Origin: a virus
Virus record (IMG/VR): IMGVR_UViG_3300046477_000733
Span: 1 to 32,116 of that record
Length of the DNA stretch: 32,116 nt
Reading direction: 5' to 3' (one strand)
Position numbers and translations under genes: made by a program. The stretch's first letter is position 1. Every line of letters starts with the position of its first letter. Below the pieces are notes generated by a model, which ran no database searches, was not told the origin of the DNA, and saw only the letters and a program-made list of their open reading frames with translations. Positions 1-32,116 of the stretch are shown piece by piece.

Positions 1-5
1 GCCCC

Positions 6-359
6 ATGACCGCCTCCGTGATCATCCGATACCACGAGGAACCCGAGGGCTGGTGGGCAGACTCTGAAGAGGTTCCGGGATGGACCTGCGCCGGCTCGAA
101 CCTCGAAGAGGTCAGAGCGCTTGCGGCGGAAGGCATCCATGAATTCGTCGGGAGCGACGTGCTCATCTCGGAGGCGTTGCCCCAGATCGTTGCATCCTCC
201 AGCGCCAGCACTTCGGGAACGCTCCAGATGGAGCTGCTGCAAGGGCTCTTCTCGCTGACCTTCAGCGTGAACGGGATGCCCTCGTTCCCGAATCGCCCTT
301 GGACAAAGGCGCCGCAGATCGGAACCGCATTCGAAGAAGCATTTCAGGCAGCCTCCTGA
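6..359 (+). CDS. HicB-like antitoxin-fold protein
   Basis: This 117-residue protein starts with a HicB-like (UPF0150/DUF1902) fold. Residues 5-45 show a beta strand, an acidic turn, the characteristic GWWADSEEVPGW stretch, then a helix with EEVRALAAEGI. In the family this partial RNase H-like fold is the antitoxin that neutralises HicA mRNA interferase. No HicA gene is visible next to it, although one could lie left of the window edge. Residues 60-117 match nothing I recognise and do not form an obvious ribbon-helix-helix or HTH operator-binding domain. The stop codon overlaps the start of the next gene (TGATG), so the two are probably co-translated. It could be a solitary HicB-fold protein with no toxin partner. 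Confidence 0.6.
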   Translation: MTASVIIRYHEEPEGWWADSEEVPGWTCAGSNLEEVRALAAEGIHEFVGSDVLISEALPQIVASSSASTSGTLQMELLQGLFSLTFSVNGMPSFPNRPWTKAPQIGTAFEEAFQAAS

Positions 360-775
360 TGCGCGTGGAGGCATTTCTTTGCGATGCAGCGAACGTGCGA
401 GAGGGGCTCCTCAACATCCTGAGCGCCGGCGTTACGAGGCTGAAGCGCAGCAGCTTTCCAGCGCCCCTCGGGCTACAGCTCGCCATGGTCATGACGCTCA
501 TGCCGGTAGAAGCCCACACTCCCCACAAGCTGAGAGTCGTTATTCAGGGCCAGGACGGCGGCAAGGTGGCGGAACTTGATGGCCAGTTCGGGGTGGCTGA
601 GATACCCGCCACCTTCCAGCCAGGCGAGCCGATCGCGATCCCGATGGTTCTGGATCTGAAACTCGCCCCGATTCCTTCGCCCGGCACATACAGCGTCGAG
701 GTGCTGGTAGACACCCAGCTAGCCAAGTCGCTTCCCTTCCTGGTCTCGAAGGAGGAGGTCCCGAGCAATCCGTGA
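359..775 (+). CDS. DUF6941-like protein
   Basis: A 138-residue protein whose start ATG overlaps the preceding stop (TGATG). A longer reading from position 299 is open but would overlap the upstream gene extensively. The opening MRVEAFLCDAANVREGLLNI, followed by a glycine-containing turn, FPAPLGLQLAMVM and HKLRVVIQGQDG, matches my memory of the DUF6941 family. That family is a predicted all-beta domain of unknown role found in many high-GC bacteria. The C-terminal half alternates short strands with prolines and ends in a PGTYSVEVLVD strand typical of Ig-like sandwiches. There is no signal peptide or membrane segment, so it is predicted cytoplasmic. Function unknown; coupling to the HicB-like gene is the only contextual clue. 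Confidence 0.6.
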   Translation: MRVEAFLCDAANVREGLLNILSAGVTRLKRSSFPAPLGLQLAMVMTLMPVEAHTPHKLRVVIQGQDGGKVAELDGQFGVAEIPATFQPGEPIAIPMVLDLKLAPIPSPGTYSVEVLVDTQLAKSLPFLVSKEEVPSNP

Positions 776-866
776 ACCTGCGGATGCTCATCGAAGCCGG
801 ACCATCTGAACTCGGATTCGGCCGGGCTCCCCCGCCCGGCCGTTTCTGTCAAATTTTCCGGCTACG

Positions 867-895
867 TTGACTCTCCCGCCTCCCGTCCCGACAAT
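867..895 (+). promoter_or_regulatory. Candidate sigma70-type promoter
   Basis: TTGACT (867-872) and GACAAT (890-895) are separated by 17 bp, close to the bacterial consensus. Transcription would begin near 902, upstream of a Shine-Dalgarno at 934-938 and the ATG at 945. The same TTG could be read as a start codon for a longer version of the downstream ORF, but use as a -35 box fits better. Confidence 0.5.
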
Positions 896-944
896 CTCCG
901 AGCTGCTGCAACCCCGCCGCGGCAGAGCGACATGGAGGTTGATG

Positions 945-1823
945 ATGGTGCCAACCAGGAGGAGCACCGGCAGGAATGAGGTCGCCTCGAAGACGGTGGC
1001 GTCAGGGGCGGCGAAGATCCTCGGGACCATCCCCTCGCCAGTGAGTTCCGACCCGCTGCGCGGCGCATATTTCGGGATTGAGCACGCGCAGCGTCACATT
1101 GAAGAGCTCGTTCGGCAGACCACAGCCGTCACGACCGGCAAGGACAGCATCTACCAGCCCGTAGTTGAGAAAAGCGCGGATGGAAGCGAGGACATACTCA
1201 AGGTGAGGCTCACGCAGCCACTCCCAGAGCTTCTGTCCGGGATAGCCTTCGACGCAGTGAGCAACTTGAGGGCCGCCCTTGATCGCGCCACGCTAGCTGC
1301 GGCCGTCGCCGCTGGAAGAACCGGGAACACAATTGAGGCTAAGTTTCCTTTTGCCATATCGGCTGGTGAGCTTAAAGCGCGGAAGGGCAAGTGGCACTTC
1401 AAGCACATCCCCGGTCCCATCTTCGACGAAATAGTCACCGCGCTGAAGCCATACCCGGGAGGAAACGATTCCCTTTGGGCAGTGAACAAACTGTGCAATA
1501 TCTACAAGCACGAAATCGTCGTTCCGACTGTAGCCACAGCGTCCAGGATCACCTTCAATCACTCGGACAAGACCTACCTCGAGCATCCTCTTCCGTGGGA
1601 TGCCTCCACGCATGAGGTGGAGATAGGGCGGCTTCCCAAACGGCGCTGGTTTGAACGAAGCGCGCAGTTCCCGGGGACATTCACGTTCGGAATAGCCCTC
1701 GCGGAACGCAAGCGGTTGGGGGAGATCGAGGCCAGTATGGCGCTCATGAACATGCTCTACAGCGTCCGCATCGCAGTTGAAACGATCGAGTTCGTGGGCA
1801 GGCGACACGGCCTATTTTCCTAG
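945..1823 (+). CDS. Hypothetical protein, HEPN-like 'NLRAALD' family
   Basis: About 292 residues. ATG 945 was chosen because GGAGG (934-938) lies 6 bases upstream; ATG 942 is equally in frame. The segment FDAVSNLRAALDRAT, followed some 20 residues later by KFPFAIS, resembles a widespread group of uncharacterised bacterial proteins with a conserved NLRSALDHL helix and a later FP motif. The NKLCNIYKHEIV helix also fits that group. The helical character recalls HEPN-type folds, but I see no clear RxxxxH catalytic motif, so nuclease activity is not supported. Base composition is visibly less GC-rich than the phage structural genes, suggesting separate acquisition. It has its own promoter and ends 19 bp before a convergent gene. 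Function unknown. Confidence 0.5.
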   Translation: MVPTRRSTGRNEVASKTVASGAAKILGTIPSPVSSDPLRGAYFGIEHAQRHIEELVRQTTAVTTGKDSIYQPVVEKSADGSEDILKVRLTQPLPELLSGIAFDAVSNLRAALDRATLAAAVAAGRTGNTIEAKFPFAISAGELKARKGKWHFKHIPGPIFDEIVTALKPYPGGNDSLWAVNKLCNIYKHEIVVPTVATASRITFNHSDKTYLEHPLPWDASTHEVEIGRLPKRRWFERSAQFPGTFTFGIALAERKRLGEIEASMALMNMLYSVRIAVETIEFVGRRHGLFS

Positions 1824-1842
1824 GGCCTGCCGGGCCTGCGCT

Positions 1843-2169
1843 CTACGCCAGCACGATCTCCCCGCCGCGCACCCAGAAATGCGCGTTGCAGCCACCCATC
1901 AGCTGCACGGAGGACGATCCCGCGACCAGCGTGAGATCCGCGTAGCCCGTCCCCTCGAAGTTCCAGCGTCCGGGCCCGGGCTTCACCGTCTGGGGGACGT
2001 GCGGCTGCCAGCACAGCACCATGTGAGTGCCGATCCTGCCGAAGTTCTTCTCGAAGCAGACCGGGCAGAGGAACTCGATGCCGTCGGCAGAGGCGATGTC
2101 GTCGTGCAGCGAGTAGCGCGACGGCGACGTGATCTTGAGGAACTGCGGTTCCAGCTGGGACAGCTTCAC
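1843..2169 (-). CDS. DUF6527 family protein
   Basis: A 108-residue protein starting at GTG, whose first bases overlap the portal stop (GTGA), so it is translated from the portal transcript. It carries the DUF6527 pattern: an early ADGIEFLCPVCF segment with a CxxC pair, then GTHMVLCWQP, a PGRWNFEGTGYADLTL strand, and a terminal CNAHFWVRGGEI. The CPVC pair and later Cys/His residues suggest a small metal-binding beta domain. The family occurs in phages and bacteria and has no established function. Its place at the end of the portal operon suggests a virion or packaging accessory role; that is inference from position. Confidence 0.75.
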   Translation of the reverse strand: MKLSQLEPQFLKITSPSRYSLHDDIASADGIEFLCPVCFEKNFGRIGTHMVLCWQPHVPQTVKPGPGRWNFEGTGYADLTLVAGSSSVQLMGGCNAHFWVRGGEIVLA

Positions 2170-3821
2170 CGCCCGAGCGCTCTCGCGAGATCAGCGCGCA
2201 CCCGGCCGTTGCGCTTGGCGGTGCCGTTGGCCGGCGCCGCATCCGCGGCCGCGGGATCCTCGGAGGCGTTCGGGTCCTCGACCGTCGGCGCCGGCAGCGG
2301 GCCGGGCGTCATGTTGAGGTCGATTCCCTTCTCCGCCGCGAGCTGCTCCTCCTGCGCGAGCTCCTCGAGGATCTCCTCGAAGTCATCGCCGCGGGCGGCC
2401 GCCAGGCGGTGCCGCGACGTGAGCCGCAGCTCAAGCATCAGCTTGTTCGCCTGGTTGTCCTTGTAGGGATCGACCCAGTCGAACCCGCGCGGGGTCCAGA
2501 GCGCCGCGCGATAGTCGCGCCAGTCGCCGCCAGGCAGCTCGAGCGCGCCGCTCAGCACGGCACTCTCCAGCCACCAGTTGTAGAGCTGGGTGCGGAAGCA
2601 GCGGATCCACCAGTTCTGGATCCGCTTCCAGACCGCACGCTCGATCAGCAGCCCGGCCCGAGCGCTCAGGTAGGTGACCTGCGAGAGGTCGCTCGAGAGC
2701 GACTCGTAGGTGACGTTGAGTCCGCTCGCCGCACCGCGCAGCACCGACCTCGAGAACTCGCCGAACGCGGTGGTCGGATGGTCCGGGGCGTACCCGCTGA
2801 ATTTCTGCCCCGGCCCGAGCTCCCAGATCGTGCCGGGCTCCGTCTCCATCGTGACGCGCGCGCCGCCCGAGCTGCCGCTCGCGCTGCCCGCCGCGGTGCC
2901 GTCCGTGACGGTGTCATCCGGTACCACGCCAACGCCGCCGTCGGCGTTCTCGATGAACCCCATCTTGGCGGCTCCCGCGGCCGAGGCGACCAGCTCGTTC
3001 TGGTGGTAGCGGCCGAGGTCCTGCAGCGGCGCCATCGCGCGGTGCAGCCAGGTGACCCCGCGCATCTGGTTCGCGCGCCTGGGGCGATAGAGATGGAGGA
3101 TCTCGCTCGCCGGGATCCGAATCAGCCCCTTGCCGGCGTAGGTCGGAGAGTACTGGGGCCAGTCGCGGACGTAGTAGGCCAGCCGGCGGCCGAGCTCGTC
3201 GACCTCGATGCCCATGAAGATCTTGGAGCCCGGCCCCGGGGCGCCCACGCCGTTGACGTTGTAGGTCTCGTCGACGAGATCGGGGTCGATCAGCTGGAGG
3301 GAGAGCCCGCTCGGGAACTCGCGGCCGAGCACGCGCCTGGGGAACGCCTCGCCCTCGCGCGCCACCGTCTCGATCGCGAGCTGCTCGTATTCGACGCCCG
3401 AGAGCATCCCGTCCGAGCTGATTGGGCCCTCGAAGTACTCCTTCCAGGCGTCCTCGATCATGCTGTTGGTGGCCTTGTCGAGGTCACCGTTGCGCCCCGG
3501 CAGGCGATTCTTCGCGCGCAGGCGCATCCCGTCCGGGCCGATGACGTTGTCGACCACCATGTCGAGGAACTGGCCGGCGTATTCGTTGTTGCGCGACAGC
3601 TCGCGCGCGCGGGCGCGCAGCGTGCGCATGTCGCCGCGCAGCTCGTCGTGGGGCGAGAGCAGCCCGGCGATCCAGTCCGAGTAGATGCGCGAGAACTCGG
3701 CGCCCTTGTAGACGCTGCGAGCCGAGAGCCGCGGGGCGGGGGTGCTCACCGCGCCCGCGGGCCCCGAGCGGAAACTCCGGATCGCGTCACTGAAGCGCTC
3801 GCGCAGCGTTCGCGTGGCCAT
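2166..3821 (-). CDS. Phage portal protein, lambda gpB type
   Basis: About 551 residues from ATG 3821; GTG 3824 immediately before it is also possible. It matches the lambda-type portal family: an N-terminal helical segment with a KGAEFSRIYSDWI-like stretch, RARARELSRNNEYAGQFLDMVVDNVIGPDG, then GEAFPRRV, LQLIDPDLVD, a HLYRPRRANQMRGVTWLHRAM region and a C-terminal QVTYLSARAGLL...WKRIQNWWI segment. Portals form the dodecameric ring at one capsid vertex through which DNA is packaged and ejected. Length is normal. The gene overlaps its upstream neighbour (TGATG) and the downstream DUF6527-like gene (GTGA). It is on the minus strand, opposite to the capsid and tail genes, and no terminase precedes it. 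Confidence 0.93.
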   Translation of the reverse strand: MATRTLRERFSDAIRSFRSGPAGAVSTPAPRLSARSVYKGAEFSRIYSDWIAGLLSPHDELRGDMRTLRARARELSRNNEYAGQFLDMVVDNVIGPDGMRLRAKNRLPGRNGDLDKATNSMIEDAWKEYFEGPISSDGMLSGVEYEQLAIETVAREGEAFPRRVLGREFPSGLSLQLIDPDLVDETYNVNGVGAPGPGSKIFMGIEVDELGRRLAYYVRDWPQYSPTYAGKGLIRIPASEILHLYRPRRANQMRGVTWLHRAMAPLQDLGRYHQNELVASAAGAAKMGFIENADGGVGVVPDDTVTDGTAAGSASGSSGGARVTMETEPGTIWELGPGQKFSGYAPDHPTTAFGEFSRSVLRGAASGLNVTYESLSSDLSQVTYLSARAGLLIERAVWKRIQNWWIRCFRTQLYNWWLESAVLSGALELPGGDWRDYRAALWTPRGFDWVDPYKDNQANKLMLELRLTSRHRLAAARGDDFEEILEELAQEEQLAAEKGIDLNMTPGPLPAPTVEDPNASEDPAAADAAPANGTAKRNGRVRADLARALGR

Positions 3822-4372
3822 CACATCCCCGGCTTTCGGAAGTCGACCATGTGCTGGCGCCCGATGCGCCCGCCGTTGCGCTGGCGCTGCACCGCGGCGA
3901 CCAGCTCGCCGCGCAGCTTCTTCAGCTCGTCGAGGTTCAGGTACTCACCGATGCGCCCGGCGATCTGGTAGCGCTGCAGCTTGCCGGCGATCATCGCGGC
4001 GATCGCACTCTCGACGGCGGCGAGCTGCTTCTCTTCCCACGTCTGAGCGTCGCCATCGGCGGCCGTCGCCAGGTTCCGCGTGACGGAGACCACGCCCGTC
4101 GCCGCGTCGTAGGTCTCGCCGCTCTTGGTCGCGCGTTCCGTCCAACGGTAGGTCCCAGGCGGAAGCACCGCGGTCGCCGCGGCGGTGAGCGTTATATCGA
4201 ACGCATCACCATTCGGACTGCCGGCAACGGTGAGCGTATCGGCCCCGGCGAGGAAGAAGGCGAGCGTCCAGCTGCCGCTCGCGGGGAAGTCCGAGTGCAG
4301 GCGGGTGAGCTTGACGGTGGTGCCGGCGGCGAAGGCCTCGGGCATTGCGGTGAGCGGGTCCACGCGACCCAA
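3821..4372 (-). CDS. Phage connector-like protein (gpW-like C-terminus)
   Basis: The longest reading starts at TTG 4372 (183 residues); ATG 4345 gives 174 residues. Neither has a good Shine-Dalgarno. The N-terminal two thirds look like a beta sandwich seen beside phage portals: FAAGTTVKLTRLHSDFPASG, then WTLAFFLAG, and PPGTYRWTERATKSG. The C-terminal third is helical (AAMIAGKLQRYQIAGRIGEY, then LDELKKLRGELVAAV), the pattern of gpW-type head-tail connector or head-completion proteins. Such proteins sit next to portal genes, as here. It is probably a structural or assembly protein of the head-tail interface. The first gene of the minus-strand portal operon. Confidence 0.65.
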   Translation of the reverse strand: MGRVDPLTAMPEAFAAGTTVKLTRLHSDFPASGSWTLAFFLAGADTLTVAGSPNGDAFDITLTAAATAVLPPGTYRWTERATKSGETYDAATGVVSVTRNLATAADGDAQTWEEKQLAAVESAIAAMIAGKLQRYQIAGRIGEYLNLDELKKLRGELVAAVQRQRNGGRIGRQHMVDFRKPGM

Positions 4373-4398
4373 AGTGGCGCGCGCCGGACGCGCGAACC

Positions 4399-4417
4399 AT
4401 TGAAGAAATACTTCAAT
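4399..4417. repeat. Inverted repeat in divergent intergenic region, possible operator
   Basis: ATTGAAG (4399-4405) and CTTCAAT (4411-4417) form a perfect 7-bp inverted repeat around a 5-bp AAATA spacer. It is an AT-rich island in otherwise very GC-rich DNA. It lies between the minus-strand portal operon (start 4372 or 4345) and the plus-strand secreted/capsid operon (start 4486), a natural position for an operator or activator site for both late transcripts. I see no convincing -35/-10 pair attached to it. Confidence 0.4.
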
Positions 4418-4485
4418 CGACGTTCATCGAGTCACGCGGCACTTTGGGATCCGAAGCGCAGCAGAGAAATCGCGCGGAGGATTCG

Positions 4486-5310
4486 ATGAACGCTCGCATC
4501 ACCAGCAACCGACAGGGCCGCACGCTCGACATCCGAGGCCTCGGCCTGCTGCTCCTCACCGCGACCGCGCTTGCCCTCGGCGCCGGCCTCGCGCATTCCG
4601 ATGGGATCCCCGTCTACAAGGAGGGCACCCGCGCAGTCCCTCAGGCCTGGCCGGGTGACGCGAACGCCCGCGACGGCGTGCAGATGGAAATGGTCGACGG
4701 GGATTCAACCCGCTACCTCGTCCGCGGAAATGCCAGCACCGGAGTCGTGGTGAGCGTGAGCAACCCGCCCCAGGGCTGGATCTACCGCTACCAGTCGATC
4801 ATCCAGTCGAGCACGATCTCGAAGCAGGCGCCCGACTCCAGCGCGTGCTATCCGGCGAGGGGCGCGACCCGCTGGTTGATCCGGATCTACCCGACCTACG
4901 ACGACTCGACCGCCGCGACCGTGCTCCTGATCGCGCTCCGCGGTCATCCGGTCCAGAGCGCCGATTCGCTCAGCACCTACGTCAACCTCTGGCGCCGCTC
5001 GAGACAGAACCCAGCCTCTTCAACCACCGTCGCTGCGACCGGTGCTGCCGGCCAGGACTCGATCGGCTCGATCGTCGAGGTCATGAACGGCAGCTCGTGG
5101 GCGACGGGCAGCGCGCAGAGCGGCGACTACGTGGTCCCGCTGGGCCCCGGCAAGACCCCGCGCGGCCGCGAGTTCTGGATCGATTGGTCCGACGACTTCC
5201 TTTCGGTCTTCGCGCGCGTCGCGGCCACCTACAACTCGGCAGGCAGCGCCTATTCGGCGTCGACGGAGCCCCACCTCACCTACCGCATGGACGCGTACGG
5301 ATATCGTTGA
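4486..5310 (+). CDS. Secreted protein of unknown function in the head module
   Basis: 274 residues. ATG 4486 follows a good ribosome-binding site (GGAGGA, 4477-4482). Residues 1-38 form a Sec signal peptide: basic start, then GLLLLTATALALGAGLAHS. The mature part is rich in Ser, Thr, Tyr and Trp, with alternating strands (IYRYQSIIQSS, WLIRIYPTY, ATVLLIALRG) suggesting a beta sandwich. It does not match a family I recognise. The stop overlaps the next start (TGATG), and that gene overlaps the capsid gene, so all three are translationally linked. Export of a protein made from a head operon is unexpected. It could be a lysogen surface factor, or a periplasmic or cell-surface protein that binds virions during release. 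Confidence 0.6.
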   Translation: MNARITSNRQGRTLDIRGLGLLLLTATALALGAGLAHSDGIPVYKEGTRAVPQAWPGDANARDGVQMEMVDGDSTRYLVRGNASTGVVVSVSNPPQGWIYRYQSIIQSSTISKQAPDSSACYPARGATRWLIRIYPTYDDSTAATVLLIALRGHPVQSADSLSTYVNLWRRSRQNPASSTTVAATGAAGQDSIGSIVEVMNGSSWATGSAQSGDYVVPLGPGKTPRGREFWIDWSDDFLSVFARVAATYNSAGSAYSASTEPHLTYRMDAYGYR

Positions 5311-7379
5311 TGCGCGCGCGCCTTCTTCCCGTCCTCGCTGCTCTCTGCCTCGCGCTGCCCGCCGGCGCCACCGGCCGGACCGGCGTCATCGTCGTGCGCC
5401 ACCCGATCGACGCGGCCTCCGTCGGCACCACGCCCCAGAATCTGCAGACTTCCTCGCAGCTGATCGAGTCGGAGCTGCTGGTGCGCAACTCGCCGACCAC
5501 GCTGCTGCCGGCGAGCGCCTGCGTGACCGCCGACATCTCGAACAATCGCTTCAGCTCCGAAGGCGTCACGACGCAGGCGGCCATCACCATCCATGAGAAC
5601 TGGTCGCTGGTGGCCTCGCAGAATCTCTACCCGTCGACCTTCCAGCCTTGGACGTTCCTCTCGGGCGCCACGTGGCCGGCGGGACCCCAGATCTGGTTCA
5701 TCGCGCCGGTCAGCGGCTGCGGGGTCAACGACCCCACTCCGACCGATTCCATGGGGGTCAGCGACTGCTACGGGGGCGCGACCCCGCGCGGGACGATCTA
5801 CGACACTTCGAACCCCGGCCTTCGCTGGAAGAACCTCTACGCGAGCCCCAAGGCGGCCGTTCGCTGCAATGCGAGCAATCCGCGCTGCGGAACTCCAGTC
5901 GGCGGGATCCTCCGTTGCGTGCTCGGGTTCAAGGTCTCGGCCGGCAGCAATACGGCGGTCGCGAAGGATGTCGACTCGCTGCTTTCGCTGAAGACCGGCT
6001 CGACCGAGGACTCGATGCTGGTCTGGACGTGGGAGCGCTATCCGGGAGACCCGGCGCGACAGATCTTCTGCCAGGCAGCGGTCGGCGGCATCCTTGACCA
6101 GGGCGCGATCCTCATGGCGTTCGCACTGGGCGAGAGCACCTGCGTCAAGAATGGCGACACCATGTTCCCCGATCGCGCCGCGATGACGCAGGAGTACGGC
6201 CTCGGGCTGATGCGCGCGAACGGCTACGGCAAGCCCAAGGATTCGAACCTCTTCTACAACGGCGTCTACTGCCCGCCCGGCGATTCCTGCGACATCCCGA
6301 ACGTGACGGCCGGACTCGACACGCTGAAGAAGCTGGGCATCAACGCCACCGCGTTCGTCGATCCCGAGAGCCTGAGCACCTCTCGCGGCGCCACGCTGAT
6401 GGCCCTCCTGCTCAAGTACCCGAATATCTCGTTCGCGCTCCAGCCGGTGTCCGGCACCTACGTCGACGGCGGCGCGGGAGCCTCCACCACTCGCGCCGGC
6501 GGCGCGGGGCGCTGCATCGATCCGATCGGCATCCTCCGTCGCCGGACGATCTTCCCCTACCCGCTCGCGGTCGGGGCGCGCTACGACACGCTCACCTGCG
6601 TGGCCGATTCGGGCTCGGTCGCGTGCAATCTGATCAACGGCTACAAGGCGCTCGCGGCCTACGTCGGACCCGATCGCGTGGACTGGACACTCGCGCCGGG
6701 CGCCTGGGACTGGACCCCGCAGGAGTGGACGGTACGCGCTGCCGGCGCCGTCCAGGCTCCGATCGACAACGTCATCAACGGAAATCATCTCGCGACAAGT
6801 GGCGGAGTCTGGGGCGGGCAGGATTCGCTCGTCGCGGCCTTCAGGGCCGCGAGGATCCGATCGGTCCTCTTCTGCCCGACGGCACCCGGCGCGAACGTTG
6901 GCGTCAGCTGGTCCGCCGAGAGCGGAACGCTCACGGGAGGCACTGCGCCGGCGGGATGGGCCCCGAACGAGTCGCAGCTGCGCTTCAACTGGGGCGGGAT
7001 CACCTACGACGGCGTCGCGCTGCTCGGCACCCGCTGGGAGCCGGACGCGCCGATGTGGACCTGGCAGCAGGCGACCCATGGCGGGCTCGGGAACGAATGG
7101 AACGCCGGAGCCACGACCGGCAAGTTCTATCTCTTCGACGCCGGCGTCTACTACAAGCACAGCTTCTACACGAGCACCAAGGTGTTCGCCGTGCAGTTCG
7201 CCTCGCTCGGCGGCCCATGGCCGAACCCCTGGCCCCAGTTTCCGGGCCTGCGCCAGATCCAGTGGATCACCGCCGGCTGGAAGGCCGCGGACGCGCACCT
7301 TCCGACCCGCCCCGATGGGACGAAGGGCTCCTTCGCGCACTGGACCCGCATCGATCGCGTGACCCCGAGGTATCCATGA
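5310..7379 (+). CDS. Large secreted protein, possibly polysaccharide-deacetylase-like
   Basis: 689 residues from ATG 5310, which overlaps the previous stop. It opens with a clear signal peptide (residues 1-22, LLPVLAALCLALPAGATG). The mature protein is rich in Cys, Trp and Tyr, with many cysteines that could form disulfides in the periplasm or outside the cell. In the middle, NVTAGLDTLKKLGINATAFV followed by YPNISFALQP has the rhythm of a TIM-barrel or polysaccharide-deacetylase (NodB-like) strand-helix unit, but I cannot find the full metal-binding Asp-His-His set, so this is a weak guess. Its stop overlaps the capsid gene start (ATGA), so capsid translation is probably coupled to it. Candidates are a cell-envelope glycan enzyme or an exported virion-associated factor. 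Confidence 0.5.
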   Translation: MRARLLPVLAALCLALPAGATGRTGVIVVRHPIDAASVGTTPQNLQTSSQLIESELLVRNSPTTLLPASACVTADISNNRFSSEGVTTQAAITIHENWSLVASQNLYPSTFQPWTFLSGATWPAGPQIWFIAPVSGCGVNDPTPTDSMGVSDCYGGATPRGTIYDTSNPGLRWKNLYASPKAAVRCNASNPRCGTPVGGILRCVLGFKVSAGSNTAVAKDVDSLLSLKTGSTEDSMLVWTWERYPGDPARQIFCQAAVGGILDQGAILMAFALGESTCVKNGDTMFPDRAAMTQEYGLGLMRANGYGKPKDSNLFYNGVYCPPGDSCDIPNVTAGLDTLKKLGINATAFVDPESLSTSRGATLMALLLKYPNISFALQPVSGTYVDGGAGASTTRAGGAGRCIDPIGILRRRTIFPYPLAVGARYDTLTCVADSGSVACNLINGYKALAAYVGPDRVDWTLAPGAWDWTPQEWTVRAAGAVQAPIDNVINGNHLATSGGVWGGQDSLVAAFRAARIRSVLFCPTAPGANVGVSWSAESGTLTGGTAPAGWAPNESQLRFNWGGITYDGVALLGTRWEPDAPMWTWQQATHGGLGNEWNAGATTGKFYLFDAGVYYKHSFYTSTKVFAVQFASLGGPWPNPWPQFPGLRQIQWITAGWKAADAHLPTRPDGTKGSFAHWTRIDRVTPRYP

Positions 7380-9436
7380 GCCCGCTTCCTGCGATGACCA
7401 CCGCGAAGGCCGCCGACATTCCCTCGAAGCTCCCAATGCAGCACCGCTTCGAGGCGCTCGAGATCACGCCGCACCGCACGCGCGCCGTCGACGGAATCGA
7501 AGGTCCCGTCGAAGAGAACGCCTACGACATCACCATCAGCAGCGAGAACCCGGTCAGCCGCTACAGCTACCTCGAGGTGCTGGGCCACGCCGCGGGCGAG
7601 GTCGACCTCACGTTCGCGCAGAACGGCATCAGCTTCATGCTCGAGCACGGCGGCGTGATGCAGAGCTGCTCTCCCGATCCCGACTACCACCTCGGCCTGA
7701 TCACCGAGCTCGCGGTAAGCAGTCGCAAGCTCGTCGGAGTCGCCCGCTTCGCCGGCGATGACGCCCTGAGCGATATCGCGCTGCGCGTGAAGCGCGACTG
7801 GGCATCCGGATCGCCGACGCGCCCGTTCATTTCCGCCGGCTGGGTTCCGGTCGCCCGAAAGATCACCGAGCCGACCAAGGATGGCGAGACCACCACCGTC
7901 CGCTACACGAAGTGGCAGATCCGGGAGGCGTCGAACGTCGCCATCCCGGCCGATCCCGCCGGCGCGAAGGCGCGTTCGGGCTCCCTCGAGGAGTTCGTGA
8001 TCGCCGACGAGCTGGACACCACGCAGCACCGAAGCCAGGAGGCACCGAAGATGGAACCGACCACCACGACCACCACCCCGTCCGCGCCCGCGGCCGCGCC
8101 GCCGGCCGGATCCGTCGCGGTGGGCGAGGACCGTCTCAAGGCGCGCAGCGACGAAGCCGCGCAGATCGTCAGCCTGTGCGTCGCCCAGAACTGCGCCAGC
8201 CGCGCGGCGGAATTCATCTCGGGCGGGCTGACGCTCGCCGAGGTCAAGACCCGGCTGTTCGACGAGCTCACCGCGAAGAGCCGCAGCACCACGGTCGGCG
8301 CGCCGCCCGCCGAAGCCCTCGACGGTCTGACCCGCAAGGAGCGCAAGATCTACTCCTACCGCAACGCGGCGATGCTCGCGCTGCGCTCCCGCTCCGGGAT
8401 GCGCAACGAGAAGTGCCTCGAGCTCGACGTGCACGAGGAGATGGTGAAGCTCGCCCCGCGCGAGTACCAGCAGCGCGGCGGCATCCTGGTGCCGTTCGAC
8501 ACCCGCTCCGAGCAGGAGATCATGGATGCGTGGGAGCAGAAGCAGCTCCGCACCCGCGCCATGGACACCAAGACCGCCGGCAAGGGTCTCGAGTGGGTCG
8601 GCCAGCAGACCATGCCGCTGGTCGAAGCGCTGGTGGCGATCGCCGTCATGCCGCGGCTCGGGGCGAACTTCAACACCGGGCTCACCAACATGCTGTCCTA
8701 CCCGCGCGAGACCGGGCTGCCCACGGTCAGCTTCATCGGTGAGACGCCGGCGAGCGGGCAGACGCTGACGGATTCCTCGACGGGCGAGATCCTGAGCGGG
8801 CCGAAGCAGATGATCGGCGGCGTCAAGATGTCGCGCCAGTGGCTGTTCCAGACGCAGGGCGCCGGCGAGGCCCGCGTGCGCAACGCGCTGGTCGGCGGCA
8901 CCGCCCGCGCGCTCGACCGCAATGGCTTCACCGGCCTCGGCCACTCGAGCCAGCCCACCGGTCTCTACTTCCTGACCGGCGTCAACTCGACGGCCATGAG
9001 CAGCATCGCGCCGACCATGGCCAAGATCGTCGACATGGGCGGGAAGATCTCCGACCAGAACGCCGACGTCGGCCGGATGGGATGGGCGACCACGTCGCTG
9101 CTCGCCTGGTTCCTGCGCAGCAAGCTCGAGTTCACCTCGGCCGGCTCGAACCCGATCTGGACCGGGCCGATCCAGGACGGACTGATCGCCGGCTACCGCG
9201 CCATCGGTTCCACCCAGATGAGCAAGGCCCTCGGCGCCGGCGCCGATGAGCACGGCTTCATCTTCGGCAACTGGGAGTTCTGCGACGTCAATCTGTGGGG
9301 CGGCACCGAGCTGGTGGTCGACGAGCTGTCCGCCGGCGACGCCGCGCAGGTGATCATCCGCTCCTACGGGATGGGCGACGTCGTCTTCACCCACCCCGAG
9401 GCCTTCTCGATCGGCACCGCCGCGAAGCCCGCGTAA
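7376..9436 (+). CDS. Prohead protease-major capsid protein fusion (HK97 fold)
   Basis: 686 residues. Residues 1-200 are an S78-type prohead protease: the SFMLEHGG motif supplies the likely catalytic His91, FISAGWVP supplies Ser153, and WQIREASNVAIPADPAGAKA is the typical end of the domain. Residues 226-250 are a Thr/Pro/Ala-rich linker. The rest is an HK97-type major capsid protein with a helical delta-like region (about 250-350), then GGILVPFDTR, SFIGETPAS, MSRQWLFQTQ, and a C-terminal GDVVFTHPEAFSIGTAAKP typical of this fold. In the family the protease removes the delta domain during maturation. Fusion of protease and capsid in one ORF is known in some phages. An internal strong ribosome-binding site before Met226 suggests separate production of capsid protein as well. 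Confidence 0.9.
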   Translation: MSPLPAMTTAKAADIPSKLPMQHRFEALEITPHRTRAVDGIEGPVEENAYDITISSENPVSRYSYLEVLGHAAGEVDLTFAQNGISFMLEHGGVMQSCSPDPDYHLGLITELAVSSRKLVGVARFAGDDALSDIALRVKRDWASGSPTRPFISAGWVPVARKITEPTKDGETTTVRYTKWQIREASNVAIPADPAGAKARSGSLEEFVIADELDTTQHRSQEAPKMEPTTTTTTPSAPAAAPPAGSVAVGEDRLKARSDEAAQIVSLCVAQNCASRAAEFISGGLTLAEVKTRLFDELTAKSRSTTVGAPPAEALDGLTRKERKIYSYRNAAMLALRSRSGMRNEKCLELDVHEEMVKLAPREYQQRGGILVPFDTRSEQEIMDAWEQKQLRTRAMDTKTAGKGLEWVGQQTMPLVEALVAIAVMPRLGANFNTGLTNMLSYPRETGLPTVSFIGETPASGQTLTDSSTGEILSGPKQMIGGVKMSRQWLFQTQGAGEARVRNALVGGTARALDRNGFTGLGHSSQPTGLYFLTGVNSTAMSSIAPTMAKIVDMGGKISDQNADVGRMGWATTSLLAWFLRSKLEFTSAGSNPIWTGPIQDGLIAGYRAIGSTQMSKALGAGADEHGFIFGNWEFCDVNLWGGTELVVDELSAGDAAQVIIRSYGMGDVVFTHPEAFSIGTAAKPA
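8037..8053 (+). promoter_or_regulatory. Internal Shine-Dalgarno and start for capsid protein alone
   Basis: A perfect AGGAGG (8037-8042) is followed after 8 bases by an in-frame ATG at 8051 (Met226 of the fusion). Initiation here would give a 461-residue capsid protein without the protease. The site falls exactly at the junction between protease end and the Thr-rich linker, so it is unlikely to be chance coding sequence. Confidence 0.55.
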
Positions 9437-9496
9437 ACCAATCCCGCTGGCGGGCGCTCGGTCAGTCCCGGCGCCCGCCGGCATGGAGGCCTTTCG

Positions 9497-9802
9497 ATGC
9501 CGAAGTACATCGTCTTGAGCTCGCACGGCAACGGCGGCGGCCGCTTCGTCGAGCCCGGGGAGATCCTCGATCTCCAGGAGCAGGACGGCCGCTGGCGGAC
9601 CGGGGTGGGGCTGGTGAAGCCCTACGTCGAGCCGCCGCCGCCTGCCGCGGCCGCCGAAGTTCCCGCGGAGGATCCGGCAGCCGCTGCCGAGCCCTCGGCG
9701 AGCGCGGAGAGCGACGCGGACCCCGCGCCGACGCCGCCGGATGAATCCGCCGATCCGACCACCACCGCCGACGGCCCCAGGAGGGGCTCGCGCAAGAGCT
9801 GA
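9497..9802 (+). CDS. Small phage protein with Pro/Ala/Glu-rich tail
   Basis: 101 residues from ATG 9497 behind GGAGG (9485-9489). Residues 1-45 look like a compact beta domain: KYIVLSSHGNGGGRFVEPGE, then LDLQEQDGRW and GLVKPYVEP. Short genes of this type often follow the capsid gene in long-tailed phages and encode small capsid-associated or assembly proteins. Residues 46-101 are low-complexity Ala/Pro/Glu/Asp sequence, probably disordered, with a basic end (RRGSRKS). The exact role is not known to me. Position between capsid and the next head gene supports a structural or assembly role. Confidence 0.65.
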   Translation: MPKYIVLSSHGNGGGRFVEPGEILDLQEQDGRWRTGVGLVKPYVEPPPPAAAAEVPAEDPAAAAEPSASAESDADPAPTPPDESADPTTTADGPRRGSRKS

Positions 9803-9857
9803 CGGCGAGCCTCGCCGGACGCACAACAGGGCCCTCGGGGCCCGGAGGAAAGTTCCG

Positions 9858-10271
9858 ATGACCTCAACGCTCCACGCCTTTGCCAAGGCGCTGATCGCAT
9901 CCATCGCGGCCTGCCTGTCGCGCACCAGCTCGGCCAGCGGCACGGGCGTCGACCTGCTCGACTACGAGGGCTCCTGCTGCTTCGTGCTCGATGCCGGTGC
10001 AGCGACCGCCGGCACCAACCCGACCCTCGACGTCACCTTCGAGGAGTCCCTGGATGACGGTGCAACCGATGCCTACGCGGCGGTTCCCGCGGGGGCGTTC
10101 CAGGAGGGCACCAACTTCGGCCAGGTCACCAACGCGGCCAGCATGCAGGTCCGCCATTTCAACGTCAGCGACCGCAAGCGCTACATCCGGGCCAAGTGGG
10201 TACTCGGCGGGACGGCCACGCCGACCTTCCCCTTCGGCGTCGCGTTCCTCGGCCAGAAGAAATACCAGTAG
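9858..10271 (+). CDS. Capsid-associated beta-sandwich protein (possible decoration)
   Basis: 137 residues from ATG 9858 with GGAGGA at 9844-9849. The core alternates strands: NPTLDVTFEESLDDGATDAY, then AAVPAGAFQEGTNFGQVT, MQVRHFNVSDRKRYIRAKWV and a last strand TPTFPFGVAFLG. This resembles a phage protein group found just after the major capsid gene, where two-day-style replicate strands (target sum, expected error, measured response) are replaced by an Ig-like sandwich; no enzyme motif is seen. In phages a gene here commonly codes for a head decoration or stabilising protein, which is my best guess. The N-terminal 25 residues are hydrophobic enough to resemble a weak signal peptide but are more likely a helix. 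Confidence 0.5.
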   Translation: MTSTLHAFAKALIASIAACLSRTSSASGTGVDLLDYEGSCCFVLDAGAATAGTNPTLDVTFEESLDDGATDAYAAVPAGAFQEGTNFGQVTNAASMQVRHFNVSDRKRYIRAKWVLGGTATPTFPFGVAFLGQKKYQ

Positions 10272-10283
10272 CAGCGGGCCCCC

Positions 10284-10577
10284 ATGCACCACTTCGGGAC
10301 GTCGGATCTGCCGAGCATGCTCGCGGACTTCGGCGTCCCGGTGGTCTGGGGTTCGGTGACCGGCAACGGGATCGTGGACGAGGCCGACCACGAGCTCTAC
10401 ACCGGCGGCAACGTCGTTTTCACCGGGAAGGAACGCACCCTGACTCTCGAGGCGGACCGCTTCCTGGGCCTCGCCGAGAACGCGACCATCACGGTCGACG
10501 GCAGCTCCTTCCGGGTCATCCAGGCGCACCAGACGGGCGATGGCGCCCTTCTGCAGGTGCTCCTGATGCCGAGCTGA
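10284..10577 (+). CDS. Head-tail joining protein, lambda gpFII-like
   Basis: 97 residues. The sequence fits the small beta-barrel head-tail attachment family (lambda FII type): a short N-terminal helix (SDLPSMLADFGV), a strand with VVWG, a central FTGKERTLTLEADRFL region and a terminal DGSSFRVIQAHQTGDGALLQ followed by VLLMP. In lambda this protein binds the completed head and provides the site where the preassembled tail docks. Length (97 against about 117 in lambda) is normal for the group. It lies between the capsid-associated gene and the tail terminator-like gene, exactly where a joining protein is expected, and its stop is one base from the next start. Confidence 0.7.
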   Translation: MHHFGTSDLPSMLADFGVPVVWGSVTGNGIVDEADHELYTGGNVVFTGKERTLTLEADRFLGLAENATITVDGSSFRVIQAHQTGDGALLQVLLMPS

Positions 10578-10578
10578 T

Positions 10579-11664
10579 ATGAGCGCGATCGCAGCGGAAG
10601 CGAAAGAGCAGCTGATCGTCGAGCAGCTCCTCGCGGAGCTCTCCAAGATCGGCATGCCCGCGACTCAGGCGATCGCCCGCGGCAGCGTCCAGGGCAAGAG
10701 CGCCGGAGATCTGGAGCTCACGGTCGCCCTTGCGGGGGGCACCCTGCTCGCGGCCATCGCGCGGCAGAAGACGATCGCGATCTCCTCGGTGAAATGGGGC
10801 GGGACCGACATGATTCTGGTCCCGGGCTCCGCCACCGACTTCGACACCGGGCGCCTCGAGGTCTACGCCCTGCACAATCTCCCGGCGCAGACCGACGACA
10901 TCACCGTCCTCTTCGCCTCGGGCGCGACCGCGGTCCTGCTCGCCACCGAGATCCGCAACATGGTCGCGGACCCGGTCGACGTGGTCCACCCCAACACCAG
11001 CTCCGGCAACGCGCCCACCACCGGCTTGACCGCGATGCGCCAGGCCGGCCCCGAGCTGCTCTACGCCGTAGTCGCGACCGAGGGCCCGCTCGGCGACCAG
11101 GCCGGCACCTGGGATACGCCCTTCGTCGGCCTCCAGCGCGACGGCACCTCCGGCGGCTCCCCGACCACGAACTACACGCTCTCCGACGCCTGGTGGCTCG
11201 CGAACGAGTCCGGCACCGAGGGCGCCAGCAAGGACAACATCGCCAGCCGCGTCTGGGCCGCCACGCTGATCTCCTTGAAGCCCGAGTGGCTGACGAGCCC
11301 GCAGCCACCGGTCGACGACAGCCCCAACGACGCGCTGGGCCCGAGCGACTACCAGCAGTTCGTCGAGCACGTGGTCACCAGATCGAACGACACCGAGCGC
11401 GACGTGCGCGGCCACATGCAGACCATGGTGCTCTGGATCCACTCGATCGTGCTCGACCGCGACAAGGGCATGCGCAAGCTCCGCCGGCTCGATTCGGACC
11501 AGTTCCGCGCGATCCAGGCAGCTGAGAACACCCTCATCGCGGTCTGTGGCTACGGCATGCGGATCGGGGATTTCACGCCCAACGTCGAGATGGCGGCCGC
11601 CGGCTTCCGCCGCGGTGTGCGCGTGCTCGAGTTCGACTACAACCACGAGGACACGGCCCACTGA
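10579..11664 (+). CDS. Tail terminator-like protein with large beta-rich insertion
   Basis: 361 residues, more than twice the usual size of a tail terminator (about 130-160). Residues 1-26 form a helix (EQLIVEQLLAELSKIGM) as at the start of gpU-like or minor tail proteins. Residues 255-361 look like the rest of such a protein: DTERDVRGHMQTMVLWIHSI, a helix with FRAIQAAENTLIA, and a last RRGVRVLEFDYNHED strand. Residues 42-236 instead resemble a lectin-like or Ig-like sandwich (GDLELTVALAGGTLLAAIAR, RLEVYALHNLP, then WAATLISLKPE). Gene order (after joining protein, before tail tube) supports tail terminator. The fusion reading is inference: a structure prediction would settle it. Confidence 0.5.
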   Translation: MSAIAAEAKEQLIVEQLLAELSKIGMPATQAIARGSVQGKSAGDLELTVALAGGTLLAAIARQKTIAISSVKWGGTDMILVPGSATDFDTGRLEVYALHNLPAQTDDITVLFASGATAVLLATEIRNMVADPVDVVHPNTSSGNAPTTGLTAMRQAGPELLYAVVATEGPLGDQAGTWDTPFVGLQRDGTSGGSPTTNYTLSDAWWLANESGTEGASKDNIASRVWAATLISLKPEWLTSPQPPVDDSPNDALGPSDYQQFVEHVVTRSNDTERDVRGHMQTMVLWIHSIVLDRDKGMRKLRRLDSDQFRAIQAAENTLIAVCGYGMRIGDFTPNVEMAAAGFRRGVRVLEFDYNHEDTAH

Positions 11665-11681
11665 TGGGCGAGGAGGAGTAG

Positions 11682-12728
11682 ATGACCAACCCAGCATTGG
11701 GCTTTAAGAGCTACCTGCAGGCCGGGGCCGAGAGCACCTACGGCACCCCCGTGGCAGCGACCGCGAAGAGCGAAGTCATGCCCGGCGACATGTGCGACCT
11801 GGTCCCCGGCATCATCGATGACGCATCGCTCAACAGCCAGCGCGCGCGCCGCGGCTTCTACGACGGCGTCCAGTACTACAAGGGCAGCACCAAGATGCGC
11901 GCCAACTACGAGGGCAAGGTCCTGCTGATGATGCTGCGCTCGCTGTTCGGCAACTACGCGACGGGAGTCGGCACTCCCGTGAACGACGCCGGCGTCGTGA
12001 ACCACATCTTCACCGAGGGCGGCAACAGCTACCCGCTCACCCTGCAGCGCAATGTCGGCGACGTGGCGAGCACCACCGGCGTCTACGGAAAGGTGTTTCG
12101 ACCGGCCGGGGTGAAGGTCAACCAGGGAACTTTCGAGATGCAGGCCGGCTCGGGCGGCAAGGGCATGGGCATCTGGTCCTTCGACTACATCGCCCAGGAC
12201 CAGACCTCGGACCAGACGCCGACCGGAGCCCTGAGCCTGCCGCTGCTCAATCCCGTCCTCTACCGGCAGACTCTCTCGTTCAGCGACGGAACGGGCGACG
12301 CCACCGCTGACGTGAAGATCCGCTCGATCAAGTTCGGTTTCAACGCGCCGCTCACCAACGCAGACCGTGCCTTCCTCGCCTCCACCAACCTCATCGACGA
12401 GCCGCTCCCGAACGACTTCGTGGTGGCCACCTGCGAGATCCAGCAGGAGTTCAAGACCAAGTCCCAGTTCAATATCGCGCGCAATCGCACCGCGGTCGCT
12501 CCGAACGTGATCTTCCAGGGCGGCTTCTGCTCCGGCAGCGTGAATGACAAGTTCGAGCTCGAGATCCGGATGCAGCAGGCCAAGTTCATCGGCTACACGA
12601 ACCCGGTCGAAGGCTATGGCGTCCTGACCTCCACCGCCCAATTCCAGGCCTACAACGACCCGGTGACCAACTCTGATCTGTCCTCCCTGTACATCCGGAT
12701 CCAGAACAACGACACCGCCCTGCCGTAA
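11682..12728 (+). CDS. Major tail tube protein
   Basis: 348 residues from ATG 11682, with GAGGAGGAG immediately upstream. The start GFKSYLQAGAESTYGTPVAA is a hallmark of phage tail tube proteins of the large siphovirus type, in which a strand-turn motif opens the tube domain. Other matching segments are YYKGSTKMRANYEGK, a GTFEMQAGSGGKGMGIWSFD beta stretch, and a repeat-like second half (VKIRSIKFGFNAP, FELEIRMQQAKFIGY). Such proteins stack as hexameric rings to form the tail lumen. The size fits a two-domain tube protein. It is followed by the tail assembly chaperone, as in lambda-like gene order. Confidence 0.8.
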   Translation: MTNPALGFKSYLQAGAESTYGTPVAATAKSEVMPGDMCDLVPGIIDDASLNSQRARRGFYDGVQYYKGSTKMRANYEGKVLLMMLRSLFGNYATGVGTPVNDAGVVNHIFTEGGNSYPLTLQRNVGDVASTTGVYGKVFRPAGVKVNQGTFEMQAGSGGKGMGIWSFDYIAQDQTSDQTPTGALSLPLLNPVLYRQTLSFSDGTGDATADVKIRSIKFGFNAPLTNADRAFLASTNLIDEPLPNDFVVATCEIQQEFKTKSQFNIARNRTAVAPNVIFQGGFCSGSVNDKFELEIRMQQAKFIGYTNPVEGYGVLTSTAQFQAYNDPVTNSDLSSLYIRIQNNDTALP

Positions 12729-12758
12729 ACCGATCTCTTCGCCCGAAGGAGACGCACC

Positions 12759-13313
12759 ATGGAAGAGCAGCGCCCCAATCCGACGACCGCGCCACCTCGT
12801 CCCGAGCAGCTGACGGTCGAGGTCCACAGCGTTCGCGCGGTCGACGGCACCCCGCTTCAGGTCATCTGCCTGATGCCCGACGCGATCGACCTCGGCATCC
12901 TCATGAAGGGCATGGGCGGCCCGCGGCCCGAGTCGGTCTCCGACGCCGACGAGGGAGAGGAAGGCCAGAATGACCGTGTCCGGGAATTCCTCGAGCTCGG
13001 CAAGAAGCTGATCGAGAGGTACACGGCGCTCACGCTGCCGAATGGCGAGCTTCAGACCCCGGCGTTTCGCTTTGGACCCGCGGCGCAAGGGGACGCGGAC
13101 GGCGCCCTGTCCGGCCGACAGCTCAACTTCACGGATCTCTCGAGCCTCACCGAGACCCTGATGTACCTGGGCGGCTATCTGGAGGGAGCCGCCGCGGCGT
13201 CCTTTTCTGGTGACCGAGGAGGGAGCGGGGCTGGCGACGGAACTGGTCCGGCTATCCCGAATGAGCCGCCGGCCCTCGGCAGCGATCCCGGGGCTGAGCC
13301 TCGCACCCCGTGA
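12759..13313 (+). CDS. Tail assembly chaperone, gpG-like
   Basis: 184 residues from ATG 12759 behind GAAGGAGAC. It sits between tail tube and tape measure, the fixed position of gpG-type tail assembly chaperones, which coat the tape measure before tube polymerisation. The sequence has an early strand pair (LTVEVHSVRAVDGTPLQVIC), an acidic helix and a C-terminal low-complexity Gly/Pro tail (residues 150-184). The tail is where many phages shift frame to make an extended gpGT product. A second ORF in the +1 phase overlaps the tail (see next gene). Sequence similarity to lambda gpG is not obvious; the call rests on position and overlap. Confidence 0.6.
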   Translation: MEEQRPNPTTAPPRPEQLTVEVHSVRAVDGTPLQVICLMPDAIDLGILMKGMGGPRPESVSDADEGEEGQNDRVREFLELGKKLIERYTALTLPNGELQTPAFRFGPAAQGDADGALSGRQLNFTDLSSLTETLMYLGGYLEGAAAASFSGDRGGSGAGDGTGPAIPNEPPALGSDPGAEPRTP

Positions 13314-13455
13314 AGCTCATGAGTTCGATCTGGCAGCCCTGCGCGGCTACCAGAAGATGAAGCAGGTCCGATGGGGGAGCTCGGTCAATGCGCTGCAGGG
13401 AGATCCACAGCAGCAACTGATCGCCGCCCTCGAGATGATCTACCAGGAGCTCTGA
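13210..13455 (+). CDS. Out-of-phase tail chaperone extension (gpT-like)
   Basis: The reading frame is open from 13162 to the stop at 13455 and ends 1 base before the tape measure start. It is in the +1 phase relative to the preceding gene. A free-standing start could be GTG 13210 or ATG 13261, but neither has a well-placed Shine-Dalgarno, which favours production by frameshift from the gpG-like gene. The C-terminal part (EFDLAALRGYQKMKQV, then a glutamine-rich LQGDPQQQLIAALEMIYQEL) is helical and looks like real coding sequence. In lambda-like phages the T part binds tail tube subunits. Possible slip sites are TTTT at 13203-13206 and CCCC at 13306-13309 just before the TGA. Confidence 0.5.
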   Translation: MTEEGAGLATELVRLSRMSRRPSAAIPGLSLAPREAHEFDLAALRGYQKMKQVRWGSSVNALQGDPQQQLIAALEMIYQEL

Positions 13456-13456
13456 C

Positions 13457-15268
13457 GTGGCCGACGAATCCGTCAATCTGATCCTCAAGGCCCGCGACGA
13501 GGCCACCGCCAAGGTCCGCGACCTCGCCAAGGAAGTCGGCGGCCTGGACGCGACAATGAAGCACCTCACCACGGGTGCGGGGGATTGGGGCGCAATCGCG
13601 TTCGGCATCAGCTCGGTGGCAGCGGCCGCGGTCGCCCTTGGTAAGCAATTTTCGGACAACGTCGAGCGCATGGACCGCGTCCATGACGTGACCGGAGCCG
13701 CGGTTCCGCAGATTCAGGTCCTGGAGCGGTCATTCGAGAACCTCGGACTCGGCGCCGATTCAGCGGACAAGACGATCGAGCGCATGGCGAAGGCGATCGG
13801 CAACAATGATCCGCTTCTGAAAAAGCTCGGCATCACCACCCGCGACGCCTACACGGCAACCATGCAGCTCGCGAAGGCCTTCGCCGAATCGGACGATCCG
13901 GCGACGAAGACGGCCATCGCCGTGAAGCTCCTCGGCAAATCGGGGCTGGAATCCGCCGGGGTTCTTTCGCGACTCGCCGAGGAGGCCCAGAAAACCAAGG
14001 GCGTCATGCAGGAATCGGGAGGCCTGTTCGGCGAGCAGACATTGCTGAACGCCGAGAAACTCCATGCGGCCCTCGACGCATTCAGCACCCGGTGGGCAAG
14101 CATGTGGTCCTCCATGCAAGCGGCCGCGTTGCCGGCGGCAACGAACATCGTGACCGCGATCAATAGCATCCTGCATGAACTCTCGAAGCCAGTGGATCGC
14201 GAGGCGGCCGGCGGTGGGAACGTGGACGGGATAGTCAACGCCTGGAAGCTCCGGCGGGAGGAGATGCAGAAGTACGATCAAGAGCGCGAGCGGATCTTCG
14301 AAAAGAGCATGAAATGGGACAGTCCCAACGCATTCGGCACCTCGGTACATTCCAGGACCTCATCCCGCGCGCTGCCCAAGACGGGGCAAGTGGTGATCGG
14401 GATCGACGCGGACGGGACCCCCATCTACGGCGACGCCCCAGACTCCGCATCCAAGGTCCGCGAGAATCGTCTCAATGAAATGATGCGCGTGCTTCAGGTC
14501 GGCCGCGCAGAGGCGGAGAAGTACATCGCTCGCCTGAACGAAATCGAAGATGCCCGCAAGGGCGTCCAGATCGCCGCGGAGATCGGCATCGATCTGGGCG
14601 CGCGTCACCCCGAGCTATCCACGGCCGGCCCCGGGAACCTGCAGCGCCGCCCCGGCGGCACTCTCATCGCAGGCGCCAACCCGGCAACCGGGGAGATGAT
14701 TTCCCAGGCCGAGCTCGATCGCATGAAGGCTTTCATGGACGCGTGGCTTGCACAGATGCCGAAAATGTCAGGGGCCCTCACGCTGGTGACTGAGAAGTGG
14801 CGCAATCTGATCAGCACGGACCTCTCGAAGGAGAACATTCTCGAGCAGGTATTCAACTCAGCCGACCAGGCGGCGCTCGCATTCGCCTCGAACGGCATCG
14901 ACCAGGCGACCCGCGGCATGCTGACCTTCCAGTCCGTCGGTACGTTCGCCGTCCGCGCGATCGAAGACGAATTCAAGCGCTTGAGCGCGCGAATCATAGC
15001 CAGCGGGATCATGAAGCTGGTGCTCGGCGGCGTCAGCCTGGCATTCGGAGGAGTCCCGGGCATTGCCGTCGCCGCGATCGCCGGCGCCAGCAATCCGCTC
15101 CTCTCGAGCAATGGGGGCTCCGGGGCAACCCCCGGCAGCGTCACCCAGATCACGAACCACAACTACATTCAGACGCTCGACAGCCGATCCCTGAAGATGG
15201 CGATGGCATTCCCGCACGGCTCCTTCGTGCGGGCACAGAACGAAATAAAGATCGGGTCGGCCTACTGA
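13457..15268 (+). CDS. Tail tape measure protein
   Basis: 603 residues from GTG 13457, one base after the previous stop. The start ESVNLILKARDEATAKVRDL, followed by KEVGGLDATMKHL and a Gly/Ala hydrophobic run (about residues 45-62), is the normal beginning of siphovirus tape measure proteins. A second hydrophobic block lies at about residues 520-555 (LVLGGVSLAFGGVPGIAVAA). Tape measures set tail length at about 0.15 nm per residue, which would predict a tail near 90 nm. The C-terminal hydrophobic region often enters or contacts the host membrane during DNA ejection. The middle is helical and charged. Base composition is slightly less GC-rich than its neighbours. Confidence 0.8.
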   Translation: MADESVNLILKARDEATAKVRDLAKEVGGLDATMKHLTTGAGDWGAIAFGISSVAAAAVALGKQFSDNVERMDRVHDVTGAAVPQIQVLERSFENLGLGADSADKTIERMAKAIGNNDPLLKKLGITTRDAYTATMQLAKAFAESDDPATKTAIAVKLLGKSGLESAGVLSRLAEEAQKTKGVMQESGGLFGEQTLLNAEKLHAALDAFSTRWASMWSSMQAAALPAATNIVTAINSILHELSKPVDREAAGGGNVDGIVNAWKLRREEMQKYDQERERIFEKSMKWDSPNAFGTSVHSRTSSRALPKTGQVVIGIDADGTPIYGDAPDSASKVRENRLNEMMRVLQVGRAEAEKYIARLNEIEDARKGVQIAAEIGIDLGARHPELSTAGPGNLQRRPGGTLIAGANPATGEMISQAELDRMKAFMDAWLAQMPKMSGALTLVTEKWRNLISTDLSKENILEQVFNSADQAALAFASNGIDQATRGMLTFQSVGTFAVRAIEDEFKRLSARIIASGIMKLVLGGVSLAFGGVPGIAVAAIAGASNPLLSSNGGSGATPGSVTQITNHNYIQTLDSRSLKMAMAFPHGSFVRAQNEIKIGSAY

Positions 15269-15269
15269 C

Positions 15270-16055
15270 ATGGCCACCGGCTCGCTGCGTTTCGGCTTCA
15301 CCAACCTGATCCAGACGGCCACCCTCAAGAACGGGACCGGCGGCGGCGCTCCCATCCGCGACGAAGTGGCGCCCTGGCTGATGGAGAACGCCCAGAACAA
15401 GGACCGCACCTTCGTCTGGCAGCAGTCATCCGGCGCCGGGCCGCAGAGCGTCGATTACAACCTCGCGGGCACTTCCACCGTCAGCTTCTTCGCCGCGCTC
15501 GGACACCGGGGCGCCCCCTCCAGCTCGGTAGGCGCAACCGCGGTGAACGTCTACACCCAGAACGGGGCCTACGCCGCCGGCGGGACGTGGGCCTTCCGGG
15601 GCCAGATCATCCTCGGCGCAGGCGTTCGCGACGGGATCCTGATCACCACCATCGCCAACGTGAACAGCATCCGCTACGAGCACGTCGTCTCCTCGGCCTT
15701 CACGATCGGGCGTCACTTCGCATCGGGCATCGATCTCGACCTCGGGATCATCTCTTCGTCCGGGCGGACCCGGGCACTCGTCAAGCCCATCCTCGAAAAC
15801 GAGGTCGGCGCGAACCCGACCAAGACGCGCGTCGGCGACAACCATTACATGCTCAATCTGCCCTACAAGAACATCACTGCCGCGATCCTCGCGAACCTCC
15901 GAGCGATTGCGGCGAAGGACGATCCCTTCCTGCTGGTGGACTACGACGGCACCCCCTATGAGTGCGTGATCGAGGGCAACACGTTGAGCGAGAGCCTCAC
16001 GTTCAACCTGCCCGAGATCTTTGACGCCCAGATCCAGCTGCGCACCCTCGGGTAG
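15270..16055 (+). CDS. Distal tail-like protein
   Basis: 261 residues, starting one base after the tape measure stop. It follows the tape measure and precedes the large hub gene, the usual place for a distal tail (Dit-like) or gpM/L-like protein. The sequence is mostly beta: VDYNLAGTSTVSFFAALGHR, then TWAFRGQIILGAG, IRYEHVVSSAFTIGRHFA, and a second half with MLNLPYKNITAAILANL and ECVIEGNTLSESLTFN. The DGTPYECVIEG stretch near the end is common in tail proteins that bridge tube and hub. I do not recognise a specific family, so the name rests on fold type and position. Confidence 0.5.
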   Translation: MATGSLRFGFTNLIQTATLKNGTGGGAPIRDEVAPWLMENAQNKDRTFVWQQSSGAGPQSVDYNLAGTSTVSFFAALGHRGAPSSSVGATAVNVYTQNGAYAAGGTWAFRGQIILGAGVRDGILITTIANVNSIRYEHVVSSAFTIGRHFASGIDLDLGIISSSGRTRALVKPILENEVGANPTKTRVGDNHYMLNLPYKNITAAILANLRAIAAKDDPFLLVDYDGTPYECVIEGNTLSESLTFNLPEIFDAQIQLRTLG

Positions 16056-16058
16056 CCC

Positions 16059-19000
16059 ATGGCGACTGCGGCATTCCTCGCCCGCTGGCTCACATCCACC
16101 CGTGACGCCGCGATCCTGCTGAAAGTCGAGCTGACCGATCCTTCGGCCCAGACCCTGTACCTCACGAATCGCTACGGGGTCGCCACGCCCGGCTCACCGC
16201 CGCGCTACTGGCAGCCGCTGCTCGAGGACGTCGGTCCGGTCTCGCATCAGGGTTCGCTCGGCTCCTTCGACCCTGTGCTCGCCACGTTCGAGTGTCAGCT
16301 GGCGCCCAATCGCCTGTCCTACCAGGCAGCGGGACTCGATGCGAGGGACGCGTTCGCCACGTTCTACTGGCTCGGGGCCAGGGTCACGCTTTACCAGTGG
16401 GAGATGGCGCTCACCGACTTCGCCGACGCCAACCAGATCTTCTCGGGCGTGATGATCGACTACCAGAGCGAGGCTGCGGGGATCCACATCTTCTGCCAGC
16501 AGCCGACGGATTGGATCGTGCGGGTGCCCTCGGCTGAGGTAACGCGCCAGAAGTACCCGCGCGCCCCGGAGAAATCCATCGGCCTGCCGGCCGGCGCGGT
16601 CTGCTACGGGGACGGCCGCACGCTGCCCTGCAGGGATACGCCCGGAATCAGTGGCACAATCAGCTACGGCACCTTCAACCAGTCGCTGGTCGGAGTGTTC
16701 GGCCTCCGCCGCGCGTTCGTGCGGGGAGTCGTGGTCGACCTCGGCAAGGGGGCGGGATCCAAGGGGCGCGTTCTCTTCGCGAACCACGCCTGCAAGCTCT
16801 GGAACAACGACTCCGGGGGGTCCACGCCGGCACTCATGATGGGCGATCGCGTCGGGGAAATGGATCCGGCCTCCGGGGAGGATTTCAACGGAGCGGGAGG
16901 CACGGGCTTCACCTACGACGACGTGACCAACGCCGGCGTCCAGCCCTTCGACTGTTTCTTTCCCGTGCTCCCGATCGATTCCAAGAAGTCGGCTGCCAAC
17001 CAGGGCGACAATGCGCGCGCCGCGACCGACGGCTTCAACGACACCAGCTACGCCGAGCTGGACTTCAGCGGTGGGAAGCTCGAGATCCTGATCCCGCTGC
17101 CGGATGTGTCACCGATGGGCCTGTACGTCTCCGCGAAGGACGTCTACGGATGGAGCACGTCGGCCGGGATCGTCGCCGTCCTCAAGGCAGACTTCACCAA
17201 CCCGGGGGCCGGCGGAGGCCACACCGCGACTCTGGCAAACACCGGCGGGCTCAATACCAAGATCGGCGCCGGCGCCTCGATCGTCTCGGGAACGCCCTCG
17301 TCGCAGTGGAACTTCGGCAGCGACGGCTGCTATCTGCGCGTCTACCTGGTCGGAGGAGCCGCCGGCGACAAGGCGCGGATCTACTTCGCCGGACTCGCGA
17401 TCAAATACCGGCCCAGCTGGCCGGTGTACGCCCCGGCCTACAAGGTTCAGATCCCGGGCGCCGAGGATTACCGCGTGGCGCACCGGTGGATGCCCGGCCT
17501 GCCCGGCAAGATCGAGATCTACAAGCACCGCTACTCCCACCAGCCCCACGATCAATGGTTCCCGGCTACGGAGCAGGTCACCGACGGCCAGTATTTCGCG
17601 GCGCTCCAGGGCTACGCCGACGACGGCGGCGGCACATACACCGGAGTCGCGAACGCCCTGATCGAGCTGCCGACCGATGTGATCCGGCACTTCCTCGCGG
17701 TGCAATGCGCACAATCGGCTTTCGAGACCGGCGGCGTCCGCGGCTCCTTTGTGGACGAGCGCGCCCACTTCGTCACCTGGCGGGGTTCCAGCATGAAGCT
17801 GGCAATCTCGATCCCCGAGTTCAGGGACTCCTCGGGGATCCTTCGCGATCTCGCCGGTTCTGCGCTCTGCTGGGTCTACATCTCGCGGCTCACCGGCAAG
17901 TGGAAGATCATCCCCTGGCGGATCGGCAGCGCCACCAACTGGACTCGCAAGCTCACGCGCTGGGACTTGATGGACCCGGCCGGGCCCAAGATGATTTTGC
18001 ACCGCGATCAGGTCATCAACGACCTGACATGCTCCTACGACTACGACGCCAACGGCAAGCAGTACATCTCGGAGACCTTCGTGGCCGCGGAGCGTTCCGG
18101 CTCCGGCCACCTCTACCGGTCTCTGCGGGACGAGAACACCACCGTCATCGCGTCCGAGTCGGATCGACTGGACTTCAACGACTCGGGCGGGAACAAGACC
18201 GCGAACCTCACGCCTGCGGCCTATGCACCGATCGACCTCGCGAACCACGTCGCCACCCAGATGAGCGCTGTCGCCACACGCGGCTACGCGAAGGTCGCCT
18301 ACGGTTTCGTGATCAAGACGGGCTACAACGACACCGTCTATGTCAGCGACGGAGCCAGCTTCACGGTCACGCTGCCGGCCGGCAACTACACCGGGGCCGC
18401 GCTCGCGGCCGCGCTGCAGGCCGCGCTGAATCTCGGCTCGACCAACTGGGTCGTGACCTATTCGCTCGCCACCCTGCTATTCACCATCGGGCGCAGCTCG
18501 GGGACCTGTCAGCTTCTGTGGGGCACCGCGGTCGCTGGAGCCCTGTTCGCCGGCATGGACGTCGTCCTCGGCTTCGAGATCAAGAACTACACGGGATCCG
18601 CGAGCTACGCCGGCGCCTTCATGGTCGAACCCGAACGGTTCGCGATCGCTCTCCTGACCGACAACCTCAAGCTGCTCTTCGAGACCGGCACCAATGGCAT
18701 CGACGCCGCCACCCCGCGCACCTGCGGGGCGCTTCTGGGTTTCGACACCGCCCGGGACTGGGACCTGACGGGGAGCTCCGTCGGCGCGAAAACCTTCGCG
18801 GTGGCCCATTCGCCGAAGAATGCCCGCGAGCTCGAGGTAGCGACCTCCATCGCGCGATACGGCAAGCGGCCGGGCACCGTCATGAGCCTGCGCGCGGTCA
18901 ACGACACCGACACCGCTCGCGAGGTACGCAACCGCAACTTCGACATCTGGAAGCAGGCGGTGGTCGAGATCCAGTTCGAGACCGAGCGCATGCCGGACGT

Positions 19001-19178
19001 CGATCTGGGCGATGTGATCGAGTTCGATTCGAGCATCGACGACGTCCAGCCCTTCGGAGTGCCAGGGACCAACGGGTCCTGGGCATCGAAGCGATTCATC
19101 GTCACCAGCATCGTCCAGCACTCCCTCCCGACCGTGCATCAGGAGATCGCGGCCTTCTGGGATTCGGCGTCGGCATGA
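16059..19178 (+). CDS. Tail tip/hub protein (Tal-like)
   Basis: 1039 residues. The N-terminus (TRDAAILLKVELTDPSAQTL, SFDPVLATFECQLAPNRLSY, RVTLYQWEMALTDFADANQI and FSGVMIDYQSEAAGIHIF) reads as a phage tail hub or baseplate domain. The middle contains beta-rich segments that could bind carbohydrate. Around residues 765-860 is a separate motif, FTVTLPAGNYTGAALAAALQ then a Tyr-rich strand, a domain type seen in virion structural proteins of several viruses. The C-terminal region returns to hub-like sequence (ELEVATSIARYGKRPG, FETERMPDVDLGDVIEFDSS). The protein is expected at the tail tip, where it contacts the tape measure and receptor-binding parts. The last bases overlap the next gene (ATGA). 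Confidence 0.65.
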   Translation: MATAAFLARWLTSTRDAAILLKVELTDPSAQTLYLTNRYGVATPGSPPRYWQPLLEDVGPVSHQGSLGSFDPVLATFECQLAPNRLSYQAAGLDARDAFATFYWLGARVTLYQWEMALTDFADANQIFSGVMIDYQSEAAGIHIFCQQPTDWIVRVPSAEVTRQKYPRAPEKSIGLPAGAVCYGDGRTLPCRDTPGISGTISYGTFNQSLVGVFGLRRAFVRGVVVDLGKGAGSKGRVLFANHACKLWNNDSGGSTPALMMGDRVGEMDPASGEDFNGAGGTGFTYDDVTNAGVQPFDCFFPVLPIDSKKSAANQGDNARAATDGFNDTSYAELDFSGGKLEILIPLPDVSPMGLYVSAKDVYGWSTSAGIVAVLKADFTNPGAGGGHTATLANTGGLNTKIGAGASIVSGTPSSQWNFGSDGCYLRVYLVGGAAGDKARIYFAGLAIKYRPSWPVYAPAYKVQIPGAEDYRVAHRWMPGLPGKIEIYKHRYSHQPHDQWFPATEQVTDGQYFAALQGYADDGGGTYTGVANALIELPTDVIRHFLAVQCAQSAFETGGVRGSFVDERAHFVTWRGSSMKLAISIPEFRDSSGILRDLAGSALCWVYISRLTGKWKIIPWRIGSATNWTRKLTRWDLMDPAGPKMILHRDQVINDLTCSYDYDANGKQYISETFVAAERSGSGHLYRSLRDENTTVIASESDRLDFNDSGGNKTANLTPAAYAPIDLANHVATQMSAVATRGYAKVAYGFVIKTGYNDTVYVSDGASFTVTLPAGNYTGAALAAALQAALNLGSTNWVVTYSLATLLFTIGRSSGTCQLLWGTAVAGALFAGMDVVLGFEIKNYTGSASYAGAFMVEPERFAIALLTDNLKLLFETGTNGIDAATPRTCGALLGFDTARDWDLTGSSVGAKTFAVAHSPKNARELEVATSIARYGKRPGTVMSLRAVNDTDTAREVRNRNFDIWKQAVVEIQFETERMPDVDLGDVIEFDSSIDDVQPFGVPGTNGSWASKRFIVTSIVQHSLPTVHQEIAAFWDSASA

Positions 19179-19882
19179 GCGAGATCATCGAGATCTCGGT
19201 CGACGCCGCACGCCCCCTGCTGCTGCTGAAGAACGGCGGCCGCAAGATGGCCTACGCCCTCGTGAACGCCCTGAACACGACCGCCAAAGCCGTCCAGGAG
19301 GCCGAACGCGCCCGGGTGCTGGGCCAGTTCGTGGTGCGCAAGCGCGAGTTCATCCTGCGCCAGGCCGCGATCATCAAGTTCGCGAGCGTCGGCCGCGAGC
19401 GCTATGAGGCGTCGATCTCGGTGGGGCAGAAGAAGAACCTGCTCCTCGCACGCTTCGAGGGCGGCGGCCCGCGCCAGCCCGTGAAGGGAAGGACGGCCGC
19501 GGTACCGATCATCGGCGGCCCCGCGCGCCCCAGCTTCGCCCAGAGCGTTCCGGATCCCTTCGCGTTCGCCCAGCTGCAGCTGAAGCCCGTGGGCGGCCGC
19601 TCGAAGCGCCGGGCCGGCAACGCCGTCGGCCAGTACAAGGGGGCACAGCGCACCTTCGAGCTCCCACATACTGAGCGCGCGCCTGACGGCGGCGTGTTCC
19701 AGCGCGTGGGCCCCGGCCGCGGGGACATCCGCCTGGTCTACGCCTTCGTCAGGAACCAGAAGCCGATCGACACTCGCCTCAGGTTCCTGCCGACCGGCCG
19801 CGACGCGGCGCTCAAGACTTTCGGGCCAGCGCTCCGCTCCGAGGTCCGCGCCTCGTTCGAGCACGCCTTCGGGCTGGGGTGA
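19175..19882 (+). CDS. Tail-associated phage protein, gpZ/HK97 gp10-like guess
   Basis: 235 residues from ATG 19175, which overlaps the hub stop. The first 60 residues are helical and basic (GRKMAYALVNALNTTAKAVQ, then EAERARVLGQFVV), similar in rhythm to minor tail proteins of the gpZ or HK97 gp10 type, which often contain a helix with a LNKTA-like motif. The remainder is rich in Arg, Pro and Gly with short strands (YEASISVGQKKN, IRLVYAFVRNQKP). No signal peptide or membrane segment is seen. It is the last gene before the lysis cassette. Its position after the hub is unusual for gpZ, so the family call is weak; a tail-associated role is more secure. Confidence 0.4.
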   Translation: MSEIIEISVDAARPLLLLKNGGRKMAYALVNALNTTAKAVQEAERARVLGQFVVRKREFILRQAAIIKFASVGRERYEASISVGQKKNLLLARFEGGGPRQPVKGRTAAVPIIGGPARPSFAQSVPDPFAFAQLQLKPVGGRSKRRAGNAVGQYKGAQRTFELPHTERAPDGGVFQRVGPGRGDIRLVYAFVRNQKPIDTRLRFLPTGRDAALKTFGPALRSEVRASFEHAFGLG

Positions 19883-19886
19883 GCCG

Positions 19887-20441
19887 ATGATCGACAAGGA
19901 CGCGGCGCTCAAGGGCTGGCTGGAGCGGGAGGGCGCGGTCTACACCGACCGGGCGGACGACCGCGGCGGCCCCACCAAGTTCGGGCTCACGCTGAGGCTC
20001 CTGCGCGACCACCTGAAGGACCAGATGATCCCCGCCTCGCGCCTCCAGGCCATGGAATGGGCCGAGGCCCGCGAGATCATCTGGCGGGTGTTCGCGGTCG
20101 AGAGCGGCTTCGCGGAGATCCAGAACCCGGTGCTCTTCGAGGTGGTCTGGGACGCCGCCGGTAACCACGGCGCCGGCCGAGCGATCCAGTGGCTGCAGGC
20201 TGCGCTCGGCGTCAAGGTCGACGGCATCTTTGGATCCCAGACTCGCGCGGCATTGCCCTACCTGAATGCCACCAAGCTCGCGCTGTTCTTCCAGTGCGCC
20301 CGGGAGCGCTTCTATTCGCTGATCGCGTCCCGCAACAAGGAGGACAACGACCATGACGGGATCCCCGACGCCCTCGAGAACCTGCCCGGCTGGATCAACC
20401 GGTCCGTGGGCATTACCGAAAAGATCGCCAGGAGCCTCTGA
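19887..20441 (+). CDS. Endolysin, GH108 muramidase with peptidoglycan-binding domain
   Basis: 184 residues. The N-terminal GH108 signature is clear: LEREGAVYTDRADDRGGPTK followed by FGLT, with Glu15 as the expected catalytic acid of the EGG-type motif. Residues 85-184 form the usual C-terminal peptidoglycan-binding helical domain (VVWDAAGNHGAGRAIQWLQA, then VDGIFGSQTRAAL). Such enzymes cleave N-acetylmuramic acid linkages in peptidoglycan at the end of infection. There is no signal peptide, so release needs a holin or similar; two membrane-protein genes follow. Oddly, residues 153-161 (DNDHDGIPD) form a DxDxDGxxD calcium-binding type loop inserted near the C-terminus, a loop typical of thrombospondin type 3 or EF-hand-like repeats. 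Confidence 0.85.
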   Translation: MIDKDAALKGWLEREGAVYTDRADDRGGPTKFGLTLRLLRDHLKDQMIPASRLQAMEWAEAREIIWRVFAVESGFAEIQNPVLFEVVWDAAGNHGAGRAIQWLQAALGVKVDGIFGSQTRAALPYLNATKLALFFQCARERFYSLIASRNKEDNDHDGIPDALENLPGWINRSVGITEKIARSL

Positions 20442-20442
20442 C

Positions 20443-20820
20443 ATGGCCGAGATCCCCGACGCACTGCTTACGCGGATGGTGGCCGCATATGAAGAGAACA
20501 CCACTTCCATTGAGGGCATTCTGACGCTGGCCCGGGATAACCACGATCGGGCGAAGCAGATCGAACTTGCCATGCTTCGCCAGCTCGCACTCATGGAAAG
20601 AGCCCACGAGATGATGGAACGCTTCCAGGCCGACACCAGGATCGGCAGGGATAAGGCGGTCGACGAAATCAATGAGCACACCTCGCAGGCGCTCACCGCC
20701 GTGCTCGAGGCCTCGGACCGGAAGCAACGCACCCAGCTCTACATCGTCGCCGGCATCTTCGCCGTGTCCCAGCTGCTGGGCGTGGGGTTGCAGAGAGTGC
20801 TCGCGATCCTCAAGGGCTGA
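20443..20820 (+). CDS. Coiled-coil protein with C-terminal membrane anchor, lysis-associated
   Basis: 125 residues from ATG 20443, one base after the endolysin stop. Residues 15-98 are one long charged helix likely to form a coiled coil (RDNHDRAKQIELAMLRQLAL, then MERAHEMMERFQAD). Residues 99-122 form a single transmembrane segment (LYIVAGIFAVSQLLGVGLQR). Tail-anchored coiled-coil proteins in lysis cassettes can act as holin-like, antiholin or spanin-related proteins. There is no lipobox and no N-terminal signal. The base composition is less GC-rich than the flanking genes. Role in lysis is inferred from the location between endolysin and the multi-TM protein. Confidence 0.5.
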   Translation: MAEIPDALLTRMVAAYEENTTSIEGILTLARDNHDRAKQIELAMLRQLALMERAHEMMERFQADTRIGRDKAVDEINEHTSQALTAVLEASDRKQRTQLYIVAGIFAVSQLLGVGLQRVLAILKG

Positions 20821-20871
20821 GGGCGGGCGGAAGTGCGGCGCACGGAGGCAGCCGCGGGAGGTACAGGAGCC

Positions 20872-21315
20872 ATGCTCCGGAAACAGTTCCTCGTGCTGCT
20901 GTTCGCTCTGGCCATCCTGACGCTCTGCGCGTCGATCTGCGGTGCGGCGCTCCCTACGACGCCCGAGGCCGTGAAGGAATGGTTCGACGCGAAGTTCGTG
21001 TTCATCGCGATGGGCCTCGGGCTGCTCTGGAAGTACGTCCCGCAGCTCAAGGGCATCACCAACAGTGCGATCCCCTGGGTGAACGCGGTCGCCTACATGC
21101 TCGCCAAGGCGGGAACCGTGGGAACGGTGGCGCTCCTGACGGGGGTGACCCCGGCCTACGCCGGCGGGATCGACCTGGGCGGGTTGCTGGGCGTCGGCCT
21201 GCTAGGGGCAGCGCACTCGATCGCCGCCAGGCAGGGCTGGGAGGCCTTCCTGCGGCCGATCGTGGAGACCATCTCGCTCGCCCTGACGACCAAACGGCAC
21301 CCCGCGGCGGCCTGA
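20872..21315 (+). CDS. Multi-pass membrane protein, possible holin
   Basis: 147 residues. ATG 20872 was chosen because AGGAG lies just upstream (20865-20869); an in-frame reading from 20833 lacks one. Residues 5-25 are a hydrophobic signal-like segment (FLVLLFALAILTLCASICGA). Further hydrophobic stretches are at about 37-48, 62-85 and 92-112, the last one Gly-rich (GIDLGGLLGVGLLGAAH). Small multi-pass proteins directly after an endolysin are usually holins, which form the membrane lesions that release or activate the enzyme. It has more sequence between segments than a simple class I or II holin, so this is a likely but unproven assignment. Confidence 0.5.
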   Translation: MLRKQFLVLLFALAILTLCASICGAALPTTPEAVKEWFDAKFVFIAMGLGLLWKYVPQLKGITNSAIPWVNAVAYMLAKAGTVGTVALLTGVTPAYAGGIDLGGLLGVGLLGAAHSIAARQGWEAFLRPIVETISLALTTKRHPAAA

Positions 21316-21329
21316 ACCAACTGGAGCTC

Positions 21330-21347
21330 CCGGCAGGGGGTTGCCGG
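21330..21347 (+). terminator. GC-rich hairpin after lysis genes, weak terminator candidate
   Basis: CCGGCA (21330-21335) and TGCCGG (21342-21347) form a perfect 6-bp stem with a GGGGGT loop, 15 bases after the stop of the membrane protein gene. No U-run follows, so this is not a standard intrinsic terminator. It could be a pause or Rho-dependent end of the late transcript. The rest of the 157-bp gap up to 21472 contains no gene or clear promoter. Confidence 0.25.
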
Positions 21348-21472
21348 TGGGGCCTCGAGGTGGTAAATCGGGATCCAAGCCACGCGAGGCGGGCTCCTGC
21401 CCCGCGCGGCCGCATCCGGTCCAACGCCCCATGGCGGCCGGGTTAGGCCAGGACGGCCGAGAATCCAGAGCC

Positions 21473-21718
21473 ATGCCGCCGCGAATTCAACGAAGGTGGA
21501 GCACCCGGTTCGGTCGCTGGGTCTCCACCTTTGGCGTTCGGCGCCTCACCCGCGCGCTCGAGCAGGGAGGCCAGCCGGTGACGACCTACGCCGTGCATCA
21601 GTGGCTGGCCGGCAGGACCTTCCCGAGACCCGATCGGATCGACGCGATCGTGACGCTCAGCGATGGGAAGCTGACGCAGCAGGACATCCACCAGCACCGG
21701 GTGATTGTGCGGCGCTAG
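21473..21718 (+). CDS. Cro-like HTH DNA-binding protein
   Basis: 81 residues from ATG 21473; a longer reading from 21341 would add a low-complexity Pro/Arg leader that looks non-coding. The core is a small HTH: TFGVRRLTRALEQGG, then VTTYAVHQWLAGRTFPRP as the recognition unit, and RIDAIVTLSDGKLTQQDI. The WLAGRTFPRP pattern (W, G, P spacing) is typical of phage Cro and YdaS-type repressors. It would bind phage operators. The stop overlaps that of the convergent gene on the other strand (CTAG, 21715-21718), so the two transcripts collide. Two HTH regulators in the same control region (this and the one at 22763) suggest a bistable switch. Confidence 0.65.
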   Translation: MPPRIQRRWSTRFGRWVSTFGVRRLTRALEQGGQPVTTYAVHQWLAGRTFPRPDRIDAIVTLSDGKLTQQDIHQHRVIVRR

Positions 21719-22431
21719 GGCTGCAAATCCGGGATTGTGATGAAGTATCCATGCTCGTCCACAATGGCGACGTCGCCATCGGCCGGAGAATCTACGCTCA
21801 CCGTCGTCGCGTCATCAGCATCCGCGATCCAGGCGTAGCGAGCCCGTTCAAAACGAAAGCGAACCAGGTCCTTCCTGAGCGCGTTGAAGGCATCGAGGAT
21901 GTTCGCATGGGCGGCGAAAGTGCCGCCCACGAATTCGACCGTCGTGAAGCGATTCCCGAGGGTCTCGGCCTCTATGTCGTCCTTCCAGAGCCGCTGCCGA
22001 AAGATCGGCCCGATGCGGTCTCTCACCACCGGGAAGATCTGGCGCTGCCTCAGAATCAGCGCGCGCCGGAGTTTCGCTACCTGCTCGCGATCCACGCCCG
22101 GAGCAAGCCGATATTGCGCACGCTGCAGGTAGCTCGAGGCGCTCTCGAATGCTGAAACCGTCAGGATGATGCCTTCCATCGATTCGCCCGGCGGCGGCGC
22201 TTTCATGGCCAGTATGCTCTCGGTCAAATCGGCGATTTCTCGGCGGCCAGAAGCGCGAACCCTCGAGGAATCGACGGGGGCGGACTCGATCGACTTCGCG
22301 ATGAAGGGGTTGCCGTTGATAGGTTTAATCCATCCGGTCAGGGAGATGGCCCCGTAGGCCACGGCGGCGAGAACGATCGAAATGATGACGACGAATGGCC
22401 AGCGGCCCTCGAGAAATCGCGATGCTCTCAT
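21715..22431 (-). CDS. Membrane-anchored protein in superinfection immunity operon
   Basis: 238 residues from ATG 22431 on the minus strand; a longer open reading extends to 22971 but overlaps the immunity gene. ATGA overlap with the upstream gene shows co-translation. Residues 10-32 form one membrane segment (WPFVVIISIVLAAVAYGAIS), with the remainder probably periplasmic. The body has helices (GIILTVSAFESASSYLQRAQ, KLRRALILRQRQIF) and ends in a predicted strand pair (VAIVDEHGYFITI). No family recognised. Because its partner is a superinfection immunity protein, it may contribute to blocking DNA entry or altering the envelope of lysogens. Base composition is less GC-rich than the phage core. 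Confidence 0.55.
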   Translation of the reverse strand: MRASRFLEGRWPFVVIISIVLAAVAYGAISLTGWIKPINGNPFIAKSIESAPVDSSRVRASGRREIADLTESILAMKAPPPGESMEGIILTVSAFESASSYLQRAQYRLAPGVDREQVAKLRRALILRQRQIFPVVRDRIGPIFRQRLWKDDIEAETLGNRFTTVEFVGGTFAAHANILDAFNALRKDLVRFRFERARYAWIADADDATTVSVDSPADGDVAIVDEHGYFITIPDLQP

Positions 22432-22616
22432 TGGGCATCCATCCGGCGAACCTGCGTCGAAGCCCAGACCATCGCGATGATCCAGCCGATTACCGTCCAT
22501 CCGGCGAGCAGATTGAGCATGAAGATCGCGCCGCCGTTGTGGTGGTGCCGCTGCGCGGCGATGAAGGCCGGGAGGAAATAGACCAGGGCAAAGAGGCAAA
22601 ACAACAAGAAGTACAT
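22428..22616 (-). CDS. Superinfection immunity protein
   Basis: 62 residues from ATG 22616, with GGAAAGGAG (22628-22620 on the minus strand) ending 3 bases upstream of the ATG. The sequence has two hydrophobic helices and the family signature: YFLPAFIAA in the first, followed by HHHNGGAIFMLNLLAGWTVI and GWIIAMVWA. This is the small membrane protein family that includes T4 Imm, which blocks DNA entry of a second phage at the inner membrane. The gene is read divergently from the XRE-like regulator, and the palindrome at 22715-22730 lies between them. It is the first gene of a two-gene operon and probably expressed in the lysogen. Confidence 0.85.
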   Translation of the reverse strand: MYFLLFCLFALVYFLPAFIAAQRHHHNGGAIFMLNLLAGWTVIGWIIAMVWASTQVRRMDAQ

Positions 22617-22714
22617 GCGCGGCTCCTTTCCATTCCCGAATCGCTGTGCGCGAAGCGAATGAGATCCGAGGCGCCAGCGTTGTCCAGAAAGCCTGCGCCA
22701 TACCGCACGGCGAT

Positions 22715-22730
22715 GCAACATATATGTTGC
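22715..22730. promoter_or_regulatory. Palindromic operator 1
   Basis: GCAACATATATGTTGC is a perfect 16-bp palindrome, very AT-rich in its centre against GC-rich surroundings. It lies in the divergent region between the superinfection immunity operon and the XRE-like regulator (start 22763). Its right half provides the -35 box of a candidate promoter. A near copy lies at 23071-23086. Confidence 0.65.
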
Positions 22731-22756
22731 GGAAGGCCCTGCCCAGGGTGTACCAA
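22727..22756 (+). promoter_or_regulatory. Candidate promoter of the XRE-like regulator
   Basis: TTGCGG (22727-22732), formed partly by the palindrome, and TACCAA (22751-22756) are 18 bp apart. Transcription would begin near 22763, which is the ATG of the regulator, so the mRNA may be leaderless. The -10 match is only moderate. The distance from palindrome end to -10 (20 bp) is the same as in the second unit. Confidence 0.35.
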
Positions 22757-22762
22757 AGGGCC

Positions 22763-23059
22763 ATGCCTAGGCCCCCACTGGATACGCCCCTGACCCAGCT
22801 CCGCCTCGACGCGCCCGGGTCCCTCCGCCAGTCCGACATCTCCGCCTTCATGGGCGAGGCGGGCCTCGAGCTGGCCAGGATCACCATCAGCGACTTCGAG
22901 CGCGGCAAATACCTGCCGGCCGATCCCCGGTTCATCCCGTTGTACGCGCAGGCCATCGGCAAGTCGCGCAAGGCCGTCCGGGAGGCCTACGAGCAGGCCC
23001 GCGCCCTGTACGAACGGGGACGGGCGTCCGAACCGCGTCGCCGAACGTCACCGCGTTGA
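22763..23059 (+). CDS. XRE-family transcriptional regulator
   Basis: 98 residues from ATG 22763. The HTH domain spans about residues 10-70: LTQLRLDAPGSLRQSDISAF, then LARITISDFERGKYLP as the recognition helix region and a third part with IPLYAQAIGKSRKAVREAYE. This is the usual lambda-repressor-like fold; there is no C-terminal dimerisation or self-cleavage domain, so it would not respond to RecA as CI does. A perfect palindrome lies 32 bp upstream of its start and a near copy lies after its stop, next to the integrase, so it probably controls itself and the integrase. It could be the immunity repressor or an excision/integration regulator. Confidence 0.7.
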   Translation: MPRPPLDTPLTQLRLDAPGSLRQSDISAFMGEAGLELARITISDFERGKYLPADPRFIPLYAQAIGKSRKAVREAYEQARALYERGRASEPRRRTSPR

Positions 23060-23070
23060 CGGTCGACAAT

Positions 23071-23086
23071 GCAACTTATATGTTGC
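23071..23086. promoter_or_regulatory. Palindromic operator 2
   Basis: GCAACTTATATGTTGC differs from the first palindrome at one base and is flanked by AT on both sides, giving a 20-bp near-palindrome. It lies between the stop of the XRE-like regulator and the integrase. Its right half supplies the -35 of a candidate promoter. Confidence 0.65.
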
Positions 23087-23112
23087 ATCGCGCCCGCGCA
23101 TGCGCCTAGACT
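23083..23112 (+). promoter_or_regulatory. Candidate integrase promoter overlapping operator 2
   Basis: TTGCAT (23083-23088), overlapping the palindrome, and TAGACT (23107-23112) are 18 bp apart. Transcription would start near 23119, about 48 bases before the integrase start. Binding of a repressor to the palindrome would cover the -35 box. Spacing to the operator matches the unit at 22727-22756. Confidence 0.5.
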
Positions 23113-23166
23113 GCACCGGCCGCCAGCGTGACGGTGGCATGAAAGCAGCAAGGGATTGCGTTCACC

Positions 23167-24000
23167 TTGCTCATACCTACCGGAAATCAGGCGACAGTGG
23201 CGCAGGCCGCGACGAGATGGGTTCTGGTGTACGTCGCGACGGCGAGGAGCCAGCGAAACGTGACGATCGCAGCTCGGCGAGTGGAAGCCTACCTGGTGCC
23301 GCAGCTGGGGAGTCTCCCGCTGCGGGACCTGGGCGGTGACCACGTCCGCGAGTACCGGCTCTGGCTCCAGTCCAAGGGGCTGGCGGTCCGTACCGTCCGC
23401 CACGTGCTGGCCGACCTGCGCTGCATGCTCAACTGGGCGGTCGAGGCCGAGCTGATCCCGCGCTCCCCATTCCCGCGCCGTGTCATGCCCCGCATCCAGG
23501 AGACGCCGCCCGACCGCCTGGAGGACGCCGAAGTCGCCCGATTGCTGGCGATTCGCGAGCCGCAATCATTCGTGGTCCGGCTCGGGCTCGCCACCGGGAT
23601 GCGCTGGAGCGAGATGTGCAGGGCTACGCCCGGGGACCTCGCCGGCCGATACCTGGTGGTGTCCCAGACCAAGTCGGGGAGGCTCCGCCGGGTCCCGGTC
23701 CCGCTCTTGCTCGCCGACGAAATCCGAAATCGCTCTGGACGGCTCTGTCCCTACGGCGTAGGTTCCGCCGGGTCGTTCGGCGAACTCGCAGGACGCTTGA
23801 GCGGCGTCGAACGGTTTCACGTCCACCAGCTGCGACACACATTCGCATGCCGATGGATTGAGCGAGGCGGCAGTCTCGCTTCGCTGCAGCAGATTCTCGG
23901 TCACGCGTCCGTGGTCACGACGCAGATCTACGCAAGGCTGAGCGACGAACACGTCTTTCGCGAAGCCGAGCGGATTGCCGGGAACGCGGCCGTCGACTGA
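23167..24000 (+). CDS. int: Tyrosine recombinase integrase
   Basis: 277 residues from TTG 23167; GTG 23197 is a possible alternative and no start has a strong Shine-Dalgarno. Residues 8-100 are the SAM-like core-binding domain (VAQAATRWVLVYV, then VRTVRHVLADLRCMLNWAVE). The catalytic domain carries the full set: Arg146 in TGMRWSEM, Lys169 in TKSGRLRRV, His220 and Arg223 in HQLRHTF, His246 in LGHASVVTT, and the nucleophile Tyr255. The N-terminal arm-binding domain seen in lambda integrase is missing, which makes the protein short. It should join attP to attB in the initiator tRNA gene; the tRNA-like att sequence is 110 bp downstream. Expression is probably controlled by the operator at 23071. 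Confidence 0.93.
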   Translation: MLIPTGNQATVAQAATRWVLVYVATARSQRNVTIAARRVEAYLVPQLGSLPLRDLGGDHVREYRLWLQSKGLAVRTVRHVLADLRCMLNWAVEAELIPRSPFPRRVMPRIQETPPDRLEDAEVARLLAIREPQSFVVRLGLATGMRWSEMCRATPGDLAGRYLVVSQTKSGRLRRVPVPLLLADEIRNRSGRLCPYGVGSAGSFGELAGRLSGVERFHVHQLRHTFACRWIERGGSLASLQQILGHASVVTTQIYARLSDEHVFREAERIAGNAAVD

Positions 24001-24061
24001 CGGTCGCCGCACCGGTAGCTCAGGAAGGTTCCACACTCGGTCGTCTGGAAGCGCCCGATCC

Positions 24062-24102
24062 AAAAAGATCGGGCCCCCGAAGTTCAGCACCTCGAGGGCC
24101 CG
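24062..24102 (-). terminator. Rho-independent terminator downstream of tRNA remnant
   Basis: On the minus strand CGGGCCC (24102-24096) pairs with GGGCCCG (24076-24070), followed two bases later by TTTTT (24066-24062). It starts 8 bases after the tRNA CCA end. It is likely the host tRNA terminator carried along in the phage att sequence, so integration would restore both tRNA end and terminator. Confidence 0.55.
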
Positions 24103-24109
24103 TGAAGAT

Positions 24110-24162
24110 TGGTAGCGGGGGCTGGATTTGAACCAGCGACCTTCGGGTTATGAGCCCGACGA
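24110..24162 (-). other. attP core: 3' part of initiator tRNA-Met (CAU)
   Basis: Read on the minus strand, this 53-bp stretch is the anticodon arm, variable loop, T arm, acceptor 3' strand and CCA of a tRNA-Met. The anticodon CAT is at 24152-24150 in a loop closed by GGG/CCC pairs, the mark of bacterial initiator tRNA. The T arm is GCTGG-TTCAAAT-CCAGC and the end is CCCCGCTACCA. Match to tRNA stops at the D-arm side (beyond 24162), so the 5' half is absent. A 3' tRNA copy next to an integrase is the usual form of attP for tyrosine recombinases using tRNA genes. With phage-like genes on both sides it is more likely attP than a host junction. Confidence 0.8.
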
Positions 24163-24241
24163 TCACGAGTGCATGGGACCTTCCGACATGGAGGTCTTGT
24201 GTCGGTTGTCTCCCCAGTGCAGCGCGCGAACGGATCGCGCG

Positions 24242-24261
24242 AGCGTCACAATCATGACGCT
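24242..24261. repeat. Inverted repeat upstream of the right operon
   Basis: AGCGTCA (24242-24248) and TGACGCT (24255-24261) form a perfect 7-bp inverted repeat with a 6-bp spacer. It is 43 bp before ATG 24304 and could be an operator for the rightward operon. No good -35/-10 pair was found around it. Confidence 0.35.
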
Positions 24262-24303
24262 GTTGCACCGAATCGCGACGTAGAACTCCCCGCCCCCTCG
24301 ACG

Positions 24304-24666
24304 ATGCGCCGCGCGGAATCATCCGCGCCGCTCGAGTCCGATCCGCGCACCTACCGGCTCTTCGCGCGCTGGGAAGGTCAGCGGCGCCCGCGCTGCTACG
24401 GCTCCGTGCGGCACCCGTGGGATCCCACCAGCGTCAGTGCTCGCCAGAAGAAAATTCGCGCCTACGCGCGGAACTGGTGGGTCGTGCGCTGCGCATCGGC
24501 CGACGAGGGCCGCGCGCTGATCGAGGAGTCGATCAAGACCCTCGGCGTCTTCGCTCGCACGGGCTCCTTCAAGACCTACATCGAGGCCGCGATCGAATCG
24601 CCGGCGCTGCGGCGGATCGTCAACTGTGGCAAGAACGCCCGCATGGGTCGCGGGGTGCGCCCGTGA
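24304..24666 (+). CDS. Hypothetical protein, first gene of right operon
   Basis: 120 residues from ATG 24304; GTG 24199 (with GGAGG 4 bases upstream) would give 155 residues with a poorly conserved-looking leader. The protein is basic and rich in Arg and Trp, with TYRLFARWEGQRRPRCYG, then KKIRAYARNWWVVRCASADE and a helix GRALIEESIKTLGVFARTG. The short RWEG...YGSV pattern looks like a small alpha/beta nucleic-acid-associated domain, but I recognise no family. It lies just right of attP and starts the series of early or maintenance genes. Its stop overlaps a GTG (24663) in frame with the next gene. Confidence 0.5.
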   Translation: MRRAESSAPLESDPRTYRLFARWEGQRRPRCYGSVRHPWDPTSVSARQKKIRAYARNWWVVRCASADEGRALIEESIKTLGVFARTGSFKTYIEAAIESPALRRIVNCGKNARMGRGVRP

Positions 24667-24734
24667 TCACGAACGTCCAAGTCAATTGGGGCGCTCCCGC
24701 GCCCGTCTCCCCGAACCACGCCATGGAGGGAAGC

Positions 24735-25856
24735 ATGCACGCCCGCACGCCCCACGCCTCACAGGGACTTCGCTCGCGCGCCGCATCGCGGGCCCTGGTT
24801 CTTCGCAGCCGGCTCAACATCATGACCGCGATCACCGCGATCACCTCCCACGAGGTCGCGAACCTTCGCTACACCGCGGCGCTGGCCGAGCGCCGCGGCC
24901 GCGACATCGCGACGCGCGAGGCGCAGGAATCTGCGACGCGCAGTCTCCAGGCCGCGCAGGCGGCACACCGGCTGGCATGCGCCGCGTCGCCGGCCTATGT
25001 CCTCACGGAGCGCGCCGAGATCGCCAAGTCCGACCTCGCGCGCTTCGAGCTCCAAGTCGACGAAGCCATCAGCAATCGGATCAGCGAGCTCGAGGCCATC
25101 AACGACCGGATCGCGGATCTCGCCCGGGACCGGATCGTCTCCGCGACCGGGGTCGCCGACGCCGTTCGGGCGATCGGTCTCTACTCCGCCGATCTCGGCG
25201 ACCTGGTCTCGCGCGCCGGGGTCCCTGGCGCGCTCGAGATCCTCGCCTGCCCGAGCGTCGTCACTCGCCATGCCCGGGCGATCGCCCTGCTCGAGGCGAT
25301 GACCGCCGAATCCCGCCGCGCCGACGAAGAACTCGGCCGGGTCGCGAGCAGCGAGTCCTACGACCGCGCCCTGATGGAAGTGATCGACGCCGAGCATGCG
25401 CACGAGCTCGCCCGCGTCGACGTCGCCCATGCCTCGCGTCGCAACGATGACGCGCTGGCCTCGCTGATGGCGGCGAATCGTCGCCTCGAGGAGGCCGCGC
25501 GCGCACTGCCGCCGCCGGCCGAGGATCTTTCACAAACGCCGGGTCCGAGCCGCATGGGTAACGGATCCCCGGCGGCCGCGAGCGCGAAAGGCAGCGTGCC
25601 CGCGGACTCCGACTCCGGAGTTCCCGAAGCGATCGCCAGGGTGGGAGAAAGCGATTTGCGGAGGGGCTCCGGTTCGGAGGCTGCATCCGGTTCGAGTTCC
25701 GGGTTGGAGGCCCTGCAGGCGGAGACGGTTTTTGGGGAGGCCGATTCGCCCAGTGGGTCTGGGAGGCACCCCGCAGGCCTCCGCCTGGAACTCGCGCCGA
25801 ATGAAGCTGCTCGACTCGATTACGACGAAGCCGCCCGCCGCGCGGAGTGTGCGTGA
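24735..25856 (+). CDS. Coiled-coil hypothetical protein
   Basis: 373 residues from ATG 24735, which has GGAGGG 4 bases upstream; GTG 24663 overlapping the previous stop, and ATG 24723, are in frame alternatives. Residues 25-250 are nearly all helix, rich in Ala, Arg and Glu, with heptad-like spacing (AEIAKSDLARFELQVDEAIS, then RISELEAINDRIADLARD). Residues 255-345 are low-complexity Ser/Gly/Ala/Pro. Such a protein might act as a structural or scaffold element. No enzyme motif, signal peptide or membrane segment is seen. Its stop overlaps the ParB-like start (TGATG), suggesting a functional link. Confidence 0.5.
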   Translation: MHARTPHASQGLRSRAASRALVLRSRLNIMTAITAITSHEVANLRYTAALAERRGRDIATREAQESATRSLQAAQAAHRLACAASPAYVLTERAEIAKSDLARFELQVDEAISNRISELEAINDRIADLARDRIVSATGVADAVRAIGLYSADLGDLVSRAGVPGALEILACPSVVTRHARAIALLEAMTAESRRADEELGRVASSESYDRALMEVIDAEHAHELARVDVAHASRRNDDALASLMAANRRLEEAARALPPPAEDLSQTPGPSRMGNGSPAAASAKGSVPADSDSGVPEAIARVGESDLRRGSGSEAASGSSSGLEALQAETVFGEADSPSGSGRHPAGLRLELAPNEAARLDYDEAARRAECA

Positions 25857-27454
25857 TGGCCGCGGCCCGCAAGAAGTCCGGCAGCGCGCCGAATCGCGAT
25901 ACCGCCATGCAGCCCCTCGGCAAGAAGCCCTTCGACATGCTCGGTGAGGGGCCCGAGACGGTTCCGGGCGCCTACGCGGAGCCCGCGGCCGCCCAGCGGG
26001 CGGAGACGCGCACTTCGCCGGCGAGGGCGATCGAGAGATACGAAGTCACGCAGATCGAGATCGATCGCATTCGGCCCTCCAAGACGAACCCCCGGCGCAG
26101 CCGCGATGAGAAGAAGCTCACCGAGCTCGCCCTCTCGATGGGCCGGGTCGGCGTTCTCCAGCCCATCGTGGTCCGTCGGATCGATGATCTCTACGAGATC
26201 GTCTGCGGCCACTGTCGCTGCGAGGCCGCAAAGCTCGCCGATCTGGTGAGCATCCCGGCGATCGTCCGCGATCTGAATGAGCTCGAAGCCCTCGAGGTCC
26301 AGCTGGTGGAGAACATCCAGCGCTCGGACCTGCACCCGATGGAGGAGGCCGAGGGCTACCACGCCCTGATGAAGCACGGCTACGACGCCGCGCGCATCGC
26401 CGAGCGGATCGGGCGCTCGGTCGCCTACGTCTACGACCGCATCAAGCTGCTCGAGCTCGGCAAGCGCGGCCGCGAACTTTTCCTCGAAGGAGTCCTGACC
26501 GCCGGCCACGCCATCCTGCTCGCGCGACTCACGGAGAAGGACCAGGGGCGCGCGCTCCAGTTCCATGAATGCCTCGAGGAGGAGAGCACGCTCTGGGATC
26601 CGCTCGCGAGCGAGAAGGAAGCCAAGACTTCGCCCGAGCACGTCAAGGCGATCAGCGTCCGCGAGCTGCAGGCATGGATCGACAAGAACGTCCGGTTCAC
26701 GACCGAGCCGGACCCCATGCTATTCCCCGAGACTGCGCTCGATCTCACGGCCGCTCGCGAGGAGAAGCGCATGGTCGTCGCGATCACGTTCGAGAACTTC
26801 ATCCCGGACCATGCGCGCGATGGGAAGACCTTCTTCCCGAAGAGTTGGAAGCGGGCCGACGGCGAGCATCACTCGAGGACCTGCGATCGCGCCGTGCTCG
26901 GCTTCGTGGCGGTTGGCCCGCGCCGCGGAGAGTCGTTCAACGTCTGCGTCGACAAGGACCGCTGCACCGTGCACTGGGGCACCGAGATCAAGCAGCGTCA
27001 GAAGCGCGCGGCCGAGCGCGAGAAGCAGGGCAAGGGCTCCAAGGCGAAAACCTCGACGCCGGCAGCGGCCGCAATCCCCGCATGGAAGAAGGACGAGGAG
27101 CGGCGGCGCGAGCGCGATGCTGCATACGCCAAGCTCCGCCCGATGCTGACAGTGGAAGTCCTCGAGAAGGTGAAGCAGGCCTCGGTGGGCGGGAACGGCC
27201 AGCTCGCTCGCATCCTGCTCGGCAAGCTTCGGTACTTCGGCATGAAGGTCGACAATCGCATCCCACCCGGCGCATCGGCCGAGGGTCTTCTCCGCCATGC
27301 GGCCTGGCAGATCATCGCCAAGGACCTCGAGCGGAACGATCGGGGCCGCGCGATCGCCAAGCAGCTCGGCATCGACATCAAGAAGATCGAAAAGGAGCTG
27401 AAGCCCGCCGCGAAGAAGGCCCCCGCGAAGTCGAAGAAGGGCGCGAAGCGATGA
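25856..27454 (+). CDS. ParB/RepB-like partition or DNA-binding protein
   Basis: 532 residues from ATG 25856, overlapping the previous stop. Residues 62-140 are the ParB N-terminal domain: IEIDRIRPSKTNPRR, then LALSMGRVGVLQPIVVRR and the box GHCRCEAAKL (118-127), followed by ENIQRSDLHPMEEAEGY (152-168). A HTH follows at about 177-201 (DAARIAERIGRSVAYVYDR). In ParB the box is GERR; here the first Arg of that box is Cys, so CTP binding may be altered. A second region at about residues 345-370 has a CVDKDRC pair that may bind metal. ParB-type proteins load on centromere sites and partition low-copy replicons; phage versions may also regulate transcription. No ParA is visible in the window. Confidence 0.8.
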   Translation: MAAARKKSGSAPNRDTAMQPLGKKPFDMLGEGPETVPGAYAEPAAAQRAETRTSPARAIERYEVTQIEIDRIRPSKTNPRRSRDEKKLTELALSMGRVGVLQPIVVRRIDDLYEIVCGHCRCEAAKLADLVSIPAIVRDLNELEALEVQLVENIQRSDLHPMEEAEGYHALMKHGYDAARIAERIGRSVAYVYDRIKLLELGKRGRELFLEGVLTAGHAILLARLTEKDQGRALQFHECLEEESTLWDPLASEKEAKTSPEHVKAISVRELQAWIDKNVRFTTEPDPMLFPETALDLTAAREEKRMVVAITFENFIPDHARDGKTFFPKSWKRADGEHHSRTCDRAVLGFVAVGPRRGESFNVCVDKDRCTVHWGTEIKQRQKRAAEREKQGKGSKAKTSTPAAAAIPAWKKDEERRRERDAAYAKLRPMLTVEVLEKVKQASVGGNGQLARILLGKLRYFGMKVDNRIPPGASAEGLLRHAAWQIIAKDLERNDRGRAIAKQLGIDIKKIEKELKPAAKKAPAKSKKGAKR

Positions 27455-27822
27455 GTCGGCGGATTCTGATCTTCACTCTCGTCGAGGCGGTTCTCGCCGC
27501 CGCGCTGCTCTGGCTCCTCTCTGGCAAGCTCGGGCTCCCGCTCGGAGCGGGCATCACGCTCGGGATCGTCGGAGCGGGGACCATCGCCGGTGCGGCCGCG
27601 GCCTTGCTCTGCATGCGGATCCGCGGGGAAGTGGACCCCGGGCGGGACCTGACGTCGGACGAGGGAATCGCTCCACGAACGCGGGAAGGCGCGGGGCCCC
27701 TCGAGCTGTCGGGTCCTGCGCCAGATCCGCCGTCGATTCGCATCACCTTCGCCGACGAAATGACGCCGGCAATCGAGAGCGCGATCGCCGGGCTCGAGCG
27801 CGAGGAGCCGCCAGCGGCATGA
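27451..27822 (+). CDS. Two-TM membrane protein between ParB-like and HerA genes
   Basis: 123 residues from ATG 27451, which overlaps the previous stop (ATGA). Residues 5-24 (ILIFTLVEAVLAAALLWLLS) and 32-56 (GAGITLGIVGAGTIAGAAAA) are two membrane helices; the rest is cytoplasmic, acidic and Pro-rich, ending in a helix with MTPAIESAIAGLEREE. Its stop overlaps the HerA-like start. The gene order suggests it could anchor the ATPase or ParB-like protein to the membrane, which would resemble a split FtsK-type arrangement. That is inference from context; no family is recognised. Confidence 0.55.
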   Translation: MSRRILIFTLVEAVLAAALLWLLSGKLGLPLGAGITLGIVGAGTIAGAAAALLCMRIRGEVDPGRDLTSDEGIAPRTREGAGPLELSGPAPDPPSIRITFADEMTPAIESAIAGLEREEPPAA

Positions 27823-29588
27823 CCTCGCGCGCGAACACGGACGTCCGGCGAAAGATCCAGCTCTCGGAGAGCCACGCGATCGACCTCGACCTGCTGGTCG
27901 ACACGCGGCTGCTCATCCAGGCCAACAGCGGCGGCGGGAAGTCGTATCTCATTCGCCGGCTTCTCGAGCAGAGCCATGGACGGATCCAGCACCTCGTGAT
28001 CGACCCCGAAGGCGAATTCGCCACCCTGCGCGAGCGCTTCGACTACGTCCTCGCCGCGCGCCGCGGCGGCGACACCGCGGCCGATCCGCGCATGGCGAAG
28101 CTGCTGGCCGAGCGCCTGCTCGAGCTCGGGGCCTCCGCCATCCTCGACATCTATGAGCTCGCCCGCCACGAGCGCATCCGGTTCGTGCGCGGATTCCTCG
28201 AAGCACTGGTCGACGCGCCCAAGAAGCTCTGGCATCCGGTGCTGATAGTCGTCGACGAGGCGCACGTCTTCTGTCCGCAGCACGACGAGGCCGAGAGCGC
28301 GACTGCGGTGATCGACCTTGCGACTCGCGGCCGCAAGCGCGGGTTCTGCGCGGTGCTGGCGACCCAGCGCATCGCCAAGCTCCACAAGGATGCGGCTGCC
28401 GAGTGCAACAACAAGCTGATCGGGCGCACCGGCCTCGACGTCGACGTGAAGCGCGCCGGCGACGAGCTCGGCTTCACGAAGGAGCGCTGGCGCGAGCTGC
28501 GAGAGCTCGAGCCCGGGCGGTTCTTTGGCTTCGGCCCTGCGATCTCCCGCCAGGTGGTGGCCCTCGGGATCGGACCTGTCCAGACGACGCACCCCGAGGC
28601 CGGATCCCGCATCGCCGCCGCGCCGCCGCCGCCGGCGCGCGAGAAAATCCGCGCGCTCCTTCCGCGCCTCGCCGACCTGCCCGCCGAAGCCGAGCAGCGC
28701 CAGAAGACGGCCGACGATCTCCGCCGCGAGGTGACGCAGCTCCGCAAGGATCTCGCGGCCGCGAAGAAGGCCGCGCCGGCCGTCCCGCCGGCTCCGGCGC
28801 CCTCCCCCGGGCCTTCGGCCGCCCAGGTGAGGTCGCTCCGCACGACGCAGCGGCGCCTCGAGGAGCTCCATGGCAGGCTGGAGAAACTCAACGAGCAGGT
28901 CCTCGAATGCGCCGCAGCCGTCGATCTGCTCGCGGATCCGCCGCGCCCCCCGATCCCGCCCGCGCACGCCGGGGGCAAGCCAGCGCCGGCGCCCGCGATG
29001 CGGCCGACGGCAGGCAGGGACGACCTCTTAAAGCGCTACCTGCAGATCGAGAACGCCGGCTCTCGTGTCGAGGCAACCTTCACCGCCTCATCGGGAGTGA
29101 CGGTTCCGCAGCAGCGCATCCTCGACGCGCTCGCCTGGCTGGAGTCGGTGGGCCTCGCCCCGGCAGAGCGCTCGCAGATCGCACTGCTGGCCGATCAGTC
29201 GCCGACCTCAAGCGGGTACGCAAACAATCTCGGGAGCCTGCGCACTGCCGGCATGATCGAGTACCCCGCCGGCGGCCGCGTCGGACTCACGGCCGAGGGC
29301 CGCGCGATCGCGCGCGCCGGCGAGGTTCCGGCGACCGACGAGGAGCTGCAACGCCAGGTGCTGGGCAAGCTCCCGCGCCCGCAGGCCCGGATCCTCACCG
29401 CACTGATCGAATCGTTCCCGAACGAGCTGCAGCGGGAAGCCCTCGCCGAAGCTGCCGATCAATCTCCGAGCTCGAGCGGCTACGCCAACAACCTCGGCCG
29501 GCTGCGGGCTCTCGGTCTGATCGACTACCCGGCCCGCGGGGCCGCGCGCGCCGCCGGCGTCCTGTTCCCGAACGGGGCGGCATCATGA
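27819..29588 (+). CDS. HerA/DUF87-type ATPase with C-terminal winged-helix repeats
   Basis: 589 residues from ATG 27819, overlapping the previous stop. Residues 15-260 form the ATPase: Walker A ANSGGGKS (35-42), Walker B VLIVVDEAH (141-149) with the catalytic Glu147, and a later Gln-containing VLATQRIAKLHKDAAAECNN segment typical of HerA. Residues 275-390 are coiled coil and Pro/Ala linker. The C-terminus carries two copies of a winged-helix unit marked by ADQSPTSSGYANNLG and ADQSPSSSGYANNLG, with a following G-[LM]-I-[DE]-YP turn. HerA-type enzymes pump or remodel DNA as hexamers; many phages carry such genes. No terminase is visible in the window, but this protein lacks a terminase nuclease domain and is unlikely to replace it. 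Confidence 0.85.
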   Translation: MTSRANTDVRRKIQLSESHAIDLDLLVDTRLLIQANSGGGKSYLIRRLLEQSHGRIQHLVIDPEGEFATLRERFDYVLAARRGGDTAADPRMAKLLAERLLELGASAILDIYELARHERIRFVRGFLEALVDAPKKLWHPVLIVVDEAHVFCPQHDEAESATAVIDLATRGRKRGFCAVLATQRIAKLHKDAAAECNNKLIGRTGLDVDVKRAGDELGFTKERWRELRELEPGRFFGFGPAISRQVVALGIGPVQTTHPEAGSRIAAAPPPPAREKIRALLPRLADLPAEAEQRQKTADDLRREVTQLRKDLAAAKKAAPAVPPAPAPSPGPSAAQVRSLRTTQRRLEELHGRLEKLNEQVLECAAAVDLLADPPRPPIPPAHAGGKPAPAPAMRPTAGRDDLLKRYLQIENAGSRVEATFTASSGVTVPQQRILDALAWLESVGLAPAERSQIALLADQSPTSSGYANNLGSLRTAGMIEYPAGGRVGLTAEGRAIARAGEVPATDEELQRQVLGKLPRPQARILTALIESFPNELQREALAEAADQSPSSSGYANNLGRLRALGLIDYPARGAARAAGVLFPNGAAS

Positions 29589-30145
29589 GCCTCCGCGCGC
29601 AGTGGCCTTCGATCCTCGCCGGCGCGATCGCCGCGGGGCTCTTCGTCGGCTGCTGCCAGCTGCTCGCACTTCACGTCGAGGCGGTCCTGGCGACGCGCGC
29701 GGATGCGGACTTCATACGGCTGTCCTTCACCACGCCGGTGCGCAACGCGGGCTTCGACGGATGTTCCCCCGGGCTCACGCCGCTCGAGGATCTCGACCAG
29801 GCAATCCTGATGGGCGTCTGGCAGACCGGCGACACGATCCTGATCCAGTCGCACTCCGCGCTCGCGCCCGGCGCCCGGGACCAGTTCCGGATCCCGCGGA
29901 TCTCCCAGCTGCGCAAGGTCTGGGTCGAGACCATCGACTTCACCGGCAACGGGAGCTGTCGCTCGAACGTACTGGAGTTCGGCCCCACGAGCAGCGTCCC
30001 CTTCGATCCCGGCGCCGCCGGCGAGCTCGGCCGCCGCGAGCTCTTCGACATCGCCGGCCGCAAGGTCTCGCTTCCTGCGCCGGCGGGGATCTACTTCGAG
30101 AACATCCCCAACTCGCGGATCCGCCGGATCGTGGTGATTCGATGA
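29585..30145 (+). CDS. Envelope protein with T9SS-like C-terminal motif
   Basis: 186 residues from ATG 29585 (ATGA overlap with HerA). Residues 10-30 are a hydrophobic signal or anchor (ILAGAIAAGLFVGCCQLLAL). The FVGC there is a near-lipobox, with Phe at -3 instead of the usual Leu. The central part looks like an Ig-like or fibronectin-type strand region with Cys residues that could pair. The end, ELFDIAGRKVSLPAPAGIYF followed by RRIVVIR, resembles the C-terminal sorting or FlgD-like domain of type IX secreted proteins (GR-x-V...GIYF...RRIV). This is a pattern match only. Its place inside the ParB-HerA operon is unexpected. It could mark a cell-surface product of the phage in an FCB-type host. 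Confidence 0.55.
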   Translation: MSLRAQWPSILAGAIAAGLFVGCCQLLALHVEAVLATRADADFIRLSFTTPVRNAGFDGCSPGLTPLEDLDQAILMGVWQTGDTILIQSHSALAPGARDQFRIPRISQLRKVWVETIDFTGNGSCRSNVLEFGPTSSVPFDPGAAGELGRRELFDIAGRKVSLPAPAGIYFENIPNSRIRRIVVIR

Positions 30146-30723
30146 GCGCCAGGGGATCGATCAGGGTTGCGGTGCAGGTCAAGCGGCGTCAGGGACCGCC
30201 GCCATCGGCAGCCGTCAGCCTGATGGACGAAATCGTCGAGGCCGTCCGCGCACGAATCGCCCAACTGCTGCCCGAGATCACCCAGGAGGTCCTCCGCGAA
30301 ATCCTGGAAGTCGGGGTCTCGCTTTCGGAGCCCGTCGACCCCGCGATCGGGGCGCCGCCAGCCGCCGGGATCGATAGCCCCGCCACCGAGAAGACGCTCG
30401 AGGCGCTGAAGCAGATCGCCCCCGAGCATTTCGACAGTCCAGACAATGAAGCGACCGAGGTTCCCTTCGAGACTCCGCCAGCGAATGGTGCATACCAGGG
30501 CCCCGCCCCGATTCGCACGATCGCCCCCGGAGTCCACGGCGACGAAGTCGACACGCTGAACGTCCGCCATCTGGTCCGCGGGGCGATCTGGCAGTGCGGG
30601 AAGCATCGGGTGCGCATCGGCACCGTCGACCATCGGAACGTCGGCTTCCTCCAGCTGGGCGGACTCCGCGCCCGCGGCCTCATGCCCCGGGCGCTCTTCC
30701 TTCGCCAGTACCGGCCTGAATGA
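30142..30723 (+). CDS. Hypothetical protein
   Basis: 193 residues from ATG 30142 (ATGA overlap). The N-terminal 55 residues contain a helix (SLMDEIVEAVRARIAQLLPE) that may oligomerise. The middle is acidic and Pro-rich, probably flexible. The C-terminal part (TLNVRHLVRGAIWQCGKHRV, then IGTVDHRNVGFLQLGGLRAR) is basic and beta-like. No family is recognised. It lies between the envelope protein and a VRR-NUC nuclease and shares overlapping start and stop codons with both, so it is part of the same transcript and probably the same process. Confidence 0.5.
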   Translation: MSARGSIRVAVQVKRRQGPPPSAAVSLMDEIVEAVRARIAQLLPEITQEVLREILEVGVSLSEPVDPAIGAPPAAGIDSPATEKTLEALKQIAPEHFDSPDNEATEVPFETPPANGAYQGPAPIRTIAPGVHGDEVDTLNVRHLVRGAIWQCGKHRVRIGTVDHRNVGFLQLGGLRARGLMPRALFLRQYRPE

Positions 30724-31133
30724 TGACGACCACGCACGTCCATGCCTCGCAACTGGGCCGCCTCGTGAAGGGCAGCCATGAAGCCCACGAGAACCTGCAG
30801 GAAGCCGTCCTGCAGTACCTGGCGCTCCATAGCGTGCCCGCCGTGCCGATCATCACCGGGCCTCGGGTCACTCCGCGCGCCCGAGGCGGCTTCGAATTGC
30901 GAGCCAACGCCGAGCAGCGGGGGATGGGCGACGTGATCGCCTGCCTGCCCGGCTCCGGCCGCCTGGCACTCATCGAGTGCAAGACCGGCCACGCCCGCCG
31001 CTCGCCGGCGCAGGTGCGGATGCACCGCCGCTTCGCGACCTCCGGAGCCCTGTGCCTCGTCGTTCGCAACGTCCTCGAGCTCGCGCCGCATATCGCGGCG
31101 AACCGCCCCAAGCCCGCCGGAGGATCCCAGTGA
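30720..31133 (+). CDS. VRR-NUC domain nuclease
   Basis: 137 residues from ATG 30720 (ATG 30723 also possible), overlapping the previous stop. It matches the VRR-NUC type PD-(D/E)XK nuclease: QEAVLQYLALHSVPAVPII, then NAEQRGMGDVIACLPGSGRL with the catalytic Asp in GMGDV, ALIECKTGHAR with the Glu-x-Lys pair, and QVRMHRRFATSGALCLVVRN. Such stand-alone VRR-NUC proteins are common in phages and are thought to resolve branched DNA intermediates before or during packaging. Length is typical. It probably acts in replication or recombination. Confidence 0.85.
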   Translation: MMTTTHVHASQLGRLVKGSHEAHENLQEAVLQYLALHSVPAVPIITGPRVTPRARGGFELRANAEQRGMGDVIACLPGSGRLALIECKTGHARRSPAQVRMHRRFATSGALCLVVRNVLELAPHIAANRPKPAGGSQ

Positions 31134-31135
31134 GG

Positions 31136-31426
31136 ATGACCCACAACGCCCGAATCGTCGGCCAACGGCTCTTCACGCCGGACCCGAAGAATCACCCGAA
31201 CCTCGAGCTGATGAAGCTCGAGCTCGACATCCAGCCGGCCGGCGGAGCGGCGACCGACAAGAACTCGAAGGGCTACCTGATCGTGAACCTCGAGAGCGCC
31301 GAGCAGTTCCCGCTCCGCAGCTATCTGCGCATCACGGTCGAGGACTCCCAGCAGGTGCTGCCCCTCGGGGGCGCCACGGCCGCCAGGAAGCGGGATCGCG
31401 AAGCGAAGGGCAGCGACGTCCACTAG
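31136..31426 (+). CDS. Hypothetical protein
   Basis: 96 residues from ATG 31136; GTG 31130 overlapping the previous stop (GTGA) is an alternative. The sequence is a small beta domain: TPDPKNHPNLELMKLELDIQ, SKGYLIVNLESAEQFPLRSY and LRITVEDSQQVLPL, then a basic tail. It is not a family I recognise. It follows the VRR-NUC gene in the same operon and is separated by 27 bp from the HNH gene. A DNA-metabolism accessory role is likely but unproven. Confidence 0.5.
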   Translation: MTHNARIVGQRLFTPDPKNHPNLELMKLELDIQPAGGAATDKNSKGYLIVNLESAEQFPLRSYLRITVEDSQQVLPLGGATAARKRDREAKGSDVH

Positions 31427-31453
31427 CAGCGTCACCAAGGAGGGAACGGATGG

Positions 31454-32116
31454 ATGAGCAGGGAGCTATGGGCGATGCCTAAGCGTATGTCGCAGAAGGC
31501 CCGCCGGGCGCTGCTGGAGGCCGTCATCGCTCGCGATGGCGACATCTGCAAGCTCTGCCGCGAGACGCCGGTGATCGCCCGCACGATCGATCATCTGGAC
31601 GGCAACCGGCGCAATAACTGTCTGGAGAACCTCGCCCTGCTCTGCCTGTCCTGCAACACGGCCGAGGGCAACCGCGCCCGCCGCGGCCACCGGCAACTGA
31701 CCCCGGTGACGCTCCCCATCTACACCGCCCGTGCAACCGAAACCATGTCCAACCTGAAGTCTGTCACGCCGATCCCGGACCGGTCCGGTTCCCGGGTGAC
31801 CCTGAGAGTGAGTGAGAGGGAAAGGGGCGGAGTCGACAGGACCGGATGGGGGAGCGCCGAGGAGGCAGCGAACCTGATCATGGAGCCGACCTACCGGCTC
31901 TGGCTGTTCCGGTGGGTGAAGCAGTACGGGTACATCGGCAAGGAGGACGCGGTCGACGCCGGCGCCGAGTACCTGGACCAGACGGTAGGGCGCGCGAGCC
32001 AGCAGACGGTGGAGCGCTACTTCAAGAAGGCAATCAGCCGCATGGGCTGGCTGGAAGAGAGGCGCGGAGAGAACAGCGAGCCGCTCTGGGAGTTCCGTGC
32101 CGGCATCCCCCTCGAG
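31454..32116 (+). CDS. HNH endonuclease-like protein, runs off the right edge
   Basis: 221 residues up to the edge; no stop before 32116, so the protein is incomplete. ATG 31454 is 9 bases after AAGGAGGG (31437-31444); ATG 31475 is an alternative. Residues 25-70 form an HNH domain: CKLC (32-35), TIDHLDGNRRNN with Asp46-His47, LENLALLCLSC with Asn59 and the second Cys pair (64-67), which together bind zinc. Residues 130-215 are a separate helical part (EEAANLIMEPTYRLWLFRWV, then a HTH-like QQTVERYFKKAISRMGWLEE), possibly DNA-binding. HNH genes often lie near the terminase genes in long-tailed phages and help in cos cutting, so terminase genes could follow beyond the window. Confidence 0.75.
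   Translation, partial: MSRELWAMPKRMSQKARRALLEAVIARDGDICKLCRETPVIARTIDHLDGNRRNNCLENLALLCLSCNTAEGNRARRGHRQLTPVTLPIYTARATETMSNLKSVTPIPDRSGSRVTLRVSERERGGVDRTGWGSAEEAANLIMEPTYRLWLFRWVKQYGYIGKEDAVDAGAEYLDQTVGRASQQTVERYFKKAISRMGWLEERRGENSEPLWEFRAGIPLE

What the first reader, a model, noticed from the sequence alone, without database searches (positions are those of the whole stretch)
4486..9436. Two secreted proteins translationally coupled to the capsid gene
Two consecutive genes with clear signal peptides (274 and 689 residues) overlap each other and the protease-capsid gene (TGATG, then ATGA). Head operons usually contain only cytoplasmic assembly proteins, so export of products made at capsid levels suggests either virion components that meet the particle outside the cytoplasm, a surface-modifying activity during late infection, or factors delivered at lysis. 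The larger protein is Cys- and Trp-rich and has a weak polysaccharide-deacetylase-like rhythm. I recognise neither as a known family. This is my main candidate for an undescribed system.
Basis: partly seen in the sequence, partly recalled or inferred. Interest (0 to 1): 0.68.

Follow-up and report, generated by a model that had tools for sequence, protein, structure and literature searches.

The report
Exported protein pair tied to phage tail
A temperate phage carries two adjacent genes for exported proteins of no known family; in its only two known relatives the same pair sits behind the tail-tip gene instead of the capsid gene, so it most likely acts on the host surface in step with how the phage attaches, which is uncommon but has precedents.

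Summary
Two genes (P1, 274 aa, 4486-5310; P2, 689 aa, 5310-7379) overlap each other and the protease-capsid gene (TGATG, ATGA), and both have Sec-type signal peptides. The signals persist in relatives. P2 also keeps 13 invariant cysteines, with even counts (14, 16, 18) in the three mature proteins, as expected of an exported, disulfide-bonded protein.

The link to the capsid is misleading. The pair was found in only two other viral contigs. In both it follows the ~1,000-aa tail-tip/hub gene directly and lies nowhere near the head genes. The heads of those phages are unrelated to this one; what all three share is the tape-measure C-terminus, two tail-tip genes, P1, P2 and a ParB-like gene. Here the pair sits in a rearranged head region where gpW and portal run on the opposite strand.

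Neither protein matches Pfam, NCBIfam, PHROGs, PADLOC, PDB, phage or plasmid records. AlphaFold failed for P2 and gave only a low-confidence beta-sandwich for P1.

Best reading (0.42): a mobile, tail-tip-matched cassette of exported proteins that masks or modifies the receptor, working like the cor/Llp exclusion cassettes but not homologous to them. Tail appendages with odd N-termini and secreted surface enzymes remain open.

The parts
4486..5310 (+). P1, 274 aa exported protein; signal peptide about residues 1-36/38
   Evidence: predicted helix 16-36 followed only by beta strands, mean pLDDT 50
4486..4599 (+). P1 signal peptide region (net charge +3, then GLGLLLLTATALALGAGLAHS)
5310..7379 (+). 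P2, 689 aa exported, Cys/Trp-rich orphan protein; 13 Cys invariant in three phages
5310..5369 (+). P2 signal peptide MRARLLPVLAALCLALPAGA|TGRTG
5308..5312 (+). TGATG overlap of the P1 stop and P2 start
7376..7379 (+). ATGA overlap of the P2 stop and protease-capsid start; in the relatives the P2 stop makes the same 4-base overlap (ATGA, GTGA) with an unrelated small gene
7376..9436 (+). protease-major capsid fusion (context, not part of the conserved cassette)
   Evidence: phrog_617, PF05065
4367..4449 (.). concentric dyad (CCCAAAGTGgCGCG...ATTGAAG-N5-CTTCAAT...CGCGgCACTTTGGG, centre 4408) between divergent gpW and P1; possible regulatory site, weak support
   Evidence: 2 of 300 shuffles as symmetric, but 45 of 914 windows of the contig reach the same score; RNA fold z -1.4
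3821..4345 (-). gpW-like head-tail joining protein, divergent from P1 (context; ORF open to 4372)
   Evidence: phrog_5774 E 3e-25
2166..3824 (-). lambda-type portal, divergent from P1 (context)
   Evidence: PF05136 E 5e-84, phrog_21 E 2e-93
13457..15268 (+). tape measure; its C-terminus is shared with both phages that carry P1-P2
15270..16055 (+). distal-tail-like protein co-inherited with P1-P2 (44-54% identity)
16059..19178 (+). tail-tip/hub-like protein, 1039 aa; its homologue is the gene directly upstream of P1 in both relatives (51-52% identity)

Best explanation
P1 and P2 are Sec-exported proteins encoded by a two-gene cassette that travels with the tail-tip genes of a small group of phages. 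P1 is probably a beta-sandwich protein; P2 is a large disulfide-bonded protein. Most likely they act in the envelope or on the surface of the infected or lysogenic cell on the same structure that the tail tip recognises. By binding, masking or altering that receptor they would prevent superinfection and keep progeny from adsorbing to debris at lysis. That is how the cor/Llp cassettes of T1, N15, phi80, HK022, ES18 and T5 work. In this contig the cassette has been moved next to the capsid gene by a rearrangement of the head region. Shown here: export signals, conservation of the pair, linkage to the tail-tip module, independence from the head genes. Inferred: the surface target, the receptor link and the masking mechanism.
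For: Signal peptides conserved in type while their letters diverge. P2 Cys content with even counts in all three mature proteins (14, 16, 18), and two Cys (columns of G001 C268 and C338) present together in both relatives and absent together in the window. Pair adjacent in all three phages. In both relatives it comes directly after the tail-tip gene. Window head genes have no tblastn match in the relatives and the relatives' terminase, portal, protease and capsid have none in the window, while tape-measure C-terminus, gp15270, gp16059, P1 and P2 are shared. Relatives add a small one-helix membrane protein between P1 and P2 (joined in frame to P2 in G002) and a signal-peptide outer-membrane-barrel-like protein downstream (barrel assignment from sequence only). 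Precedent: PMC13164509 reports Cor plus a membrane-associated and an outer-membrane protein directly downstream of the tail-fibre cluster in unrelated phages that share the receptor FhuA, absent from close relatives with other receptors; PMC9586334 covers T5 Llp.
Against: No sequence similarity to Cor, Llp or any known exclusion protein was found. Known exclusion lipoproteins are much smaller than 689 aa (own knowledge). Only one P1 homologue (G001) has a lipobox-like FTGC. In the relatives the genes overlap tail and lysis genes, which suggests late expression, whereas T1 Cor and T5 Llp act early. Receptor and host are unknown. Linkage to the tail tip rests on three contigs, and in the window itself the pair is not next to the tail-tip gene.
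Confidence: 0.42

Rival explanations
1. P1 and P2 are virion tail appendages (fibre or receptor-binding proteins) in the usual slot after the hub gene. The hydrophobic N-terminus is an assembly or membrane-insertion element, or they are exported and meet the particle outside the cytoplasm.
For: Gene order in both relatives is TMP - distal tail - hub/tip - P1 - P2 - small genes - endolysin, the normal receptor-binding slot. Translational overlaps with neighbouring late genes. P1 predicted as a beta-sandwich, common in tail appendages. The window has no other obvious fibre gene after gp16059.
Against: Classical signal peptides with AxA cleavage sites, and a Cys-rich P2, fit export and not cytoplasmic tail assembly. 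No match to any PHROG tail family and no convincing fold match for P1.
Confidence: 0.28
2. P2 is a secreted polysaccharide-active enzyme (a barrel hydrolase or deacetylase relative) and P1 a carbohydrate-binding partner; they clear or modify the host surface polymer late in infection to help release and spread.
For: Middle of P2 (about 265-620) has recurring hydrophobic strands ending in invariant acidic or polar residues (FALGE, AFVDPE, FALQP, DWTPQE, GWSAE, YLFDAG; read by eye). The only slightly better part of the AF2 model there is helix-strand-helix-helix-strand (329-377, pLDDT about 35-42). A CBM4 is among the weak fold matches of P1. Relative G002 encodes a further secreted FN3-containing protein.
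Against: No family or PDB match at E 10; no NodB metal triad; model confidence too low to define a fold.
Confidence: 0.2
3. The contig is a chimera: the join between P1-P2 and the head genes is an assembly or amplification artefact, and in the real phage the pair follows gp16059 as in the relatives.
For: gpW-portal is inverted against the canonical TerL-W-portal-capsid order of RcRhea, S-LBS1 and VP882; no packaging-type terminase was recognised in the window; both relatives have the other arrangement.
Against: The P2-capsid junction shares only about 8 bases with the corresponding G001 junction (TCCATGAG), too little for a k-mer assembler to join on, and it preserves a clean ATGA overlap. GC content and codon-position bias are continuous across it.
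Confidence: 0.1

Closest known systems
cor cassette of T1, N15, phi80, HK022, ES18 (membrane-associated protein + outer-membrane protein + Cor lipoprotein; PMC13164509)
   Same: Small cassette of exported or membrane proteins found directly downstream of tail genes in otherwise unrelated phages that share an adsorption device.
   Different: No sequence similarity found; P2 is much larger and Cys-rich; lipobox-like motif in only one P1 homologue; in the window the cassette sits by the capsid gene; receptor unknown.
T5 Llp (FhuA-blocking lipoprotein; PMC9586334)
   Same: Phage-encoded exported protein thought to act on the receptor that the phage uses.
   Different: Llp is a single small lipoprotein made early; here there are two proteins in late-gene surroundings with SPI-type signals.
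Tail fibre / receptor-binding proteins downstream of the hub gene in siphophages
   Same: Gene position in both relatives; possibly a beta-sandwich P1.
   Different: Cleavable-type signal peptides and a Cys-rich P2.
NodB-type polysaccharide deacetylases
   Same: A vague strand-helix rhythm around LDTLKKLGINATAFVDPES.
   Different: No TFDDG or HxxxH motif and no profile match.

Membership tests
Cor/Llp superinfection-exclusion proteins | Export signal (lipoprotein type) | tested here: inconclusive
   Signals present in all homologues, but SPI-like; only the G001 P1 has a lipobox-like FTGC
Cor/Llp superinfection-exclusion proteins | Sequence homology to Cor or Llp | tested here: not met
   No PHROG, Pfam, NCBIfam or PADLOC match; no tblastn match in 50,697 phage records
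Cor/Llp superinfection-exclusion proteins | Gene lies directly behind the tail fibre/tip genes in phages with unrelated heads | tested here: met
   True for both relatives, not for the window itself
Cor/Llp superinfection-exclusion proteins | Blocks adsorption to the phage's own receptor | not testable with these tools
   Needs host and phage
Tail fibre / receptor-binding protein | Matches a tail profile or fold | tested here: not met
   No PHROG tail family; Foldseek hits listed for P1 have TM to the query of about 0.3 or less, and that model has mean pLDDT 50
Tail fibre / receptor-binding protein | Present in the virion | not testable with these tools
   Needs proteomics
Polysaccharide deacetylase (NodB) | Profile match and Asp-His-His metal site | tested here: not met
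   No Pfam or PDB hit at E 10; the four invariant His form no HxxxH
Cytoplasmic head protein (decoration or scaffold) | Conserved position in the head operon | tested here: not met
   Absent between portal and capsid in RcRhea, S-LBS1, VP882; pair is by the tail tip in the relatives

The most novel reading that the evidence does not exclude
P1 and P2 are genuine virion appendages that are exported through Sec, form disulfides outside the cytoplasm, and join the tail only in the periplasm or at lysis: a two-compartment assembly route for a tailed phage.
Probability: 0.1. Interest if true: 0.85.

Novelty: new variant of a known kind. Interest (0 to 1): 0.45.

Why it matters
If right, tail-tip-matched exported cassettes like cor are not a peculiarity of FhuA phages of enteric bacteria but occur, with unrelated and much larger proteins, in uncultured phages. 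Genes that travel with a tail tip and carry signal peptides would then be markers for receptor-directed functions in viromes. If the pair is instead in the virion, it would challenge the rule that tailed-phage structural proteins are assembled in the cytoplasm.

Tried and rejected
Family searches of P1 and P2 in PHROGs, Pfam (P2 to E 10), PADLOC, and of P2 in NCBIfam: nothing useful. PDB sequence search with full and middle-domain P2 profiles: none at E 10; with P1: only PrgJ at E 0.57. tblastn in phages (P1, P2) and plasmids (P2): none. Scans of 84,980 genomes with P2 and tail-tip profiles: no relative, so no host. AlphaFold: P2 failed (pLDDT 27), P1 weak (50); P1 fold hits (picornavirus-type jelly rolls, CBM4, BppU) judged not meaningful. 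Capsid scan of viral contigs: no close relative; portal scan: six loci at 32-42% identity, not annotated further. Another secreted gene upstream of TerS in both relatives was tested as a P1 paralogue: not homologous. Inverted repeat near 4369/4449 as an invertase site: no other copy in the window beyond chance. Three literature searches for signal peptides on tailed-phage virion proteins gave no precedent, but the library lacks most subscription journals.

Full report
Observation. The window is a 32,116-base IMG/VR virus record. P1 (4486-5310) and P2 (5310-7379) are as described, with TGATG and ATGA overlaps, and the downstream gene is a protease-capsid fusion. Both begin with a positively charged, then hydrophobic N-terminus ending in a signal-peptidase-I-type site. 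In a simple test 2.2% of 3637 background start codons pass, while P1 and P2 of the window, both proteins of one relative, and P1 and the long N-terminal form of P2 of the other pass; a shorter possible start of that last P2 does not. In P2 the cleavage context A-x-A|TGRTG is kept in all three phages while the letters before it diverge. In P1 the N-terminal letters diverge but the character is kept. P2 has 14, 18 and 16 cysteines after the signal in the three phages, 13 of them invariant, and far more Cys than the structural proteins of the window. dN is well below dS for P2 in every comparison and for P1 between the two relatives; for the distant P1 comparisons dN 0.62 against dS about 0.8 is closer to saturation. 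Export of both proteins is therefore the likely reading; SignalP was not available.

Context. gpW-like and portal genes lie on the minus strand directly upstream. In phages with the same type of capsid (RcRhea, S-LBS1, VP882) the order is TerS-TerL-(W)-portal-capsid on one strand, with portal directly next to capsid (RcRhea has two extra genes after TerL). The window's head region is thus rearranged: the gpW-portal block is inverted and P1-P2 stand where portal should be. No packaging-type terminase was recognised in the window; the HerA/FtsK-like ATPase at 27819-29588 has only a distant match to a PHROG labelled terminase. No terminator-like site separates P1, P2 and capsid, so they are probably co-transcribed here.

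Relatives. Scans of 2.9 million viral contigs with P2, P1 and tail-tip profiles all led to the same two contigs: G001 = IMGVR_UViG_3300046526_000393 and G002 = IMGVR_UViG_3300046516_000910. In both, P1 and P2 follow directly after a 1014-1021 aa homologue of window gp16059 and are followed by a 170-aa protein, another small gene and a cell-wall hydrolase. In G001 a small one-helix membrane protein lies between P1 and P2; in G002 its equivalent is in frame with P2. Window against relatives: tape-measure C-terminus, gp15270 (44-54%), gp16059 (51-52%), P1 (41-42%), P2 (67%) and a ParB-like gene (38-40%) are shared. Terminase, portal, protease and capsid show no match. The pair therefore belongs with the tail tip and not with the head, and its place by the capsid is particular to this contig. 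The 4-base overlap of the P2 stop with the next gene occurs in all three phages, with capsid in one and a small gene in the others.

Identity. Neither protein matches any library used, the PDB, or phage or plasmid records; two genome scans found no relative in 84,980 species. With three-sequence alignments AlphaFold gave P1 as an N-terminal helix plus a beta-sandwich at pLDDT 50, with no reliable fold match, and failed for P2. The deacetylase hint is not supported: no profile match and no HxxxH site. A barrel-like alternation of strands ending in acidic residues in P2 is my reading of the alignment only.

Mechanism. The best-documented parallel is the cor cassette. According to PMC13164509, Cor with two membrane or outer-membrane proteins lies directly behind the tail-fibre genes in unrelated phages that share FhuA as receptor and is missing in relatives with other receptors; Cor, like T5 Llp (PMC9586334), blocks the receptor. 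The P1-P2 cassette shows the same genomic logic: exported products, behind the tail tip, in phages with unrelated heads. I therefore think it most likely that P1 and P2 act on the surface structure recognised by this tail tip, for exclusion or to protect progeny at lysis. Export and linkage are shown; target and action are inferred. Rivals are virion appendages in the normal receptor-binding slot, a secreted polysaccharide-active enzyme with a binding partner, and a chimeric contig for the window's arrangement.

Verdict. Moderate interest, since three contigs, no host and no structure leave the function open.

Noticed in passing
window 1843-4372 (-): gpW-like, portal and a 108-aa downstream gene are inverted relative to the canonical TerL-W-portal-capsid order; no packaging-type terminase was recognised in the contig.
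   Followed up: partly
window 24119-24184 (-), integrase 23167-24000 (+): Rfam tRNA match of 30.9 bits beside a tyrosine integrase; it reads like the 3' part of a tRNA-Met gene including CCA, with no matching 5' half, so probably an attP core for integration into a host tRNA gene. ARAGORN calls no tRNA.
   Followed up: partly
window 22687-22730 and 23043-23086: Two copies of the palindrome GCAAC(A/T)TATATGTTGC upstream of the integrase, a likely operator or arm-type site.
   Followed up: no
window 29585-30145 (+): A further membrane-anchored or exported-looking protein whose end (ELFDIAGRKVSLPAPAGIYFENI..RIRRIVVIR) resembles the C-terminal sorting tails of FCB-group bacteria; no Pfam match, but a hint of the host.
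   Followed up: partly
L004:11132-11833 and L018:4798-5394: Both relatives encode another signal-peptide protein (about 200-234 aa) directly upstream of the small terminase gene; the two are not detectably homologous to each other or to P1.
   Followed up: partly
L005:14155-14697 and L007 about 16450-17003: Both relatives encode an outer-membrane-barrel-like protein with a signal peptide behind the lysis genes (34% identity); no Pfam match.
   Followed up: partly
L007 about 14221-16121: Relative G002 has a large secreted protein, parallel-beta-helix-like by eye, with a C-terminal fibronectin III domain, near the lysis genes.
   Followed up: partly
L004:12283-13773 and L018:5820-7469: Both large-terminase reading frames start with a hydrophobic, signal-like stretch overlapping the small-terminase gene; possibly chance or a start-site effect.
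   Followed up: no
window 19175-19882 (+): A basic protein of about 235 aa between the tail-tip gene and the GH108 endolysin gene (19887-20441), the place where P1-P2 lie in the relatives.
   Followed up: no
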